64,000 nucleotides of DNA from Anaerolineae bacterium UTCFX1. GTDB taxonomy: Bacteria; Chloroflexota; Anaerolineae; Anaerolineales; Villigracilaceae. The number at the start of each line of letters is the position of its first letter. The first letter of the stretch is position 1. Position numbers and translations under genes: made by a program. This document shows, in pieces, positions 1 through 64,000 of the stretch. The stretch spans positions 351,176-415,175 of the forward strand of contig MWTB01000002.1 of the NCBI GenBank assembly GCA_002050275.1, given 5' to 3'. The notes under the pieces were generated by a model. It worked only from the letters and a program-made list of their open reading frames with translations. It was not told the origin of the DNA and ran no database searches.

Positions 1-249
1 GGCGTGACTAAAAACAATCCGCTCTGCGACCAGGCGGAGTGGGCGCGCTCCGCCTTGACCGACATTACATCGTTTCGCTGGGCGCGTATCATCGCTTTCT
101 CGTGGTGGAACGAATGGTGGCAAAACGACGACAACCCTGCCAACGATACCACTATGCGCTTACAGGACAATCCTGAACTTTCTTCTGTCTTTCAGGAGTT
201 AGTAGGGAATAACCCCATTGTAATTGGACAACCCTCTCTTCTTCCATGA
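1..249 (+). CDS. C-terminal fragment, probable glycoside hydrolase (GH26/mannanase-like)
   Basis: This open frame enters from the left edge, so only the last 82 or so residues are visible. The GTG at 4 is just the first possible start codon inside the window and is probably internal. The segment has the Trp-rich stretch AFSWWNEWWQNDDNP followed by a short helix and the end of the protein. That pattern resembles the last strand and C-terminus of beta-mannanase-like TIM-barrel glycoside hydrolases, which act on extracellular polysaccharide. The family call rests on this short stretch only. No catalytic residue can be assigned, and it could be another TIM-barrel hydrolase. Confidence 0.45.
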   Translation, partial: GVTKNNPLCDQAEWARSALTDITSFRWARIIAFSWWNEWWQNDDNPANDTTMRLQDNPELSSVFQELVGNNPIVIGQPSLLP

Positions 250-285
250 CTAAACTGCCTCAAAGATTCATTTATTGCCATGAAC

Positions 286-339
286 GCTGACACTATAGCG
301 CAGCGAAGACGTCGTTCGCCGATGAACGACGGTGTCAGC
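286..339. other. Two-stage stem-loop upstream of the VanZ-like gene
   Basis: An outer 8-bp stem (GCTGACAC at 286-293, GTGTCAGC at 332-339) encloses a 16-nt side bulge and an inner 8-bp stem (CGTCGTTC at 310-317, GAACGACG at 324-331). The right arms of the two stems are contiguous. No T-tract follows on the plus strand. It may terminate the upstream hydrolase transcript or act as a leader structure for the gene at 365. Only the base pairing is seen directly. Confidence 0.4.
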
Positions 340-364
340 CTCAAAAGGACGCTTCGCGTGAATT

Positions 365-754
365 ATGCCTAAACAAACTAATGTATTGCGGTGGCTCCCC
401 GCGCTTTTCTTGATGGGGGTTATTTTTTGGTTTTCCTCTCAGCCTTCGAATGAACTGCCAAATTTCAGCTGGGCTGATACGCCGATTAAGAAACTGGCTC
501 ACGTCCTTGAATATGCGGCGCTGACGTTTTGCATTTGGTGGGCGCTGAGATTTCAGAGAAAATATCGCTGGCTGGCATGGTTGATTGCGGTTGCATACGC
601 CGCGACGGACGAATTTCACCAATCCTTTACGCCGGGCAGATTTCCCTCCGTGTGGGATGTGGCTATCTTTGACAACCTAGGGGCGCTTATCAGCGTATGG
701 ATCACGCAGCGCTTCTCAGGTAGAGGCAGCGAAAGCGTTTCGCGCGATCGTTAA
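365..754 (+). CDS. VanZ-like family membrane protein
   Basis: A 129-residue protein with about four hydrophobic segments (residues 9-25, 43-61, 66-81, 100-115). The family signature TDEFHQSFTPGR lies at residues 81-92 and is followed by D-x-x-x-N-x-x-G near 98-106, as in VanZ-like proteins. VanZ was first described with low-level teicoplanin resistance, but most stand-alone homologues have no proven role. An A/G-rich site (AAAAGGA) lies 15-20 nt before the ATG. The gene stands alone between the hydrolase tail and the convergent scpA. No resistance function should be inferred from this. Confidence 0.8.
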   Translation: MPKQTNVLRWLPALFLMGVIFWFSSQPSNELPNFSWADTPIKKLAHVLEYAALTFCIWWALRFQRKYRWLAWLIAVAYAATDEFHQSFTPGRFPSVWDVAIFDNLGALISVWITQRFSGRGSESVSRDR

Positions 755-783
755 TATTGGCTAACTCGCGCTCTCTTGCTTTG

Positions 784-1554
784 CTACTCAAACTCCAAAT
801 CCAACTCTTCGCCGTCTGTCCACTCGCCCGCACGATTAATTTCAATGTCAGCGAAGAGTTCGTCTTGTTGAGCGTCGATGCGATAACGCTTAATTAGTTC
901 GAGCATTGCCAGAAAGGTGACGACGATCTCCAATCGCGACGCGCCTCCGCCCACCAGCGTACGGAAAGTGACGCGTTGCGCTTCGCGCAAGATGGTCGCG
1001 ATCAGATCGATCTTTTCACGGATCGTCACGCGCGGCGGAGCGATCACAACCGCAAGGGGTTTCTTCTCTTTTTCGCGAGCGAAAGCCGCTTCTGCGGCGG
1101 CGACCAATTTCTCGAGCGTGAGATTGGTCAAATCTAATTTTGGCTCTACCTTCGGCGGCGGCGCGAGGCGGAGATGCGTTCGTAAGTTCGCGCCTTGTCG
1201 CGCCAACAGCCAACCGCCGACTTCTTTAAAGCGTTTATATAACTTCAACTGATCAACCAACGTCTGCCCAGTGTCTTCTTCGCCGGCTTCGCGCGCGGGC
1301 GGGCGCGGCAATAACGCCTCTGATTTAATTTGCAATAGTTTTGCGGCGATCACGAGGAACGCGGAAATTTCGTCCGCGCTGAGATCGCTTGAAGCGTTGA
1401 TGTACGCGAGGTACTGATCGGTCACGAGCGCAAGCGAAACAGCGGTAATATCCAATTCGGCGCGCTCAATGAGATCGAGCAATAGATCGAGCGGGCCCTC
1501 GTATATGGGCGTTTGGACGGTATAATTTAATTGGCGACCAAGCAGGTTTTCCAT
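784..1554 (-). CDS. scpA: Segregation and condensation protein A
   Basis: ScpA is the kleisin subunit that bridges the SMC ATPase heads and, with ScpB, forms the bacterial condensin used in chromosome organisation and segregation. The 256-residue product has the family's N-terminal hallmark YEGPLDLLLDLIERAELDI (residues 18-36), then a helical region, an Ala/Glu-rich central linker, and a C-terminal winged-helix-like segment (about 175-245) ending in an acidic tail. Length is normal. scpB does not follow it here: the convergent VanZ-like gene ends 30 bp away. The ATG lies 8 nt after a TATAAT box, so the mRNA is probably leaderless or nearly so. Confidence 0.93.
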   Translation of the reverse strand: MENLLGRQLNYTVQTPIYEGPLDLLLDLIERAELDITAVSLALVTDQYLAYINASSDLSADEISAFLVIAAKLLQIKSEALLPRPPAREAGEEDTGQTLVDQLKLYKRFKEVGGWLLARQGANLRTHLRLAPPPKVEPKLDLTNLTLEKLVAAAEAAFAREKEKKPLAVVIAPPRVTIREKIDLIATILREAQRVTFRTLVGGGASRLEIVVTFLAMLELIKRYRIDAQQDELFADIEINRAGEWTDGEELDLEFE

Positions 1555-1562
1555 GAAGCGAG

Positions 1563-1591
1563 ATTATAGTAGACTGGGCGGGTTTTGAAAA
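1563..1591 (-). promoter_or_regulatory. scpA promoter, sharing a palindromic -35 with moaC
   Basis: On the minus strand TATAAT (1568-1563) lies 17 nt from TTTTCA (1591-1586). The -35 belongs to the 13-bp palindrome GGTTTTGAAAACC at 1581-1593, which also supplies the -35 of the divergent moaC promoter. The scpA start codon follows the -10 box by 8 nt. Confidence 0.65.
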
Positions 1592-1613
1592 CCTGTCAAG
1601 TCTCAGATATAAT
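1585..1613 (+). promoter_or_regulatory. moaC promoter, leaderless
   Basis: TTGAAA (1585-1590), a 17-nt spacer and a perfect TATAAT (1608-1613). The moaC ATG is at 1620, where transcription would be expected to start, and no Shine-Dalgarno site lies between. This implies a leaderless mRNA. The -35 half overlaps that of the divergent scpA promoter. Confidence 0.75.
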
Positions 1614-1619
1614 CTCCCT

Positions 1620-2096
1620 ATGTCGAAGCTAACTCACCTTGACGAGCGCGGTAATGCAAAGATGGTGGATGTGAGTCGTAAACCGGACTCTGAACGAGTT
1701 GCGATTGCGCGCGGTGAAATTTGGATGAAGAAGACGACGCTGGATTTAATTTGCGCCGGACAAATTAAGAAAGGGGATGTCTTAACCGTCGCGCAGATCG
1801 CTGGAATCGCCGCCTCAAAACGAACCTCTGACTTGATTCCGCTTTGCCATCCTCTCTCGCTCTCGAACGTGGCTATAGATTTCACGCTGGACGAATCGCT
1901 GCCCGGCGTAATCGTCACCGCCTCTGTGAAAACTGTCGGCAAAACGGGCGCCGAGATGGAAGCGCTGACCGCCGTCTCTATTGCCGCGCTCACGATCTAC
2001 GATATGGCGAAAGCCGCCGAGAAAACGATGCGGATTCAAAATATCCGCTTGATTGAAAAGCATGGCGGGCAGAGCGGCGATGTGATAAACGAATAG
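1620..2096 (+). CDS. moaC: Cyclic pyranopterin monophosphate synthase
   Basis: MoaC converts the 3',8-cyclo-GTP made by MoaA into cyclic pyranopterin monophosphate, an early step in molybdenum cofactor synthesis in the cytosol. The 158-residue length is typical. Recognisable family blocks are [16 protein letters not shown] (residues 4-19), [11 protein letters not shown]-like [14 protein letters not shown] (74-87), the [18 protein letters not shown] region (104-121), and a C-terminal [12 protein letters not shown] (142-153). It is followed by moaD after 30 bp. moaA is not in the window. The start is fixed by the adjacent promoter, with the ATG at the predicted transcription start. Confidence 0.95.
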
Positions 2097-2126
2097 ATAA
2101 ATACAATGTGCGTAGGCAGGTAGAGA

Positions 2127-2375
2127 ATGAATCGCGTAAAATTACTTTTTTTTGCCGCCCTCCGCGAGCGGATGGGAACCAGAACGCTGGATTTGGATTT
2201 GCCAGCGGATTTGACGATACGCGGGTTAAAAGACAAGTTTCTGGACGAATATCCAGAAATGAGCGAGTCTATGAAAAGCGTATTGGTCGCAGTAAATCGC
2301 GAATATGCGTCTGATGAAACGCTCATCCCATTGAATGCGGAGATCGGGTTATTTCCTCCCGTGTCTGGCGGGTGA
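2127..2375 (+). CDS. moaD: Molybdopterin synthase sulfur carrier subunit
   Basis: The small ubiquitin-like subunit of molybdopterin synthase. Its C-terminal glycine is activated by MoeB and thiocarboxylated to deliver sulfur to cyclic pyranopterin. The 82-residue protein has the beta-grasp pattern and ends in FPPVSGG, the required Gly-Gly tail. The ATG is preceded by an AGGTAGAGA site. Its TGA overlaps the GTG start of moaE, which is consistent with translational coupling of the two synthase subunits. Confidence 0.93.
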   Translation: MNRVKLLFFAALRERMGTRTLDLDLPADLTIRGLKDKFLDEYPEMSESMKSVLVAVNREYASDETLIPLNAEIGLFPPVSGG

Positions 2376-2851
2376 CTTTCAATATGCAATCTTACGATCT
2401 GCCAACTGTTTTTGCTATCATCGAAGACGAGATTGACTTAAATGTTCTGCTTGCGCGGATCACGCTCGTATCTACCGGCGCGGCGGCGATCTTTACCGGC
2501 ATAGTGCGCGGCGAGACCAAGCGCGGCGAAGAGCGTCAAACTGAATATCTCGAATATGAAGCGTATATTCCAATGGCAGAAGAGAAGATGAAGCAGGTTG
2601 CAGACGAAATCCGCGCGCAGTGGAGCGCGGTGGAGGGAATCGCCATTGTGCAGCGGATCGGCAAACTCTACCCGAAAACTCCAACGGTGTTAATCGCTTG
2701 TACTGCCGCGCATCGCGACACAGGCGTTTTTGAAGCCGCGCGATATGGAATTGACCGCCTCAAAGAAATTGTCCCGATTTGGAAGAAGGAAGTGAGTCCT
2801 GACGGAGGATTCTGGGTAGAGGGGGAGTATGCGCCTAAGGCGGGCGAGTAG
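2372..2851 (+). CDS. moaE: Molybdopterin synthase catalytic subunit
   Basis: MoaE forms the heterotetrameric synthase with MoaD and inserts two sulfurs into precursor Z to make molybdopterin. Family features seen are AAIFTGIVRGETKRG (about residues 33-49), LEYEAYIPMAEEKM (about 55-68), and the catalytic C-terminal stretch KEIVPIWKKE (about 131-140). Either the GTG at 2372, overlapping the moaD stop codon, or the ATG at 2384 could be the start. The overlap favours GTG. The 159-residue length is normal. It is the last gene of the moaCDE cluster, and about 100 bp separate it from fabF. Confidence 0.93.
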   Translation: MTFNMQSYDLPTVFAIIEDEIDLNVLLARITLVSTGAAAIFTGIVRGETKRGEERQTEYLEYEAYIPMAEEKMKQVADEIRAQWSAVEGIAIVQRIGKLYPKTPTVLIACTAAHRDTGVFEAARYGIDRLKEIVPIWKKEVSPDGGFWVEGEYAPKAGE

Positions 2852-2953
2852 GCTTTACTCCACTTTGTTTGGGACAGGGCGGGTTTCGTGACGAGCCGCC
2901 TAGATAAGTGTTAATGATAGTGTTCTTTTAGATTCGATCAATGGAGAGCGAAC

Positions 2954-4189
2954 ATGGAGAAAATTGTCATCACCGGTATGGGAACCGTAAACCCGTTAGG
3001 GTTGAATGTAAGCGAGTCTTGGAGCAATATCGTCAACGGCGTTTCGGGCGTGGGTCCGATAACGTTGTTCGACTCGAGTCGGCATAGCGTTCGTATTGCG
3101 GCGGAGGTGAAGAACTTCAAGCCCGAGGACTATATGGACGCGCGCGAAGCGCGGCGGCGCGACCGTTTTGAACAGTTAGGCGCGGCGGCGATCAAGCAGA
3201 CGCTTGACGATTCGGGATTAGAAATCACGGAAGCGAACGCTGCGCGCATTGGCGTAGTGGTTTCTTCTGCGATCGGCGGCTTAACTTCACTTGTAGATGC
3301 GATACTTATTAATGAGAAAGAAGGACCTCGACGCGTCAGCCCGTTTTTGATCCCGATGATGATGGCGAACGGCGCAGCGGGGTTATGCGCGATTGATCAT
3401 GGCATTAAGGGCCCATCGCTTTCGGTCGCTTCGGCGTGCGCTTCGGGCGCAGATGGGATTGGTATGGCGTGGATGATGTTGCGGGCGGGAATGATTGACG
3501 CGGCAATCGCTGGCGCGGCGGAGGCGACAGTCTGCTCTGTGGCGATTGCGGCGTTTGATCGCGTCGGCGCTATGTCGAGACGAAACGAGGATTATTCGAT
3601 GACGCCGCAGCCGTTTGACAAGAATCGCGATGGACTTGTGATGGGCGAAGGCGCGGCGACGTTGATGTTGGAGCGCGAGTCTTTTGCGAAGGCGCGCGGT
3701 GCGCGAATATTGGCTGAGATTGCCGGCTATGGCTCCACTGCAGACGCTTTCCATATTACTGCGCCGCATGAGAGCGGGGCGGGCGGAGCGGCGGCGATTC
3801 GTTTAGCGTTGGAAACGGCTGGCGCCGCTTTAGATGAAGTAGGTTACATCAATGCGCACGGCACAGGAACCGCATTGAACGATATGTCGGAGACGCGCGC
3901 GATTAAAGCCGCTTTTGGCGGGCAGGCGTATAAGATCCCGATCTCTTCTACCAAATCCATGACTGGGCATATTATGGGAGCGACCGGGGCGCTGGAGGCG
4001 ATTCTTTGCGTGCAGGCGGTGCGCGAAGGCATTCTGCCGCCCACGATTCATTACGAGACTCCCGACCCGGAATGCGATTTGGATTATATTCCGAATAAAG
4101 CGCGCGAGAAGAAGATTGCGCTGGCGATCAGCAACGCTTTTGGGTTTGGCGGTCATAATGCGGTGTTGGCAATACGAAAATACTCGTGA
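2954..4189 (+). CDS. fabF: 3-oxoacyl-[acyl-carrier-protein] synthase II
   Basis: A KAS II condensing enzyme, which elongates acyl-ACP with malonyl-ACP in type II fatty acid synthesis. At 411 residues it has normal length. The thiolase-fold catalytic triad is visible: Cys162 in SVASACASG, His302 in NAHGTGT, and His339 in SSTKSMTGHIMGATGALE with Lys334. It ends in FGFGGHNAVLAIRK, typical of FabF. A GGAG site sits 7 nt before the ATG. No other fab gene adjoins it, and the acyl carrier protein gene in this window is about 48 kb away. Confidence 0.95.
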   Translation: MEKIVITGMGTVNPLGLNVSESWSNIVNGVSGVGPITLFDSSRHSVRIAAEVKNFKPEDYMDAREARRRDRFEQLGAAAIKQTLDDSGLEITEANAARIGVVVSSAIGGLTSLVDAILINEKEGPRRVSPFLIPMMMANGAAGLCAIDHGIKGPSLSVASACASGADGIGMAWMMLRAGMIDAAIAGAAEATVCSVAIAAFDRVGAMSRRNEDYSMTPQPFDKNRDGLVMGEGAATLMLERESFAKARGARILAEIAGYGSTADAFHITAPHESGAGGAAAIRLALETAGAALDEVGYINAHGTGTALNDMSETRAIKAAFGGQAYKIPISSTKSMTGHIMGATGALEAILCVQAVREGILPPTIHYETPDPECDLDYIPNKAREKKIALAISNAFGFGGHNAVLAIRKYS

Positions 4190-4237
4190 AAGCCAGACTT
4201 TCCCTGTGAAGATCGCGAAATTCTTTTGGAAACCGAC

Positions 4238-4266
4238 TTGTCCGCTTGGAAAAGTCGTGCTATAAT
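4238..4266 (+). promoter_or_regulatory. rplS promoter
   Basis: TTGTCC (4238-4243), a 17-nt spacer and a perfect TATAAT (4261-4266). It gives a leader of about 47 nt that contains an AAGGAAG ribosome binding site ahead of the rplS ATG. Unlike several other genes here, this one is not leaderless. Confidence 0.7.
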
Positions 4267-4319
4267 CCGCCGTCGCTTAATAGAAATCAAACATTACTTA
4301 AGTTAAGGAAGAAAGTAAA

Positions 4320-4670
4320 ATGTCAAACGTATTACAAGCTCTCGACGCCGTTCGCAATGAAGCGATCCCCGCAATTCGCCCGGGCGATTCGGTCAGCGTC
4401 CATGTGAAGATCAAGGAAGGCGACCGCGAGCGCATTCAGGAATTTAAGGGCACCGTGATTCGGTTGCGTAAAGGCGGCTCTCAAGAAGCGGTTACGGTTC
4501 GTCGCATCGCTTCCAGCGGCGTGGGCGTAGAGCGCACATTCCCGTTGCGCTCGCCCCGCGTAAGCAAGATCGTCGTCGAGCGTCATAATCAAGTTCGTCG
4601 AGCGCAGTTGTATTTCATGCGCGGGCGCACTGGCAAGTCGGCTCGCCTTAAACAGAAGTTTGATAATTAA
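4320..4670 (+). CDS. rplS: 50S ribosomal protein L19
   Basis: L19 sits at the interface of the ribosomal subunits. The 116-residue protein carries the family motifs [58 protein letters not shown] and a basic tail [19 protein letters not shown]. It has its own promoter and is followed at once by a strong hairpin. The rpsP-rimM-trmD genes that often precede rplS are absent here. Confidence 0.97.
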
Positions 4671-4677
4671 CGCACGA

Positions 4678-4712
4678 TAATGTCCCGCCGATTCAAAATC
4701 GGCGGGACATTA
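4678..4712 (+). terminator. Hairpin after rplS
   Basis: A perfect 16-bp inverted repeat (4678-4693 and 4697-4712) with a 3-nt loop starts 7 nt after the rplS stop codon. The stem core is TGTCCCGCCGATT. No clear T-tract follows, so termination or 3'-end stabilisation are both possible. Its right end merges into a TACAAT sequence (4711-4716) placed 7 nt before the next gene's ATG. Confidence 0.65.
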
Positions 4713-4723
4713 CAATTATAGAC

Positions 4724-5437
4724 ATGAAACCCCTGATTGGAATTACCACGCATATCTCGAACAACGAATTTAATCAAGCTCGCATTGTTTTGCATCAAGC
4801 ATATGTCGATGCGGTCATGCAGGCGGGCGGCGCGCCGGTATTAATTCCCTCTCGGTTAGCGGAAGATGGATGGGATGTTCTGTATGCGCGATTAGATGGT
4901 ATTCTCTTTTCAGGCGGAGGCGATATCGCTCTTGGCCATTTTCTTGGCGAGGCACACCCGCGTATTGGAGACGTCGAGCCTGAGCGCGATGCCATTGAAT
5001 TAAAGCTCGTTCGCGCCGCAGTGGAAGACGGCAAGCCGTTCCTCGGCATTTGTCGCGGATGTCAGATGGTGAATGTTGCGCTTGGCGGGACGTTATATAC
5101 ACATCTGCCGGATCAACTTCCCGGCGCTATGGATCATTCGTACCCGGGCAATTTAAGGCACACGCTGGCGCATCAAGTGAAGGTTGAAGAAGGAACGCGC
5201 TCTGCGGCCGTATTTGGCGAGCCAATCGTATGGGTGAACAGCCATCACCACCAAGGGCTTAAAGATATTGCACCTCCGCTCCAAGTCGCGGGTCGCGCGC
5301 CAGACGGACTTGTGGAAGTGGTGGAGTTGTCCGACCATCCCTTTGGACTCGCTGTGCAATGGCACCCCGAATGGTTGACGGATCAGCAACCGACGCGAAA
5401 TTTATTTAAGCGGTTTGTCGAAGCGGCGCAGGAATAA
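4724..5437 (+). CDS. Class I glutamine amidotransferase, PuuD-like (peptidase C26)
   Basis: A gamma-glutamyl hydrolase-type enzyme. The family includes gamma-glutamyl-GABA hydrolase PuuD. The 237-residue product has the nucleophile Cys110 in FLGICRGCQMVNVALGG, an oxyanion segment LFSGGGD (residues 61-67), and the His/Glu pair in AVQWHPEW near the C-terminus. The exact substrate cannot be read from sequence, since no polyamine catabolism genes adjoin. The ATG follows TACAAT (4711-4716) by 7 nt, suggesting a leaderless transcript from a promoter embedded in the rplS hairpin. A strong terminator follows the gene. Confidence 0.85.
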   Translation: MKPLIGITTHISNNEFNQARIVLHQAYVDAVMQAGGAPVLIPSRLAEDGWDVLYARLDGILFSGGGDIALGHFLGEAHPRIGDVEPERDAIELKLVRAAVEDGKPFLGICRGCQMVNVALGGTLYTHLPDQLPGAMDHSYPGNLRHTLAHQVKVEEGTRSAAVFGEPIVWVNSHHHQGLKDIAPPLQVAGRAPDGLVEVVELSDHPFGLAVQWHPEWLTDQQPTRNLFKRFVEAAQE

Positions 5438-5443
5438 CCAGTG

Positions 5444-5487
5444 AAGAGGGCGCTATCTTCCCTTAATAGCGCCCTCTTTTATTTTTT
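5444..5487 (+). terminator. Rho-independent terminator between convergent genes
   Basis: A 13-bp stem (AAGAGGGCGCTAT at 5444-5456 and its complement at 5466-5478) with a 9-nt loop is followed on the plus strand by TTATTTTTTC. It ends the glutamine amidotransferase transcript. The same stem lies directly after the stop codon of the minus-strand regulator, so it may also act for that gene, although no T-tract exists on that side. Confidence 0.85.
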
Positions 5488-6222
5488 CAGAAACTCCCCT
5501 TCGTATACATATCCGGTGCCGCGCACGCTGGAGATTTGATCGGCGAGCGCAGGAAACGCTTCAAGTTTGTAGCGCAGCCGGCTGATTAACGGACGCAGGA
5601 TTTCCGGCGCTTCGCGTTGAGAGGTATGATAGCCTTGGACGAGCAGAACGAATTCGCGGTGCGTATAGACGTGTCCCGGATTCTCGATCAGGATGCGCAA
5701 TAGGCGTCCTTCGGCAGGGGTAAGATGAGCGAGCGTATTCGCTTTGCGAATTAGTCGCCGCGAGAGATCGATGTGCGTTCCATCCGTTAAAATAATCTGT
5801 GCGACGCCTTCGTCAATTTCAGAAGCGGCTCTCCCGGTGTGCGCCTTCAGACGCGCCTCACGACGAAGGAGTCCCTTTTGAACGCTGGCGATTACTTGTG
5901 CCGGAGAGACGGGTTTGAGCAGATAATCATGGATGCGCAGGCGCAACGCTCGAATAGCCGATTCGGTGGATGCAAATGCGGTGAGTAAAATAACCTCGGT
6001 CTGCGGTGAAGTTTGATTAATCACTTGCACCACTTCCAAGCCGTCCATACCGGGCATACGCAGGTCTACGATCATTAATTCGATAGGATGCGTGCGCGCA
6101 TATTCGACGGCGGCTTGCCCGTTAGGCGCGGAGTTAACGACAAACCCCTCCAACTGTAAGATGTCGCTTAGCGATTGACGCGCTATCGGCTCATCGTCTA
6201 CGATCAGAATATTTGATTTCAT
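5479..6222 (-). CDS. Response regulator, receiver plus winged-helix output
   Basis: The 247-residue protein has a receiver domain (about residues 3-120) with the acidic pair at 9-10, phospho-acceptor Asp53 in MIVDLRMPGMDG, a switch Thr in ILLTAF and the conserved Lys in YLLKP. A C-terminal OmpR/PhoB-like winged helix (about 145-245) follows, including LTPAEGRLLRILIENPGHVYTH and a terminal hairpin VRGTGYVYEG. It is thus a DNA-binding output regulator. It is the last gene of a three-step minus-strand signalling cluster, and the two kinases upstream are the likely phosphodonors. Confidence 0.92.
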   Translation of the reverse strand: MKSNILIVDDEPIARQSLSDILQLEGFVVNSAPNGQAAVEYARTHPIELMIVDLRMPGMDGLEVVQVINQTSPQTEVILLTAFASTESAIRALRLRIHDYLLKPVSPAQVIASVQKGLLRREARLKAHTGRAASEIDEGVAQIILTDGTHIDLSRRLIRKANTLAHLTPAEGRLLRILIENPGHVYTHREFVLLVQGYHTSQREAPEILRPLISRLRYKLEAFPALADQISSVRGTGYVYEGEFLKK

Positions 6223-6254
6223 TATTTAACGTCTCCCTATATAAATAATATCGT

Positions 6255-7121
6255 TCACGCGCGATGAGCGGAATCGGCGTTCTTTTTAAGCGGTAAGAAC
6301 AGGCGAAAATGCGCTCCCGGCTTGCGATGGTCTACAAGGTCTAAGGCGCCGCCGTGCGCGGTAATGATATTGTAACTGACAGTCAGCCCTAAACCGGTGC
6401 CTCCTTCTTTTGTGCTGAAGAATGGTTCGAAGATATTGTTGCGCCGATCTTCAGGGACGCCGGGTCCGGTGTCGCTAAAGATAAATTCAATTCCATTGTC
6501 AATGCTGCGCGCGCTTATCTCCAATTCGCCGCCTGTGGGCAGCGCGTCGTGCGCGTTTAAAATCAGATTAATAAAAACTTGCTGAATTTGACCGTTGACT
6601 GCGTAGATCAATGGCAGCGATGCAGGAAAATTTGTTTTAATATGAATATTTCGCTGATGCAGCTGCTGCGAGGTAAGATTAAGCACATGTTGAAGCAATT
6701 CGAGCGCGTCTACGAATTCCATGTGCGCTGTGCCCGGACGATAAAACTCTAGCATGCGATGCATGGTCTTCATCAGACGATCTAGCTCGGCGCGCGCGAG
6801 ATCGAAATACTCTTTTCGTTTCTCTATGGAAAGGTCTTCGCGTCCGGCAAGATGCAGGCAATTTTGCACCGACTGAAGCGGGTTGTTCACTTCATGTGCG
6901 ATAGAGGCGGTCAACCTGCCAGCCGCGACCATTTTCTCGGCGCGCAGTAAAGCCTGTTGTGATTCTTCCACTTGCTGCAAAGTTTCGCGTAAATCGGCGT
7001 ATAAACGCGCATTTTCCATGGCGATCACCGCTTGCCTCGCTAAGACGAAGAATAGTTCCAGGTCTGCGCCGCGAAATTGCGCCTCCGAAGAGCTGCGCGC
7101 CGCGAACAATACGCTGTCCAT
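6255..7121 (-). CDS. Histidine kinase portion of a split REC-GAF-kinase protein
   Basis: The 288 residues start inside a GAF domain: MDSVLFAARSS then ELFFVLARQAVIAMENARLY, the last strand and helix of a GAF fold. A coiled coil, the H-box IAHEVNNPLQSVQNC, and a HATPase_c domain with N-box FINLILNAHDAL, G1 DTGPGV and G2 GGTGLGL follow. It is in the same reading frame as the preceding gene, with only TAA and three sense codons between them, and no Shine-Dalgarno site precedes its ATG. This piece therefore looks like the C-terminal half of one protein interrupted by an in-frame stop. Separate translation, readthrough or a sequencing error are alternatives. Confidence 0.85.
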   Translation of the reverse strand: MDSVLFAARSSSEAQFRGADLELFFVLARQAVIAMENARLYADLRETLQQVEESQQALLRAEKMVAAGRLTASIAHEVNNPLQSVQNCLHLAGREDLSIEKRKEYFDLARAELDRLMKTMHRMLEFYRPGTAHMEFVDALELLQHVLNLTSQQLHQRNIHIKTNFPASLPLIYAVNGQIQQVFINLILNAHDALPTGGELEISARSIDNGIEFIFSDTGPGVPEDRRNNIFEPFFSTKEGGTGLGLTVSYNIITAHGGALDLVDHRKPGAHFRLFLPLKKNADSAHRA

Positions 7122-7130
7122 GTTGGCGCG

Positions 7131-7874
7131 TTAAACTGGGATGAAGATAGCTGAGCCTAGACCGCTTTCTGAAAAGAGCGCTTGCGCCCGCGCTTCGCCC
7201 GGTCCTACAGCGTGAATGATCATGGGGTCTTTATCTTCTACGACGCGACGAATCAACTCATCGGCGGCGGGGTTTGTCTGAATCGGGAGCGCCTTTCCGA
7301 TTTGAGTAAGCGCGGTTATTGCGTCGCGTTCGACTCGATAATAGGCGGCGTTGGAGCAACGCAAGTGATCTTGGATCGCCGAAAGGATGAGGTCGAGCAG
7401 TTTTTCTTGGTCGGTCTCGGCGAACAATGTTTCGGTGACGTCAAACAGCGGACGCAACGCCTGCACGCGTGCCGCATCGCGTTTTCGATAATTATCGCTG
7501 AGCGCTTGTTGCGCCGCCTGTACCAATTCATCGCCTGTTTCGAAGGGTTTGAGCAACAACCCATCTACGCCTTGGCGGAGGGCTCGGACGGCGGTTTCGA
7601 CGGTTCCGAAACCGGTCATCACCAGCACAGCGATATCCGGTTGCAGGATTTTTGCGCGCGCGATCACGTCGAATCCATCCACTTCAGGCATACGGATATC
7701 TACGAGCAGTAAGTTAATGCGCGTTTTTTGAATGCGCTCGATTGCTGCGCGCGGATCGGTCAGGGCGGTTACTTGATAACCCGCGCGACTCAGTACGCGT
7801 TCGCACAATGCCGTAATGCCGGCTTCGTCATCTACGACGAGTATGGATGCGGATGGGGGAGAGGCGACGTTCAT
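7131..7874 (-). CDS. Receiver-GAF portion of a split REC-GAF-kinase protein
   Basis: The N-terminal half carries a receiver domain (ILVVDDEAG, phospho-acceptor Asp in LLLVDIRMPEVDG, switch Thr in VLVMTGFG, Lys in LLLKPF), then a linker and most of a GAF domain that stops abruptly at IFIPV. The missing last strand and helix are encoded immediately downstream in the same frame. The ATG at 7874 overlaps the TGA of the upstream kinase gene as ATGA, which favours it over the in-frame ATG at 7886. The whole frame 6255-7874 would read as a 540-codon hybrid sensor kinase lacking a transmembrane segment. Confidence 0.82.
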   Translation of the reverse strand: MNVASPPSASILVVDDEAGITALCERVLSRAGYQVTALTDPRAAIERIQKTRINLLLVDIRMPEVDGFDVIARAKILQPDIAVLVMTGFGTVETAVRALRQGVDGLLLKPFETGDELVQAAQQALSDNYRKRDAARVQALRPLFDVTETLFAETDQEKLLDLILSAIQDHLRCSNAAYYRVERDAITALTQIGKALPIQTNPAADELIRRVVEDKDPMIIHAVGPGEARAQALFSESGLGSAIFIPV

Positions 7875-10477
7875 AGCGGCAGCCATACTGTGAACTTCGT
7901 CCCTGTGTCGGGCGCGCTGTCTACGTCTATCGCGCCGCCATGATCGGTAACGATGCCGTAAGTGACTGAAAGTCCAAGCCCGGTGCCGCCGTGCGCGCTG
8001 CGTGTCGTAAAGAACGGCTCGAAAATCCTACCGAGGTCTTCCGGCGAGATGCCTGCGCCGTTGTCTCGAACGGATAGGAGCGCCCATTGACGGTTGTCTC
8101 TGTTTGCTTGCGATGTAGCGACCTCCAGAATGCCTCCGTTTGACATGGCTTGTAATGCGTTGTGGACTAGATTGAGCGCGACTTGTTTCATTTGATTTGC
8201 ATCCATAACGACCCAAGGGAGCGATTCGTCTAAGTGCGTTTGAAGATTGACGCCGTTTGTGTGGAGGAGATGCTTACTCAACGCGATAACGTCTTCCACT
8301 ACTTCGTTTAAGGAAGCGCGCGCGCGAGCGCTTTCGCCTTGTCGCGCAAAATCCAGCAACCGGCGCACTACATCGCGGGCGCGTTTCGCTTCTCGTAAGA
8401 CTAGCTCGAGGTCTTTACGCGTTTGATTTTCCTCGGAGAATTCTTCAAGAGCGAGCTCGGCGAAGCCGGTGACGGACGTAAGCGGATTGTTCAATTCGTG
8501 CGCAATGCCTGCGGCCATCTCGCCGACAGCGGCAAGTTTGGCGGCTTGCAGCAAGCGATTCTCAGCTTTGCGTTGAGCATCCATGCGCTCATCCAATTCG
8601 ATCTGCGCGGCGCGCAGCTGACCGACAGTTGTTTCGAGGCGTTGATATTGATCGGCGCTTGCGATCACGCCGGCAAGAATACCTGCCAACGACTCGAGTG
8701 CGATAAAGTCGTTGTGCGTGAAGGCATAGCGTAGGCGGCTTTCTACGTCAATAACGCCGAGAATTTTTGTGCCGTCGCGAATCGCTACGCACATTTGCGA
8801 ACCCGCTTGCCAGCCTTTAATGGAACGATAATGTTCATCTTGCGAGGCGTCATTGATCATGAGGCTCTCGCCGCTTTTAAAAACATGGCCGCTGATTCCG
8901 TTGCGGACAGGGTATTCGAATGATCGCGCGGCGCGCTGGACGAGGTCTCGGCTGGCGCCGCCGAAGCCTCTAATCGTGAGGACGCCTTGATCGTCGGCGA
9001 TGAAGACTGCGGCAAGATCGTAGGCAAAATAGCGCGCCAACAGCTCGGCGGTGATCTGCGCGACGCTATGCGGTTCGGTTAACCCGACGACCTGCCCGAC
9101 CACTTCGTGAATTAACCCCAAGTTCCGCGCGCGTCCTTCTGCTTCTTCGCGCACACGCGTGTAATCGGCTAAACTAGCGAGATGGCTGGCAATGACGACG
9201 ATTAAACTTTCGTCGTAAGAATTGAACGCATCCGCTTTTGCGCTTTCAACGCAAAGCGCCCCGATAACTTGACCGTGGAATCGCAATGGGACGTATAAAC
9301 CTGAGAGCGCTCCCTTATATAACGGGACAGCGCCTTTAAGCGACGGGCTACCGAGCCGAACTTTCTGCGAATCTTGGATAAACGATGCGATCCACGGTTT
9401 GCGCAGGCTGCGAGTCGATGAAACGACGCGCCCGTTTTCGCTTCGAAATTTGGCGATCAATTGGTCGTTGGCGGAAAGTAGATCGAGCGCGATAAGCTCG
9501 GTGCCAAGCGCGCGGGCTAACAGCGCGAATACGCGTCGTGCGATCTGGTCGAGGTTTCGCCCGGTAGAGATTGTGAGCGAAAAATCGTTTAGCATGGCCA
9601 TACGCCGTAAGTGATTTGTCATTTCAGCAAACGTGATGATTGTTTCAATTGCTGGCGCGATCTGTGCGGTGAGTTCTGAAAGACGATTCCATTCGTCGTG
9701 CTTGAAGGCGGAAGTGCGCCAAAGCGCCAGCGTTCCGATCATGCGTTGCCCAATGACGATAGGAATGCACGTCCATACTTTCGCGCTGGCTTTTATTCCC
9801 TTGTGCGGAATTAACTCCCAGAGCGGGTCGTTGCGATTAACGACCATCGGTGCAAGGTTGCGATTCATTCGCCGCAATAACGTATTTGATTCGATCGGAA
9901 GGTCGAGGTTGGCGCAAGAGGGTGCGTTCCACTGGGCGCGGACTTCAAGCGAATCGCCGCGACGGAGAGCGAGCCAGGCGCCTTGTACGGAGACAAGGCG
10001 CAAGAAAGATACTAGAGCGCGATCCAGTGCGCGGGGTAGATCGTAGGGGCTTTCCGAGTCGAGGTCGGGGACGAGCAACGATGCGGCGACGGATGCAGAA
10101 GCGTCCGCTGACGATTCGATCTGTTGCATTCCTGCGGCGACGAGCCGCCATAGGCGCCGCGCGTTAGCATCCAGTTGATCCGAGCCGACAATGAGCGCGC
10201 GCCGCAAATCTGGCAGAGGGAAAATGAACAGGCGCGCGGTTTCGAAAGTAAACGGTTGCGGCGTCGCCATGGAGGTATCGCGGCTATTATGTAATTTTGC
10301 GCGCGTATCCGCCTGACCGATTAGCTGGATAAGTTCCAGGCGTTGCTTTTTTGCGAGACGGTAGTGTGAGTGGATACGCCATGCGCCCGCTTCGCGTTCG
10401 ATGAGCGCCGACCATGTCGCTTCGGTTAGGCGGCTAGCTTCTTTGAGCTGATGGTTTATGCGCGCAGACATTGTCAT
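7871..10477 (-). CDS. Soluble multi-GAF sensor histidine kinase
   Basis: The roughly 868-residue product has no membrane segment. It contains an N-terminal region of uncertain fold (about residues 1-140), then three GAF-like segments (about 145-290, 295-440, 455-610), a short coiled coil, the H-box AAGIAHELNNPLTSV (about 640), and a HATPase_c domain with N-box LNLVHNALQAM, G1 DNGAGI and G2 GGTGLGL. It heads the minus-strand cluster with the REC-GAF-kinase and the winged-helix regulator. The open frame extends to a TTG at 10525, but a TATAAT at 10490-10485 puts the transcription start near the ATG at 10477. An ATG at 10471 is also possible. Confidence 0.9.
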   Translation of the reverse strand: MTMSARINHQLKEASRLTEATWSALIEREAGAWRIHSHYRLAKKQRLELIQLIGQADTRAKLHNSRDTSMATPQPFTFETARLFIFPLPDLRRALIVGSDQLDANARRLWRLVAAGMQQIESSADASASVAASLLVPDLDSESPYDLPRALDRALVSFLRLVSVQGAWLALRRGDSLEVRAQWNAPSCANLDLPIESNTLLRRMNRNLAPMVVNRNDPLWELIPHKGIKASAKVWTCIPIVIGQRMIGTLALWRTSAFKHDEWNRLSELTAQIAPAIETIITFAEMTNHLRRMAMLNDFSLTISTGRNLDQIARRVFALLARALGTELIALDLLSANDQLIAKFRSENGRVVSSTRSLRKPWIASFIQDSQKVRLGSPSLKGAVPLYKGALSGLYVPLRFHGQVIGALCVESAKADAFNSYDESLIVVIASHLASLADYTRVREEAEGRARNLGLIHEVVGQVVGLTEPHSVAQITAELLARYFAYDLAAVFIADDQGVLTIRGFGGASRDLVQRAARSFEYPVRNGISGHVFKSGESLMINDASQDEHYRSIKGWQAGSQMCVAIRDGTKILGVIDVESRLRYAFTHNDFIALESLAGILAGVIASADQYQRLETTVGQLRAAQIELDERMDAQRKAENRLLQAAKLAAVGEMAAGIAHELNNPLTSVTGFAELALEEFSEENQTRKDLELVLREAKRARDVVRRLLDFARQGESARARASLNEVVEDVIALSKHLLHTNGVNLQTHLDESLPWVVMDANQMKQVALNLVHNALQAMSNGGILEVATSQANRDNRQWALLSVRDNGAGISPEDLGRIFEPFFTTRSAHGGTGLGLSVTYGIVTDHGGAIDVDSAPDTGTKFTVWLPL

Positions 10478-10484
10478 TGTCTTT

Positions 10485-10490
10485 ATTATA
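10485..10490 (-). promoter_or_regulatory. -10 box of the multi-GAF kinase operon
   Basis: A perfect TATAAT on the minus strand (10490-10485), 7 nt upstream of the ATG at 10477. No good -35 was found at 16-18 nt. It argues for a leaderless transcript and against the upstream TTG start. It lies within about 50 bp of the divergent trmFO start. Confidence 0.55.
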
Positions 10491-10504
10491 CGATATTGAG
10501 CTAG

Positions 10505-10534
10505 TTGTTTAGAGAGCGTTTGCAATGGTAGAAT
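10505..10534 (+). promoter_or_regulatory. trmFO promoter, leaderless
   Basis: TTGTTT (10505-10510), an 18-nt spacer and TAGAAT (10529-10534), with the trmFO ATG 6 nt after the -10 box. There is no room for a Shine-Dalgarno site between box and ATG. Confidence 0.55.
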
Positions 10535-10540
10535 CTCTTT

Positions 10541-11887
10541 ATGACAGATTTAATTGTAATCGGCGGCGGGTTAGCCGGCAGTGAAGCCGCTTGGCAAGCC
10601 GCCCAACGCGGATTGAAAACGCGCCTGTACGAGATGCGTCCCAGTTTGCAAACGGGCGCGCACCAGACCGACGCGTTGGCGGAACTCGTCTGCTCGAATT
10701 CGCTCGGCTCGAATTTGCCCGACCGCGCTTCTGGTTTACTGAAAGATGAAGCGCGCGCGCTTGGCTCGATGCTGTTAGAATGCGCCGAGGAGGCGGCTTT
10801 GCCGGCGGGCGGAGCGCTTGCGGTGGATCGTGATCTGTTCGCGCAGAAAGTTACCCAACGAATTGAATCCCACCCGAATATAGAGATCGTGCGCGAAGAA
10901 GCGACAACAATTTCAGGTGCGCTGACTATTGTCGCTAGCGGTCCGCTGACCTCGCCCGCGCTTTCAGAGGCGATCGTTGACTTGAACGGCGAAGATTGCC
11001 TGTTTTTCTTTGATGCGATCGCGCCTGTCGTACATGCCGACAGTATTAATATGGGGGTCGCGTTTCGCGCTTCACGCTATAGCAAGGACGGTGCGAGCGA
11101 TGGCGACTATATTAACTGCCCTTTTACGAAGGAAGAATATTATGCGTTTGTCGAAGCCTTATTGCAAGCGGAACGAATTGAATTGCGCGCATTTGAAGGT
11201 GCGATTAAATCTGGCGTGAAAGCGGGACGTTTCTTCGAAGGCTGCCTGCCGGTGGAAATTATCGCCGAACGAGGGATTGATTCGCTGGCGTTTGGCCCGA
11301 TGCGTCCGGTAGGATTGCGCGATCCGCGCACCGAAAAGCGTCCGTATGCGGTTGTTCAACTGCGTCAAGACAACCTTGCCGGCAGCCTATACAGCCTCGT
11401 CGGCTTTCAAACCAACTTGAAGTTTCCGGAGCAGAGACGAACGCTGCGTATGATCCCGGGGCTTGAATCGGCGGAATTTTTGCGCTATGGGCAGATGCAC
11501 CGAAACACATTCATTGCATCGCCAAAGCTTTTGCGCCCCACGCTCCAGCATATCTCGCGCGACCGCCTTTTCTGGGCTGGTCAGATTACCGGCGTGGAAG
11601 GTTACATGGGCAATATCGCTACCGGCGCGTTGGCGGGCATCAATGCGGCGCGTGTTCACCGTGGGGAAGAGCCGCTGACGTTGCCGCAGACGACGATGCT
11701 CGGCGCGCTTTGCCATTACATCGCTCATGCCAATTTGGCGGATTTTCAACCGATGAAAGCCAATTTTGGAATCCTGCCGGCACTTGTAAGCGCTTCAAAA
11801 ATCGGAAAGCGTGAACGAGGCGCGGTATACGCTGCGCGAGCGCTTAAAGATTTGCGAACGATATTGAGCGAGACGATTGCGGCATGA
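10541..11887 (+). CDS. trmFO: tRNA (uracil-54-C5)-methyltransferase, folate/FAD-dependent
   Basis: TrmFO methylates U54 in the T-loop of tRNA using methylenetetrahydrofolate and reduced FAD. The 448-residue protein starts with the FAD-binding [19 protein letters not shown]. It has the family blocks [27 protein letters not shown], and [16 protein letters not shown] (the second FAD-contact region), and ends near the usual length. It overlaps the next gene by ATGA. The start is set by a -10 box directly upstream. Confidence 0.95.
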
Positions 11888-12792
11888 CGAAAAACTCCGT
11901 TACGATCTATCTCTCAGCGATTGGACTTTTGCTGGTTATTGCTCTCGGATGGTATGCCTATTCGTTTCTTTTCCCGCCGCAATCGGATGAGACCTCTTTC
12001 GACGGTTTACGCGCCTACGAAGACGTGGAAACGCAAATAGCGTTTGGTCCACGCGTTCCGGGGTCGAGCGCTCACATTCAAGTTCGCGAATGGATGCGCG
12101 ACGAACTTGAAGCCGCCGGCTGGCAAGTGGAAGTTCAGGAAGCGGAAGCGATGGGGCATCCGATCTTTAATCTGATTGCGAAGCGTTCCGACGATCCGCC
12201 GCAAATTATCTTTGGCGCGCATTACGATACGCGTCTGTTCGCCGACAACGATCCTGTTCTTGCGAATCGTAACCAGCCGCCGCCCGGTGCAAACGATGGC
12301 GCTTCGGGCGTGGCTGTCTTGCTGGAGTTGGCGCGTTCTCTGCCGAAGGATACAGTCGGCGTGTGGCTGACGTTTTTTGACGCGGAAGATAATGGTCGTA
12401 TCGAGAGTTGGGATTGGATTCTTGGCTCGACAGTATTCGTTGAAAGCAACTCTATCCAGCCGCGGGCAGTCGTCATTGTGGATATGATCGGCGACGCGGA
12501 TTTAAATATCTACAAGGAAAAGAACTCGAGTCCTGCCTTGACCGATGAGATTTGGATGGTTGCGGAAAGCATGGGCTATGGCGCGCAATTTCTACCTGAA
12601 TATAAATATACGATGGTAGACGACCATCTGCCGTTCATCGAGGCGGGGATTCCGACGGTGGAAATAATTGATTTTGATTATCCCTACTGGCACATGCTGG
12701 CTGATACGCCGGACAAGATCTCGCCATTGAGCCTTGAGGCGGTGGGTAAGACGTTGTGGGCTTGGACGACGCGGCAGAAAGCGCAAAACTGA
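11884..12792 (+). CDS. M28-family zinc hydrolase (aminopeptidase or glutaminyl cyclase-like), membrane-anchored
   Basis: An N-terminal hydrophobic segment (about residues 8-31) anchors a 302-residue protein whose catalytic part would face outward. Likely zinc ligands of the M28 fold are His113 in GAHYDT, Asp138 in GANDGASG, Glu168 in FFDAEDNG, Asp200 or Asp204 in IVDMIGDAD, and His270 in [13 protein letters not shown]. The [15 protein letters not shown] segment resembles both M28 aminopeptidases and bacterial glutaminyl-peptide cyclotransferases, so the reaction (N-terminal residue removal or pyroglutamate formation) is not settled. It is coupled to trmFO by a 4-bp overlap, though no functional link is evident. 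Confidence 0.8.
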
Positions 12793-12826
12793 TACAATCA
12801 ACGACGGATACTCGTAGACAAACGCC

Positions 12827-14092
12827 ATGCCAAAGAAGAAAACATCGCAATCGGTCGGTCAGATTCTAAAACAGATCCGCCCAGCATGGATCGAATATGT
12901 AGGCGATAACCTTGCAAGCGGGCTGGAAGCGCGCGCGGAGTTTGGGGAACAGCTGGAGCGTTTCTTCGATCTGTTGGAACAGTCGGTCGCCACGGGCGAT
13001 TCGGCATGGATGGATTCGATTTTGCTTGATTGGGCAAAGTCTTCCACGCGCACAAATCTAGAAGAAGGGCTGTATCGCATCTCGTTCTTAATGAATCGCA
13101 TGATCGCGCTAACCATTCAGACGGCGAGCCGCGCGCTGACAAAACATCAGGCGTTTGACTTGCTTGCTGCGATTTTACCGATCTATACGTATGGCTTGGG
13201 CGTGGTGGCGCGATATGAAATGGAAATGCGTGTATCATATATTTCCGCTGAGATGGAGCGAGCGCGCAAACAAGCCGAGCGCGTAGATAGGAGTAAATCT
13301 GCGTTTATTTCGATTGCGGCGCATGAATTAAAAACGCCTCTGACGCTGATCGAGGGATACGCGGCTATGATGGAAGATTTGAACGAGGAACGGCGCGATG
13401 AGAAGCTGGGCGGTTTATTGACGGGAATGAACGCGGGCGTGAATCGCTTGCGCATTATCGTGGACGATATGATAGATGTTTCGTTGATTGACAACGATCT
13501 GTTGCGCGTGAATTCGCAGCCGGTGCAAATTAGGAATCTGTTTGAAACATTGCGTAAGGAATTGGAACCGGTCGCTCAGAATCGAAATCTGACCATGACG
13601 TTCTTGTCTTTTGAAGGCGACCGGCAGTGGATCTACCTTGACGCGATTCGCATGACGCAGGCGTTGCGAAATGTGGTCGGCAACGCCGTCAAATTCACGC
13701 CCGACGGTGGAACGATCTTGATCGGCGGCGAATTGCGGACGGGTTTCATTGAAATTTTTGTTAAGGATAATGGCATCGGAATTTCGCTGAAGAATCAGCG
13801 TTCGATCTTTGAGAACTTCGAGCAACCCGGCAGCGTGGAACTGCACTCCAGCGGCAGGACAAAATTTAAAGGTCGCGGACCGGGGCTGGGATTGCCAATT
13901 GCGCGCGGCATTCTCGAAGCGCACGGAGGTTCGATCTGGGTGGAATCGCCCGGATACGACGAGAAGACGCGTCCTGGCGCCACATTTCATATTCTGATTC
14001 CTGTGCGTGCGCGAGCGTCTAACCCAAAAATGTCGGAGTTGTTCGGCGCACTTGAGAAGGACAATGAAACCCGCGCTGCTGAACGATCATAA
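12827..14092 (+). CDS. Sensor histidine kinase with RsbRD-like helical N-terminus
   Basis: The 421-residue soluble kinase has an all-helical N-terminal region (about residues 8-150) that begins ILKQIRPAWIEYV and resembles RsbRD/RsbR N-terminal or globin-like sensor modules by pattern only. A coiled coil, H-box SIAAHELKTPLTLIEGYAAMM, and a HATPase_c domain with N-box VGNAVKFTPDGG, G1 DNGIGI and G2 GPGLGLPIARG follow. No response regulator adjoins it. hflX starts 14 bp later. It is an orphan kinase whose partner is not evident. Confidence 0.88.
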   Translation: MPKKKTSQSVGQILKQIRPAWIEYVGDNLASGLEARAEFGEQLERFFDLLEQSVATGDSAWMDSILLDWAKSSTRTNLEEGLYRISFLMNRMIALTIQTASRALTKHQAFDLLAAILPIYTYGLGVVARYEMEMRVSYISAEMERARKQAERVDRSKSAFISIAAHELKTPLTLIEGYAAMMEDLNEERRDEKLGGLLTGMNAGVNRLRIIVDDMIDVSLIDNDLLRVNSQPVQIRNLFETLRKELEPVAQNRNLTMTFLSFEGDRQWIYLDAIRMTQALRNVVGNAVKFTPDGGTILIGGELRTGFIEIFVKDNGIGISLKNQRSIFENFEQPGSVELHSSGRTKFKGRGPGLGLPIARGILEAHGGSIWVESPGYDEKTRPGATFHILIPVRARASNPKMSELFGALEKDNETRAAERS

Positions 14093-14106
14093 ATGTATGG
14101 AGGAAA

Positions 14107-15459
14107 ATGGCAAAACGAATCCTGCAGTCTACTTCGGCTCCGCGCGAGCGAACATTTCTCGTAGGCGTCGAACTCTATCAGCATAAGGCGTTGCTCTCAT
14201 TGAGCGATTCGCTGGCAGAGTTGACGTTGCTTGCCGACACAGCCGGGCTGGAAGTCGTCGGCGAGTTGACACAGAAGCTAGACCGTCCCCACGTTAAGAC
14301 ATATATCGGTCCCGGGAAAGTGGATGAGTTGAAAGCGCTCGTCGAGGAGACGCTTTCGCAAGTCGTCATCTTTGACGACGAACTTTCGCCGCGTCATCAG
14401 CGCGAGTTGCAGGAAGCGCTGGGAAGGCATGTGCGCGTATTGGATCGTACGGCGTTAATTCTCGATATCTTCGCGCAACACGCTCGCACGAAGGAAGGCA
14501 TGTTACAGGTTGAACTCGCGCAATATGAATATTACTTGCCGCGCCTGACAGGTCAGTGGACGCATCTTGAGCGGCAGGCGGGCGGCGGAGGCGGGCGAGC
14601 CGGATCGACGGGCGGAGTTGGATTGCGCGGTCCCGGCGAAACTCAGTTGGAAGTGGATAAACGCGTGATCCGCCGCGAGATTGCGCGCCTCAAGAAGGAA
14701 CTCCTCAAAGTCAGCGCTCATCGTCAGCGATATCGTGCGCAGCGAAAACGCGCCCGCGTTCCGACCGTTGCACTGGTGGGTTACACTAATGCGGGAAAAT
14801 CCACGCTATTGAATAGGCTGACGAAATCGGACGTTTACGCGGCAGACCGACTGTTCGCTACGCTCGACCCTACGACGAGACGCATCGAATTGCCGGGCGG
14901 TTATCAAGCGCTGATGACCGACACGGTAGGTTTTATCCAAAAGCTGCCCACTGCGCTGATTGACGCTTTTCACGCGACGCTAGAGGAAATCCTCGAAGCC
15001 AACCTGCTTTTACACGTGGTGGATATTTCTCATCCCAACGCGTTGAGTCAATATAATTCCGTGCGACAAACGCTTGATGAGTTAGGCGCTCAGCGCATTC
15101 CGACGATTGCCGCGCTGAACAAGAGCGACCGCCTGCGCGACCCGCAAGCGGCGCAGAAAACGGCAAGTCAATACGCGAAAGCTATAACGATCTCAGCCGC
15201 AACGGGCGATGGCGTTCCTGAATTGTTGCGTTTAATTCAAGAGGAACTGTACGAGACGTATGTGCCTATTCATGTGCGCGTGCCTTATCAGCAAGGCGCG
15301 TTGATTTCATTGTTCCATGAGGCGGGGCAGGTGGAGCGTATTGAACATGGGCGCGGCGGAGTGACTATACAAGGACGTATTCCCGGGCGTTTGGCAGCAC
15401 AGTTTGCCGATTGGGAAATTTACGACGGATATGAATCTATGCAAGAGGAAGAACTATGA
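14107..15459 (+). CDS. hflX: GTPase HflX
   Basis: HflX is a ribosome-associated GTPase that splits stalled 70S ribosomes under stress. The 450-residue protein shows the N-terminal nucleotide-binding domain with YIGPGKVDELKALV, the Gly-rich loop (GGGGGRAGSTGGVGLRGPGETQLE, described here only by position about 158-181), the coiled RRREIARLKKEL-type helix, and the G domain with G1 GYTNAGKST, G3 DTVGFI, G4 NKSD and G5 SAATGDG. A GGAGGAAA site precedes the ATG. Its stop codon overlaps the start of a small membrane protein gene. Confidence 0.95.
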   Translation: MAKRILQSTSAPRERTFLVGVELYQHKALLSLSDSLAELTLLADTAGLEVVGELTQKLDRPHVKTYIGPGKVDELKALVEETLSQVVIFDDELSPRHQRELQEALGRHVRVLDRTALILDIFAQHARTKEGMLQVELAQYEYYLPRLTGQWTHLERQAGGGGGRAGSTGGVGLRGPGETQLEVDKRVIRREIARLKKELLKVSAHRQRYRAQRKRARVPTVALVGYTNAGKSTLLNRLTKSDVYAADRLFATLDPTTRRIELPGGYQALMTDTVGFIQKLPTALIDAFHATLEEILEANLLLHVVDISHPNALSQYNSVRQTLDELGAQRIPTIAALNKSDRLRDPQAAQKTASQYAKAITISAATGDGVPELLRLIQEELYETYVPIHVRVPYQQGALISLFHEAGQVERIEHGRGGVTIQGRIPGRLAAQFADWEIYDGYESMQEEEL

Positions 15460-15665
15460 AGCGGCTCTCAAAATTGGTGGATCGGATGTCGAATTTCTTT
15501 GCGCATCGAAAAGGCTTGTTGCCCATGCTCGGCATGGCGTTAATCGCGATTAACTTTGCCCTGCCGTTTTTCTTCGGCGCGACCTTTATTGCCAGCAGTA
15601 ACTTATTCCTGCATCTAGGCGCGATTATCGCTATTTTTGGATTTATGCTCGCGTGGGCGTTATGA
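15456..15665 (+). CDS. Small two-helix membrane protein
   Basis: A 69-residue product whose ATG overlaps the hflX TGA as ATGA, so it is probably translated by coupling. It has a basic N-terminus and two predicted membrane helices (about residues 22-44 and 48-69) with a short loop between. No family was recognised. Tight coupling and a normal hydrophobic profile support a real gene. Its function is unknown. It is convergent with murI, 2 bp apart. Confidence 0.65.
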   Translation: MKRLSKLVDRMSNFFAHRKGLLPMLGMALIAINFALPFFFGATFIASSNLFLHLGAIIAIFGFMLAWAL

Positions 15666-15667
15666 TG

Positions 15668-16510
15668 TCAATACACATTGCGCGCCGACAGCGTTTGTAA
15701 ATCGGCGCTCCAACGGACTTGCTTGACGGCGAATGTTTCTCCCAACAATAGCGACAGGAGATCGCTAAAGGCGGAAGGATCGCCCGATGTGAAAAATTCG
15801 GCAGTTCCCAGCGTTGCCGATGCGTTCTTTAGCCCGTCCGCTTCAAGCAGGCGTTCGACCTGCCGCGCTACGGCTGGAGACGGGTCTATTACCTGAACGT
15901 CCGCGCCGGCGATTTCCTGAATAAGCGGAATAACGAACGGATAATGCGTGCACCCTAGGACAACGACGTCGACTTGTTTCGCTGCCATCGGCTTTAATGC
16001 GTCGTGTAAAATACGGCGCGTCTCGCTTCCTGTCAGGTTGCCTCTTTCGATCTGTTGGACGAGCCCTTCGCAAGCGCTTTGATGCAACTCCACGCCGTTG
16101 GCGAAACGCCCAATAACTGACGCGTACAATTCGCCTTGAAAGGTCGCTGGGGTGGCGAGCACGCCCACTTTGCCGGTGCACGTGCGTTCTGCAGCTGGTT
16201 TGACAGCGGGTTCCATGCCGACAAACCGAACGCGCGGAAACTTATCTCGCAGAAACTTCAGCGCCGCGGCGGAAGCGGTGTTGCATGCAATGACGACGAT
16301 CTTTGCGTCGCGTACGAGTAAGAAGCGCGCGATCGTCTCGGAGAACCGCTGGATTTGTTCCATGGCGCGCAAGCCGTAGGGAACGTGCTGTTGATCGCCG
16401 AAATATAGCGTCGACTCATTTGGCAAGCGCGCGCGGATTGCTCGTAAAACGGAGAGTCCGCCTGCGCCGGAGTCGAAGACGCCAATGGGAGAGCCTGCTG
16501 TTGGAGCCAT
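15668..16510 (-). CDS. murI: Glutamate racemase
   Basis: MurI supplies D-glutamate for peptidoglycan by interconverting L- and D-glutamate without a cofactor. The 280-residue enzyme carries GVFDSGAGGLSVLR (residues 10-23), catalytic Cys76 in IACNTASA and Cys187 in LGCTHYPF, with FVGMEPAVKPA between them. Length is normal. The ATG lies 7 nt after a minus-strand TATACT (16523-16518), again suggesting a leaderless transcript. The upstream EamA gene ends 35 bp away on the same strand. Confidence 0.95.
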   Translation of the reverse strand: MAPTAGSPIGVFDSGAGGLSVLRAIRARLPNESTLYFGDQQHVPYGLRAMEQIQRFSETIARFLLVRDAKIVVIACNTASAAALKFLRDKFPRVRFVGMEPAVKPAAERTCTGKVGVLATPATFQGELYASVIGRFANGVELHQSACEGLVQQIERGNLTGSETRRILHDALKPMAAKQVDVVVLGCTHYPFVIPLIQEIAGADVQVIDPSPAVARQVERLLEADGLKNASATLGTAEFFTSGDPSAFSDLLSLLLGETFAVKQVRWSADLQTLSARNVY

Positions 16511-16517
16511 GCTGAAG

Positions 16518-16523
16518 AGTATA
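16518..16523 (-). promoter_or_regulatory. -10 box of murI
   Basis: TATACT on the minus strand, 7 nt before the murI ATG, in the 34-bp gap after the EamA gene. No convincing -35 was seen. It fits the leaderless pattern found at moaC, scpA and trmFO. Confidence 0.4.
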
Positions 16524-16544
16524 ACGGATAATGCTTGCAGCGTT

Positions 16545-17486
16545 CTAGCGTTTGTAGAAATTGGCGGGGAAGTCGGGTGGTTGCAACCATCCTAACAATC
16601 CGTGTTTGGAGGGTCGGCTAGGCGGAGGCTTTTCGAACCAAACGAACAGCAAACTGAAACTTAAGCCGATCATTCCAGCCCATTGCCAGCCGGCGAGTTC
16701 TTCCCCGAGTAAGAGATGGCTGAAGACGATGGCGACGATTAACTCTGCCAGCCCGAGGATCGCGGTCTGCATTCCGCCAATGTGTTTTACGCCGAAGAAG
16801 AGCGTTAGACGCGAGAAGAACGTTACCGCCGTAAGCGCCAGCGCCGGCGCCCATGGCGCGGATTTACTGGGCAGGCTTCCGTCGAAAATGAAGTAGGCAG
16901 GCACGACGATCAGGCTCATGGCGAGGAGCGTGTAGACGGTCACTGTGGGAGCCGGTACATCGTAGAGCGCGCGTTGATTAATAGGTAGATGAAGCGCGTA
17001 TAAAGCAGCGGCGATCAGCATAAATGCCACGCCGGACGGATCGAGAGCGATATCGGCGTTGCGAGTTAGAAGGTAAACTGAAACGATTGCGACAGCGATC
17101 CGTAGAAAGGTTAGGCGCGAAGGAGGTTGGCGATCTAATTGCAGCCAAAATGCGACGAAGAACGGGTAGAGCGAATAGAGCAACTGAGCCATGCTGGCGT
17201 TTAATTTGCTTAAGCCGATGTAATAGAAAATAGACCCGATGCCGTTAATCGCGCCGGCCAACATGGTAACATATAATGCGGCGGGATAAATATAGAGCGC
17301 GCGACGATTGAATAGGGCGAGAATCGCCGCAAGTAAGAGCGCCGCTAAACTGGTGCGGAAAGCGACGACGGCGAACGGCGAAAATTTGCCTGCGCCCATG
17401 GCGGCTTTGCCGAATACCGGCGCCAACCCGAGGAATAGCGCGGAGAGCAACGCTGCATTGATGCCTTTCTGTCTGGCTTTGTGCAT
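16545..17486 (-). CDS. EamA/DMT-superfamily transporter
   Basis: The 313-residue integral membrane protein has about ten hydrophobic helices arranged as two EamA repeats (about residues 8-145 and 150-290), starting with ALLSALFLGLAPVFGKAAM and ending with LGEELAGWQWAGMIGLSFSLLFVW. Members of the drug/metabolite transporter superfamily export amino acids, nucleosides or other metabolites, and the substrate is not predictable here. It follows the threonine synthase-receiver gene by 71 bp on the same strand. Amino acid export is therefore possible but unproven. Confidence 0.85.
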   Translation of the reverse strand: MHKARQKGINAALLSALFLGLAPVFGKAAMGAGKFSPFAVVAFRTSLAALLLAAILALFNRRALYIYPAALYVTMLAGAINGIGSIFYYIGLSKLNASMAQLLYSLYPFFVAFWLQLDRQPPSRLTFLRIAVAIVSVYLLTRNADIALDPSGVAFMLIAAALYALHLPINQRALYDVPAPTVTVYTLLAMSLIVVPAYFIFDGSLPSKSAPWAPALALTAVTFFSRLTLFFGVKHIGGMQTAILGLAELIVAIVFSHLLLGEELAGWQWAGMIGLSFSLLFVWFEKPPPSRPSKHGLLGWLQPPDFPANFYKR

Positions 17487-17557
17487 GGTGTCTTATTGTT
17501 ACACGATAGAGGAAATGCCGCAATCGTTCTTGCGGGGGAATATTTCCACGATCCGAA

Positions 17558-19234
17558 TCACTGAATGAGCGAACGGACTTCGTCGAGAAAATCGTCGTTC
17601 AAGAAATCGCCTTTTTGCATTAATGCCTGAATCTGCCCTTGCAGACGGCTTTTTTCGCTGACGGTTAGTTCTTTTGCGGTAGCGACGATAATGGGAATAT
17701 TTGTAGTTTCTGGCTTGCTTCGCAGCGCGTCCAGCACGGCGAAGCCATCCACTTCGGGCATCATTAAGTCGAGAATGACAATATCGGGGTGTTCGCGGCT
17801 GACGAGTTCGATGGCTTCGTTTCCGTTCGACGCTTCGGTGATCTCAAAATCGCCCTGCGATTGGAGAATGCGCCGAATCAAACGGCGCGCGTCGGGGCTG
17901 TCGTCTACAATGGCGATGCGCGAAAAGCGGTTCGGAGTGACGTTGTTAAGCGCGGCAAGCAAGCCTTCTTCCGGCGTGTTTGATTGCGCCATAACGCTGG
18001 GGTAGTCTACGTCGCGCGTCCAATTTTCATCGAAGAGGAACTGTTCCGCTGGGAGCGTGTGCCCGGTACAATTAACAACGACCGTGTCTGTCGATTTGAT
18101 CGCGCCGGTGCGGACGAGTTTAAACAGCCCCGCGAAAGCGGCGGCGGCGGCGGGTTCGGCTGAGATGCCTTCCAGTTTGGCAAGTACGTGCATGGCGCGA
18201 AACGCATCGTCATCTGATACGCTTTCGAAGACGCCATTGGTTTCGATTACCTGCTTTCGTAACAACGTATAAGTTCTGCCCGGGTCGCCGGTGGCGAGCG
18301 TTTCGATGCGCGTGTTCGGAGAAAGCACGGGTTCGGCTTTTTCCATGCCTTTCTTCCAGCCGTCCACCATAGGCGCGCAACCTTCGGCTTGGATAGGCGC
18401 AAGAGCGGGGATGCGTTCGGTTATGCCCAATTGTTTTAGTTCGCGAAATCCTTTATACACGCCGACGGGTCCCATCCCTCCGCTGACGGCTTGAATGTAC
18501 CAATCTGGCGTTCGCCACTTGGGCGCGTTTGCGGCGGATCGCGGAGGAGCGCCTTCCATTATAGTGAGTTGCTCGGCGATCTCAAAGGCGATGGTTTTCA
18601 TCGCTTCGACGGCGGTAACGGTGCGCGCACCCATATCCTGATATAGTCCGCGTTGACGAGCGAATTCTGCGGCGACCTGTTTTGCTTGATCGTACGAACC
18701 GGTGATCTTTACAACTTGGCTGCCGTAGAGCGCGATCTCGCGCATTTTTACGCCGGGGACTAGGCTGGTGACAAATGCCCATAATTTAATTCCCGCTCGC
18801 GCGGCGTAGGCAGAGAGAGCGATAGCGACATTGCCCGTAGAAGCGGCGACCATCTCGGTGACGCCGCCTTCTTTGAGCGCGGCAATAGTAACTGCGGCTT
18901 GCCGGTCTTTAAAGGAAGAGGTTGGTCCTTGTCTTTCATCCTTAATATAGAGATTGGGAAGACCAAGCATATTTCCGAGGTTGGCGGCTTTGATGAGCGG
19001 CGTACCGCCCTCGCCCAAGTAGAGCGTCGGATTCGGCTCGTAAATGGGGAGTAACTCGCGATAACGCCATAAATTGAAAGGACGATTTTGTAATTCAGCG
19101 GGGAAACTTTGCGCTACGGCTTGAAGGTCGTACTCCGCTTCGCGCCACTGGCTGCCGCAGTTTGGGCATTGCATCGAACGCGGCATGAACGGCGCGGCGC
19201 GTCCGCAATCGAGACAACGTATTGTGAATAACAT
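17558..19234 (-). CDS. thrC: Threonine synthase fused to a C-terminal receiver domain
   Basis: Residues 1 to about 415 form a PLP-dependent threonine synthase, which converts O-phosphohomoserine to threonine: an N-terminal zinc-ribbon-like Cys set (Cys7, Cys10, Cys23, Cys26), GEGGTPLI, Lys109 in GPTSSFKDRQAAV as the PLP lysine, and ASTGNVAIALSAYAA. After a short linker, residues 436-558 are a complete CheY-like receiver: acidic pair Asp444/Asp445, phospho-acceptor Asp489 in VILDLMMPEVDG, switch Thr519 in IVATAKE, and Lys541 in LMQKGD. The stop and start codons leave no doubt that this is one frame. Threonine synthase is normally a stand-alone enzyme of about 350-500 residues. The gene follows the hybrid kinase by 35 bp, which makes that kinase the obvious candidate phosphodonor. 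Regulation of the enzyme by phosphorylation is inference. Confidence 0.9.
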   Translation of the reverse strand: MLFTIRCLDCGRAAPFMPRSMQCPNCGSQWREAEYDLQAVAQSFPAELQNRPFNLWRYRELLPIYEPNPTLYLGEGGTPLIKAANLGNMLGLPNLYIKDERQGPTSSFKDRQAAVTIAALKEGGVTEMVAASTGNVAIALSAYAARAGIKLWAFVTSLVPGVKMREIALYGSQVVKITGSYDQAKQVAAEFARQRGLYQDMGARTVTAVEAMKTIAFEIAEQLTIMEGAPPRSAANAPKWRTPDWYIQAVSGGMGPVGVYKGFRELKQLGITERIPALAPIQAEGCAPMVDGWKKGMEKAEPVLSPNTRIETLATGDPGRTYTLLRKQVIETNGVFESVSDDDAFRAMHVLAKLEGISAEPAAAAAFAGLFKLVRTGAIKSTDTVVVNCTGHTLPAEQFLFDENWTRDVDYPSVMAQSNTPEEGLLAALNNVTPNRFSRIAIVDDSPDARRLIRRILQSQGDFEITEASNGNEAIELVSREHPDIVILDLMMPEVDGFAVLDALRSKPETTNIPIIVATAKELTVSEKSRLQGQIQALMQKGDFLNDDFLDEVRSLIQ

Positions 19235-19269
19235 CCTGTGAAAAAACCTTTTGGCTTTGACTGCGGCGG

Positions 19270-22200
19270 TTAGCCTAGCGCGTCGAGCGCCTGCTCAATG
19301 CTGGAGATTAGCTCGTCTTCTTTGAGCGAGCCTTTTAATAGGAGACGTTTGCCGAACTCTTGTATCTGCTTCGATTGTTCCGGCGTCAAATCTGCGCCGC
19401 TGATCACTAGCGTGGGCAGGTTGCGCAGTTCGGGATCTTCGCGCATTTTCTCAAGCAGCGTGAACCCGTCCCATTCAGGCATAAAAAGATCGAGGATAAC
19501 GGCGTGAGGGCGCCGCGTTTGGAGCGCGTCCCAGCCTTGTCGCCCGTCTTCGGCGGTTTCGACCTCGTATGCTCCATCTGCGCTGAGAATTTTTTCAATT
19601 AGGCGGCGGTCTTCTGGGCTGTCGTCAACGACGAGAATATTTCGAATGGTTCCCTTTTTGTTTAGGCGTTTAACAGCCTGAACGAGATCTTCTTCCAGAA
19701 TGGGTTTGGTGAGATAATCCGCCGCGCCGAGATTAAAGCCTTTGTCGGCTTGCTCAAGGATCGAGCAGATGATGACTGGAATGTCGCGCGTGGCTGGGTC
19801 TGATTTAAGCTGCGATAATAACGTCCAACCGTCAACGTTGGGCATCATCAAGTCGAGGGTAATTGCGTACGGTTGGATAGCGGCGATGCGTTCCTTCGCG
19901 TCTTTCGCGTCTGTGATCGAGATGATGTAGTAGCCCTGCGGAGACAAATAGCGTTCGTACAGGCTGACGACTTTAGGATCGTCGTCTATCGAAAGGATGA
20001 CTTTGCGATCTTGCGGGATGTCGTCTAACGGTTGTTGGTAGGGCGGCAAGGTGAACCAAAATGTGGAGCCTTCGCCCGGTTCGCTGGTTACGCCAATTTG
20101 CCCGCCGTGCAGCTGAACGAGATTGGCGCAAATGGAGAGCCCTAATCCCGAACCGCCGCTCTTTCGCGTCGCCGAACCGTCTACTTGTGAGAATGCTTTA
20201 AAGAGTTTTTCCTGATCTTCAGGAGCGATGCCGGGTCCCGTGTCTGTTACGCGGACCAAAACTTCGAGCTTTCCATCTGACTTCTTCTGATTCACGGCTT
20301 CAACCTTGATCGCTCCCTCGTCGGTAAATTTCGCGGCATTCGAAAGCAGGTTGATGAGAATCTGGCGGACGCGCATTGTATCGCCGCGAATCGTAGAGAC
20401 ACCGTCTTGTATGTTTGAGACCAGTTGAATCGGTTTCTCTTTGACCAATCCTTTCGCCGTAGAGAGCACGCTTTGAATCATGTCGGCGAGATTGACTTCT
20501 TCAAAGTTCAATTCCATCTTGCCGGCTTCGATACGGGCGAGGTCAAGCACATCGTTAATCAGCCCAAGCAGATGCTGCCCCGAGTTGTAAATGGCGGTCA
20601 GGTCTTGCTGTTGCATCTCGGTTGTGGGACCGTCAATGCCTTTTAGAATGACGCGCGAGAATCCGATGATCGAGTTGAGCGGCGTGCGCAGTTCATGACT
20701 CATGTTGGCTAGGAATTGACTTTTAAGTTTATCCACTTCACGCAGGTCTTTGATGAGTTGTTGCGAGAGTTCGTACGAGCGGGCGTTGTCAATTGCCACC
20801 GCGACCTGATCGCTCAACAGTTGGAGGGTCGAAATATCTTCTTCGGCGAAGGCGTTGGGCTGATCGGAATGTAGATCGAGCGCGGCGATAATGCGCGAGC
20901 CGATGCGTAATGGAATGACAACCTCAGAGCGCGTATCAGGGAGCAGTGGGTGCGATTTGTACAAAGGCGCATCCGCCGCTTCTGCAATTCGTTGCGCTTC
21001 TCCGCTTTCCAGCGCCAGCCCCACGACGCTGTTTGCGTTGATGTCTATTGTGCGTTTGGAGGCGATCATTTGTTCGCCGGCGGCGCCGGTGGCGCCGCGT
21101 AGGGCGGCTTTAAAGCCGGTTTCTTCAACGCTATAAAGCGCGACGAAATATAAACCAAAGCCTTCTTTTACGCGTTGTACAGTTTGCGTAAAGATCTGAT
21201 TGAGATCGAGCGTGGAAGTGATCAACCTTCCGACTTCGGCGGATATGGCGAGATATTGATTGCGGCGTTGAAGGGCTTCTTCGGCGTTTTTACGATCGGT
21301 GATATCGCGCGCTACCCAGAAGACTTCGTTTTCATTCAATCGTGAAAGACTGGCGAGAAACCAGTAGTTTTGCCCATCCACCGGCAGTTGATACTCGATT
21401 TGCACCATGTCGTTCGATTCGAGGGCTTGTGAAATGGCTGCGCGGAACGGCTTAGCCGTCTCGGACGGCAGGATGTCGGTCATTTTCTTGCCGAGCATCT
21501 CCTGCGCCGGCAGAAAGAGACGCGAGGGATTGGTCGGCGCGATGCGGACGTAGCGCGTATCCCGATCCGTGACCATGACCACGTCGTGCATAGCGGCGAA
21601 TAGCGCCCGCAGATCGGTTTCCGATTTTGCCAACGCTTCTCTGGCAAGCAGACGTTCAATAGCGGCTGATGCATGTCCTGCGAGAATGGTCAGCGTGTTT
21701 TGGTGTTGCGGGGTGATGCGCGTTTCCGAATCGTACGACTGTATCGCAATTACGCCGCGTGTCGCCGCTTCGCTGCGTAAGGGGACCCCAAGCCAGTTTG
21801 TCCGGTCGGTCTCTCGGTCGGTCACTTCGCCAGAAGCGAGCAGTTCCGAGTAGATCTCAGGCGTGGTTCGCAGGGCTTTGCCTGTGCGAATTACATAGCC
21901 TGCCAAGCCCCTGCCTAATTTTTGCGAGGGCGCAGGCTGATTGCGTTCGTTCATATAATAAGGGAATGACAACTGATCGTTTTGAGGGTCGTATAAAGCG
22001 ATATAGAAATTCTGAGCGGGAACGAGCGCGCCGATCGCTTTATGGATGGATTCCGAAAGTTCTCTAATGCTGGATGCGGTGAATGCCGCATCTGAAATTT
22101 CTGTGCTGGCGGCTTGTATCAACTCGTTTGTTTTTCGCTCTGTAACGTCCTGCGCGGAGCCTACAAGTTTATACAGACGACCCTCATCGTCCATTTCGGC

Positions 22201-23406
22201 TTTATAGATCGCGCTGATCCAAGTCTTTTCCTCGCCGCGAGAGCGGAAGCGGATTTCTGAAGCGACTTCATCGCCTGCTCGAGTCATCTTGAGCGCTTTT
22301 TCGTACGCTTCTGCGGCGAGCCTAATGTCTGCAGAGTCGATGAAATTTTTGAGCACTTCGCGCGCTGAGTACTGAGACCGACCCTCTTGCTCAAGAGACG
22401 TGCCGAGAACGTTGAATAATTCTTCCGTAATTGTGAATGTTTGCGTGGCGACGTCCACCTCGAAATAGCCGATCCTGGCGATACGCAGCGCCCCGGAGAG
22501 AGTTTCCTGACTATCGGTGACTTCCTGGAATAGCCGCGCGTTCTCAACGGCGATAGCGGTTTGGCTGGCGAAAGAGGTGATTAGCCTGAGGTCGTGCTCG
22601 TTATATTTATGATAAGTCTCGAAGTCTTGAATGGCGATCACACCGACGACTTTATCGCCGGTGATCAATGGCACGCCCATGTACGAACGCGCATGCTCAC
22701 CGGCGGTAGTTTCGCCGCGGCTGTGCGCCCATGCCTCGCTTCCCTCGCCAATTAAGACGCTTTCGCGAGAACGTATAATGTACGACGTGATGCCCATGCC
22801 CATCGGCAAGCGACCGAGCGTGCGGTCTGTCTCCGATTCGGAGACATTGAGCAGGAATACAATTTCATCTTTTGGCCGGTCGTAAAAAGCGATGTAGAAA
22901 TTTCGCGTATCGAATAAACGCGAGATGCCTTCGTAGGTGACTTCTGCGATTTGCTGAAGATTTAATGTGGCGGCTAGCGCCTGCCCGACCTCGTTGAGAA
23001 CCGTTACCTCTTTGGCGCGCGCTTCGGTTTCCTGAAAGAGTCGCGCGTTCTCTAAGGCGAGCGAGAGTTGATCGGCTACCTGACGAACGAGCAATTCGTC
23101 GTCCGGTATCCAGACGACATTTGGCGTTTCGTCTAACGCTTGCAGAGTCGCCCAGTTGTTGGGGCTTACTTGGAAATCAACGGAAATTGAGTTCTCGGTT
23201 TTAGGAGCGCGTTGAAACAGTGCGGTCGGAATCGTCGGCGCAGGAGCGCTTGCCGATCGTGTTGGGGCTGGCGGCGGAGACGCAGCCTCGGCTCCTTCCG
23301 CCGGCTTAGAGCGCGACACCCGCTTTGCCTTGGAGGAAGATTCTTCCGGTGTAACATCTTTGAATAATTGATCAAGCCGTTTGTCGGCTGACTTCTTCTT
23401 TGGCAT
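19270..23406 (-). CDS. Hybrid histidine kinase, GAF/PAS sensor with two receiver domains
   Basis: A protein of about 1378 residues without membrane helices. In order: a disordered Ser/Ala/Pro/Lys-rich N-terminus (1-95), the last helix of a GAF-like unit (105-130), GAF (135-295), PAS with trailing PAC (305-425), GAF (430-590), PAS (600-710), GAF with the array signature LPDTRSEVVIPL (720-880), HisKA with His906 in ANMSHELRTPLNSIIGFS, HATPase_c (1010-1125; N-box NLLSNAAKF, G1 DTGPGI, G2 GGSGLGLSI), receiver 1 (1137-1250, Asp1187) and receiver 2 (1257-1378, Asp1308). Numbers count from the upstream TTG at 23412. The ATG at 23406, about 10 nt after AGGAG, is preferred. It is the only histidine kinase in the array and overlaps the ParA gene by 35 bp. 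Confidence 0.93.
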   Translation of the reverse strand: MPKKKSADKRLDQLFKDVTPEESSSKAKRVSRSKPAEGAEAASPPPAPTRSASAPAPTIPTALFQRAPKTENSISVDFQVSPNNWATLQALDETPNVVWIPDDELLVRQVADQLSLALENARLFQETEARAKEVTVLNEVGQALAATLNLQQIAEVTYEGISRLFDTRNFYIAFYDRPKDEIVFLLNVSESETDRTLGRLPMGMGITSYIIRSRESVLIGEGSEAWAHSRGETTAGEHARSYMGVPLITGDKVVGVIAIQDFETYHKYNEHDLRLITSFASQTAIAVENARLFQEVTDSQETLSGALRIARIGYFEVDVATQTFTITEELFNVLGTSLEQEGRSQYSAREVLKNFIDSADIRLAAEAYEKALKMTRAGDEVASEIRFRSRGEEKTWISAIYKAEMDDEGRLYKLVGSAQDVTERKTNELIQAASTEISDAAFTASSIRELSESIHKAIGALVPAQNFYIALYDPQNDQLSFPYYMNERNQPAPSQKLGRGLAGYVIRTGKALRTTPEIYSELLASGEVTDRETDRTNWLGVPLRSEAATRGVIAIQSYDSETRITPQHQNTLTILAGHASAAIERLLAREALAKSETDLRALFAAMHDVVMVTDRDTRYVRIAPTNPSRLFLPAQEMLGKKMTDILPSETAKPFRAAISQALESNDMVQIEYQLPVDGQNYWFLASLSRLNENEVFWVARDITDRKNAEEALQRRNQYLAISAEVGRLITSTLDLNQIFTQTVQRVKEGFGLYFVALYSVEETGFKAALRGATGAAGEQMIASKRTIDINANSVVGLALESGEAQRIAEAADAPLYKSHPLLPDTRSEVVIPLRIGSRIIAALDLHSDQPNAFAEEDISTLQLLSDQVAVAIDNARSYELSQQLIKDLREVDKLKSQFLANMSHELRTPLNSIIGFSRVILKGIDGPTTEMQQQDLTAIYNSGQHLLGLINDVLDLARIEAGKMELNFEEVNLADMIQSVLSTAKGLVKEKPIQLVSNIQDGVSTIRGDTMRVRQILINLLSNAAKFTDEGAIKVEAVNQKKSDGKLEVLVRVTDTGPGIAPEDQEKLFKAFSQVDGSATRKSGGSGLGLSICANLVQLHGGQIGVTSEPGEGSTFWFTLPPYQQPLDDIPQDRKVILSIDDDPKVVSLYERYLSPQGYYIISITDAKDAKERIAAIQPYAITLDLMMPNVDGWTLLSQLKSDPATRDIPVIICSILEQADKGFNLGAADYLTKPILEEDLVQAVKRLNKKGTIRNILVVDDSPEDRRLIEKILSADGAYEVETAEDGRQGWDALQTRRPHAVILDLFMPEWDGFTLLEKMREDPELRNLPTLVISGADLTPEQSKQIQEFGKRLLLKGSLKEDELISSIEQALDALG

Positions 23407-24157
23407 ACTCAATTAACTCCTGGGCGAGGACGCGATATTGCTGCGAGCCGCGGCTTGTGGGGCGATATTGCGTGATCGGCATCCCCGCGATGGGGCTTTC
23501 TCTAAGTTTTGTGTCTATTTCAATGACGCTGGTAAACACGCCTTGTCCGAACGTGGCTTGTAATTGTTCGAAGATGTTGCGATGCGTGCGATTCCTGCGG
23601 TCTAGCAAAGTCACTAGAATGCGATAGGCGAGATTCGGGTTGCTTTCTTGTCGAACGCGGCGGATTGACCCCATCATATTGCGCAGCGCGTATGCTGAGA
23701 AATATTCCGCTTGCGTGGGGATGACGAGCAAATCGGCGGTGGAGAGCGCGTTCAGGGTGATCGCGCCCAGCGCGGGGGGGCAATCGAGCAGGATGTAATC
23801 GTATTCCAATTTGCCGGCTTGAAGCGCTTGCCGCAACGTCTGTAAATAACGGCTTCGCATGGGGAGGTACTGCTCGGCGCTTTCGATGCGCGAGCTGGAC
23901 GAGATGAGATCGAGATTGGCGACGTCCGTTTTGCGAATCGCGGATTGGATCGGCGCGTTGTCTATGAGGATGTTCGCCGAAGTGACCTTTGATTCGCCAG
24001 CTTCCAGCCCAAGCGCAAGACTCAGATTCGCTTGCGGGTCGAGGTCAATCAACAAGACGCGATGCTTGAATTCCGCCAGCGCGGCTCCGAGCGAAAGCGT
24101 GGTGGTTGTTTTGGCGACGCCGCCCTTTTCGTTGGAAATGGCAATTGTGTAAGGCAT
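23372..24157 (-). CDS. ParA/Soj-family ATPase, orphan
   Basis: The 261-residue P-loop ATPase has the deviant Walker A NEKGGVAKTTTT (Lys11 and Lys16), switch I/Walker A' LLIDLDPQANLS, and Walker B ILLDCPPALG. ParA-family proteins form dynamic ATP-dependent dimers that position DNA or protein complexes. No ParB gene is adjacent, so this is not an ordinary par operon. The ATG at 24157, 4 nt after a GAGGG site, is chosen over the longer frame to 24220. It lies between a membrane GAF receptor gene (14 bp upstream) and the hybrid kinase gene, which it overlaps. By analogy with ParC-type proteins of chemotaxis clusters it could position the signalling complex; this is inference. Confidence 0.9.
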   Translation of the reverse strand: MPYTIAISNEKGGVAKTTTTLSLGAALAEFKHRVLLIDLDPQANLSLALGLEAGESKVTSANILIDNAPIQSAIRKTDVANLDLISSSSRIESAEQYLPMRSRYLQTLRQALQAGKLEYDYILLDCPPALGAITLNALSTADLLVIPTQAEYFSAYALRNMMGSIRRVRQESNPNLAYRILVTLLDRRNRTHRNIFEQLQATFGQGVFTSVIEIDTKLRESPIAGMPITQYRPTSRGSQQYRVLAQELIEYAKEEVSRQTA

Positions 24158-24170
24158 AATCCCTCGACTG

Positions 24171-25925
24171 TTATGTATCCTTCTTGCCGCCGTTGGCGGG
24201 AGGCGAGACGACTTGAACACGGCTGGCGCCGAGCGCGGACTTTAACTCTGCCAGCGCGGTTTGAATCATCGCCTGAGGATCGTTTACGCTTCGTATCTTT
24301 CCGGTGATCTCCGCCACAACTCGTTCACGCTCGGCGCGGCGGTTGGTCTCTTCGATCAATCGCGCGCTTTCGAGCGCGACCGCCAGCCTTTCAGAGACAG
24401 CCTGAATCATATTGATCTCATCTGCGCTCCATTGGTAACCCTTGTTGGGCGCTTTGACGTTCAGCACGCCAATGGTTTCGCCGCGCAGTTTGAGCGGCGC
24501 GCTTACGGCAGGTTCGACCCGTGGGTTATCGTCGTCAAGAATAAGCTCGCCGCGTTTTATGGCTTCGTTGATCGCATCTGTATTGAACGGCGCTTCGAGC
24601 GCTTCCCCGCCTTGTGTGGATTGATGATAGCCAATGCTCGCCGCTTTGCTTCGGAAAGTTCTCCATTCCTGCTGTAAATACTGGCTGTGAAGAGCCTGCG
24701 CTTCGGCGAGCGCTTGCTGAGCGTTCGTCAACAGCCGCGCATTTTCGATAGCGATAGCGATCTGGGCGCTGAGGACGCTGAGCGTATTGAGATTGTTTTC
24801 ATTGAATTCGCCCGCTTGTACGCTTTGAACGTCTAGCACGCCGATGGTTTCACCTTTGATGTTAAGCGGAAGAGCCATTTCGGAGCGGGTGGCGGGCAGA
24901 TCGGGATTGTCGAAGAAGGCGGCGTCCGCGCCTACGTCGAGAGCGATGCGGGCGATTCCCGTATGCGCGACGTTTCCTACGATGCCTTCGCCGAGTTTGA
25001 GACGATGCCCGCGCGCTAACATGTGCTGGCCGCCTTCGCTGTTGGCGGCTTGCAAGACAACATTTTGACGGGCGGCATCGAGCAGAAAGATGCCGATATG
25101 ATAGAAATTAAATTTCTCGCTTACGATGTGAACAATAAGCGGCAGAAGAATGTCGAGCCGCTGCTCGCTGGAAACGATACGCGAGATTTCGCTGATAGTC
25201 TGCAAGTCTTTGGCGCGGCGTTCGCTTTCGCTGCGTGCGGTAGAGAAATCTGCGGTGCGCTCCTGAATGCGAGACTCGAGAATTGCTTGCAGGTCTGCCA
25301 GTTCTTCATTTGTCGCCTGCAGTTTTTTGCGATTGGCTATGGATGTTTCCAGCGCTTGTTGCGTATTGCGAGATGTAAGATACATCCCGATGCCCGCCAG
25401 AGAAAGCACAAGCGAATATGCGATCCAGTCGCCAACTGGATTGCCGGCAGACGGTTGAAAGATGCTAGGTATCCATCCACGCGAACGCGCTACGGAGAGC
25501 GCGAAGGTGATGATTGCGACGAGCGTTGTTACGCGAAGGAATGCGCGTGTATTGACGAACATATTGGCGAAAACCAGGATAAGACCGATCGCCAGAAGCG
25601 ATACAGCGCTTCCTGAACCGCTTGTCGCGTAGGCGGAGAAGATTGACAGGCTGACGCTGAAGAGGAACAAATAAGAGGCGGCGGCAACGCGTCTACGCCG
25701 CAGTGTTAACAATGCGATGATGTTGAGCGCTGTTGTTGGCAGAAAGAACGCAAAGAATAACGGTGTTTCAGACGAGCTGGCGAAGAAAAAGAGAGGCGCT
25801 GTCGCTATTATTGTAAAGATAATGACGATTAGCAAAATAGCGTTAAGCAATCTAGCTGTGCGCGTTTTCTCCTGATCGTCTTCAAATACCGGCGCGGCAA
25901 ATAATTTGACGAAAAATGATCGCAT
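24171..25925 (-). CDS. Membrane-anchored two-GAF receptor without kinase (array member 9)
   Basis: The 584-residue protein starts with the array's N-terminal motif (APVFEDDQEKTRTARLLN), then five or six membrane helices (about 28-185), a coiled coil (190-235), GAF1 (240-385) with YHIGIFLLD, AANSEGG, RIALDVGADAAFFDN and LPATRSEMALPL, a linker containing QYLQQEWRTF, a second GAF-like unit (about 440-520), and a C-terminal segment RVVAEITGKI...LGASRVQV. No HisKA, HATPase, GGDEF, cyclase or methyl-accepting domain is present. It precedes ParA by 14 bp. The likely role is a sensory subunit whose output depends on a partner. Confidence 0.88.
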   Translation of the reverse strand: MRSFFVKLFAAPVFEDDQEKTRTARLLNAILLIVIIFTIIATAPLFFFASSSETPLFFAFFLPTTALNIIALLTLRRRRVAAASYLFLFSVSLSIFSAYATSGSGSAVSLLAIGLILVFANMFVNTRAFLRVTTLVAIITFALSVARSRGWIPSIFQPSAGNPVGDWIAYSLVLSLAGIGMYLTSRNTQQALETSIANRKKLQATNEELADLQAILESRIQERTADFSTARSESERRAKDLQTISEISRIVSSEQRLDILLPLIVHIVSEKFNFYHIGIFLLDAARQNVVLQAANSEGGQHMLARGHRLKLGEGIVGNVAHTGIARIALDVGADAAFFDNPDLPATRSEMALPLNIKGETIGVLDVQSVQAGEFNENNLNTLSVLSAQIAIAIENARLLTNAQQALAEAQALHSQYLQQEWRTFRSKAASIGYHQSTQGGEALEAPFNTDAINEAIKRGELILDDDNPRVEPAVSAPLKLRGETIGVLNVKAPNKGYQWSADEINMIQAVSERLAVALESARLIEETNRRAERERVVAEITGKIRSVNDPQAMIQTALAELKSALGASRVQVVSPPANGGKKDT

Positions 25926-25927
25926 CG

Positions 25928-27655
25928 CTACTTCCTTTCTCTGCGAGCGGAATCGGGGTTTTCATCCGCCGTCTGAAGTTGAATCAGCACTTCCGAGCCG
26001 CCCAGCGCTTGGCTTAGTTCTTCGGCGGCGACGCGCAAGATCGAATCGAATTGCGTGGACGAGCCGATTTTACCGGTGATCTCTGAAGTTAAACGTTCGA
26101 CTGCGGCGCGTCTTTGCGTTGTTTCGAGCAAGGTTGCCGCTTCCAACGCGAGTGAAAGGCGTTCGGCGGCAGCCTTTGCAATGTCCGCTTCGTCCGAAGT
26201 CCAGGCGTGGTCGGCGTTTAGATTAAGGCGCACAACTCCGACGACGCTTCCTCCGATACGGATCGGGATTGCAAGATTCGATCCGCTGTCGGGCGGCTCA
26301 GCCGATTGCACGCTATCCGTTAGCGCGGAGAAAAGCGCAACGTCTACGGGTTGGTTGGATTGTTTGATCGCGTCTCCTTCGGCGACGTAATTCCAAGCGC
26401 GCTCTCGCGGTTTTAGTATCTGCCATGCATCGCGCAGATATGTTCCAGCCGTCCTTTGCGCTTCTGAGATTAATTCTTGAGTCGATTCGTAGTAGCGGGC
26501 GTTTTGCACCGCCGTGGCGACCTGGTCTGCCAGCGTGAGCAAGACTTCCACATCTTCTTCGTTGAACGCGTTGGCGTCCAGGCTTTGGATGTCGAGTACG
26601 CCGATGACTAGTCCAGCGGATATGAGCGGCAGGGCGATTTCCGAATGCGTGTCGGGAAGGTCGGGGTTATTGAAGAAGACTGCGTCTTTTCCCACGTCGA
26701 GCGCGATGCGAGCTTCGGCGGCGACGGCGACGTAGCCGACGATGCCGGTTTGTCCGACGCGTAATTTGTGGTTGCGCGCCAGCATTTGCTTACCGCCGTC
26801 GCTGTTGGCGGCGCGGAGTTCCGCGTATTCGCGATTGTCGTCTATCAAGAAAATGCCCGTATGATAGAACCCGAACTTTTCGCTGATGACGTTTACAAGC
26901 TGAGAGATGAGATCTTCCAAATTTTGATTAGCGGCGGCGGCTTTAGCCACTTGAGCGATCGCTTCGAATTGTCGCGCGCGGCGCTGAAAGCGGAGATTCG
27001 CTTGCTCCAATTCCTCGGTCCGGGCGACAACGCGCTTTTCCAAGGTCTGATTGAGGCTGTGCAACGATTCGTTAGACGCGCTTAAGTTTTCTTCGCTTTT
27101 CTTCGCTCGAGTGAGTGCGTCTCCGAGAATGGTCGTGCTGAAATAGATCAGAAAAGTAATAGCGATGTATACGAAGCCGATATCTCTGGCGTAGTTGATT
27201 GGCGTGGAGAGGACTGGGCTGATAACGGCAGCGGTTTCGCTCCAGGCAAGCAGAAAGAACATCGGAACGCTTAGTAATGTGAGGAGACTGCCGGCGCCGC
27301 GCCCGATCACAATGCTCGCCAGCAAGCCTGTGATGATGTAGGCTGGGATCAGCGAATCTCTCACGCCGTCGCTGACGAACGATTCGAGACCGACAACGAT
27401 CCATAGCAGAATAACGCTAGTCCAGGCGCTGGCGGCGAGTTTTCCGCGTTTCAGCATAAAGAAAGCGATAAACAAGACGATGATCAGCGCCGATAGAATC
27501 GGCACGGTGTATGGATCGCCGGGGTTGACAATGTACAGAATCGTCGCTAGCGTGAGGAGCGCAATGGACACCCAGATAAAATTGCTGAGAAACTTTGCGC
27601 GAGAGTTGTCCTCTTCGGTCTCAAAGATGGGCGGGCTGAAGAATTTACGGATCAT
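25928..27655 (-). CDS. Membrane-anchored two-GAF receptor without kinase (array member 8)
   Basis: 575 residues. The N-terminal motif SPPIFETEEDNSRAKFLSN is followed by about six membrane helices (27-185), a coiled coil (190-240) with RVVARTEELEQANL, GAF1 (245-385) with GFYHTGIFLID, AANSDGG, RIALDVGKDAVFFNN and LPDTHSEIALPL, a shortened linker, a second GAF-like unit (about 430-510) and the C-terminal segment ERLTSEITGKI...LGGSEVLIQL. No enzymatic or DNA-binding output is visible. Its start overlaps the stop of the upstream array gene by 4 bp, and it lies 2 bp from the next one. Confidence 0.88.
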   Translation of the reverse strand: MIRKFFSPPIFETEEDNSRAKFLSNFIWVSIALLTLATILYIVNPGDPYTVPILSALIIVLFIAFFMLKRGKLAASAWTSVILLWIVVGLESFVSDGVRDSLIPAYIITGLLASIVIGRGAGSLLTLLSVPMFFLLAWSETAAVISPVLSTPINYARDIGFVYIAITFLIYFSTTILGDALTRAKKSEENLSASNESLHSLNQTLEKRVVARTEELEQANLRFQRRARQFEAIAQVAKAAAANQNLEDLISQLVNVISEKFGFYHTGIFLIDDNREYAELRAANSDGGKQMLARNHKLRVGQTGIVGYVAVAAEARIALDVGKDAVFFNNPDLPDTHSEIALPLISAGLVIGVLDIQSLDANAFNEEDVEVLLTLADQVATAVQNARYYESTQELISEAQRTAGTYLRDAWQILKPRERAWNYVAEGDAIKQSNQPVDVALFSALTDSVQSAEPPDSGSNLAIPIRIGGSVVGVVRLNLNADHAWTSDEADIAKAAAERLSLALEAATLLETTQRRAAVERLTSEITGKIGSSTQFDSILRVAAEELSQALGGSEVLIQLQTADENPDSARRERK

Positions 27656-30171
27656 TCCGTTTCCTGACCTTCCTTGAATTGGATCGTTACTTTGGCGCCG
27701 GGTAGAGAACGGCTTAGTTCGAGCGCCGCAGTCTTGATTAGCTCTTCAGCGGTGTTCTTAGCGCTGATCTTGGATGCGATCTCGCCAATCACTCGTTCTT
27801 TTGCCGCGCGCTTCTGACTTTCCTCGAGGAAGCGCGCATTCTCAAGCGCGAATGCGGCGCGCTCGACGATCGCGTTGACGATGTCCATTTCGTCTTGGTC
27901 CCAGCGGCGATTGCCTACTGCGCGAACATCCACCGAACCGATAACCTCATCGCGCAGCTTGAGCGGAATTGAGATGGAAGACTCGCGCGGCCCGAGAGCC
28001 GTTTCGCGTCTCGCTTCTGTATCGTCTGCTTTTCCCTTTGCGTACAAGATTGTTGAGCGCGCGCCTGAATGGCGAATGCCGAGGAGTTTTCTTTTCGCGA
28101 ACTCGCTCCATCCTGCTCGAGTGAGTTGGCGCGAGAGGGTCTCCGATTCGGCGAGCGCTTTTCTAGTCTCTTCATATTGACTTGCATTCTGAATGGCGAG
28201 GCTCATTTGATCGGCGAGGATTTCAAGCGTGTTAATGTCTTGTTCGCCGAAAGCGCTCGGCGCTTTGCTTTGCACGTCGAGCGCGCCGATCACGCCGTTG
28301 CTGTCGCGCAAGGGTAGGGCGATCTCGGAACGCGTTTCGGGCAGGAAGGGGTTGTCGAAGAAGACGGCATCCCCGCCGACATCGAGAGCGACGCGGGCTT
28401 TTCCCGTCCCGGTTGCGTAACCAACGATACCGGTCTCCCCGACCTTGAGCCTGTGACGGTTTGCCAGCATTTTCTTTCCGCCTTCACTATTTGACGCGCT
28501 TAACACCGCGTATTCTTTGCGAGGATCGAGTAAGAAGATTCCAACATGATAGAAATTAAACTGCTTGCTGATGGCGTCGGCTACTTGCGGGAGCAACGCG
28601 CCCAGGTCTCGCGTGGAGCCGACCGCGTGCGCCACTCTGGCGATCGTTTCTAACTGAGCGGCGCGCTGCTGGCTTTGTTCGTTAGCGAGCGTCAACTCGG
28701 AGGTGCGTTCCGCGACACGCTGTTCGAGGTTGCCGAGCGTTTCGCGCAAGCGATTTGTCATTGTGTTGAAGGCGTTGGCAAGCGCGCCAATTTCGTCTTT
28801 TGAAGTCGCCGTCGCTTGCGCGGCTAAGTCTCCGGCGACGATTTGGTTGGCGGTTTCGGTCAGGCGAACGATCGGCGTGGCGATGCGTTCGCTGATGCGG
28901 AGGCTGATCGCGATCGCGGCTAATAGCAATGCCGTCAAAATGATCGTTGCGAGAAGCGTCGCCGATTGAATTTGAGCGGTTGTCTCGGCTTTCGAAGCGA
29001 TAAGCGCGCTTTGCATCTCAGCGACGGGAACGACCACGCCGATGCTGTATCCCGTTGTTTTAATCGGGGCGAACGCGAAATAGGTCTCGACTCCGTCAAC
29101 TGAGATTATGATTAAGCCATGTCCTCCAGCTGCCATGCGGTTGACGACGCGTCTTACATCCAGCGATCCTTTGCCAAAAACGGTGAGTTTATAATATTCA
29201 TCGGGGTTGATGGCTTGCGGATCGATTCCGAAGAGATCGAAGCCAGCCTGAGGCATGGAAATGATGCGCCCAGCGTCGTCGAGCATGAAAGCGTATCCGC
29301 TTTGTCCAACCTTGATCTGCTCGATTTGATCGGTGATGGTTGTGAGTTTCACGTCTGCCGCGACGATGCCTTGAAATAGGTCGCTATTGTATACAGGCGC
29401 GGCGATAGTTACGACCAAGCCTGCGCCGGTAGCGTCTATATAAGGAATTGCCCAGCGCGGCATTCTTGACGGGTTGTAAGACGGCGACGTAATTCTGAAA
29501 TACGGGCGTTCTGAAGGGTTGAAGCCGGGCGGCACAACGGCGGCGAGATTAATGTTGGGGTAATAGCGCGTGATCCCGCGCGTATCAATAGCGTATACGG
29601 CGAGGAGCTGCGGGTTGGCTTCGAGCGTGAATGGCGCGGAGAAATCCAGATAAGCCGAGGCGTTTAAGCCGTCAATCGTTTTAGCGTCAATCTCTATGTT
29701 CGGCGGAACATACGCCGATGAAGCATCTTGTGTCGAGTTTCCGTATTGTCCATCTTTCAATTGGGTGAGAGCGTTCTCTGCGTTCCAGTAACTGCCGACT
29801 CCGAGTTTTTCCTGCTCGGCGATTAACATGCTCCATTGCGCGGCAAGCTCTACAACGTTGTCTTCAACTTTTTCGAAGACGTGATCGGCTTTATCTGCTT
29901 CTAAGTTGATCGAAGCGGTCAGCTGTTCTTCCGTGAGATGGAGCGTGTTGGCTTCGAACCGATCTGAGAGCGAATTGATGATCTGAGTGGCGCTGCTGAA
30001 CGCGTAGAAAGCTAGAAATCCGACAGCGATGCCGCCGGTGAATAGAATACCGATAGCGACTCGCGCGCGCAGGCTTCTGGCATTTAAGCGTCGCGAGATG
30101 CGTAAGGCGGCGATTATAAGCGCGACGAGAACAAGAACGGCGGCGATCGCTTCAATTTGAAACCGACTCAT
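27652..30171 (-). CDS. Cache-HAMP-two-GAF receptor without kinase (array member 7)
   Basis: The largest membrane member, 839 residues. Two helices near the N-terminus (about 5-24 and 38-60) precede a roughly 330-residue extracytoplasmic region (62-395) with the pattern of a double Cache ligand-binding domain (ITRYYP, ERPYFR, GIVAADVKLTTI, GYAFMLDDAGRIIS). A third helix (about 400-422), HAMP (425-478), coiled coil with AERTSELTLANEQ, GAF1 (510-655; YHVGIFLLD, LPETRSEIALPL), GAF2 (about 690-785) and the C-terminal segment RVIGEIASKI...LPGAKVTIQF follow. A chemoreceptor-like input is joined to GAF domains, but no kinase or MCP signalling tip follows. It is coupled by 4-bp overlaps on both sides. 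Confidence 0.88.
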   Translation of the reverse strand: MSRFQIEAIAAVLVLVALIIAALRISRRLNARSLRARVAIGILFTGGIAVGFLAFYAFSSATQIINSLSDRFEANTLHLTEEQLTASINLEADKADHVFEKVEDNVVELAAQWSMLIAEQEKLGVGSYWNAENALTQLKDGQYGNSTQDASSAYVPPNIEIDAKTIDGLNASAYLDFSAPFTLEANPQLLAVYAIDTRGITRYYPNINLAAVVPPGFNPSERPYFRITSPSYNPSRMPRWAIPYIDATGAGLVVTIAAPVYNSDLFQGIVAADVKLTTITDQIEQIKVGQSGYAFMLDDAGRIISMPQAGFDLFGIDPQAINPDEYYKLTVFGKGSLDVRRVVNRMAAGGHGLIIISVDGVETYFAFAPIKTTGYSIGVVVPVAEMQSALIASKAETTAQIQSATLLATIILTALLLAAIAISLRISERIATPIVRLTETANQIVAGDLAAQATATSKDEIGALANAFNTMTNRLRETLGNLEQRVAERTSELTLANEQSQQRAAQLETIARVAHAVGSTRDLGALLPQVADAISKQFNFYHVGIFLLDPRKEYAVLSASNSEGGKKMLANRHRLKVGETGIVGYATGTGKARVALDVGGDAVFFDNPFLPETRSEIALPLRDSNGVIGALDVQSKAPSAFGEQDINTLEILADQMSLAIQNASQYEETRKALAESETLSRQLTRAGWSEFAKRKLLGIRHSGARSTILYAKGKADDTEARRETALGPRESSISIPLKLRDEVIGSVDVRAVGNRRWDQDEMDIVNAIVERAAFALENARFLEESQKRAAKERVIGEIASKISAKNTAEELIKTAALELSRSLPGAKVTIQFKEGQETE

Positions 30172-31874
30172 GTCGCATCCTTGTCGTTGAATCGAATCAG
30201 CACTTCAGAGCCGCCAAGCACGCGCTCTAATTCGGCGGCGGTCGCCTGCAGGATGTTTTCGATATTGGTCGAGCCGCTTACGCGGGTCGTCGCTTCGGCG
30301 ATCATACGCTCTTTTGCGGCGCGCCGCCGCGCGTCTTGGAACAAGCGCGCATTTTCCAGCGCGAAGGCGGCGCGTTCGGCTACCGATTCGATCAAGCCGA
30401 TCTCGTCCGCTTGCCAGGTTTTAGCGAGATCGCGCGCTTCCACTTGCAGCAAGCCGATGGTTTCTCCGCGCAATTTTACCGGCACTGTGATCTGTCCTTG
30501 CCGTTGATCGGTCGCGCCGCCGGCCGGCGCGGCGACTGACGTTCCCTTGTCCGGCTCCAACAATTCGATGCGACCGTCGTTATAACGAAAGCCGGGATAG
30601 TCCATTTGCTCGCTTATTCGTTGCCATTGCGTGCGGATAAATTCGTTATAGACTGTTTCCGCTTGGAAAGTCGCGGCGCGCGCTTCAGAGAGTAAGCGCA
30701 TATTTTCAAGCGCGACGGTCAATTGGTTAGCAAGCACGCCCAATGTGTGAAAATCGTCTTCAGAGAATGCATTCGGCTCGAGGCTTTGCGCGTCTAAAAC
30801 GCCGATAAGCTTGTCGTCTGAGAGCAGGGGCAGGGCGATCTCGGAGCGCGTTTTAGGCAGATCGGGGTTGTTGAAGAAAACCGCGTCGGCGCCAACGTCG
30901 AGAGCGATACGCGGTCTTTTAGTTTGCGCAACGAAACCGACGACGCCCGTGCCGAATGCGAGACGATGCCCGCGTTCGAGCATTTTCTGCCCGCCGGCGC
31001 TGTTTGCCGCCTGTAAGATCGCGTTTGTTTTACTTTGATCAACTAAAAAGACGCCCACATGATAGAAACCCAATCGTTCGCTAATGAGCTGCGATGCGAC
31101 GGAAAGAATCTCGTGCGAGTCTTTTAAGCGCGAGAGCGCTTGCGAAACATCGGCGATCGTTTCAAGTTGCGCCGCGCGGCGAGCGGTCGCTTCAGTGACG
31201 CGGCTTAATTCTTTTGTGCGTTCGTCTACGCGTTGTTCGAGTTGGGCGGTTAGCGTCTCAAGTTCACGATTTGCGTTCTCAGTCTGTTGCATGCGCATCC
31301 GTTCGATGCGGTCGCGGAATACTGTCACGCCGAATAGAAGTACGGAGAGGGAGAAGATCATCCCGGCGGTGCGGGGGATGCTCAAGTGTGAATCAGTCAG
31401 ATATCGCGGGTCGGCGTAGAAACCGAGGCTTGCCGCGGCGAAGGTGGCTAAAAGAGACAGGAGGATAAATCCGCGTTGCGGCAGGAAGGCGCTGGCGAAA
31501 ATCAGCGAGATCGGCACAGTGCTTGAAATGGCGGCGTCTACGCTGTTCGCAACGCCGAAGTAGATCATGACGTAAGCGACCGCCGTTTCGGCGAACGTGA
31601 AGAAATAAACGCCGACGAGGTAGTAAGGCGAGCGGCTTAATGCGTATGTGAGCAAACTGACAGCGAGGAAACTCACGCCGATTGATAATGGCACCGGCGA
31701 GACAAGAACCGCCAGAATCAATATAACTGTCATGGCAAGCGTCAGCGCGGCGAGCAGTTGCGCGCGCCTTTGTTCGCCGATCTCGTGTACCGAGGGATGC
31801 GGCTGCGTGAGATGCGCCCAGATTCGGGCGAGCAGGTTGGCAGGTTTTGCTTCCATAGGCGTATTCATTTTCAA
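30168..31874 (-). CDS. Membrane-anchored two-GAF receptor without kinase (array member 6)
   Basis: 568 residues with about six membrane helices (about 40-185) after a 35-residue cytoplasmic start that lacks the PPxFE motif of its relatives. A long coiled coil (190-230), GAF1 (235-380; FYHVGVFLVD, AANSAGG, RIALDVGADAVFFNN, LPKTRSEIALPL), a linker with EFIRTQWQRI, GAF2 (about 425-510) and the C-terminal segment RMIAEATTRV...LGGSEVLIRF complete it. No output domain is present. The stop codon overlaps the start of the downstream gene by 4 bp. Confidence 0.87.
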   Translation of the reverse strand: MKMNTPMEAKPANLLARIWAHLTQPHPSVHEIGEQRRAQLLAALTLAMTVILILAVLVSPVPLSIGVSFLAVSLLTYALSRSPYYLVGVYFFTFAETAVAYVMIYFGVANSVDAAISSTVPISLIFASAFLPQRGFILLSLLATFAAASLGFYADPRYLTDSHLSIPRTAGMIFSLSVLLFGVTVFRDRIERMRMQQTENANRELETLTAQLEQRVDERTKELSRVTEATARRAAQLETIADVSQALSRLKDSHEILSVASQLISERLGFYHVGVFLVDQSKTNAILQAANSAGGQKMLERGHRLAFGTGVVGFVAQTKRPRIALDVGADAVFFNNPDLPKTRSEIALPLLSDDKLIGVLDAQSLEPNAFSEDDFHTLGVLANQLTVALENMRLLSEARAATFQAETVYNEFIRTQWQRISEQMDYPGFRYNDGRIELLEPDKGTSVAAPAGGATDQRQGQITVPVKLRGETIGLLQVEARDLAKTWQADEIGLIESVAERAAFALENARLFQDARRRAAKERMIAEATTRVSGSTNIENILQATAAELERVLGGSEVLIRFNDKDAT

Positions 31875-31880
31875 CTCCGG

Positions 31881-33575
31881 CTACGAGCCGTCCTCCCAAC
31901 GTGCGTGATCGCTTGCGGCGTTAGCGCTAGGGTCAACGAGGCGAAATGCGACGGTCGTATCGCGAAAGAACCGTCCAAGTTCCTCAACGGTATCGCGTAA
32001 GATCGAATCCATTTGAAAAGAGGCGCTGAGTTTGGCGGACACTTCCGAAAGAAAGGTTTCGTGTTGCGCGCGTTTTTGCGCGTCGTCAAGCAGGCGCGCG
32101 CCTTCCAGCGCGATGGCGACGCGCTCGGCGGTCGCTTTTGCCATGACGATCTCGTCTTCAGTCCAGCGACGCGACGCATCGGTTGGGTTAAGTTTGAGAT
32201 TCCCGATCGTTTGTCCGCGTAAAACGACAGGAACGGAGAGCGGTCGTTCGGCGGCGGGAAATTGTGTTTTCTCGTAAATCGGCTCGGGCTTAACGCCGTC
32301 GTAGCGATAGCCCTTCCTTTTTCGCGACTCTTCCGATTCGCGCCAAACTTGATTGGTGAGCTGGTTCGAGACGAGCTCGGCTTTTTGCAGCGCGTCTTGC
32401 AGTTGTTCGACGGCGCGCGCGTTTTGAATAGCGATCGCCGCTTGATCGGCGAGAACTTGCAGCGTGGAGAAGTCTTCACGGGCGAAATCTTTCGCTCGTT
32501 CGGATTGGATATCGAGCGCTCCGATCGCGCGTTCTTGAACCTTAAGCGGTAGAACGAGTCGAGAGCGGGAGTTTGGCAGGCTGTCAGGCGAATCTAGGCT
32601 GATTATCTCCGCTTCGGTCTGAATCGCGCGCGCGGTTCCACGGCTGACGACAAAACCGATGAGGTTGTTGGGAGTGACTGCAACGCGGCTTTTATTGCGC
32701 ATTAACTGCAAGCCTTCCTCGCTGCTAGCCGCGCTCAATAGAGCGTTTTGACCATTTTCGTCGAGCAGATATACGCCGACATGCGAATACCCCAACCGGC
32801 TGCCGATGGCGGTTGCAATGAGCGGAAGTATGCGTTCGGTCTCCTGCGTTAATGTAATCGTCCTTGAAATGTTGGCGACTGCGTCAATTCTTTCTGCGCG
32901 TTGCCGCAATTGTTCGTTCGCCGCCTGTAGCGCGCTTTGATTTTCTTCCAGCCTCAAACGAGCGGCGCTCACGCTGCGATTTGATTCCTCAAGTTCTTTT
33001 GTGCTTGCGCGCGATTCGCTGAGGGCGCTGCTCAGACCGTTGGCAAAGACGAAAAGCAAGGCGGCGAAAAGACCGAACAGAACCGATAGGCTTATGGCTT
33101 CGGAGAAGGAAGCGCCTGCGATGGAAGCCGCTTTCGCATACGTTATGCCGAAGCCCGCCAGGATTGTCAATGCGGATACGCTGATCGCTTGCCGCCAGCC
33201 GAGGAGCAACGTGACCGCCGTTATGATCACGAAGTTGGCTGTAAATGCGCTGTCGCTCACGCCTGAGCCTAAATAGGCGGTGATATTTGCCGCTAGCCAA
33301 GTGGCGGCGATGAGTAAATATCCAGCCGCGGCTACGCGTCCGCTCTTTGATGCGCCCCACACGAAAGCGTTCAAAAAGAATAGGATGAGGAGCGCTGTAT
33401 TAAAGGAATTGCCTATGGTTGCGGTGACGAGTCTCAGCCTTGTTAAAATGATGAGAAAGGGGATGACGACCATAACGGCGAGCGTAAACCAATGAATGTA
33501 TAACGCGGAGCGCGTTTTATCTTCGTCGCCTTCAAACGTTGGCGGGGCGAGAAAGCGCCTTAATGAATTCCACAT
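31881..33575 (-). CDS. Membrane-anchored two-GAF receptor without kinase (array member 5)
   Basis: The frame runs back to 34004, but the upstream 143 residues are low-complexity, Ser/Arg-rich and overlap the preceding gene. The ATG at 33575 gives a product of 564 residues that begins MWNSLRRFLAPPTFEGDEDKTRS, matching the N-terminal motif of its paralogues. About six membrane helices, a coiled coil, GAF1 (YSHVGVYLLDENGQNALLSAASSEEG, with a diverged IQTEAEIISLDSPDSLPNSRSR region), a linker with NQVWRESEESRK, GAF2 and the C-terminal segment FLSEVSAKL follow. GAF1 is the most diverged of the set, lacking the usual IALDVGxDAxFFxN block, so its ligand or signal may differ. Confidence 0.86.
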   Translation of the reverse strand: MWNSLRRFLAPPTFEGDEDKTRSALYIHWFTLAVMVVIPFLIILTRLRLVTATIGNSFNTALLILFFLNAFVWGASKSGRVAAAGYLLIAATWLAANITAYLGSGVSDSAFTANFVIITAVTLLLGWRQAISVSALTILAGFGITYAKAASIAGASFSEAISLSVLFGLFAALLFVFANGLSSALSESRASTKELEESNRSVSAARLRLEENQSALQAANEQLRQRAERIDAVANISRTITLTQETERILPLIATAIGSRLGYSHVGVYLLDENGQNALLSAASSEEGLQLMRNKSRVAVTPNNLIGFVVSRGTARAIQTEAEIISLDSPDSLPNSRSRLVLPLKVQERAIGALDIQSERAKDFAREDFSTLQVLADQAAIAIQNARAVEQLQDALQKAELVSNQLTNQVWRESEESRKRKGYRYDGVKPEPIYEKTQFPAAERPLSVPVVLRGQTIGNLKLNPTDASRRWTEDEIVMAKATAERVAIALEGARLLDDAQKRAQHETFLSEVSAKLSASFQMDSILRDTVEELGRFFRDTTVAFRLVDPSANAASDHARWEDGS

Positions 33576-33582
33576 AAACTGC

Positions 33583-35289
33583 CTACTCTTCCTCGGTTTC
33601 AAGTTCGATAAGAATTTCGGAATTTCCGAGTTTACGGCCCAATTCTTCGACCGCCGCTTGCAAAATAGAGTTGCGCTCATTAATCGCGCCGACTCGCCCG
33701 GAAATTTCGCCGATCGCCTGTTCGCGCGCGACGCGGCGTTGCGCGCTCTCGACCAGGCGTGCGTTTTCGAGAGCAAAAGCGGCACGATCGGCGGCGGCTT
33801 CGAGTAGGGCGATCTCGTTGTCGGTCCATTGATGCGCTTCTTGTTTTGATCTGACGTCGAGGACGCCGATGACTTGTCCGCGAAGTTTGATCGGAATGGA
33901 CATGCCGGCAGATTCAGTTTCAAGCGATAACTGCCCGGTATGCGCGGTGCGTTTGACGCGCCGCGGTTGTTTGCCTCCGACCAGAGGCGAGACTTGCTTG
34001 CCATCGAAAATAAAGCCGTTCTGTTTGATCTGGTTGCTGTAACGCGCCCATTCTTGTTTAACGTATTTGCCTATGATCTCGCGTGATTCCGTTAAGGCGC
34101 GGTCGGTTTCGCTGAGCAGGCGGGCGTTCTCGATCGCGACAGCGATTTGGTCGGCGAGGATCGCGAACGTTTCAATATTGTCTTGCGAGAAGGCGTTCGT
34201 ATCTACGCTTTGAACGTCGAGCGCGCCGATCGTGCGGTTGCTTGTTCGAAGGGGGACGACGATTTCGGAACGGGTGTTCGGGAGATCGGGGTTGTCGAAA
34301 TAAATTGGCGCTTCTCCTACGTCTGATGCAATTCGGGGACGTTCGAGAAGTATCGCATAGCCAACCATGCTGTTTGTATCGAGAGCCAATTGGTGGCCCC
34401 GCTTGAGCATTTTTTGCCCCCCCTCGCTGTTGGCGGCGCGTAAGACGGCGTATTCGTTCGCTTCATCTAACAGGAAAATACCAGTATGATAGAAGCCGAA
34501 GCGATCGCTGACCAAATTAACGATCATGGGGAGCAGGTCGTCCAAGGCTTGCGCCGTCGCGATCGCGCTAGCGACGTTCGATACGGCGTGCAACTGTATT
34601 GCGCGCTTTTCGAGGTCGGCGGTGCGCTCTTGTACGCGAGTTTCAAGGGCTTGCCGCAGGTCAGCCAATTCTTTGTTAGACGCTTGCAAATTTTGGCGAT
34701 CAACAATAGAAGATTCCAGTCGCGAGCGCAAGTTAAGCGAGGAGAGATAAACGCCGAAACCTATAAAGATAAACACGATGGCGCTTAAGCCCCAACTTTG
34801 GAGCGGATTGGTGACCGGCGCGACGAACAGAGGAATCCAGCCGCGAGTATGCGCGAATGTGATCGCCAAGGTGTAAAGCATAATAAATACGGTCAGGCGA
34901 ATGATGGCAGGCGGGCTTAGGAAAATATTCGCAAATGCGATGATAATAAGCAACGCAAATAACGCGGGATAGTTCTCCAGCGGACTAACGGTATAAATGC
35001 CGAGAATTGCAAGGCTGAAGTTGCCCAGGAAAATATACCACGCTATATTAATGCGCTTGCTATGCAAAAACGCTAATGTCGCAACGTTGATAAGAAGGGC
35101 TGGCAGAAAAAACGCTATAAGGGTTGACGCGCTGGTAAATTTGAACGCTAACAGAGTCAGCGGCAACCCAACGATGTCTGCGACGATCAGAAACGCCAAA
35201 ATGGAATTCAGCAATCTGGCAAGACGTGTTTTTTCTTCGTCGCCTTCGAACGTGGGAGGGGTGAGCCACTTTGTAAAAAATGCCCGCAT
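33583..35289 (-). CDS. Membrane-anchored two-GAF receptor without kinase (array member 4)
   Basis: 568 residues beginning MRAFFTKWLTPPTFEGDEEKTRLARLLN, the clearest copy of the array's N-terminal motif. Five or six membrane helices (28-190), a coiled coil with QERTADLEKRAIQL, GAF1 (235-385; GFYHTGIFLLD, AANSEGG, RIASDVGEAPIYFDN, LPNTRSEIVVPL), a linker with KYVKQEWARYSNQI, GAF2 (about 425-515) and the C-terminal segment QAIGEISGRV...LGNSEILIEL follow. No output domain is visible. It is separated by 2 bp from the upstream gene and by 7 bp from the downstream one. Confidence 0.88.
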   Translation of the reverse strand: MRAFFTKWLTPPTFEGDEEKTRLARLLNSILAFLIVADIVGLPLTLLAFKFTSASTLIAFFLPALLINVATLAFLHSKRINIAWYIFLGNFSLAILGIYTVSPLENYPALFALLIIIAFANIFLSPPAIIRLTVFIMLYTLAITFAHTRGWIPLFVAPVTNPLQSWGLSAIVFIFIGFGVYLSSLNLRSRLESSIVDRQNLQASNKELADLRQALETRVQERTADLEKRAIQLHAVSNVASAIATAQALDDLLPMIVNLVSDRFGFYHTGIFLLDEANEYAVLRAANSEGGQKMLKRGHQLALDTNSMVGYAILLERPRIASDVGEAPIYFDNPDLPNTRSEIVVPLRTSNRTIGALDVQSVDTNAFSQDNIETFAILADQIAVAIENARLLSETDRALTESREIIGKYVKQEWARYSNQIKQNGFIFDGKQVSPLVGGKQPRRVKRTAHTGQLSLETESAGMSIPIKLRGQVIGVLDVRSKQEAHQWTDNEIALLEAAADRAAFALENARLVESAQRRVAREQAIGEISGRVGAINERNSILQAAVEELGRKLGNSEILIELETEEE

Positions 35290-35291
35290 GG

Positions 35292-37472
35292 TTAGTTGGT
35301 CTCCTCGTTTTCGGAGGTCGCGTCGGCATCGCTTAACACTTGGATGCTCACTTCGGTATCCGGCAACGCTTGTCCGATCTCGCGAACTGCGGCGCGCAGG
35401 ATGGTTTCAAAGTCGCTCGACATGCCGATAGCCGTCGTGACTTGAGAAATCATCTGTTCGCGACTGGCGCGCACTCTAGCTTCCTCGTATAGCCGCGCGC
35501 TTTCCAACGACGACGCCAGACGCTCTATCGCTAAGTTCAATAAGGCAATTGCCTTTTCTCCGTAACCCGGCTGAAGTTTTGCATGAACGACGCCGATGGT
35601 TTGTCCGCGGAACTTAATGGGAATGGCGACTTCGTTGCGTTCCCCGGCTTCGTCAACGAGAACTTGATCTTCGCTTGCCAGCGCTTGCTTGCCCGCCGCC
35701 GGCAGGTTGGAGATTGGCTCGATGCGCACGTTGTCGAAGGTGTATCCGACGTTGCGGAGGCTTCCGCTTGCGAGGAATTTCTGCCAACCCGTGCCGGTAA
35801 ATTGTCCGTAGACTCGTTCGAGTTCGTTGAGCGTATTTGTTGATTCTTCCAGCAGGCGCGTTCGTTCGACCGCGCTACCTAGTTGACCAGCCAGCACCGA
35901 CATCATTGAAATATCCTCTTGATTGAAGGCTCTTTCTTCCGCGCTGTGAATGTCGAGAATTCCAACTACGCGATCTTCCGCTTTGAGCGGTAGGACGAAC
36001 TCCGAGCGCGTTTTAGGCAGGAATGAATTTGCCATCCAGGATGCGGCGGTCCAAGCCTCTGAAACGACTTGCAATTCGCCCGTTGACGCGACGCGCCCGA
36101 CGATGTTGATATCGCCTACTTGGATGCGATGTTTTTGCGGCGACGACGATATTTCGCCGGCTTCAGCCGCCAGAATCGCCTCTCTGTTGTCCACACTTAA
36201 GATGTAGACGCCCACATGGTAGTAATCAAAGCGTTCGAAGATGAGTTGAGCGGACTTTCGCAACATTCTGTCGAGACGTTTTTCGGCGGTGACCGTTTGC
36301 GAAATTTCTGCGGCGATTCGCAAGCGGTGCGATTGATCTTCCACATGGCGGGTGCGTTCAGCGACGCGTTGTTCCAGCGTGGCGATTGCGTTTTTGATCT
36401 GCGCAGCCATGCGGTTGAACGCATCCACCAAGACGCCGATCTCGCCGCTTCGCGCTGTAACGGGAATATAAGGTATTGCGGCGCCTTTGGATAGTTCGGA
36501 GGCGGCGACTGTTAGAGTGTGAATTGGCTGCAACATGCGATGAATTGTTAAGTAAAGCCAAGTCAGAGTGAGGAGCAAAAGAACGATACTGACCGTCGCC
36601 ACAAAGACGATCCGCTGAAACAGTATGGCGGATAGATGAGTGTGGTTGTGAAGAATGTCTACAACGCCGATGATCTTCCCTGAGAAATCGTAGAGCGGTG
36701 CGGAAAGCAGCGCGTAACTTAGATTGCCTTGATGAGGATGCGTGATGGCGAAAGAGCCGCGTAAGGCGTTGGCATAATTCTCGGGCGTGTTGGTAATGGA
36801 GGCTCCGCTTGTGCGCGCCACGATCAGCAACGCGCCGTCTAAAACAGATTCGGCTGTCGCGTTCGGCGCTAGATCTTTTGAGAGCAAGATGCTCCAGTCC
36901 GTGTCATACGTTTTTTGCAAGCCCGTAAGCGTAGATGCGTCTATTCCGATCTGATATTCGATGATTCCGAGATAAGCGCCCTGATAGAACGAAGGCGCGA
37001 CTCCGCGAACGATCAATTTGCCGCCTTCGACGTCCAGTCCTGCGGCGGCGACACGTTGATTGTCAGCGAGCATAGCCGGGAACTCGGAGACTTGATCGCT
37101 TGAGGAAGAAGAGCCCGCGTCGAAAAGCAATAAGCCGTCTGCTGCGAAGAAACGATTCGCGATGACGTGCGCGTTTGTTTCTTGTAGAGCGAGGTACCCC
37201 GGCGTTACAAGTTCGCTTAGTGCGGCGCGGTCGCGTTTTGCAAAGGCTTGTTGGATGGCAGGGTTATCGGCGGCGGTCGTGGCTAGGGCGAGCGCTGTTT
37301 GTTGCCTGAGTGCGAGCTCAGCCTGAAATGAATTTTCAATGGCGGTAATACTGCGTTCTTCGGCGGCGACGAAAGCGTTCTGAAGATTGTTGTAGAAAAA
37401 GACAAGCAACCCTGCAATGAGAATGCTGAGTAGAAACGCGATTGTGATGACAAGTCTGCGAACGAGCGTCAT
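35292..37472 (-). CDS. Extracytoplasmic sensor-HAMP-two-GAF receptor without kinase (array member 3)
   Basis: 726 residues. One helix (about 8-28), an extracytoplasmic domain of about 255 residues with Cache-like features (30-285; GYLALQETNAHVIANRFF, YLGIIEYQIGID, GKIIGVVDILHNH), a second helix (about 287-310), HAMP (310-365), a coiled coil with RVAERTRHVEDQ, GAF1 (395-540; DYYHVGVYIL, LPKTRSEFVLPL), a linker, GAF2 (about 570-665) and the C-terminal segment QMISQVTTAI...LPDTEVSIQV. GAF1 lacks the IALDVGxDA block. The start overlaps the stop of the upstream array gene by 4 bp. No kinase or MCP tip follows. Confidence 0.88.
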   Translation of the reverse strand: MTLVRRLVITIAFLLSILIAGLLVFFYNNLQNAFVAAEERSITAIENSFQAELALRQQTALALATTAADNPAIQQAFAKRDRAALSELVTPGYLALQETNAHVIANRFFAADGLLLFDAGSSSSSDQVSEFPAMLADNQRVAAAGLDVEGGKLIVRGVAPSFYQGAYLGIIEYQIGIDASTLTGLQKTYDTDWSILLSKDLAPNATAESVLDGALLIVARTSGASITNTPENYANALRGSFAITHPHQGNLSYALLSAPLYDFSGKIIGVVDILHNHTHLSAILFQRIVFVATVSIVLLLLTLTWLYLTIHRMLQPIHTLTVAASELSKGAAIPYIPVTARSGEIGVLVDAFNRMAAQIKNAIATLEQRVAERTRHVEDQSHRLRIAAEISQTVTAEKRLDRMLRKSAQLIFERFDYYHVGVYILSVDNREAILAAEAGEISSSPQKHRIQVGDINIVGRVASTGELQVVSEAWTAASWMANSFLPKTRSEFVLPLKAEDRVVGILDIHSAEERAFNQEDISMMSVLAGQLGSAVERTRLLEESTNTLNELERVYGQFTGTGWQKFLASGSLRNVGYTFDNVRIEPISNLPAAGKQALASEDQVLVDEAGERNEVAIPIKFRGQTIGVVHAKLQPGYGEKAIALLNLAIERLASSLESARLYEEARVRASREQMISQVTTAIGMSSDFETILRAAVREIGQALPDTEVSIQVLSDADATSENEETN

Positions 37473-39328
37473 GAGCCGTTCCTTCTTGTTAAGTTTTGAC
37501 TCTTTGGCGCTTCAGGATCGGTGAGATTGCCAACGTAGACGCTGGCTTCTTTCATGCCGGGCAATTGGGCTAATTCGCGCGCGGCGATTTGCAGCAGAGA
37601 GTCCAGATCGAACGCTTGGCTGAAGCGATAGGCAAGTTCGCTGATGGTCTTTTCTTGTTCTGCGCGTTGCGTCGCTTCTTCCAGAAGGCGTACGCTGTCC
37701 GCCGCTAACCCGATCTGTGTCGCGATCTCGCTTACGATTCCTTCATCGTGCTTGCCCCAAGGCGCATCGCCTTTGCGCGCGATAGATATGCTCCCAATGG
37801 CTTGTCCGCGCAACAGAATTGGAATAGAGAGGGCGTTCGGCTCGATAGTCTGGGTTTTCTCAGGGCGTAAGCCGAAGGGCGTGTATGTGACCGTTGATCG
37901 CCCCATTTTTAATTTCTGCGACCAAGCTTCGTGCGTGCGGATGGACATCAGCGCCTCGACCTGGCTGAGAGTGGCGCGCGCTTCTGCGAATAGCTGTGCT
38001 TTTTCAATGGCGACCGCTATTTGATTCGCCAACGTTTCTAGAACGCCAACGTCTTGCATGGTGAATGCGCTGGGTGCGTCCGATTGAATGTCCAGAACGC
38101 CTAACAATTGACCGTGGACAGTTAAGGGTAAGGCCACTTCGGAACGGGTGAGAGGTAGATCGGGGTTGTTGAAGAAAACAGCGTCAGCGCCTACGTCGAG
38201 AGCGATGCGGCTCTTTTTCTGCGCAGCGACATACCCAACAATGCCTTGCGTCCCGACTTTCATAGCATATCCGCGCTGCGCCATCCGCAGACCGCCTTCG
38301 GAGGAAGCGGCTAGCAACACCACCTGATCGCCGGTTTCATTGATGAGGAAAACGCCGGCGTGGTAAAAGCCGAACTGGCTGGTGATGAGGTTGACGGCGG
38401 CGTTGAGCAGAGCGGAAAGTTCTTGCTCTTCCGCGGTCTGGCGCGCGATGAACGATGCGGCGCGAAGTTGTTCGGTTCGGCGCGTGAGGTCTTCGGTTCG
38501 TTCGGCAACGCGGTTCTCTAAATTGGCGATCAGCCCGTGTAGATTCGTCGCCATAGTGTTTAGGTTTACGGCAAATTCTGCCAGCTCGCGCGTTCCGGGG
38601 ATTTCCGCAATGCGATGAGTGAGTTCGCCGCCGCTGATGCGGTTGATTGCCGATGTAAGCTTTACGATCGGTTTCGTTAGATAGCCTGCAAGGAGGTAGC
38701 TTGCCAGAATAATCAATAGACCGGCGACAAAGTCCACAATTAGTATTCGAATAAGATAAGCGCGTTCTTGGGCGCGTATCGTGTCAACGGTAATATCTAC
38801 CCCCAGTACGCCGACGCGTTGTCCGTCCGAATTGAAAATAGGAGTGTAGGCAGAGAGGAACGAGCCGTATTCATCCGTATAGTAGTCGGGCTCAAGGATT
38901 ACGCCGTTCATCGTGTCGAAGTTTTCGAGCAGGGTAGGACCGGGTTCCTCGTAGCGCAGCCCATAAGGCGAGTACCCGTCTTCGTTCGGCAATGCGCCGT
39001 CAACGACGAAGTACACGCCTTGCTCGTCTTTACGCATGGTGTAAACCCACTTTAGCTCCGAGTCTGAGCCGCGAATTTTTAAGTTTTGCGCTTGAATAAT
39101 TTGAAAATTCTCGTCGTTCTCTGCGTGGACGTTTTGGAATAAGTCGCCATTCTGTTGCAACCCAGCCAGCGCGGCAATGTTGGTGAGACGATGCCGTAAT
39201 GCGTTTTGCGCTTCTGTGCGAAAGTTTCTATAAAGCGCGAAGGATATGCCGGCGGCAAATAATATGGTCAGCGCGGTTAATGCGAAAGTGAGACGGGCTC
39301 GAATAGTTGGGTAGCGGCGATTTTCCAT
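37469..39328 (-). CDS. Extracytoplasmic sensor-HAMP-two-GAF receptor without kinase (array member 2)
   Basis: 619 residues. One helix (about 12-30), an extracytoplasmic PAS/Cache-like domain (about 32-190) with YFVVDGALPNEDGYSPYG and RVGVLGVDITVDTI, a second helix (about 195-217), HAMP (217-272), a coiled coil with RVAERTEDLTRR, GAF1 (295-440; GFYHAGVFLI, RIALDVGADAVFFNN, LPLTRSEVALPL), GAF2 (about 470-555) and the C-terminal segment KTISELAYRF. A single-domain extracellular sensor distinguishes it from the double-Cache member. No output domain is present. It overlaps the next gene by 4 bp. Confidence 0.88.
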   Translation of the reverse strand: MENRRYPTIRARLTFALTALTILFAAGISFALYRNFRTEAQNALRHRLTNIAALAGLQQNGDLFQNVHAENDENFQIIQAQNLKIRGSDSELKWVYTMRKDEQGVYFVVDGALPNEDGYSPYGLRYEEPGPTLLENFDTMNGVILEPDYYTDEYGSFLSAYTPIFNSDGQRVGVLGVDITVDTIRAQERAYLIRILIVDFVAGLLIILASYLLAGYLTKPIVKLTSAINRISGGELTHRIAEIPGTRELAEFAVNLNTMATNLHGLIANLENRVAERTEDLTRRTEQLRAASFIARQTAEEQELSALLNAAVNLITSQFGFYHAGVFLINETGDQVVLLAASSEGGLRMAQRGYAMKVGTQGIVGYVAAQKKSRIALDVGADAVFFNNPDLPLTRSEVALPLTVHGQLLGVLDIQSDAPSAFTMQDVGVLETLANQIAVAIEKAQLFAEARATLSQVEALMSIRTHEAWSQKLKMGRSTVTYTPFGLRPEKTQTIEPNALSIPILLRGQAIGSISIARKGDAPWGKHDEGIVSEIATQIGLAADSVRLLEEATQRAEQEKTISELAYRFSQAFDLDSLLQIAARELAQLPGMKEASVYVGNLTDPEAPKSQNLTRRNGS

Positions 39329-39331
39329 GAA

Positions 39332-41269
39332 TTATCCGCCCTCGTCAATCTTAAGCTCGACCGTGGCGTGCGAAGCGTCCAGCAATCTGCCGAGTTCTTT
39401 TGCGGCAGTTTGTAGGATGGCGTCAATAGTTGCAGACGACCAGATTTTTGCGTTGATGCTTGCAATCGTGCGTTCGCGCAATGCTGCTTGACGCGATTCG
39501 TTGACGAGTCTGGCGTTTTCAAGCGCCACGGCGGCTTGATCTGCAACGGCATTAACTAGATTTTCCTGCTCTGGCGTCCATTCTTCGGGGTTTGCGAGAC
39601 GAATATAGCCTAAAATTTGCTCTCGTAAACTGATCGGGATTTCGACTTGCTTCTCGCCGGCGCCGCTCTCATCGCCTATGCCGTATTCTAAATTTTCTGT
39701 AGATTGAACAAACTCGCTCCAACTGGAGAGAAGATACTGGCGTTGAGTCGCGCGCATCTCTTGCAGATTTTCTTGCGCTTCCTGGAAGAGTCGCGCGTTT
39801 TCGAGTGCGATCGCTACATGGTTTGCCATGGCTTGCATTGTGCGGATCGTATCGGGACCGAAATCCGATTCCTTGGTAGATTGAACGTCAAGCGCGCCTA
39901 GAACCCGTTCGCCAACCAACAGCGGCAGGGCGATCTCGGATTGGGTGCGCGGTAAGAACGGGTTATCGAAACGCTCCTGCTCTTGAAATGCAATTTGCGC
40001 GATCTTAGGCGATCGGTCTCGGATTGCGCCGCCGACCATGCTTTTGCCGGCGACCTCGTGCCGTTGGCGGTTTTGAATAAGCAGCTTTCCCGGCTCACCC
40101 GTCGCCGCGCGAATTTCAGCCCATTTTTCGCTAGGATCGAGGAGGTAAATTGCGGCGAAGTAATAACCGAACCGATCGGTAAACAGGTTGATCACGCGAT
40201 TTGGAAGTCCGTTCGGATCGAGGCTGGAAGAAGCGACTTGCCCGACTTCATTAGAGGCTTCGAGTAACTCGGTCCGCTCCGCCACTTTTTGCTCCAATGT
40301 ATTTTGAAGAGCCTCAAGGCGTTCCACCATGTGATTAAAGTGTATGGCGACGAGCCCCAACTCGTCTGTGGCGCTGATGGCGGCGCGCGCCGACAAGTCG
40401 CCCTGTTCCACTTTGCTGAAGGTTTCGATCAATCCGCGAATCGGATTTGAAATAGACCTTGAGACGTAATACGAATAGCCGATTCCGAGGATAAGCGTAA
40501 GCGCGCTGAATAAAATGGTTTGGTTGCGCAAATCTTGAAAAACGTCAATTGAACTGACTTCAGCGAAGAGAATGCGAACGGCTTGTTTATAGCCGATCGG
40601 CGCGATGAGCAACACGCCGATGAGGATTGTCGCGAGAATTAACAAAAGGAACTTGCTCACGACCAATGCGCCTGCGCGTCCTTCGCGTTGTGATTTGAAA
40701 TCGGCGGGAACTAATGCCAGTCTGAACGGAAGCGTGGCGCGCTCCATCAGTAGAATGCAAAAGACCGTCTGACCTAGAATCGCCGCGGCGCCTCCGAAGA
40801 GGAAATAGTACGGATTAGGCGAGGCGATCGGGTTGAGGAAAACGGAAGAAAGCGCCTGGCTTTGTCTGTTCAGGATGATCCAGACCGGCAGAAGAACGGT
40901 TGCGAGGAAAATTATCGCGGAAGAAATTCCGAAACGGGCGGTAAAACTGGTGATTTCGCGCCATGCGCCCAACTCTGCGTTAGAGTCTTGGGCGGCGGAT
41001 CCGCTTGCGATTTGATCGAGGCGCTTCCGCAAATGTTTTGAAATGTACCAACCGAGCAGCGTCGTTAAGGCGAAACCGAAGACGGATAACGCCAGCGTGA
41101 TGTAGGCTGTGTTTTGTTTTATTACATCGTCTAATCCGATGTTGAATAGAATGGATAATGCGCCCGGCAACGCTCCGATTATCGCAACGAGCTCTGTTAA
41201 TATGAACGCCAGTATAAACCCACGACCGTTTTGACGCTTTATTGCAGGTGAAAATGGCGCTCTATTCAT
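39332..41269 (-). CDS. Multi-TM-HAMP-two-GAF receptor without kinase (array member 1)
   Basis: The ATG at 41269, just after a GGAGG site and overlapping the upstream stop codon by 8 bp, gives 645 residues; the frame extends to 41305. About six membrane helices (15-285), HAMP (about 275-325) with RSISNPIRGLIETFSKVEQGD, a coiled coil, GAF1 (335-480; GYYFAAIYLLD, LPRTQSEIALPL, but no IALDVGxDA block), a linker with QYLLSSWSEFVQS, GAF2 (about 510-590) and the C-terminal segment RTIASINAKI. The combination of a multi-helix membrane part with HAMP differs from the simpler multi-TM members. No enzymatic output is visible. Confidence 0.87.
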   Translation of the reverse strand: MNRAPFSPAIKRQNGRGFILAFILTELVAIIGALPGALSILFNIGLDDVIKQNTAYITLALSVFGFALTTLLGWYISKHLRKRLDQIASGSAAQDSNAELGAWREITSFTARFGISSAIIFLATVLLPVWIILNRQSQALSSVFLNPIASPNPYYFLFGGAAAILGQTVFCILLMERATLPFRLALVPADFKSQREGRAGALVVSKFLLLILATILIGVLLIAPIGYKQAVRILFAEVSSIDVFQDLRNQTILFSALTLILGIGYSYYVSRSISNPIRGLIETFSKVEQGDLSARAAISATDELGLVAIHFNHMVERLEALQNTLEQKVAERTELLEASNEVGQVASSSLDPNGLPNRVINLFTDRFGYYFAAIYLLDPSEKWAEIRAATGEPGKLLIQNRQRHEVAGKSMVGGAIRDRSPKIAQIAFQEQERFDNPFLPRTQSEIALPLLVGERVLGALDVQSTKESDFGPDTIRTMQAMANHVAIALENARLFQEAQENLQEMRATQRQYLLSSWSEFVQSTENLEYGIGDESGAGEKQVEIPISLREQILGYIRLANPEEWTPEQENLVNAVADQAAVALENARLVNESRQAALRERTIASINAKIWSSATIDAILQTAAKELGRLLDASHATVELKIDEGG

Positions 41270-43373
41270 GCCCGCCTCCGATGGAATGCGTCGCAGTATT
41301 TGCATCTGCCCCGAGTTTGATGCGCATCCCGCTTGCGCCTAGCGCGCGCATGAGCTCGCTGGCGGTGGTCGCCAGAATAGTTTGAATGTCGGTTGTGCGG
41401 CGAATCTTATCGGTGATTTCGAAGATGACGCGCTCGCGTTCGACCTGTGAACGCACTTGTTCAAGCAAACGCGCGTTAGCGATGACGGCGGCAAGACTGC
41501 CGCCTAATGTCCCGAGCAATTCCTCGTCGTTGTCTGTGTATGCCGCGATTTTTTCGCTTTCTACGTTTAACACTCCCAGTATCTCGCCTCGATAGAGCAA
41601 CGGGATCGCCAGCTCCGATCGAACCTCGGTATTGCCTTCGATGTAGCGCGAATCCTGTTGAACGTCGTCAATTCGCAAGGGGCGACCATGCAAGGCGCTC
41701 CAGCCTGCAATCCCGCTGCCGAGGGGGAATACTTGCTGGTAGATATCTTCTCCATATCCTGCGGCGGCTTTTACTTCCAGCGCCTGAGTATTAGAGTTAA
41801 GCAGCAAAATGATGACGCGATCGCCGCTGAGCGTAACTTGTAATCCGCTAACCGCCGCCTGCAGGGCTTCGTCCAGTGTTGCGCCAGATGCGACAGTGGC
41901 TGTGACGTGATGCAATAACCTGTGTTGTGCGAGGCGCTCTTGTGTTTCGGCGAATAGTTCGGAGTTGGCGACCGCTACGGATAGCTGATCTGCCAGAATT
42001 TGCAGGATGCGTAAATTGTTTTGAGAGAACGCGTACAGTTGATCGCTGTGAACGTCGAGCGCGCCCAAGATGCGATCGCCCACTTTCAAGGCAAGCGCGG
42101 CTTCGGCTTTTGTTTCCGGTAGAGTTGGATGCGAAACAAACAGCGGGTCGCGCGAGGTGTCGTTTACGATGAGCGCTTCGCCTTTCTCGACGACCGAACC
42201 GACAATGGATTTTGAGTCGACTTGGACTTGATATTCCGAGCGTTTGAGCGACGCTCCTGCTTCGCCTGTGGCTTCGCGCACGATCGCGAATTGACCGAGC
42301 GAATCTTTTAAGAAGATCGAAGCGTGATAGAAATTGAAACGCGCGCGAATTAACTCGACCGCTTTGCGGAGCAGTTCATTGATGTCGAGCGAACTGCTGA
42401 CATCGCGGGCGATTTCGGCGGCGGTTTCAAATTGCAGCGCCATTCGTTCGCTTTCCTCCAGCAGGGTGACTGTGTAAATAGCGTTGGCGACTTGGTTGGC
42501 GGTTTCGGCGGCAAAATGTAGATCAGCCTCGTTGAAGCTGTTCTCTTTGTCCATATCTTGAATGATAAGCGCGCCGATGGCTCTTCCGCGCGCAAGCAAT
42601 GGAACGCCCAACCATGAGCGCGGCGGCTTGCCGGATATTTTCGCACCCATAGCGACGACTTGCCTTGCGGTGTCTGAAACGATCATCAGCGGTTCGCGGG
42701 TGTGGATGAGCAAAGAAGTTAGACCTTCGCCGAGAGGGAAGGCTTCCAGCGTTGAGAGACGTCCTTCTTCGTATAAATAAGGCACATTGATCGAGTTTGT
42801 GTTTTCATCATAAAGCGCGATGACGAAGCTGTAATTGCCGATGACGCTTCGAATCTGGTTGTGGATGAGAGAATAGAAGGCGCGTAAGTCGCTGACAGCG
42901 GCGGCGTTGGAAGAGAGTATGTCGAGCGCTTTGGCTTCGCGCGCGTGACGCGCGCTCTCTTCGGGTTGAAGAGGCGCTGGAGCGGAAGCGGCGGCAACAA
43001 TCGTTTCGAACTGCAGCGCCTGCTGGCTGGCGGCGATCGCTTCGTTGCTGATCGGTTGCTGGTCTCGCGCTCCGAGCATGAGCGCCCCTTTTAAGATTCC
43101 ATTCTCGAATGCTGGAATGAATACAGCCGATTCGCATTCAAAACGCTGCAGATACGCGTTCAGCGGCTTGAGCGGCGTTGTTTTTCCCACATGCGCCGCG
43201 CCGCCTCCCCAGATCGCTTCCATCTCGCGAACGCTTAGATCGTCGCTGAGAGGAAGCGCTTGCGGTTCCGACTCTTGCGGATCAAGGAAATGAACAAGCC
43301 GCAGGCGGTCGGCGTTGACGATGAAAAATGCTGTAACGAGGCGCGTAGTTCCTTCTGGTGTAGTTTTGCTCAT
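41262..43373 (-). CDS. Soluble three-GAF protein heading the receptor array
   Basis: About 703 residues from the ATG at 43373; the frame extends to a TTG at 43451 that overlaps the upstream receiver gene by 16 bp and could be the true, coupled start. No membrane helix is seen. An N-terminal region of uncertain fold (about 1-140) precedes three GAF domains (about 165-305, 320-480 with LPETKAEAALAL, 500-650 with EVRSELAIPLLYRGEILGVLNVES) and the same C-terminal segment as the membrane members (RVIFEITDKI...LGASGMRIKL). It may be the cytoplasmic scaffold or sensor of the set. No output domain is present. Confidence 0.85.
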   Translation of the reverse strand: MSKTTPEGTTRLVTAFFIVNADRLRLVHFLDPQESEPQALPLSDDLSVREMEAIWGGGAAHVGKTTPLKPLNAYLQRFECESAVFIPAFENGILKGALMLGARDQQPISNEAIAASQQALQFETIVAAASAPAPLQPEESARHAREAKALDILSSNAAAVSDLRAFYSLIHNQIRSVIGNYSFVIALYDENTNSINVPYLYEEGRLSTLEAFPLGEGLTSLLIHTREPLMIVSDTARQVVAMGAKISGKPPRSWLGVPLLARGRAIGALIIQDMDKENSFNEADLHFAAETANQVANAIYTVTLLEESERMALQFETAAEIARDVSSSLDINELLRKAVELIRARFNFYHASIFLKDSLGQFAIVREATGEAGASLKRSEYQVQVDSKSIVGSVVEKGEALIVNDTSRDPLFVSHPTLPETKAEAALALKVGDRILGALDVHSDQLYAFSQNNLRILQILADQLSVAVANSELFAETQERLAQHRLLHHVTATVASGATLDEALQAAVSGLQVTLSGDRVIILLLNSNTQALEVKAAAGYGEDIYQQVFPLGSGIAGWSALHGRPLRIDDVQQDSRYIEGNTEVRSELAIPLLYRGEILGVLNVESEKIAAYTDNDEELLGTLGGSLAAVIANARLLEQVRSQVERERVIFEITDKIRRTTDIQTILATTASELMRALGASGMRIKLGADANTATHSIGGGHE

Positions 43374-43435
43374 TGGCGCTTGGTTTCCGATGGATTCGTC
43401 TCGGCTGGATTGCGCAACGCGACGCGCCTCATCTA

Positions 43436-43879
43436 TTAATTGAACTCCCAAACGGATTCGCCGTTTAAGATTCTGCGGATTTGGTCGGGGAATTTGTCGG
43501 GGTCGAGCGGTTTTCCGAGGAAACCGTCGAAGCCTGATTCGCGCGCTTTGTTCACTTGATCCACGCTGGCTTCGGCGGTGACTGCGATGATCGGCGTGGA
43601 TTTTAATTTCTCGGAAGCGCGAATCTTTTTTAGCGCGCCGTAGCCGTCTTCATATGGCAGGCGAATATCCATGAGGATTAAGTCGAGTCGCGAGAGCGTG
43701 TCCGCATATTCTACAACTTCGTAACCGGACGTTTTCCATTCGCAGTGAACGCCGAGGTAGCCGAGCATTCTTGCAATCAGCACGAAGTTGGCGACGTTGT
43801 CTTCCACAACCAGCACGGTCGCATCTTTAGGTATGGATGGTTTGCGAATGGGCTGAGTGTCTAAAACGTTTTCAGGCAT
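43436..43879 (-). CDS. Stand-alone receiver domain protein (CheY-like)
   Basis: The ATG at 43879 follows a GAGGAG site and overlaps the stop codon of the preceding receiver gene. The product is 147 residues: a short N-terminal extension, then a receiver with LVVEDN, phospho-acceptor Asp in LILMDIRLPYEDG, switch Thr in IIAVTAEA and Lys in FLGKPLDPDKF. There is no output domain. It is the second gene of the array and probably receives phosphate from the hybrid kinase at the array's far end. Confidence 0.9.
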   Translation of the reverse strand: MPENVLDTQPIRKPSIPKDATVLVVEDNVANFVLIARMLGYLGVHCEWKTSGYEVVEYADTLSRLDLILMDIRLPYEDGYGALKKIRASEKLKSTPIIAVTAEASVDQVNKARESGFDGFLGKPLDPDKFPDQIRRILNGESVWEFN

Positions 43880-44264
43880 TAGGTCTCCTCGCAAGGAACT
43901 TCTCAATTTCAAGCGAAAGCAAGTCTATATCAACGGGTTTCTGGATGTATCCATCGCAGCCAGCCTGCAATGTTCTTTCGCGGTCTCCCCGCATAACATT
44001 GGCGGTTAGGGCAATGATCGGGATTTGCTCGAAACCGGGTATGGATTTAATCTGCGCAGTTAGCGTGTACCCGTCCATATCGGGCATGTTAATATCCATA
44101 AGTATTAAGTTGGGATGATTAGTCTGCAACAGATCCAGCGCTTGTCCGGCGGTATCTGCCTCCATTAGCGTGTATCCTTCGGCGAGTAAAACACGACGGA
44201 TGAGCATCCGGTTTTCAAGATTGTCTTCCACGTAAAGTATCGTACCTTTTCCATTCTGCATCAT
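43872..44264 (-). CDS. Stand-alone receiver domain protein (CheY/DivK-like)
   Basis: The first gene of the long minus-strand array. From the ATG at 44264 the product is 130 residues, a single receiver with LYVEDNLENRMLIRRVL, phospho-acceptor Asp in LILMDINMPDMDGYTL, switch Thr in IIALTANVM and Lys in YIQKPVD. The pattern is close to DivK-type single-domain regulators. Start candidates are the TTG at 44288 and ATGs at 44264 and 44261. A GAGG lies about 13 nt before 44264. The 3' end overlaps the next receiver gene by 8 bp. Confidence 0.9.
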   Translation of the reverse strand: MMQNGKGTILYVEDNLENRMLIRRVLLAEGYTLMEADTAGQALDLLQTNHPNLILMDINMPDMDGYTLTAQIKSIPGFEQIPIIALTANVMRGDRERTLQAGCDGYIQKPVDIDLLSLEIEKFLARRPNA

Positions 44265-44288
44265 ACTTTGAGAATACCTCAGGCTCAA

Positions 44289-44600
44289 TTTTACATAGTA
44301 CTTTAAGTTATCGACATAACAGCAACCTTACAAATTTCTAAACAAATATGTCCAGGCGACTCTTCGTCAATTAGGTTGCGCAACGCAAACGAATTAATCG
44401 TCTACCAGAGAGCTTGATGCGTTCTAATTTGAAATGATAAAGATAAAAACACGACTTACGCAGATCGAAATCTTTTGTCGCGAGTTGCGCGAATTATCGC
44501 TAATATTAAAAATAATGCGCGTGAAACAGCGAAATTAGCGGCTTGACTTTAGAGTTTTGCGTAATTCCTACAATAAAGAAAAAAACCGAGAAACTTATTG
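44289..44600. promoter_or_regulatory. AT-rich gap upstream of the receptor array
   Basis: About 310 bases without a gene between the array's first gene and tRNA-Gly. It is visibly richer in A and T than the flanking genes and should hold the array promoter. The best minus-strand -10 candidate is TAAAAT (44293-44288), about 24 nt before the ATG at 44264, but no matching -35 was found at 16-18 nt. A small palindrome GTTATGTCGATAAC lies about 20 bp upstream of it. A minus-strand T-run (about 44586-44579) follows the tRNA and may assist its termination. Confidence 0.35.
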
Positions 44601-44672
44601 AGCGGGTGATGGGATTCGAACCCACGATATCTTGCTTGGGAAGCAAGCGTTCTACCACTGAACTACACCCGC
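44601..44672 (-). tRNA. tRNA-Gly (anticodon CCC)
   Basis: A 72-nt cloverleaf: acceptor GCGGGTG pairing with CACCCGC, discriminator T, D arm GTTC-AGTGGTA-GAAC, anticodon arm CTTGC-TTCCCAA-GCAAG giving anticodon CCC for codon GGG, variable loop ATATC, and T arm GTGGG-TTCGAAT-CCCAT. CCA is not encoded (the next bases are CAA) and must be added by the CCA enzyme. A consensus promoter lies just upstream. Confidence 0.95.
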
Positions 44673-44685
44673 TTACTATTGAGAG

Positions 44686-44713
44686 ATTATAGCATGCGAA
44701 TTTCTTGTGTCAA
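44686..44713 (-). promoter_or_regulatory. Consensus promoter of tRNA-Gly
   Basis: On the minus strand a perfect TTGACA (44713-44708), a 16-nt spacer and a perfect TATAAT (44691-44686), with the tRNA 5' end 14 nt later. It is the closest match to the sigma-70 consensus noticed in the window. Confidence 0.85.
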
Positions 44714-44799
44714 TATAGGCGGTGGGTGGGCGCTTTAAAGTCTGTGTTTCGAACTTTTGCGTGTGCGGAATTCGCAAATTGGATGGCATTTATCGCGCG

Positions 44800-45801
44800 T
44801 TACTGCTGGCGCCCCAGCAGTCGTTTTGTTAATCGAAGCAGCATCTCGCCAGCCTCGCCTTGCGGGTTTGCTGACCGCAAGGCGCTTAACGCTAGATCGG
44901 TCATCTGTTTCGCCGCGTCTTGCGCGCCGAGCAAGCCGCCTTCGTTTGCCAGCAACCGCGCGATCTCCCCTATCTCGTCAGGCGCGATCGCGCCTTGCGC
45001 CCAACGTTTTGCGAATTTTCCTTTCTTCTCTAGACCGATCAAAACCGGCAGAGAGTTTTTTTTCTCGATCAGATCGCTCGCTGCTGATTTCCCCGTTGTC
45101 TTTTCGTCGCCCCAAATCCCCAAAATATCGTCTTGAACTTGGAACGCCAGCCCCAGATAATGCCCAAACGAACGATAGGCTTGTTGTTTTTCTTCGTCGG
45201 CGTCTCCGAGCGTTGCGCCGATATGGCAACAGGCGGCGATGAGTGCAGATGTTTTTCCGCCGATCATGCGCCAATAATCGTCAACCCCAAGATCGCTCCT
45301 GCCCTCATATGACATGTCGAGGTATTGTCCGCGCGTGAGGTCGAGACATGTGTTGTGTAGAATTTCTGCGGCGGCAACCACGACTTCAGCGGAGAAATTT
45401 TTCTTTAAATCCATAATCGCTTGATTGGATAATACGAATAATGCGTCGCCGACGTTGATCGCCATAGGCGCGCCCCATTTGACCCAGGCAGCATCTCTGC
45501 CTCTGCGTTTCGGAGAATTATCTTGGATATCATCGTGCGCTAACGAGAAGTTGTGGACTAGCTCGACTGCCGCCGCGGCGGGAAGCGCAAGACGCCAGTC
45601 GGCGCCGCAACCTGAGGCGGAGAGCAAAACTAGAATGGGGCGCACCCGCTTGCCGGTCGCTGTTGAGCCTGCGCCTGCGCCCGTCCAGCCCATGTGATAA
45701 GTGAGCATGTCGTAGAATGACTTCGTATGCGGCGCATCCAGTCGCGCTGTTTGTTTTTTCAGCTCGATTTCGACGGCGGAAAACATTTCATTTGTATTCA
45801 T
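44800..45801 (-). CDS. Polyprenyl (farnesyl/geranylgeranyl-type) diphosphate synthase
   Basis: A trans-prenyltransferase that condenses IPP with an allylic diphosphate. The 333-residue protein has GKRVRPIL (residues 50-57), the first Asp-rich motif DDIQD (90-94) followed by KRRGR, and the second motif as DDILG (224-228) with WGDEKTTGKSAASDLIEKKNSLPVL. The second motif ends in Gly instead of Asp, a variant found in other short-chain synthases of this type. Residues before the first motif (HNFSLAHDD) lack an obvious chain-length marker that I can interpret, so product length is open. It follows the HAD gene by 2 bp. Confidence 0.9.
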   Translation of the reverse strand: MNTNEMFSAVEIELKKQTARLDAPHTKSFYDMLTYHMGWTGAGAGSTATGKRVRPILVLLSASGCGADWRLALPAAAAVELVHNFSLAHDDIQDNSPKRRGRDAAWVKWGAPMAINVGDALFVLSNQAIMDLKKNFSAEVVVAAAEILHNTCLDLTRGQYLDMSYEGRSDLGVDDYWRMIGGKTSALIAACCHIGATLGDADEEKQQAYRSFGHYLGLAFQVQDDILGIWGDEKTTGKSAASDLIEKKNSLPVLIGLEKKGKFAKRWAQGAIAPDEIGEIARLLANEGGLLGAQDAAKQMTDLALSALRSANPQGEAGEMLLRLTKRLLGRQQ

Positions 45802-45803
45802 GA

Positions 45804-46415
45804 TCAGAGGATTCCCATTTGCGTCAATTCGTCTTCCAGCCGTTCAGACGTTGTGAAATGGATTGCGGCAAACCCCAGCCGTTTTGCCTGATTGATGTTC
45901 GCTAGCGAATCGTCAATAAATAAGCATTCGCTTGCGGAGCGGCCGACTTTTTTCAGCGCCAGCTCGTAGATCGCCGGGTTGGGCTTAATCACGCCGACAA
46001 AGCCTGAGACTACCATGTCGTCAAATAAATCGAAGAAATCGTATTTGGCGCGTGTACGTGGAAACGTCTCTGCCGACCAGTTGCTTAGCCCGTACAATGG
46101 ATAGCCGCGTCGCTTCAACCGTTTTAGAATATCAACGGAGCCTGCGATAGCGCCGCCGATCGAATCGTCCCAATGATCGCGATACGCATGGATTAAGCGC
46201 GCGTGATGCGGAAATTGTTTTGTCAGGATGGCGACGCCTTCCTGGAAGGAACGTCCTTGATCGAATTGAGCGTTCCAATCTGTGAAGTTGATCTCGCGAA
46301 AGAAGGCTTGCATCGCTTCTTCCGAGGCGAGATAGCGACGATATACGCGCCAGAGATTCCATTCGAGTAAGACGTTGCCGAAATCGAAGATGACGGCTTT
46401 GATATCATGAGGCAT
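45804..46415 (-). CDS. HAD-superfamily hydrolase (YihX-like phosphatase)
   Basis: The ATG at 46415 gives 203 residues starting MPHDIKAVIFDFGNVLLEWN, HAD motif I with the DFGNV variant seen in YihX-type haloacid-dehalogenase phosphatases. Motif II is GLSNWS, motif III the Lys in GVIKPNPAIYE, and motif IV FIDDSLANINQAKRLG. A small helical cap lies between motifs I and II. Members hydrolyse sugar phosphates or related metabolites, and the substrate is not evident. It lies 2 bp upstream of the polyprenyl synthase gene, so the two are probably cotranscribed. Confidence 0.87.
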   Translation of the reverse strand: MPHDIKAVIFDFGNVLLEWNLWRVYRRYLASEEAMQAFFREINFTDWNAQFDQGRSFQEGVAILTKQFPHHARLIHAYRDHWDDSIGGAIAGSVDILKRLKRRGYPLYGLSNWSAETFPRTRAKYDFFDLFDDMVVSGFVGVIKPNPAIYELALKKVGRSASECLFIDDSLANINQAKRLGFAAIHFTTSERLEDELTQMGIL

Positions 46416-46543
46416 GCGCGTATTGTACCGCTCTTGCGACGAGCCCTGCATTCGGGTTATTGACTTTGCGCTGAGTTTTCTGCCATAAAGACGAAATCTT
46501 CGACCTCTGATGGAATCGCGCGAGAGAAATCTTTTGTTTTTCC

Positions 46544-46596
46544 TTGCTTTTTTCTAAAAAATGGATTAAAAACTATCTCTAACACGAAAGGAGGAG
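46544..46596 (+). promoter_or_regulatory. Putative aapJ promoter and isolated Shine-Dalgarno-like site
   Basis: TTGCTT (46544-46549), a 17-nt spacer and TAAAAA (46567-46572) form a weak promoter candidate. Next, AAAGGAGGAG (46587-46596) is a very strong ribosome-binding sequence with no ATG, GTG or TTG at normal spacing; the first candidates downstream are TTG at 46628 and ATG at 46649 and 46667. The aapJ start has its own GGAG site, so this one is unexplained. Confidence 0.3.
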
Positions 46597-46666
46597 CCCC
46601 ACCCTAATTCTTTGTACGGTTTGTCGTTTGAAGTCAGATAACCATATCATGAAATTGGAGAAGAGA

Positions 46667-47788
46667 ATGCGTAAACTATACATGAGTCTATCGGTATTCG
46701 TGTTGTTAGCGCTCGCGCTTGCGGCTTGCGGCGGCGCGGCGCCAGCCGGGGGAAATACAGTTACGGTTAAAGAAACAGTTGTTGTTACAGTAGAAGTCCC
46801 TGCCGCGTCCGCTGTTGTTGCGCCTTCCGGCTATGGTGAGACGCTCAAGGCGGTACAAGCTCGCGGGCATCTCGTCTGCGGCGCGAACGCGCAAGTGCCT
46901 GGTTTCGGCTATGTCGATTCTAACGGCAATTACGCCGGCATTGACGTAGACTACTGCCGCGCTCTTGCCGCCGCAGTTTTTGGCGACGCTACAAAAGTTG
47001 AATTCCGACCGGTGACCGCCGCCGAGCGTTTCACCGCCTTACAGTCGGGCGAAATTGATGTGCTTAGCCGCAATACGACCTGGTCGCTTGTGCGCGATAC
47101 CGAATTGGGCGGAAACTTCACCGCCACTACGTTCTATGACGGACAAGGCATGATGGTGCCTGTCGCCAGCGGCATGACCACGCTTAAAGACCTCGAAGGC
47201 GGAACTGTCTGCGTACAGACCGGGACAACCACCGAGCTCAACTTGGCTGATGTGATGGCGGCGGAGGGCGTTTCTTACACCCCAGCCGTCTTTGAAGACG
47301 CCGACGCGACCTTCGCCGCTTATTCGGAAGGTCGTTGCGACGCCGTCACTACCGATAAATCTGGCTTGATCTCGCGCCGGTCTGTGCTGGCTGATCCCGC
47401 CGCTCACATCATCATGGATGTGACGATGTCAAAAGAGCCGCTAGGTCCCATGGTTCGCCACGGCGACGATCAGTGGTTTGATATTGCGCAGTGGACAGTC
47501 TTTACCTTGTTCGCTGGCGAAGAGTTCGGTCTTACCTCTGCCAACGTAGATAGCAAGCGCGATAGCGCTACCGCGCCCGAGATTCGCCGCATGCTTGGTC
47601 TTGAGGGCGATCTTGGCTTGAAGCTCGGCTTGTCGAATGACTTTGCCTACAACATCATTAAGCAAGTCGGCAACTACGCAGAAATATATGATCGCAACCT
47701 CGGTCCGAATACGCCGACGTATATTCCGCGCGGCTTTAACAAGCAGTACACCGATGGCGGCTTACTCTTCGCTCCGCCGTTCCGTTAA
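46667..47788 (+). CDS. aapJ: General amino-acid ABC transporter, substrate-binding lipoprotein
   Basis: The ATG at 46667 follows GGAG by 6 nt and opens a lipoprotein signal peptide with lipobox LAAC and lipid-anchored Cys21; longer frames start at 46628 or 46649. The 373-residue protein is an SBP family 3 protein of the AapJ type: RGHLVCGANAQVPGFGYVDSNGNYAGIDVDYCRALAAA near the N-terminus, then EFRPVTAAERFTALQSGEIDVLSRNTTWSLVRD. AapJ-type proteins bind a broad set of L-amino acids outside the membrane. The gene begins aapJQMP and is set apart from aapQ by a strong hairpin, which is expected to raise its relative expression. Confidence 0.92.
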   Translation: MRKLYMSLSVFVLLALALAACGGAAPAGGNTVTVKETVVVTVEVPAASAVVAPSGYGETLKAVQARGHLVCGANAQVPGFGYVDSNGNYAGIDVDYCRALAAAVFGDATKVEFRPVTAAERFTALQSGEIDVLSRNTTWSLVRDTELGGNFTATTFYDGQGMMVPVASGMTTLKDLEGGTVCVQTGTTTELNLADVMAAEGVSYTPAVFEDADATFAAYSEGRCDAVTTDKSGLISRRSVLADPAAHIIMDVTMSKEPLGPMVRHGDDQWFDIAQWTVFTLFAGEEFGLTSANVDSKRDSATAPEIRRMLGLEGDLGLKLGLSNDFAYNIIKQVGNYAEIYDRNLGPNTPTYIPRGFNKQYTDGGLLFAPPFR

Positions 47789-47811
47789 CCTTGATGTAGC
47801 GTGTTTCTAGC

Positions 47812-47841
47812 GAGGGCGGGGAGCGTCGTCTCCCCGCCCTC
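47812..47841 (+). terminator. Hairpin between aapJ and aapQ
   Basis: A perfect 12-bp G/C-rich stem (GAGGGCGGGGAG at 47812-47823, complement at 47830-47841) with the 6-nt loop CGTCGT and no T-tract. Such hairpins after binding-protein genes protect the upstream mRNA or lower readthrough, giving excess binding protein over permease. Confidence 0.7.
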
Positions 47842-47864
47842 AACTTCCACTGGACGGTTAGCCT

Positions 47865-49046
47865 ATGCAGTACGAACAGAAACGAGAGACCGCAATTCCA
47901 TTTTGGCGCGATGAGCGTATTTTGCGCGTGCTTGGGCAGGTTGTATTTGTCGCGCTGGTTGTGTTTGTCGCAACGTTAATCTACCAGAATATGAAAGCGG
48001 GGCTGGCGCGGCAGGGCATTTCGCTCAGTTACGCTTTTCTCAAGAATTTATCGGGATTTGACATTGCTGAAACAGCCTTTCCCTATAGTCGCAACTCGGC
48101 GTATTGGCAGGCATTTTTAATAGGATTGCTCAACACATTGTTGGTGAGCGTTGTAGGAATTATCTTTTCGACGATTCTTGGCGTGATCTTAGGCGTCGCC
48201 CGCCTTTCTACGAACTTTATTATCAACCGCCTCGCCTCGTTCTATCTTGAAATTATCCGCAACCTCTCGCTGTTGGTGTTCCTGATTTTTTGGTACTTGG
48301 GAGTCTTTCTTAAACTTCCTCGCGTGAAAGAAGCGACTCCATGGCTCGGAGATATTATCCTCACGAATCGCGGCGTAGGCATCCCGTGGGGGATTCCTAC
48401 TGCTTCTTTTCCGACCTTTCGTCTAATTCTGTTTCTCGGCTTGCTCTTTGCCCTGGTCGTTTTTTTCGCCTTACGCGAATATGGCAAACGGACGGGGCGT
48501 GCGCCGTTGACGCTGGTTTGGTCATTTTTGGCGTTTCTTCTAGTCGCGCTGATTGGCTGGTTCGTTCTTCCCGAAAGACCGATCGTGGCTGATTTGGCGT
48601 TCGTGAAAGGTTTGAATCTCTCGGGGGGGAAAATTCTCTCTCCTGAGTTCATGGCGTTGACCTCGGGCCTTGTGCTATATACCGCCGCATTCATTGGCGA
48701 AGTTGTGCGAGCTGGGATTCAATCTGTCTCTAAGGGACAAATTGAAGCGTCGCGCGCGCTGGGGCTGAATAGCTTTCAAACTCTGCGCCTAGTCGTTTTT
48801 CCGCAGGCGTTGCGCGTAATTATCCCGCCGTTGACGAGTCAATATTTGAACCTTGTCAAAAACTCCTCGCTCGCTATTGCGGTCGGTTACCCAGACGTGT
48901 TCTATGTGTCAAACACGATTCAAAATCAGACAGGGCGCGCAGTAGAGATGATCTCTTTGGTGATGTTCACCTATCTCGTTTTAAGCCTCGCAACTTCTGC
49001 GTTGATGAATTGGTACAACCAAAGAATTAAATTGGCAGAGCGTTGA
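47865..49046 (+). CDS. aapQ: General amino-acid ABC transporter permease
   Basis: The first permease of the aapJQMP system, 393 residues, with about eight membrane helices. The HisM/AapQ hallmark is EVVRAGIQSVSKGQIEASRALGLNSFQTLRLVVFPQALRVIIPPLTSQYLNLVKNSSLAIAVGYPD, of which the EAA-loop core (about residues 289-310) contacts the ATPase. The long N-terminal part with SGFDIAETAFPYSRNSAYWQAFLIGLLNT is typical of AapQ rather than short HisQ proteins. It lies 1 bp from aapM. Confidence 0.93.
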   Translation: MQYEQKRETAIPFWRDERILRVLGQVVFVALVVFVATLIYQNMKAGLARQGISLSYAFLKNLSGFDIAETAFPYSRNSAYWQAFLIGLLNTLLVSVVGIIFSTILGVILGVARLSTNFIINRLASFYLEIIRNLSLLVFLIFWYLGVFLKLPRVKEATPWLGDIILTNRGVGIPWGIPTASFPTFRLILFLGLLFALVVFFALREYGKRTGRAPLTLVWSFLAFLLVALIGWFVLPERPIVADLAFVKGLNLSGGKILSPEFMALTSGLVLYTAAFIGEVVRAGIQSVSKGQIEASRALGLNSFQTLRLVVFPQALRVIIPPLTSQYLNLVKNSSLAIAVGYPDVFYVSNTIQNQTGRAVEMISLVMFTYLVLSLATSALMNWYNQRIKLAER

Positions 49047-49047
49047 G

Positions 49048-50250
49048 ATGACGAAAACAACGGAACACATCCTGCCTCCGGTATTGGAACGCTCCAACCT
49101 CCTCGGCTGGATGCGCAGAAATTTGTTTGGGTCGTGGATCGATGCGTTGTTGACGTTGATCGGCGTATGGATTGTCTATTGGGCGGCGAGCGGACTCCTT
49201 CGCTGGGCTCTCTACACCGCCGAGTGGAAAGTGATCGTCGTCAACGCGCGCTTGCTGATGATCGGGCAGTATCCTATCGAACAAGTGGGCAGGTTATGGA
49301 TATGGCTTGGCTTCTTGATCTTTCTACTAGGAAATTCGTTGGCGATTTGGGGGCGCGGTTCGCGTATTGCGCCCGCGCTGCTGGCGCTTCCGGTGGCGAT
49401 GGCGTTCATATTCCCGTTCGGCGCCGACCCTCGAAAGTGGCTGATCGCGATGACGGCTATCGGATTGATCGGTTGGGGGCTGGGGCGCGTCAAGCCCGAA
49501 GCGCTGAAAAGAAGCGTAATCGCCGGCTGGGTAATCTCGCTTCCGATCATCATCTTGTTGACATATGGATTATCCAAGTCTGAAGCGAGTATTGTCCCTA
49601 TTGTGCGGACGAACCTGTGGGGCGGGCTGTTGCTCACGTTCCTGCTCACAGTTGTCGGCATTCTATTCTCGTTTCCAATCGGCGTGTTGTTGGCGCTGGG
49701 TCGCCGCTCAGAACTTCCCGCCGTGCGCTGGTTCAGCGTAGGGTATATCGAGCTGGTGCGCGGCGTCCCGCTCATTACGATTCTGTTCATGGCGCAGTTG
49801 ATGTTGCCGCTCTTCCTGCCTGAAGGCTGGACGGTGGATCGTGTCGTTCGCGCGATGGTGGGCATCACGTTATTTAGCGCGGCGTACTTGGCTGAAAACG
49901 TGCGCGGCGGATTGCAAGCCATCCCTAAGGGGCAATTTGAGGCGGCGGCAGCGCTGGGCTTGAGCGGCGCGCAAACGATGATCTTTATTATCCTCCCACA
50001 GGCGTTGCGCTTGGTCATCCCGATCTTGGTGGGACAGTTCATTGCATTATACAAAGATACGTCGCTGGTCGCTATTGTTGGGCTGCTCGACTTGGTAGGC
50101 ATCGCGCGGACCGTTTTGGCTCAACCGGAGTTTCTAGGCTTGCAGCGCGAAGTATATGTCTTTATCTCGCTGATCTTTTGGGCGCTAAGCTATGGCATGT
50201 CCTATGTCAGCCAGCGGCTGGAAGAGCGGTTGGGCGTTGGAATTCGCTAA
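49048..50250 (+). CDS. aapM: General amino-acid ABC transporter permease
   Basis: The second permease, 400 residues, with about nine membrane helices. The EAA loop is [68 protein letters not shown]. The N-terminal part ([27 protein letters not shown]) matches the AapM type. It pairs with AapQ to form the transmembrane channel. It follows aapQ without a gap and ends 20 bp before aapP. Confidence 0.93.
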
Positions 50251-50270
50251 CTACGAGAGGAAATAATAAA

Positions 50271-51014
50271 ATGTCAGATGGACCGATTATTAAGGTGGAG
50301 GACGTCCACAAGTGGTATGGGAATTTTCACGCTTTAAAGGGCATTAATGTCGAAGTGAAACGCCGCGAAGTGATCGTTATTTTTGGTCCTTCCGGGTCGG
50401 GGAAATCTACGTTTATCCGCACACTTAATCGTCTTGAAGAACATCAACGCGGGCGGATTTTTGTAGACGGCATCGAGCTAAGCCATGATGTGCGCAATAT
50501 CGAACAGATTCGCAGCGAGACCGGCATGGTTTTTCAGCAGTTCAACCTATTTCCGCATTTGACGGTCATGCAAAATATTGTGCTTGCGCCGATTCAAGTG
50601 CGTAAGTGGACGAAACAAAAAGCCGAAGAGACTGCGATGCAATTGTTGGAGCGCGTGGGAATTCCAGAACAAGCGTATAAATATCCCGGACAACTTTCAG
50701 GCGGACAGCAACAGCGCGTGGCGATCGCGCGTTCGCTGGCGATGCAGCCGAAGATCATGTTGTTTGACGAGCCGACCTCCGCGCTCGACCCCGAAATGAT
50801 TAAAGAGGTGCTGGACGTAATGGTCGAGCTGGCGAAATCAGGCATGACGATTTTGGCAGTTACGCATGAAATGGGCTTTGCCCGCGCCGTAGCGGATCGC
50901 ATGCTTTTCTTCGATAAAGGCGAGATCGTGGAGCAGGGAACGCCGGAGCAGATCTTCAACGCCCCTAAGGAAGACCGCACGAAATTATTCCTATCTCAGA
51001 TTTTACGACACTAG
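50271..51014 (+). CDS. aapP: General amino-acid ABC transporter ATPase
   Basis: The 247-residue ATPase energises AapQM. Walker A is GPSGSGKST, the Q-loop lies in [18 protein letters not shown], the signature is LSGGQQQR, Walker B is [14 protein letters not shown] and the H-loop His is in AVTHEMGFA. It ends LFLSQILRH, typical for amino-acid transporter ATPases. The ATG at 50271 follows GAGAGGA and is preferred to the longer frame from 50178, which overlaps aapM. It is the last gene of the operon, convergent with the IPP isomerase gene. Confidence 0.95.
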
Positions 51015-51028
51015 CCGGGCTTCGCTGC

Positions 51029-52054
51029 CTAGGCTTTCACTAAGCACGCGGCTAGTTCGTTTAACGCTTGAGCGCCGCAAGCGAACATCGTAATCTCGAT
51101 TTGTCGTTTTGTTAATTCCATTGTCTCAATCGCCTTTTCGGTAGAAAGCGCGGCAGCTTTGAGAAATTGCCCCGCCATGCCGCCTAACGTCGCGCCGAGC
51201 GCTACGCATTTGGCGATATCTAATCCGTCTTTGATGCCGCCGCTGGCGAAGATGATCGCGTTGGGGGCGGCTTCTTTCGTCTGTATGATCGAATCGGCAG
51301 TTGGAATGCCCCAACTGACGAACGTCGCTGCCAGTTGACGCGTAAATTCATCTGGCGCGCGGTGCATTTCGACCTGCGACCAACTTGTGCCGCCCGCGCC
51401 TGCAACGTCTATCGCGCTAACGCCGCAATCAGCCAGACGCTTCGCCGTTCGTTTGGAAATTCCCCAGCCGACTTCTTTGACGATCACCGGAACTTCGATT
51501 TTGGCGCAAATATCCGCGATCTTTTGCGCCAGACCTTCAAAATTTGTGTCGCCCGCATCTTGCACGGCTTCCTGCAATGGATTCAAGTGGAGGATCAGCG
51601 CGTCGGCTTGGATCATATCTACGGCGCGGCGGCAGTGATCAATGGCGTAGCCGTAGTTAAGCTGTACCGCGCCGATGTTGGCAAATAATAATATGTCGGG
51701 CGCAACTTTCCGCACTTGGAATGTTTTAGCCTGCTCTGGGCGTTCGATAGCGGCGCGTTGACTTCCAACGCCCATGGCGATGCGCATCTCTTGCGCCGCT
51801 TCTGCGAGACGGAGATTGATGGTCTCGGCTTCGGCTGTGCCGCCTGTCATCGAAGAGACGAGGATCGGCGCCGCTAATTCTTTATGAAACAAGTTCACGC
51901 GTGAAGAGACGCGCTTTAGGTCTATTTGGGGCAGCGCTTCATGAACGAAGCGATACTTCTCCAGGCCGGTGGTTAGCGCGGAGCGAACATCTTGCTCTAA
52001 GTTAATCTTAAGATGATCGGCTTTTCTTTGATCAATGGGCGAAACTTTTGGCAT
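51029..52054 (-). CDS. fni: Isopentenyl-diphosphate delta-isomerase, type 2
   Basis: The FMN- and NADPH-dependent isomerase that interconverts IPP and DMAPP. The 341-residue TIM-barrel protein shows RKADHLKI (residues 10-17), [17 protein letters not shown] (65-81), [11 protein letters not shown] (94-104), the Gln/Asn-containing [14 protein letters not shown] (156-169), [15 protein letters not shown] (195-209), and the phosphate-binding [18 protein letters not shown] (about 271-288). It feeds the substrate of the polyprenyl synthase encoded 6 kb to the left. It is divergent from the acyl carrier protein gene. Confidence 0.95.
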
Positions 52055-52117
52055 GAGATAGTGTTCCTGTGTTCGTACTATCGAGTAGAATTAAGGAAAT
52101 TTTTTGAGGAGGCTGTC

Positions 52118-52351
52118 ATGTCTGACACATTCAATGAAGTAAAGGCGATCATCAAAGACCTGCTAGGTTCGGATGACGCAAAAATTACGCCCGAAGCGCG
52201 CTTCCGCGAAGACCTCGAGGCGGACTCGCTCGACTTGGTGGAATTGATCATGGCGTTTGAAGATAAATTCGGCGCTGAAATTTCGGATGAGGCTGCGCAG
52301 AAGATCGCTACTGTAGGCGATGCGGTTACATATATTGACGAACATAAGTAA
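52118..52351 (+). CDS. acpP: Acyl carrier protein
   Basis: 77 residues from the ATG at 52118, which is placed 5 nt after the strong GAGGAGG site (52106-52112); the frame continues upstream to 52013 but without ACP similarity. The phosphopantetheine attachment Ser lies in [19 protein letters not shown] carries acyl intermediates for the fatty acid synthase, including the FabF encoded near the left end. No other fab gene adjoins it. Confidence 0.96.
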
Positions 52352-52370
52352 ACTTTACGAATATTGCAAC

Positions 52371-52401
52371 CGTAGAGCCGTCCGCTTTGGACGGCTCTAC
52401 G
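52371..52401 (+). terminator. Hairpin after acpP
   Basis: A perfect 13-bp stem (CGTAGAGCCGTCC at 52371-52383 and its complement at 52389-52401) with a GCTTT loop lies 20 nt after the acpP stop. Only CGTTTAAT follows, so the T-tract is weak. It is the likely end of the acpP transcript. Confidence 0.7.
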
Positions 52402-52416
52402 CGTTTAATACCCATT

Positions 52417-52471
52417 ATGTCGTTGCGAGGAGATTGCTTCGGGCGAAGGAATGCCGCCTTTGCAACGACAT
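52417..52471. repeat. Short palindromic element, REP/MITE-like remnant
   Basis: 10-bp terminal inverted repeats (ATGTCGTTGC at 52417-52426, GCAACGACAT at 52462-52471) enclose GAGGAGATTGCTTCGGG and GCCGCC segments. The composition resembles the dispersed palindromic repeats of the form GTCATTGCGAGGAGATTGCTTCG known from many bacterial genomes. Its right end touches the sucD stop codon, so it may also serve as the sucD 3' hairpin. Only one copy was noticed in this window. Confidence 0.45.
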
Positions 52472-53334
52472 TACTTGAGTAGGGACGGAATCTCTTCCGG
52501 GTGTTTGGCTACTTTCACGCCTGCGGCTTTGAGGGCTTTAATTTTGCCTTCCGCGGTTCCTGCGCCGCCTTCGATAATTGCGCCCGCGTGCCCCATACGT
52601 TTGCCGGGAGGGGCGGTTTGACCGGCGATAAACGAGACGACTGGCTTGGTCATCTTTGAAGCGATATATTCCGCCGCCTTGTCTTCGTCTGTGCCGCCGA
52701 TCTCGCCGATTAAGACGACCTTTTCGGTGTCTGCGTCATATTCGAACATTTCCAGCACGTCAATAAAGTTCGTGCCGTTGATCGGATCTCCGCCGATGCC
52801 CACGCAAGTGGACGCGCCCATCCCGACGAGTTTCAACGCGTACAACACTTCGTAAGTCAGCGTGCCGGAGCGCGATACTACGCCGACATTGCCGGGGATG
52901 GCGATATTGCCGGGGATGATCCCTACTTTAGATTCGCCGGGCGTTAACATACCGGGGCAGTTCGGTCCGATAAGGCGGACGCCTTTATGGTCGAGATAAC
53001 TGCGGACGCGCATCATGTCTTGCACGGCGACGCCTTCGGTAATACAGACGATCAGGGGAATGCCGGCATCGGCGGCTTCGAACATGGCGTCTGGCGCGAA
53101 CCGCGCAGGGACGAAGATCACGGAGCAGTTGGCGTCGGTCGCTTCTTTTGCGAGCTTGACCGAGTCGAAGACTGGGATTTTTCCGTCCAGCGCCCATTCG
53201 CCGCCTTTACCGGGCGTTACGCCGGCGACGACGTTCGTCCCGTAAGCGACCATCTGTGTGGTGTGAAAAAGCCCTTCGTTGCCGGTAATGCCTTGCACCA
53301 GCAGACGTGTATTTTTATTGATAAGAATGCTCAT
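52471..53334 (-). CDS. sucD: Succinyl-CoA synthetase, alpha subunit
   Basis: The alpha subunit binds CoA and carries the phosphohistidine in the TCA-cycle reaction succinyl-CoA + ADP/GDP + Pi to succinate + CoA + ATP/GTP. The 287-residue protein shows the CoA-binding [12 protein letters not shown] (residues 14-25), VNATPGKGG-like [23 protein letters not shown], and the phospho-His in [18 protein letters not shown]. It follows sucC by 26 bp with an AGGAAA site before the ATG. Length is normal. Confidence 0.96.
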
Positions 53335-53360
53335 CGAATTTCCTTGTTGATTTTCGAATC

Positions 53361-54497
<1,137 letters not shown>

Positions 54498-54534
54498 AGG
54501 TCCCTTCGTAATTCTTCAAGATAAAAGCACGGGC

Positions 54535-54540
54535 ATTATA
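54535..54540 (-). promoter_or_regulatory. -10 box of sucCD
   Basis: TATAAT on the minus strand, about 38 nt upstream of the sucC ATG, giving a normal leader of about 30 nt with a ribosome-binding site. A good -35 was not found at the expected distance. Confidence 0.45.
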
Positions 54541-54693
54541 CCATCTCGCTTTAAAGCGCTGACGCTGTAAGGCGGCTGTTTTTCTGAAAGCGCGGACGTG
54601 GACAAGACCGTGATGGTAGAATCGTTAAGCGGGATTCGTGCAGAAAAGATAGTTGAAGCGAATGACGCAACCATCAAAAAAGGCGGTGCGTGA

Positions 54694-55875
54694 ATGGCAA
54701 ACGATATGTATGACGCGATCGTGATCGGCGGCGGAGTAATGGGTTGCGCGACCGCATATTACTTGATGAAATTCGATCCGCGTTTGAAAGTCGTCGTTCT
54801 CGAGATGGATCCAACGTATGCAAAAGCCTCCACGCCGCTTTCGGATGGAAATACGCGCATTCAATTCAACGTGAAAGAAAACATCCAAATGTCGCAATAT
54901 GGACTTGAAGTCCTCAAGACATTTGCCGAAGATATGGCGGTTGGAAATGAAAAACCTGATATCGCGTTCCGGCAGCAAGGAAATCTATTTGTGTTGGATG
55001 ACGCCAGCCGCGACGAGGCTTATGAAGGCATGCTTTTACAAAGAAGCCTCGGCTGCGAAGTCTATTGGTTGACGCCAGAAGAGGTTCAACAGCGTTTTCC
55101 GCTCTATAACTTGAAGAATTGCAGCGCTGGCGCATTCGGTCCGCTTGACGGGACGATGTCGCCTATGGCGGTGTTGAACGCATATAAACATAAGGCGATT
55201 TCGCTCGGGGCGAAATACATCCAAGCGGAAGCGATTGAAGTTCTGCATCAAGCGGGGCGCGTTACGGGAGTTAGGGCAGCGACGGGCGAAGTTCTGCGCG
55301 GAGGAATCGCGCTGAATGCGGCAGGCGCGTGGGCGCCGCTCATCGCTCAAACTGCCGGCGTAAATTTGCCGATCGCGCCCACGAAGCGCCAGATCACGAT
55401 CGTTGAAACGAATTATCGCAGCGAGAGCATTCTGCCGATGTTGTTTTTGCCCTCAGGTTTATATATCGTTCATGAGGGCGCGGGCTTGTTTATGGTCGGC
55501 AAGTCGTTCCCCGATGATTACGTCGGCTACGATGATTTCCGTTGGGAAAAAAATGTATTTGAGGAGCGCATCTGGTTTGAATTGGCGGATCACATTCCCT
55601 TGTTCGACCGCCTTAAGATCTTACGCGGCTGGGCAGGACTGTATGAGGTCAATACGCTGGACGGCAACGCGATCCTCGGTGAAACTCCGCAGATGCAAGG
55701 TTTCTTTTTTGCTAACGGATTTTCGGGGCATGGTTTTCAGCAGGCGCATGCGGTCGGCAGATACACCGCAGAGTTAATGCTGGGCAAACCTCCAACTTTA
55801 GATCTCTCTGTTTTTTTAGCGAGCCGAATCGCAGAGAATAAGCCTGTATTCGAGAGCAAGAAGAAAATTATCTAA
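54694..55875 (+). CDS. FAD-dependent oxidoreductase, DAO family (sarcosine oxidase beta-like)
   Basis: 393 residues with the FAD-binding DAIVIGGGVMGCATAYYLM (residues 7-25) and VVVLEMDP ending the Rossmann strand, then a substrate-binding region and a C-terminal second FAD segment GWAGLYEVNTLDGNAILGE plus GFFFANGFSGHGFQQAHAVGR. Such proteins oxidise the C-N bond of glycine, sarcosine, D-amino acids or similar amines. The exact substrate is unknown, and no heterotetrameric partner subunits adjoin. Either ATG at 54694 or 54706 could be the start. The gene converges on the creatininase-family gene 21 bp away. Confidence 0.88.
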   Translation: MANDMYDAIVIGGGVMGCATAYYLMKFDPRLKVVVLEMDPTYAKASTPLSDGNTRIQFNVKENIQMSQYGLEVLKTFAEDMAVGNEKPDIAFRQQGNLFVLDDASRDEAYEGMLLQRSLGCEVYWLTPEEVQQRFPLYNLKNCSAGAFGPLDGTMSPMAVLNAYKHKAISLGAKYIQAEAIEVLHQAGRVTGVRAATGEVLRGGIALNAAGAWAPLIAQTAGVNLPIAPTKRQITIVETNYRSESILPMLFLPSGLYIVHEGAGLFMVGKSFPDDYVGYDDFRWEKNVFEERIWFELADHIPLFDRLKILRGWAGLYEVNTLDGNAILGETPQMQGFFFANGFSGHGFQQAHAVGRYTAELMLGKPPTLDLSVFLASRIAENKPVFESKKKII

Positions 55876-55896
55876 CGCATTTCCATATTTCGCTTC

Positions 55897-57054
55897 TTAC
55901 TTCCATTGCCCATATCCTTCGTTCCGACGTTTTTCGCGCCGTTCATGCTGCTCGTGGATTTGCTCTACATGATCAACCTTCTCCTCGACGGCGGCTTCGA
56001 GCCACAATTTACCTTTTTCCGCGGTGGCGCAACTCCCTGCGCCGTATGCGCCGGTCTTTGTGTCATCGTCCCAAGGCGGGTTAGCAATTAACGCGCCGCC
56101 CTCGATCCAATCCATGTAATAATCTGGAGTAGCAATAAAATCGGTTTCATTTACAACGCGTTCCATACGGCATAGATCGGGGCGCAGGTGAAGCATGTAG
56201 GAAGTCTCCAGTTCGCCGGCGTGTCCCATTCCGCCGATCGGCGACGAACGGTGTTTTGCCAGCGCTTCTGCGCCTAGCCGCCCAGACGTATGAAGCCATG
56301 CCGTCGCGCAGAAGATGCGACGATGACGTTCGCCGGCGTACTTCACAACATTGACTAAGAATGACATATTGCCGCCGTGCCCACTCATCAGGTAGAAGCG
56401 CTCGAAGCCTCGTGCGACAAATGCGTCAATGACTGCAAGCCAGAAATCTTCAAAGGCGCGCCCGCCGGCGTTTAGCGTGCCGGCAAATGCGGCGCGGTGC
56501 GTGCTGACCCCGTACGGCATAACCGGCAACGCCCAGCAACGCGCGGGAGATGCCCCCGCCGTTTTGGCGGCAATTGTATTTATAATAACGGTGTCCACGC
56601 AAAGCGGGAGGTGGAATCCGTGTTGCTCCGTATGGCCGATAGGCAGTAGGATGACTTTGCCGCGCTCCGAATCGGGCGGCAGAAAATCTCGCGGCGTTTT
56701 TTGAGCAGGGGAAGGGAGGCGCAGAATGGATGTCGACTGATTGAGTATAGCCGCGGATTGCGGATCAATTCCCGACGGCGCAAGACAATAGACTTGAGAG
56801 AAACCGTCATCGCGTAGACTGTCGAGCAGGTTGAGAACATACGGAAAGAAGGTGCGCTCCGGCAACTCTAATCCGCTTCCATGCCAGCCAAACGGAAATT
56901 GCGGCAATAATCCCACGCGTGCGGGATCGCCCAGCTGGTTTGCGAGACGATGGAAATCGTAGCCTGAACCAAGCGGTAAAATTAATGGCGTATTGCGCGG
57001 CAAATCTGCGACTTGATCCCAATACAAAGTCTCGTAATTGAAGAAGGAGGTCAT
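55897..57054 (-). CDS. Creatininase-family amidohydrolase with degenerate N-terminal repeat
   Basis: 385 residues. The C-terminal 250 residues are a complete creatininase-type metal hydrolase: Glu143 and His145 in IGHTEQHGFHLP, Asp154 in LCVDT, His226 in SGHGGN and Glu281 in GHAGELETS are the likely metal ligands and catalytic residues. Residues 11-115 look like a shortened, degenerate copy of the same fold (LPRNTPLILPLGS; then LLPQFPFGW...GFSQVYCLAPSG aligning with ALPVMPYGV...GFERFYLMSGHGG), with the ligands lost. The family covers creatinine, mycofactocin precursor and pyrimidine-related amide hydrolases, so the substrate is open. An AAGGAAC site precedes the ATG. It is flanked by an amine-type oxidase and a peptide-type transporter. 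Confidence 0.85.
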   Translation of the reverse strand: MTSFFNYETLYWDQVADLPRNTPLILPLGSGYDFHRLANQLGDPARVGLLPQFPFGWHGSGLELPERTFFPYVLNLLDSLRDDGFSQVYCLAPSGIDPQSAAILNQSTSILRLPSPAQKTPRDFLPPDSERGKVILLPIGHTEQHGFHLPLCVDTVIINTIAAKTAGASPARCWALPVMPYGVSTHRAAFAGTLNAGGRAFEDFWLAVIDAFVARGFERFYLMSGHGGNMSFLVNVVKYAGERHRRIFCATAWLHTSGRLGAEALAKHRSSPIGGMGHAGELETSYMLHLRPDLCRMERVVNETDFIATPDYYMDWIEGGALIANPPWDDDTKTGAYGAGSCATAEKGKLWLEAAVEEKVDHVEQIHEQHERREKRRNEGYGQWK

Positions 57055-57136
57055 TTTTTGTTCCTTATAAATTGCGTGTAGCCAATTACTTCACACAGCA
57101 ACACCACAAATAAAATCTCTCCAAAACAATGCTGCA

Positions 57137-57190
57137 AATTGCCTTGTAATTCAAATGGCAATTGCCTTTTCCTAACCGAAAAACTACAGT
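57137..57190 (+). promoter_or_regulatory. Inverted repeat and weak promoter upstream of the peptide ABC operon
   Basis: AATTGCC (57137-57143) and GGCAATT (57157-57163) form a 7-bp inverted repeat with a 13-bp spacer, and the right half is itself part of GGCAATTGCC. TTGCCT (57162-57167), 17 nt and TACAGT (57185-57190) form a weak promoter overlapping the right half-site. A regulator could act here. Both calls are tentative. Confidence 0.3.
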
Positions 57191-57259
57191 AGAATATTTA
57201 AGATACGCTCAACCGATAGCGCGCCACCTCAACGCTATAGATAACTTAAAGGAGTAACG

Positions 57260-58894
57260 ATGAGAAACAATCTGCGAGTTTTTGTTATTATAACCATACT
57301 GGGATTAATCCTATCGGCATGCGGCGGGGGAGCGCCTACTGCCGCCGCCGTGCTGCGCATCGGTTGGTTGGGCGTGCCAGATACGCTGAATCCTGCCTAC
57401 GCATTCCTTACTGAAGCCTATAGTATTTTCGACCTTGTCTATTCGCCGCTAGTGACCGAATCTCCATCAGGTGAGTATGTAGGCGCGCTTGCAAAAGAAT
57501 GGAGCGTATCCGACGATCACTTGACTTGGACATTCGCTTTGAAGGACGGTTTGAAATGGCATAACGGCGAAGATTTTACCGCCGACCAAATGGCTTGGGC
57601 AATTAATGCGATCATCGCTGACCCCGATGGTTGGGCGGCGCTCTCTGGCTATGTTGACGGCTTCAGCGAGGCGACCGCGCCGGACGCGAAGACCGTTCAA
57701 ATTGTCACAGAATATCCGATCGCCAACATGGAATACCGGCTGTCATTTTTATACGCTGTATATCCGCCGGACTTTGAATCGTTCGCCAGCCCGGAAGAAT
57801 TGCAAAATTTCCTCAACGATCATCCTATCGGCACAGGCGCGTTCAAAATGAATGCATTCGATAAAGATAGAGGCGTGCTGATCTTGGACGCTAATAAAGA
57901 ATATGTCGACGGCGCGCCTTTCCTTGGCCAAGTGATCTTTCAGAAATTTGACGCGGCTGATGCGATGATTCAAGCGCTGAAAGCGGGAGATATTGATCTC
58001 GTTCTCGGCATACCCGCCAGCGCGTATGAAACTGTCAAGAACTTTCAGAACGTTAAGGCGGTCGCGTTTGAAGGGCGCGGATTTGACGAGCTTATTATCA
58101 ATGACACATCCGAGGATAACGACCCGCCTTCAACCGGCAACCCGGCGCTGAAGGACCCGGCGGTGCGCCTCGCTTTAGAAACGGCGACCAATCGCCAAGA
58201 TCTGATTGATATTGTGCTGCAAGGTTTGGGAAAGCCCGGCTCTACGATCGTTCCACCGACACTAGGTGGAGGCTTCTGGCATAACCCTGAGATTAAACCA
58301 GTCGAATTCGATATCGCTAAAGCCAATCAAATCCTCGATGAGGCTGGCTACATCATGGGCGCCGACGGCGTACGCGCGAAAGACGGCGTACGTCTCGAAT
58401 TCCGCCTGCAATTCGACGCCGAATCGTCCAACTATCCGCGTATCGCCGACTTGCTCTCCGATTGGTATAAGCAGATCGGCGTGAAAGCCACACCGCAAGG
58501 TATGGACGCGGATACGCTTATCGCTGCAATGACGGCGGTCGGCGATTACGACTTAGTAATTTGGGGCTGGGTGGCGGATCCTGATCCCGACTTTATTCTG
58601 GGCGTCATGCTGTCCGATCAGTACACGCCGGGAGGCTGGAATGATTCCGGCTACCATAACCCCGCCTATGATGCGCTTTACGAAAAACAGCAATCTGCCA
58701 TAGACAAAAACGAACGTCGAGAGTTTGTCTACGAAATGCAAGAGATGGTGTATAACGACCGTCCGTATATTGTCCTCTATTACGACGTAGCGCTGCAGGC
58801 GTATCGCTCGGACCGCTTCACCGACTTCATCGAGTCGCCTTTAGGAATTGAGATCAGCGCTTCGCTGGCGCAAGTGAAGCCGGTAGACAAATAA
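57260..58894 (+). CDS. Peptide/nickel-type ABC transporter, substrate-binding lipoprotein (family 5)
   Basis: 544 residues with a lipoprotein signal peptide (lipobox LSAC, Cys21). The mature part is an SBP family 5 protein: LRIGWLGVPDTLNPAYAF, DLVYSPLVTESPSGEYVGALAKEWSVSDDHLTWTFALKDGLKWHNGEDFTADQM (about residues 53-115 in all), and a C-terminal part with REFVYEMQEMVYNDRPYIVLYY. These proteins deliver oligopeptides, dipeptides, nickel or other solutes to the permeases. An AAAGGAG site precedes the ATG. A hairpin separates it from the first permease gene. Confidence 0.93.
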   Translation: MRNNLRVFVIITILGLILSACGGGAPTAAAVLRIGWLGVPDTLNPAYAFLTEAYSIFDLVYSPLVTESPSGEYVGALAKEWSVSDDHLTWTFALKDGLKWHNGEDFTADQMAWAINAIIADPDGWAALSGYVDGFSEATAPDAKTVQIVTEYPIANMEYRLSFLYAVYPPDFESFASPEELQNFLNDHPIGTGAFKMNAFDKDRGVLILDANKEYVDGAPFLGQVIFQKFDAADAMIQALKAGDIDLVLGIPASAYETVKNFQNVKAVAFEGRGFDELIINDTSEDNDPPSTGNPALKDPAVRLALETATNRQDLIDIVLQGLGKPGSTIVPPTLGGGFWHNPEIKPVEFDIAKANQILDEAGYIMGADGVRAKDGVRLEFRLQFDAESSNYPRIADLLSDWYKQIGVKATPQGMDADTLIAAMTAVGDYDLVIWGWVADPDPDFILGVMLSDQYTPGGWNDSGYHNPAYDALYEKQQSAIDKNERREFVYEMQEMVYNDRPYIVLYYDVALQAYRSDRFTDFIESPLGIEISASLAQVKPVDK

Positions 58895-58922
58895 AAGCTG
58901 GCTTGCCATTACAACGAGAAAT

Positions 58923-58973
58923 GAAGCGAGAAGGAAAGACGCAATTGCGATAAGCGGCAAAACTTCTCGCTTC
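58923..58973 (+). terminator. Hairpin between binding-protein and permease genes
   Basis: A perfect 11-bp stem (GAAGCGAGAAG at 58923-58933 and its complement at 58963-58973) with a 29-nt loop, 28 nt after the binding-protein stop codon and without a T-tract. It matches in position the hairpin between aapJ and aapQ and probably tunes relative expression. Confidence 0.55.
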
Positions 58974-59000
58974 CATCGATTTTAAAGAGAAGGATCGGAC

Positions 59001-59978
59001 ATGGCGCGTCGAGACTATTTGATCGGCAAAATGGGTATATCGTTGCTGACCCTGCTCTTCGTTCTTCTGTTGGACTTTCTGCTGTTTCGCGTACTACCGG
59101 GCGATCCCGTTCGAGCGGTGATCGGGCGCAATATTCGCATTTCGGCGGATGTGCAGAGTTCATTACGCGCACAATTTGGGCTGGATAAACCCATCTTTCT
59201 CGACCAATTCGTAGATACGCTCGGTCAGTGGGCGCGTGGAAACTTGGGCGTTTCATGGTCGCAACGCAGGCCCGTCAGCGAAATCTTAATCTCCAAATTG
59301 TGGAATACGTTGCTTCTGATCGGGTTGGGGCAATTATTTTCGATCATTTTCGGCGTGATGCTGGGGCTGCTCGCGGGCTGGAAGCGCAAAACGCCCTTCG
59401 ACATAGGCGCGCTAACGTTTTCACTGATCGCTTGGGCAACGCCGACATTTTGGTTGGGGATCATCTTATTAGTGTCCGGAAGCGCGTGGTTCGGCCTGCC
59501 GACTGGCGGCATCGTCAGCCCGGCGAATATTGGAAAGCCGCTTCACACTGTGCTTCCGGACCTGATCCGTCACCTCATTTTGCCCACGTTGACGTTCACG
59601 ATTCTCTATCTGGGCGAGTACATGCTGATTATGCGCTCATCAATTCTTGAGACGCTTAGCGAAGACTATATCTTGACTGCGCGCGCAAAAGGGATGAGCA
59701 ATTTTCAAGTCTTAATGCGTCATGGCTTGCGAAACGCCATGCTCCCCATGGTGACGATCATCGCGTTGAATCTTGGGTTCACTGTATCCGGCGCGATCTA
59801 CATCGAAACGGTCTTTTCGTACGACGGGCTGGGCAATCTCGTTCAGACCGCGCTGGTTAAACAAGATTATCCGTTGTTGCAAGGCGCCTTTCTCTTGTTA
59901 GCAGTCAGCGTAATCGCCGCAAATATGCTCGCCGACTTCCTCTACACTTATTTAGATCCGCGCGTGAAAGCGAATTGA
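59001..59978 (+). CDS. Peptide-type ABC transporter permease (DppB-like)
   Basis: 325 residues with about six membrane helices and the DppB-type N-terminus LLFVLLLDFLLFRVLPGDPVRAVIG (residues 16-40). The EAA loop is ETLSEDYILTARAKGMSNFQVLMRHGLRNAMLPMV (about residues 214-248), which docks on the ATPases. An AAGGA site lies before the ATG. The DppC-like gene starts 1 bp after the stop codon. Confidence 0.93.
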   Translation: MARRDYLIGKMGISLLTLLFVLLLDFLLFRVLPGDPVRAVIGRNIRISADVQSSLRAQFGLDKPIFLDQFVDTLGQWARGNLGVSWSQRRPVSEILISKLWNTLLLIGLGQLFSIIFGVMLGLLAGWKRKTPFDIGALTFSLIAWATPTFWLGIILLVSGSAWFGLPTGGIVSPANIGKPLHTVLPDLIRHLILPTLTFTILYLGEYMLIMRSSILETLSEDYILTARAKGMSNFQVLMRHGLRNAMLPMVTIIALNLGFTVSGAIYIETVFSYDGLGNLVQTALVKQDYPLLQGAFLLLAVSVIAANMLADFLYTYLDPRVKAN

Positions 59979-59979
59979 T

Positions 59980-60939
59980 ATGAGCGATCACTGGAAACTT
60001 TTTCTTCGCAACCTCAGCGAGTTTTGGAAGGCGTTCCGCCGCAACAAACTGGGACTCGTCGGCGGCTTCTTGATCTTAACGGCGCTGCTGGCGGCGATTT
60101 TTGCTCCCGCGTTAACTCCGCATAGCGCGGTTGACATCATGCGCGATTCAAACGGTCGCGCGCTAACGTTCGCTTCGCCGGCAACGCATAGTCCGCTCGG
60201 CACAGACGACGCAGGGCACGATATTTGGGCGCTGTTGATCTACGGCGCGCGCATTTCGCTCATGGTTGGGTTTTTGGCGGGCTTTATCTCGATGTTCGTC
60301 GGCAGTTCGCTGGGCATTATCGCCGGATATTTTGGCGGCGCAGTGGACACGCTTGTCATGCGCGTCACCGATATTCTTATGGTCATTCCCGACCTGCCGC
60401 TGATGCTCGTGTTGGTGGCGACCATCCGCCAAATGGATTTAAAGGTCTCGCCGCTTTCGGTTTTGATTCTCGTGATTGGCTTGCTCTACTGGACGAGCGC
60501 GGCGCGCTTGATCCGCTCGCAAACATTGACGATTAAAGAACGGCAATTCGTCGCGCGCGCGCGCGCGATCGGGGCTGGTCATTGGCATATCATCCGTAAA
60601 CACATCTTGCCGCAACTCATGCCGTTGATCGTGACGAACACGGTCTTGATTTTGTCCACTGCCATTTTGATCGAATCGGGATTGGCGTTTCTAGGGTTAG
60701 GCGACCCGACTCAACCGTCGTGGGGCACAATGCTGAATTTTGCGTTCAGCCGCAGTGCGATCTCTAACGGCGCGTGGTGGTTTTATCTCCCGCCCGGGAT
60801 CGCTATCTTGTGGGTCAGTTTGGGCTGTATTTTGCTAGGGAACGTGCTGGAAGAAATGATGAATCCGCGTTTGACGGCGCATTATCTGGAAGGCGATAAA
60901 GGTATGATCGCTATAACGGATAAGGAGACAGGCTTATGA
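59980..60939 (+). CDS. Peptide-type ABC transporter permease (DppC-like)
   Basis: 319 residues: a cytoplasmic N-terminus with EFWKAFRRNKLGLVGGFLI, PLGTDDAGHDIWALLIYGARISLMVG (the DppC-type signature, about residues 70-96), about six helices, and the EAA loop KERQFVARARAIGAGHWHIIRKHILPQ (about 187-213). It pairs with the DppB-like permease. Its stop codon overlaps the start of the next ATPase gene by 4 bp. Confidence 0.93.
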   Translation: MSDHWKLFLRNLSEFWKAFRRNKLGLVGGFLILTALLAAIFAPALTPHSAVDIMRDSNGRALTFASPATHSPLGTDDAGHDIWALLIYGARISLMVGFLAGFISMFVGSSLGIIAGYFGGAVDTLVMRVTDILMVIPDLPLMLVLVATIRQMDLKVSPLSVLILVIGLLYWTSAARLIRSQTLTIKERQFVARARAIGAGHWHIIRKHILPQLMPLIVTNTVLILSTAILIESGLAFLGLGDPTQPSWGTMLNFAFSRSAISNGAWWFYLPPGIAILWVSLGCILLGNVLEEMMNPRLTAHYLEGDKGMIAITDKETGL

Positions 60940-61922
60940 ACGAGAAACCGTTATTGCGCGTGCGCGGACTGACAACTGAGTTTGTCACATCGGAAGGCGC
61001 AGTTGCGCGCGCCCTGGAAGACGTATCGTTCGACGTTCTACCGGGCAAGACTGTCGGACTGGTGGGCGAATCGGGATCGGGAAAAACGACCACACTCATG
61101 GCGCTGATGCGCCTGTTGCCCGCCAGCGGACGCATTACAAAAGGCAAAGTCTGGTTTAACGACACAAATCTTTTAGCGTTGTCTGAGCGTGAAATGCGCG
61201 ATTATCGCTGGAAGAGCATGGCGATCGTTTTTCAGGGGGCGATGAACGCGCTTAACCCGGTGATGAAAGTCGGCGATCAGATTCGCGAGGCGATTCTGCT
61301 GCACGATCTAATGGACCGTGGCGCCGCAGAAAAACGCGTGAGAGACCTGCTGGAAATGGTGGGAATCGCGCCAGCTCGACGCGATCAATACCCGCACCAG
61401 TATTCAGGCGGAATGCGTCAGCGCGCCATGATCGCGATGGCGCTGGCATGCGCGCCCGATATCTTGTTCGCAGACGAGCCGACCACTGCGCTCGACGTGA
61501 TGATTCAGGCGCAGATTCTGCAATTGTTAAAGGAGATCCAAAGAGCGCTAGGGCTGGCGGTCGTAATCGTAACGCATGATCTCGGCGTAGTAGCGGAAGT
61601 GTGCGACGAAGTAGTAGTGTTGTATGGCGGCAAAGTGGCTGAATACGGCAGTGTTGATCGCATTTACAATCACGCGCAACACCCATACACGCAACGCTTG
61701 CTTGAATCCTTCCCTGATATTAACAACCCCAGCGAAACGTTAGCGTCCATCCCCGGAACGCCGCCGCGCCTGACGCAGTTGCCGCCCGGCTGCCGCTTCG
61801 AGCCGCGTTGTCACGTCAAGATCAACCGCTGCGCTGAAGTTTCACCGCCCTTGTTGGAAGTCGAGCCGGGGCATTACGTCGCGTGTATTTTGCGCGAAGG
61901 GAAGGAGGCGAATTTCCAATGA
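60936..61922 (+). CDS. Peptide-type ABC transporter ATPase (DppD-like)
   Basis: 328 residues. Walker A GESGSGKTTT, Q-loop in VFQGAMNALNP, signature YSGGMRQRAMIAMAL, Walker B ILFADEPTTALDV and H-loop ITHD-like VTHDLG. The C-terminal oligopeptide/dipeptide extension holds a Cys set (GCRFEPRCHVKINRC and YVACIL) that coordinates a cluster in some family members. The ATG overlaps the upstream gene as ATGA, and the TGA overlaps the following ATG. Confidence 0.94.
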   Translation: MNEKPLLRVRGLTTEFVTSEGAVARALEDVSFDVLPGKTVGLVGESGSGKTTTLMALMRLLPASGRITKGKVWFNDTNLLALSEREMRDYRWKSMAIVFQGAMNALNPVMKVGDQIREAILLHDLMDRGAAEKRVRDLLEMVGIAPARRDQYPHQYSGGMRQRAMIAMALACAPDILFADEPTTALDVMIQAQILQLLKEIQRALGLAVVIVTHDLGVVAEVCDEVVVLYGGKVAEYGSVDRIYNHAQHPYTQRLLESFPDINNPSETLASIPGTPPRLTQLPPGCRFEPRCHVKINRCAEVSPPLLEVEPGHYVACILREGKEANFQ

Positions 61923-62923
61923 CTCCGAATCCTATTCTTGAAGCGCGCGAGCTACACACTTATTTTCTCGTTCCCCAATCGCCATTCGAAGCATTGATGC
62001 GCCGGCCGCATTTATCGGTGAAAGCGGTGGACGGAGTCTCATTCGCATTGATGCGCGGCGAAACGCTGGCGATCGTGGGCGAATCGGGATGCGGCAAGAC
62101 AACTATTGCGCGAACGCTGATTGGTCTGGAAGCGAAGACGAAAGGCGAAATCCTCTTCGACGGCAAGGAAGTCGCCTTGCGCGACGGGCAGACGGCAATC
62201 GGTTTAAAACATTTACGCCAACGCGCGCAGATGATCTTCCAAGACCCGTACGAATCGTTGAATCCGCGCGCGACGATCTTTGACATCGTCGCTGAGCCGT
62301 TGGTCGTGCATGGGTTGGCGAAAGGCGAACGCGAACGGACGGCGGCGGTTACAACGGCATTGGAGGACGCAGGCTTGCGCCCAGCGGAACATTACTTTAT
62401 GCGCTATCCTTATGAACTCTCTGGCGGACAGCGTCAGCGCGTAGTGATCGCCAGCGCATTGGTTTTACAGCCCGAACTGCTGATTGCGGATGAACCGGTC
62501 TCAATGCTCGACGTTTCCATTCGCGCTGAGATTCTGAATTTGTTGCGCGATCTGCGCCAAAAGCGCGGCATCAGCGTTATTTTTATTACGCATGATCTCA
62601 GCACGGTCGCCTATTTTGCGGATCGCATCGCAGTAATGTATTTGGGACGCATCGTGGAGATCGGCTTGACGCGCGAAGTATTGCGCGATCCGCAGCATCC
62701 GTATACAAAGGCGCTGCTTTCGGTGGCGCCCGCGCCCAATCCGCGTTTGCGGCGCAAGCGCGTAATCCTTCAAGGCGAGACGCCGAATCCAATCAACCTG
62801 CCGAGCGGCTGTCGTTTCCATCCGCGTTGCCCGGTGGCGTTCGATCAGTGCAAGATCAAAGATCCGCAGCTGACCGTTTTGAGCGAGACGCATCAGGCGG
62901 CGTGTTTACTGCTTGAGAAATAA
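61919..62923 (+). CDS. Peptide-type ABC transporter ATPase (DppF-like)
   Basis: 334 residues from the ATG at 61919, which overlaps the DppD-like stop codon and follows GAAGGAGG; the frame from 61883 is longer but lacks such a site. Walker A GESGCGKTT, Q-loop MIFQDPYESLNPR, signature LSGGQRQRVVIASAL, Walker B LLIADEPVSMLDVS and H-loop ITHDLS. The C-terminal extension again carries GCRFHPRCPVAFDQC and ACLLLEK. The stop codon TAA shares its last base with the ATG of the RNA methyltransferase gene. Confidence 0.94.
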   Translation: MTPNPILEARELHTYFLVPQSPFEALMRRPHLSVKAVDGVSFALMRGETLAIVGESGCGKTTIARTLIGLEAKTKGEILFDGKEVALRDGQTAIGLKHLRQRAQMIFQDPYESLNPRATIFDIVAEPLVVHGLAKGERERTAAVTTALEDAGLRPAEHYFMRYPYELSGGQRQRVVIASALVLQPELLIADEPVSMLDVSIRAEILNLLRDLRQKRGISVIFITHDLSTVAYFADRIAVMYLGRIVEIGLTREVLRDPQHPYTKALLSVAPAPNPRLRRKRVILQGETPNPINLPSGCRFHPRCPVAFDQCKIKDPQLTVLSETHQAACLLLEK

Positions 62924-63693
62924 TGGACATCAGCAGCGTTCAAAACCCGCGCGTCAAGCGGCTGGTCAAACTGCGCGAAGATAAAAAAGCCCGCGCAGAA
63001 GACGGTTTGACGCTCGTCGAAGGATTCGATGAAATGCGACTTGCTGTCGCCGCTGGGCATACGCCCCAGACGATTCTATTTGCGCCTGAGTTGACTTCGC
63101 GCTCTATGGAATTTCCCGCTGGCGAGTATCTGAGTGTCTCGCGCGCGGTCTTTGAGAAAATCTCGTATCGCCAGAACCCAGACGGATGGTTGGGCGTTTT
63201 TCCAATTCCGCGGCGAAGGCTCGACGACCTAAGCTTGAGCGTTTCACCGCTGATTATCGTCGCCGAAGCGGTGGAAAAGCCGGGCAACCTCGGAGCGATT
63301 TTGCGCAGCGCCGACGCAGTTTGTGCGGATGCGCTCCTCGTCTGCAGCCCGCGCGCAGATGCATGGAATCCCAACGTTATCCGCGCCAGCCGCGGGACGA
63401 TTCTCAGCGTGCCGCTCGTCGAATGTGACAATGCTTCTGCGCTGGAATGGTTGCGACGCAACGCGATACGCGTCATCGCTGCGACTCCCGCCGCCGAGAC
63501 GCTGTACACAGAAGTGGATTTACGCGCGCCTTCCGCTATCGCAGTCGGCGCTGAAGCGGAGGGCTTGTCCGATTTTTGGATGGCGAATGCGAACGTAAAA
63601 GTGAAAATCCCGATGATGGGAAAAGTGAATTCGTTGAACGTATCGGTCTCGACGGCGTTGATTTTATATGAAGCGGTGAGGCAGCGAGGCTGA
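62923..63693 (+). CDS. SpoU/TrmH-family RNA 2'-O-methyltransferase
   Basis: 256 residues: an N-terminal substrate-binding domain (DISSVQNPRVKRLVKLREDKKARAEDGLTLVEG) and a SPOUT methyltransferase domain (about residues 105-256) with motif 1 VEKPGNLGAILRSADA, motif 2 AVGAEAEGLS and motif 3 KIPMMGKVNSLNVSVSTALILYEA, the trefoil-knot SAM site. Such enzymes methylate ribose 2'-OH in 23S rRNA or tRNA; the exact site is not predictable. Its start overlaps the preceding ATPase stop codon by one base, so it is translated from the transporter mRNA, an odd functional pairing. Confidence 0.93.
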   Translation: MDISSVQNPRVKRLVKLREDKKARAEDGLTLVEGFDEMRLAVAAGHTPQTILFAPELTSRSMEFPAGEYLSVSRAVFEKISYRQNPDGWLGVFPIPRRRLDDLSLSVSPLIIVAEAVEKPGNLGAILRSADAVCADALLVCSPRADAWNPNVIRASRGTILSVPLVECDNASALEWLRRNAIRVIAATPAAETLYTEVDLRAPSAIAVGAEAEGLSDFWMANANVKVKIPMMGKVNSLNVSVSTALILYEAVRQRG

Positions 63694-63748
63694 ATCAAGC
63701 GGGAACATTTTGGCGGGGGAGCGAGTTAAATCAAAACGAGGAGAATCC

Positions 63749-64000
63749 ATGAAAAAAATATTTTTGCTTTGCATAATTCTTTTAACCGTTGGCGCGTGCG
63801 CGGCTCAACCGCCCGTGCCGACGAACACGCCTTTGCCCCCGTTCGATACGCCAACCTCGTTTGTTGTGCCGACGTTTACGCCGATCATCGTACCTTCGAC
63901 AGAGACGGCACAACCGACACAAGCGACTCAATTCGTGCCAACCAGCACGCCTTTGCCGCAGACAGCAACTTCGACGCCGCTCCCGCCTGTGACGGGAATC
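63749..64000 (+). CDS. Thr/Pro-rich lipoprotein, N-terminal part cut by window end
   Basis: The ATG at 63749 follows GAGGAGAA by 5 nt and the frame stays open for 84 codons to the window edge. A Lys-Lys start, a hydrophobic stretch and the lipobox VGAC give a lipid-anchored Cys17. The rest is low complexity, rich in Pro and Thr (PTNTPLPP, PTFTPIIVP, TSTPLPQ), as in cell-surface linkers of this group. No domain has begun by the edge. It may be a secreted binding or hydrolytic protein tethered by a long linker. Confidence 0.75.
   Translation, partial: MKKIFLLCIILLTVGACAAQPPVPTNTPLPPFDTPTSFVVPTFTPIIVPSTETAQPTQATQFVPTSTPLPQTATSTPLPPVTGI

Follow-up and report, generated by a model that had tools for sequence, protein, structure and literature searches.

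In the 64,000-nucleotide stretch of Anaerolineae bacterium UTCFX1 DNA analysed here (the window), one gene joins a PALP-family PLP-enzyme domain to a C-terminal receiver domain, and this PALP-REC fusion is real, ancient and conserved beside its own sensor kinase across one phylum. This points to a signalling pathway that has a metabolic enzyme as its direct output. The reading that we favour, with a probability of roughly 0.55, is that PALP-REC works as a response regulator switched by the adjacent kinase, with a fold-type-II PLP enzyme as its output, one that arose from the threonine synthase (ThrC) family and acts on a different substrate; phosphotransfer, coupling between the domains, catalytic activity and the link to a neighbouring EamA transporter are what we infer within it. 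The outputs of two-component systems are mostly transcription factors or signalling enzymes. If the reading is true, a conserved PLP-enzyme output of single origin would mean either direct and fast control of metabolism by a kinase or the production of a metabolite as a signal.

The first-pass annotation had described a single uninterrupted frame holding both enzyme and receiver, giving no strand, and this was borne out: 558 codons on the minus strand encode, by Pfam, a PALP domain (PF00291, E 3.6e-63) and a Response_reg domain at residues 440-524 (PF00072, E 4.2e-21, 75.6 bits against a cut-off of 30.2). The residues that it had named, Lys109, Asp444/445, Asp489, Thr519 and Lys541, are all present, and the hybrid kinase gene that it placed 35 bp upstream of the fusion does end there. 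Landmarks of the PALP domain are Lys109 (codon 18908-18910), STGN at 132-135, SGGxGPxG at 251-258 and Cys286. The receiver has the acid pocket (Asp444/445), phospho-accepting aspartate (Asp489, codon 17768-17770), Thr/Ser (Thr519) and lysine (Lys541) of the response regulator superfamily. The N-terminal four-cysteine element presumably binds metal. An AF2 model of the protein has a mean pLDDT of 83 and a pTM of 0.71; pLDDT falls below 50 at linker residues 400-423, next to a short conserved EGLxAAL helix at 424-430 (modelled as helix at 425-429). With a linker of such low confidence and that pTM, no mode of contact between PALP and REC is visible in the model, which counts against the favoured reading. 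A scan for promoters and terminators near the gene returned no more sites than shuffled sequence did.

Table 1. Features of the PALP-REC gene and its cassette, with positions in the window.
Feature	Position	Strand	Basis
Two solo receiver genes, start of cassette	43436-43912 and 43872-44288	-	Collinear in G682
Ten consecutive GAF-containing receptor-like genes	24171..43451	-	Collinear in closed same-genus genome
ParA-like ATPase	23372..24220	-	Pfam AAA_31/CbiA/ParA; recurs upstream of kinase in type A loci
Hybrid histidine kinase, 1380 aa: GAFs, PAS, HisKA, HATPase_c, two receivers	19270..23412	-	Pfam
PALP-REC fusion protein, 558 aa	17558..19234	-	Frame from ATG at 19234 to stop at 17558; full-length relatives
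N-terminal four-cysteine zinc-ribbon-like element, Cys7/Cys10/Cys23/Cys26	19157..19216	-	Invariant cysteines
PALP catalytic domain, residues 73-391	18062..19018	-	Pfam; conservation; AF2 model nearest threonine synthases
Linker, residues 397-432	17939..18046	-	Mostly low AF2 confidence
Receiver domain, residues 438-558	17561..17923	-	Pfam PF00072; conserved residues
EamA/DMT transporter gene, directly downstream of PALP-REC	16545..17486	-	Pfam

Chance joining or misassembly of the two parts is excluded because the full-length fusion recurs in more than 100 other sequences, closed genomes among them. The genome itself (2.78 Mb, 92% complete) holds a second full-length copy, 49% identical, on another contig, and a closed genome of the same genus carries PALP-REC at 90.5% identity within a collinear cassette. 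The family is present across Chloroflexota: in genome sets that include many metagenome assemblies, at the level of the order strong matches to the fusion were found in 54 of 101 genomes, at that of the class in 100 of 298, and outside the class the phylum sample gave matches only in six genomes of one genus and in one further genome. One of the six is the closed genome of Herpetosiphon aurantiacus DSM 785, where the homologue (L086) lies at about 1,409,303-1,410,898 of the chromosome, and the copy in this cultured, fully sequenced organism makes the idea directly testable. A scan of named genomes returned at least 57 loci, nearly all of them full-length fusions; the matches listed all fall within Chloroflexota, with no fusion from outside the phylum, and the next ones listed cover the enzyme part only or the receiver part only. 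Matches cut by contig ends aside, no receiver-less relative was found among about 800 genomes of the phylum or among the matches listed from the named genomes, nor did any genome turn up with the two parts in separate genes, a separation which, like an assembly artefact, the first-pass annotation had named as grounds for refutation. None of 72,556 plasmid records held a fusion covering 80% of the query. A third set of relatives carries PALP-REC-REC, with two receivers. Very long frames (1157-1784 aa) that appeared to unite kinase and fusion were rejected, the reading having run on upward through GC-rich DNA; the genuine variants are those with two receivers. No published description of such a fusion, whether as threonine synthase plus receiver or as PALP plus Response_reg, was found in the open-access papers searched.

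Conservation was assessed over 105 distinct fusions from overlapping genome sets with near relatives included, whose counts are not independent; within this set Lys109, Ser132-Thr133-Gly134-Asn135, Lys213, Thr214, Gly255-Pro256, Cys286 and Asp445 are invariant (105/105). Where the alignment covers the position, Asp489 is retained in 104/104, Thr or Ser at 519 in 103/103 and Lys541 in 103/103, and the four N-terminal cysteines are likewise present in all 104 fusions that cover them. Against the closed same-genus genome dN/dS is about 0.03 for PALP and about 0.05 for REC, with dS near saturation. Between these two genomes PALP-REC is the most conserved gene of the cassette. Together with one solo receiver and the ParA-like ATPase it is 84-91% identical, against 54-69% for the receptors and 64% for the kinase; judged from these identities, the core of the cassette is kept while its sensory parts change.

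PALP-REC is the last of the 15 genes of the cassette, which spans 44288 to 17558. The receptor-like genes mostly have membrane spans, some with HAMP or Cache domains, and no kinase or MCP signalling domain was found in those scanned. The hybrid kinase is the probable cognate kinase of PALP-REC: in 89 of 104 fusions, namely 58 of 69 at type A and 31 of 35 at type B loci, the same strand carries a kinase gene no more than two genes upstream, the types being assigned according to which of two reference PALP domains is closer. Of the first-pass interpretation this much is supported: enzyme and receiver are truly fused and conserved as such, the phosphorylation site is intact and the fusion is linked to the kinase beside it. 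Some fusions have no adjoining kinase gene (for example L051, L081, L084, L092 and L093), which tells against the favoured reading. The order at type A loci is receptors, ParA, a hybrid kinase with one or two receivers, PALP-REC and then usually EamA, and that at type B loci is receptors, a kinase usually without a receiver, PALP-REC, receivers and sometimes a GNAT or ThrC-like gene. The type B arrangement, in which the kinase mostly lacks a receiver, fits a plain kinase-regulator pair. Among type A fusions, 48 of 66 have an EamA gene no further than three genes downstream; among type B fusions 1 of 35 does.

The enzyme part had been called a full PLP threonine synthase, and of this the PLP domain and its Lys109 stand but the identity does not. 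As in ThrC, the PLP domain is of fold type II and has both the catalytic lysine and the STGN loop. The AF2 model best matches threonine synthase 2c2b (Z 46.4, rmsd 2.2 over 387 residues) and next CapA2 of Alistipes finegoldii (PDB 9k3c; Z 43.0, rmsd 2.2, 367 residues), which we take to be a cysteate synthase; fold matches of a predicted model speak to family rather than substrate. All curated threonine-synthase cut-offs are missed, TIGR00260 with 153.6 against 167.1 and PRK08197 with 265 against 303, and the remaining models score lower still. The paralogue also falls short, at 166.5 (narrowly under the 167.1 of TIGR00260) and 242.5, and the cysteate synthase model TIGR03844 gives PALP-REC 118 bits against a cut-off of 324.9. 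The stretch NSxNPxRxEGQKT, which presumably holds ligands of the substrate phosphate, is present in the solved threonine synthases 1uim, 2zsj and 2d1f and in the ThrC of the same genome, and is gone from all 105 fusions, which have a different conserved stretch instead, mostly ending E[SA]MKT. PALP-REC is related to threonine synthase but probably no longer one itself, and proteins of this kind, resembling threonine synthases as they do, would easily be given that name in what is likely an error.

Were the protein a phosphorylation-controlled threonine synthase after all, as the first-pass annotation had suggested, this would account for threonine synthases being the best matches in both sequence and fold, and in favour of this reading are also the ThrC-like gene above the PRK08197 cut-off two genes downstream at some type B loci and the absence of the canonical short ThrC from 15 of the order's 54 genomes with a fusion (39 have it). 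Against it stand the missed cut-offs and the lost motif, as well as a ThrC in the same genome that reaches 309 bits with TIGR00260 (cut-off 167.1) and adjoins the homoserine kinase gene thrB, away from the fusion. A second ThrC-like type occurs in 48 of the 54, and only one of them, 86% complete, lacks both other types. Control of threonine synthesis is not supported, and we regard the reading as very unlikely. In the genome of the window the second ThrC-like gene is L041:4469-5740 (-), its motif partly altered, and this gene type is found in about 80 of the 101 genomes of the order. ThrC of the E. coli type (Thr_synth_N) was found in none of the 101, with the control search positive in 5 named genomes.

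It is also conceivable, although we think it unlikely, that PALP senses an amino acid by way of its PLP instead of turning over a substrate; a ligand held by the cofactor would alter phosphorylation or dephosphorylation of the receiver and so feed a metabolite level into the phosphorelay. A role as metabolic sensor was the alternative that the first-pass annotation had offered. There is precedent in the MocR/GabR regulators, in which a PLP aminotransferase-like domain serves as a sensor. The cassette consists almost wholly of sensory genes, and the ThrC motif has been lost while the PLP-binding residues, which would be expected equally of a PLP-binding sensor, have been kept. However, the catalytic lysine, STGN, the glycine loop and Cys286 are all invariant, which is stricter than binding requires, and the EamA neighbour suits an enzyme better. 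Less probable still is that the receiver acts as a phosphate sink, or serves assembly by anchoring the enzyme to the receptor-kinase complex, with catalysis left unregulated. Several solo receivers in the same cassettes and the second receiver on some fusions would fit such a role, and the wings of the extended decarboxylases show that receivers can turn structural in PLP enzymes (PMC8503589), but a purely structural domain would be expected to lose its phosphorylation residues in some lineages and none of the 103-105 fusions has done so.

According to the favoured reading, an enzymatic response regulator switched by its neighbouring kinase, the receptor genes and the GAF and PAS domains of the kinase would collect signals and set kinase activity. 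The kinase would then phosphorylate Asp489 of the fused receiver, either directly or through its own two attached receivers, and the receiver, by way of the linker and the conserved EGLxAAL helix, would alter the PLP domain in its activity or its assembly. At type A loci the neighbouring EamA transporter would probably move the product or the substrate. A bolder version, which we consider doubtful, has a dedicated, phosphorylation-switched PLP enzyme making an amino-acid-like messenger that is exported by EamA as the output of a large multi-receptor array in Chloroflexota; were it true, a two-component pathway would end in a small metabolite rather than in transcription or motility.

Response regulators with enzymatic outputs, such as CheB, PleD and others, resemble PALP-REC in that an enzyme is attached to a receiver, with a histidine kinase alongside; to our knowledge the outputs of this kind are mainly signalling enzymes. 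Threonine synthases (TIGR00260, PRK08197; PDB 2c2b, 1uim, 6nmx) share with it the fold-type-II PLP domain, the SFKDR lysine and the STGN loop; PALP-REC differs in its C-terminal receiver, in the SGGxGPxG that replaces a GNAGN-type loop, in Cys286 and in lacking the NSxNPxRxEGQKT stretch. The cysteate synthases, with CapA2, are akin to it as another ThrC-like relative, with the TIGR03844 cut-off missed as above, and we know of no receiver part in that family as described. The closest precedent is found in the extended AAT-fold Orn/Lys/Arg decarboxylases, which are described as acid-inducible and in which an amino-acid PLP enzyme is fused to a receiver-derived domain, the N-terminal receiver-like wing (PMC8503589). 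PALP-REC lies outside that group: those enzymes are of fold type I with the wing at the N-terminus, whereas here, by Pfam, a PALP domain of fold type II comes first, an intact receiver follows at the C-terminus and a kinase gene adjoins. No PALP-family amino-acid enzyme serving as a response-regulator output was found in the open-access papers searched.

The origin of the two domains was addressed with trees. In a quick PALP tree, which has long branches and leaves the exact sister group unsure, 43 representative fusions form one clade (SH-aLRT 100%), and a long branch separates it from three other ThrC-like groups. Among receivers, the one in the fusion falls together with the last receiver of the hybrid kinases encoded upstream (SH-aLRT 91, not starred) and stands apart from the first receiver of those kinases, from REC-histidine kinase proteins and from solo receivers. 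Within the genome its best receiver match after the paralogue is likewise the last receiver of the adjacent kinase (78 against 57 bits). On this comparison of sequences, the fused receiver and the last receiver of the kinase likely share an origin.

Several other genes recur at these loci. In many type A cassettes a ParA-like ATPase, an unusual partner for a two-component system, lies between the receptors and the hybrid kinase, and it may position the signalling complex. Near PALP-REC genes that fall outside the main type A group, a gene for a GNAT acetyltransferase is repeatedly found together with solo receivers (L040:6214-7071 (-), L085, L086, L089). Some type B loci have a separate ThrC-like gene downstream of PALP-REC (L064:1389-2552 (-), similarly in L065 and L067-L071), the L064 copy scoring 569 bits with PRK08197, whose cut-off is 303; it is a possible partner of the fusion. 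In a type A subgroup (L082, L090, L091, L092, L096 and others) a conserved REC-histidine kinase of 415-442 aa lies directly downstream of PALP-REC, which suggests a longer phosphorelay.
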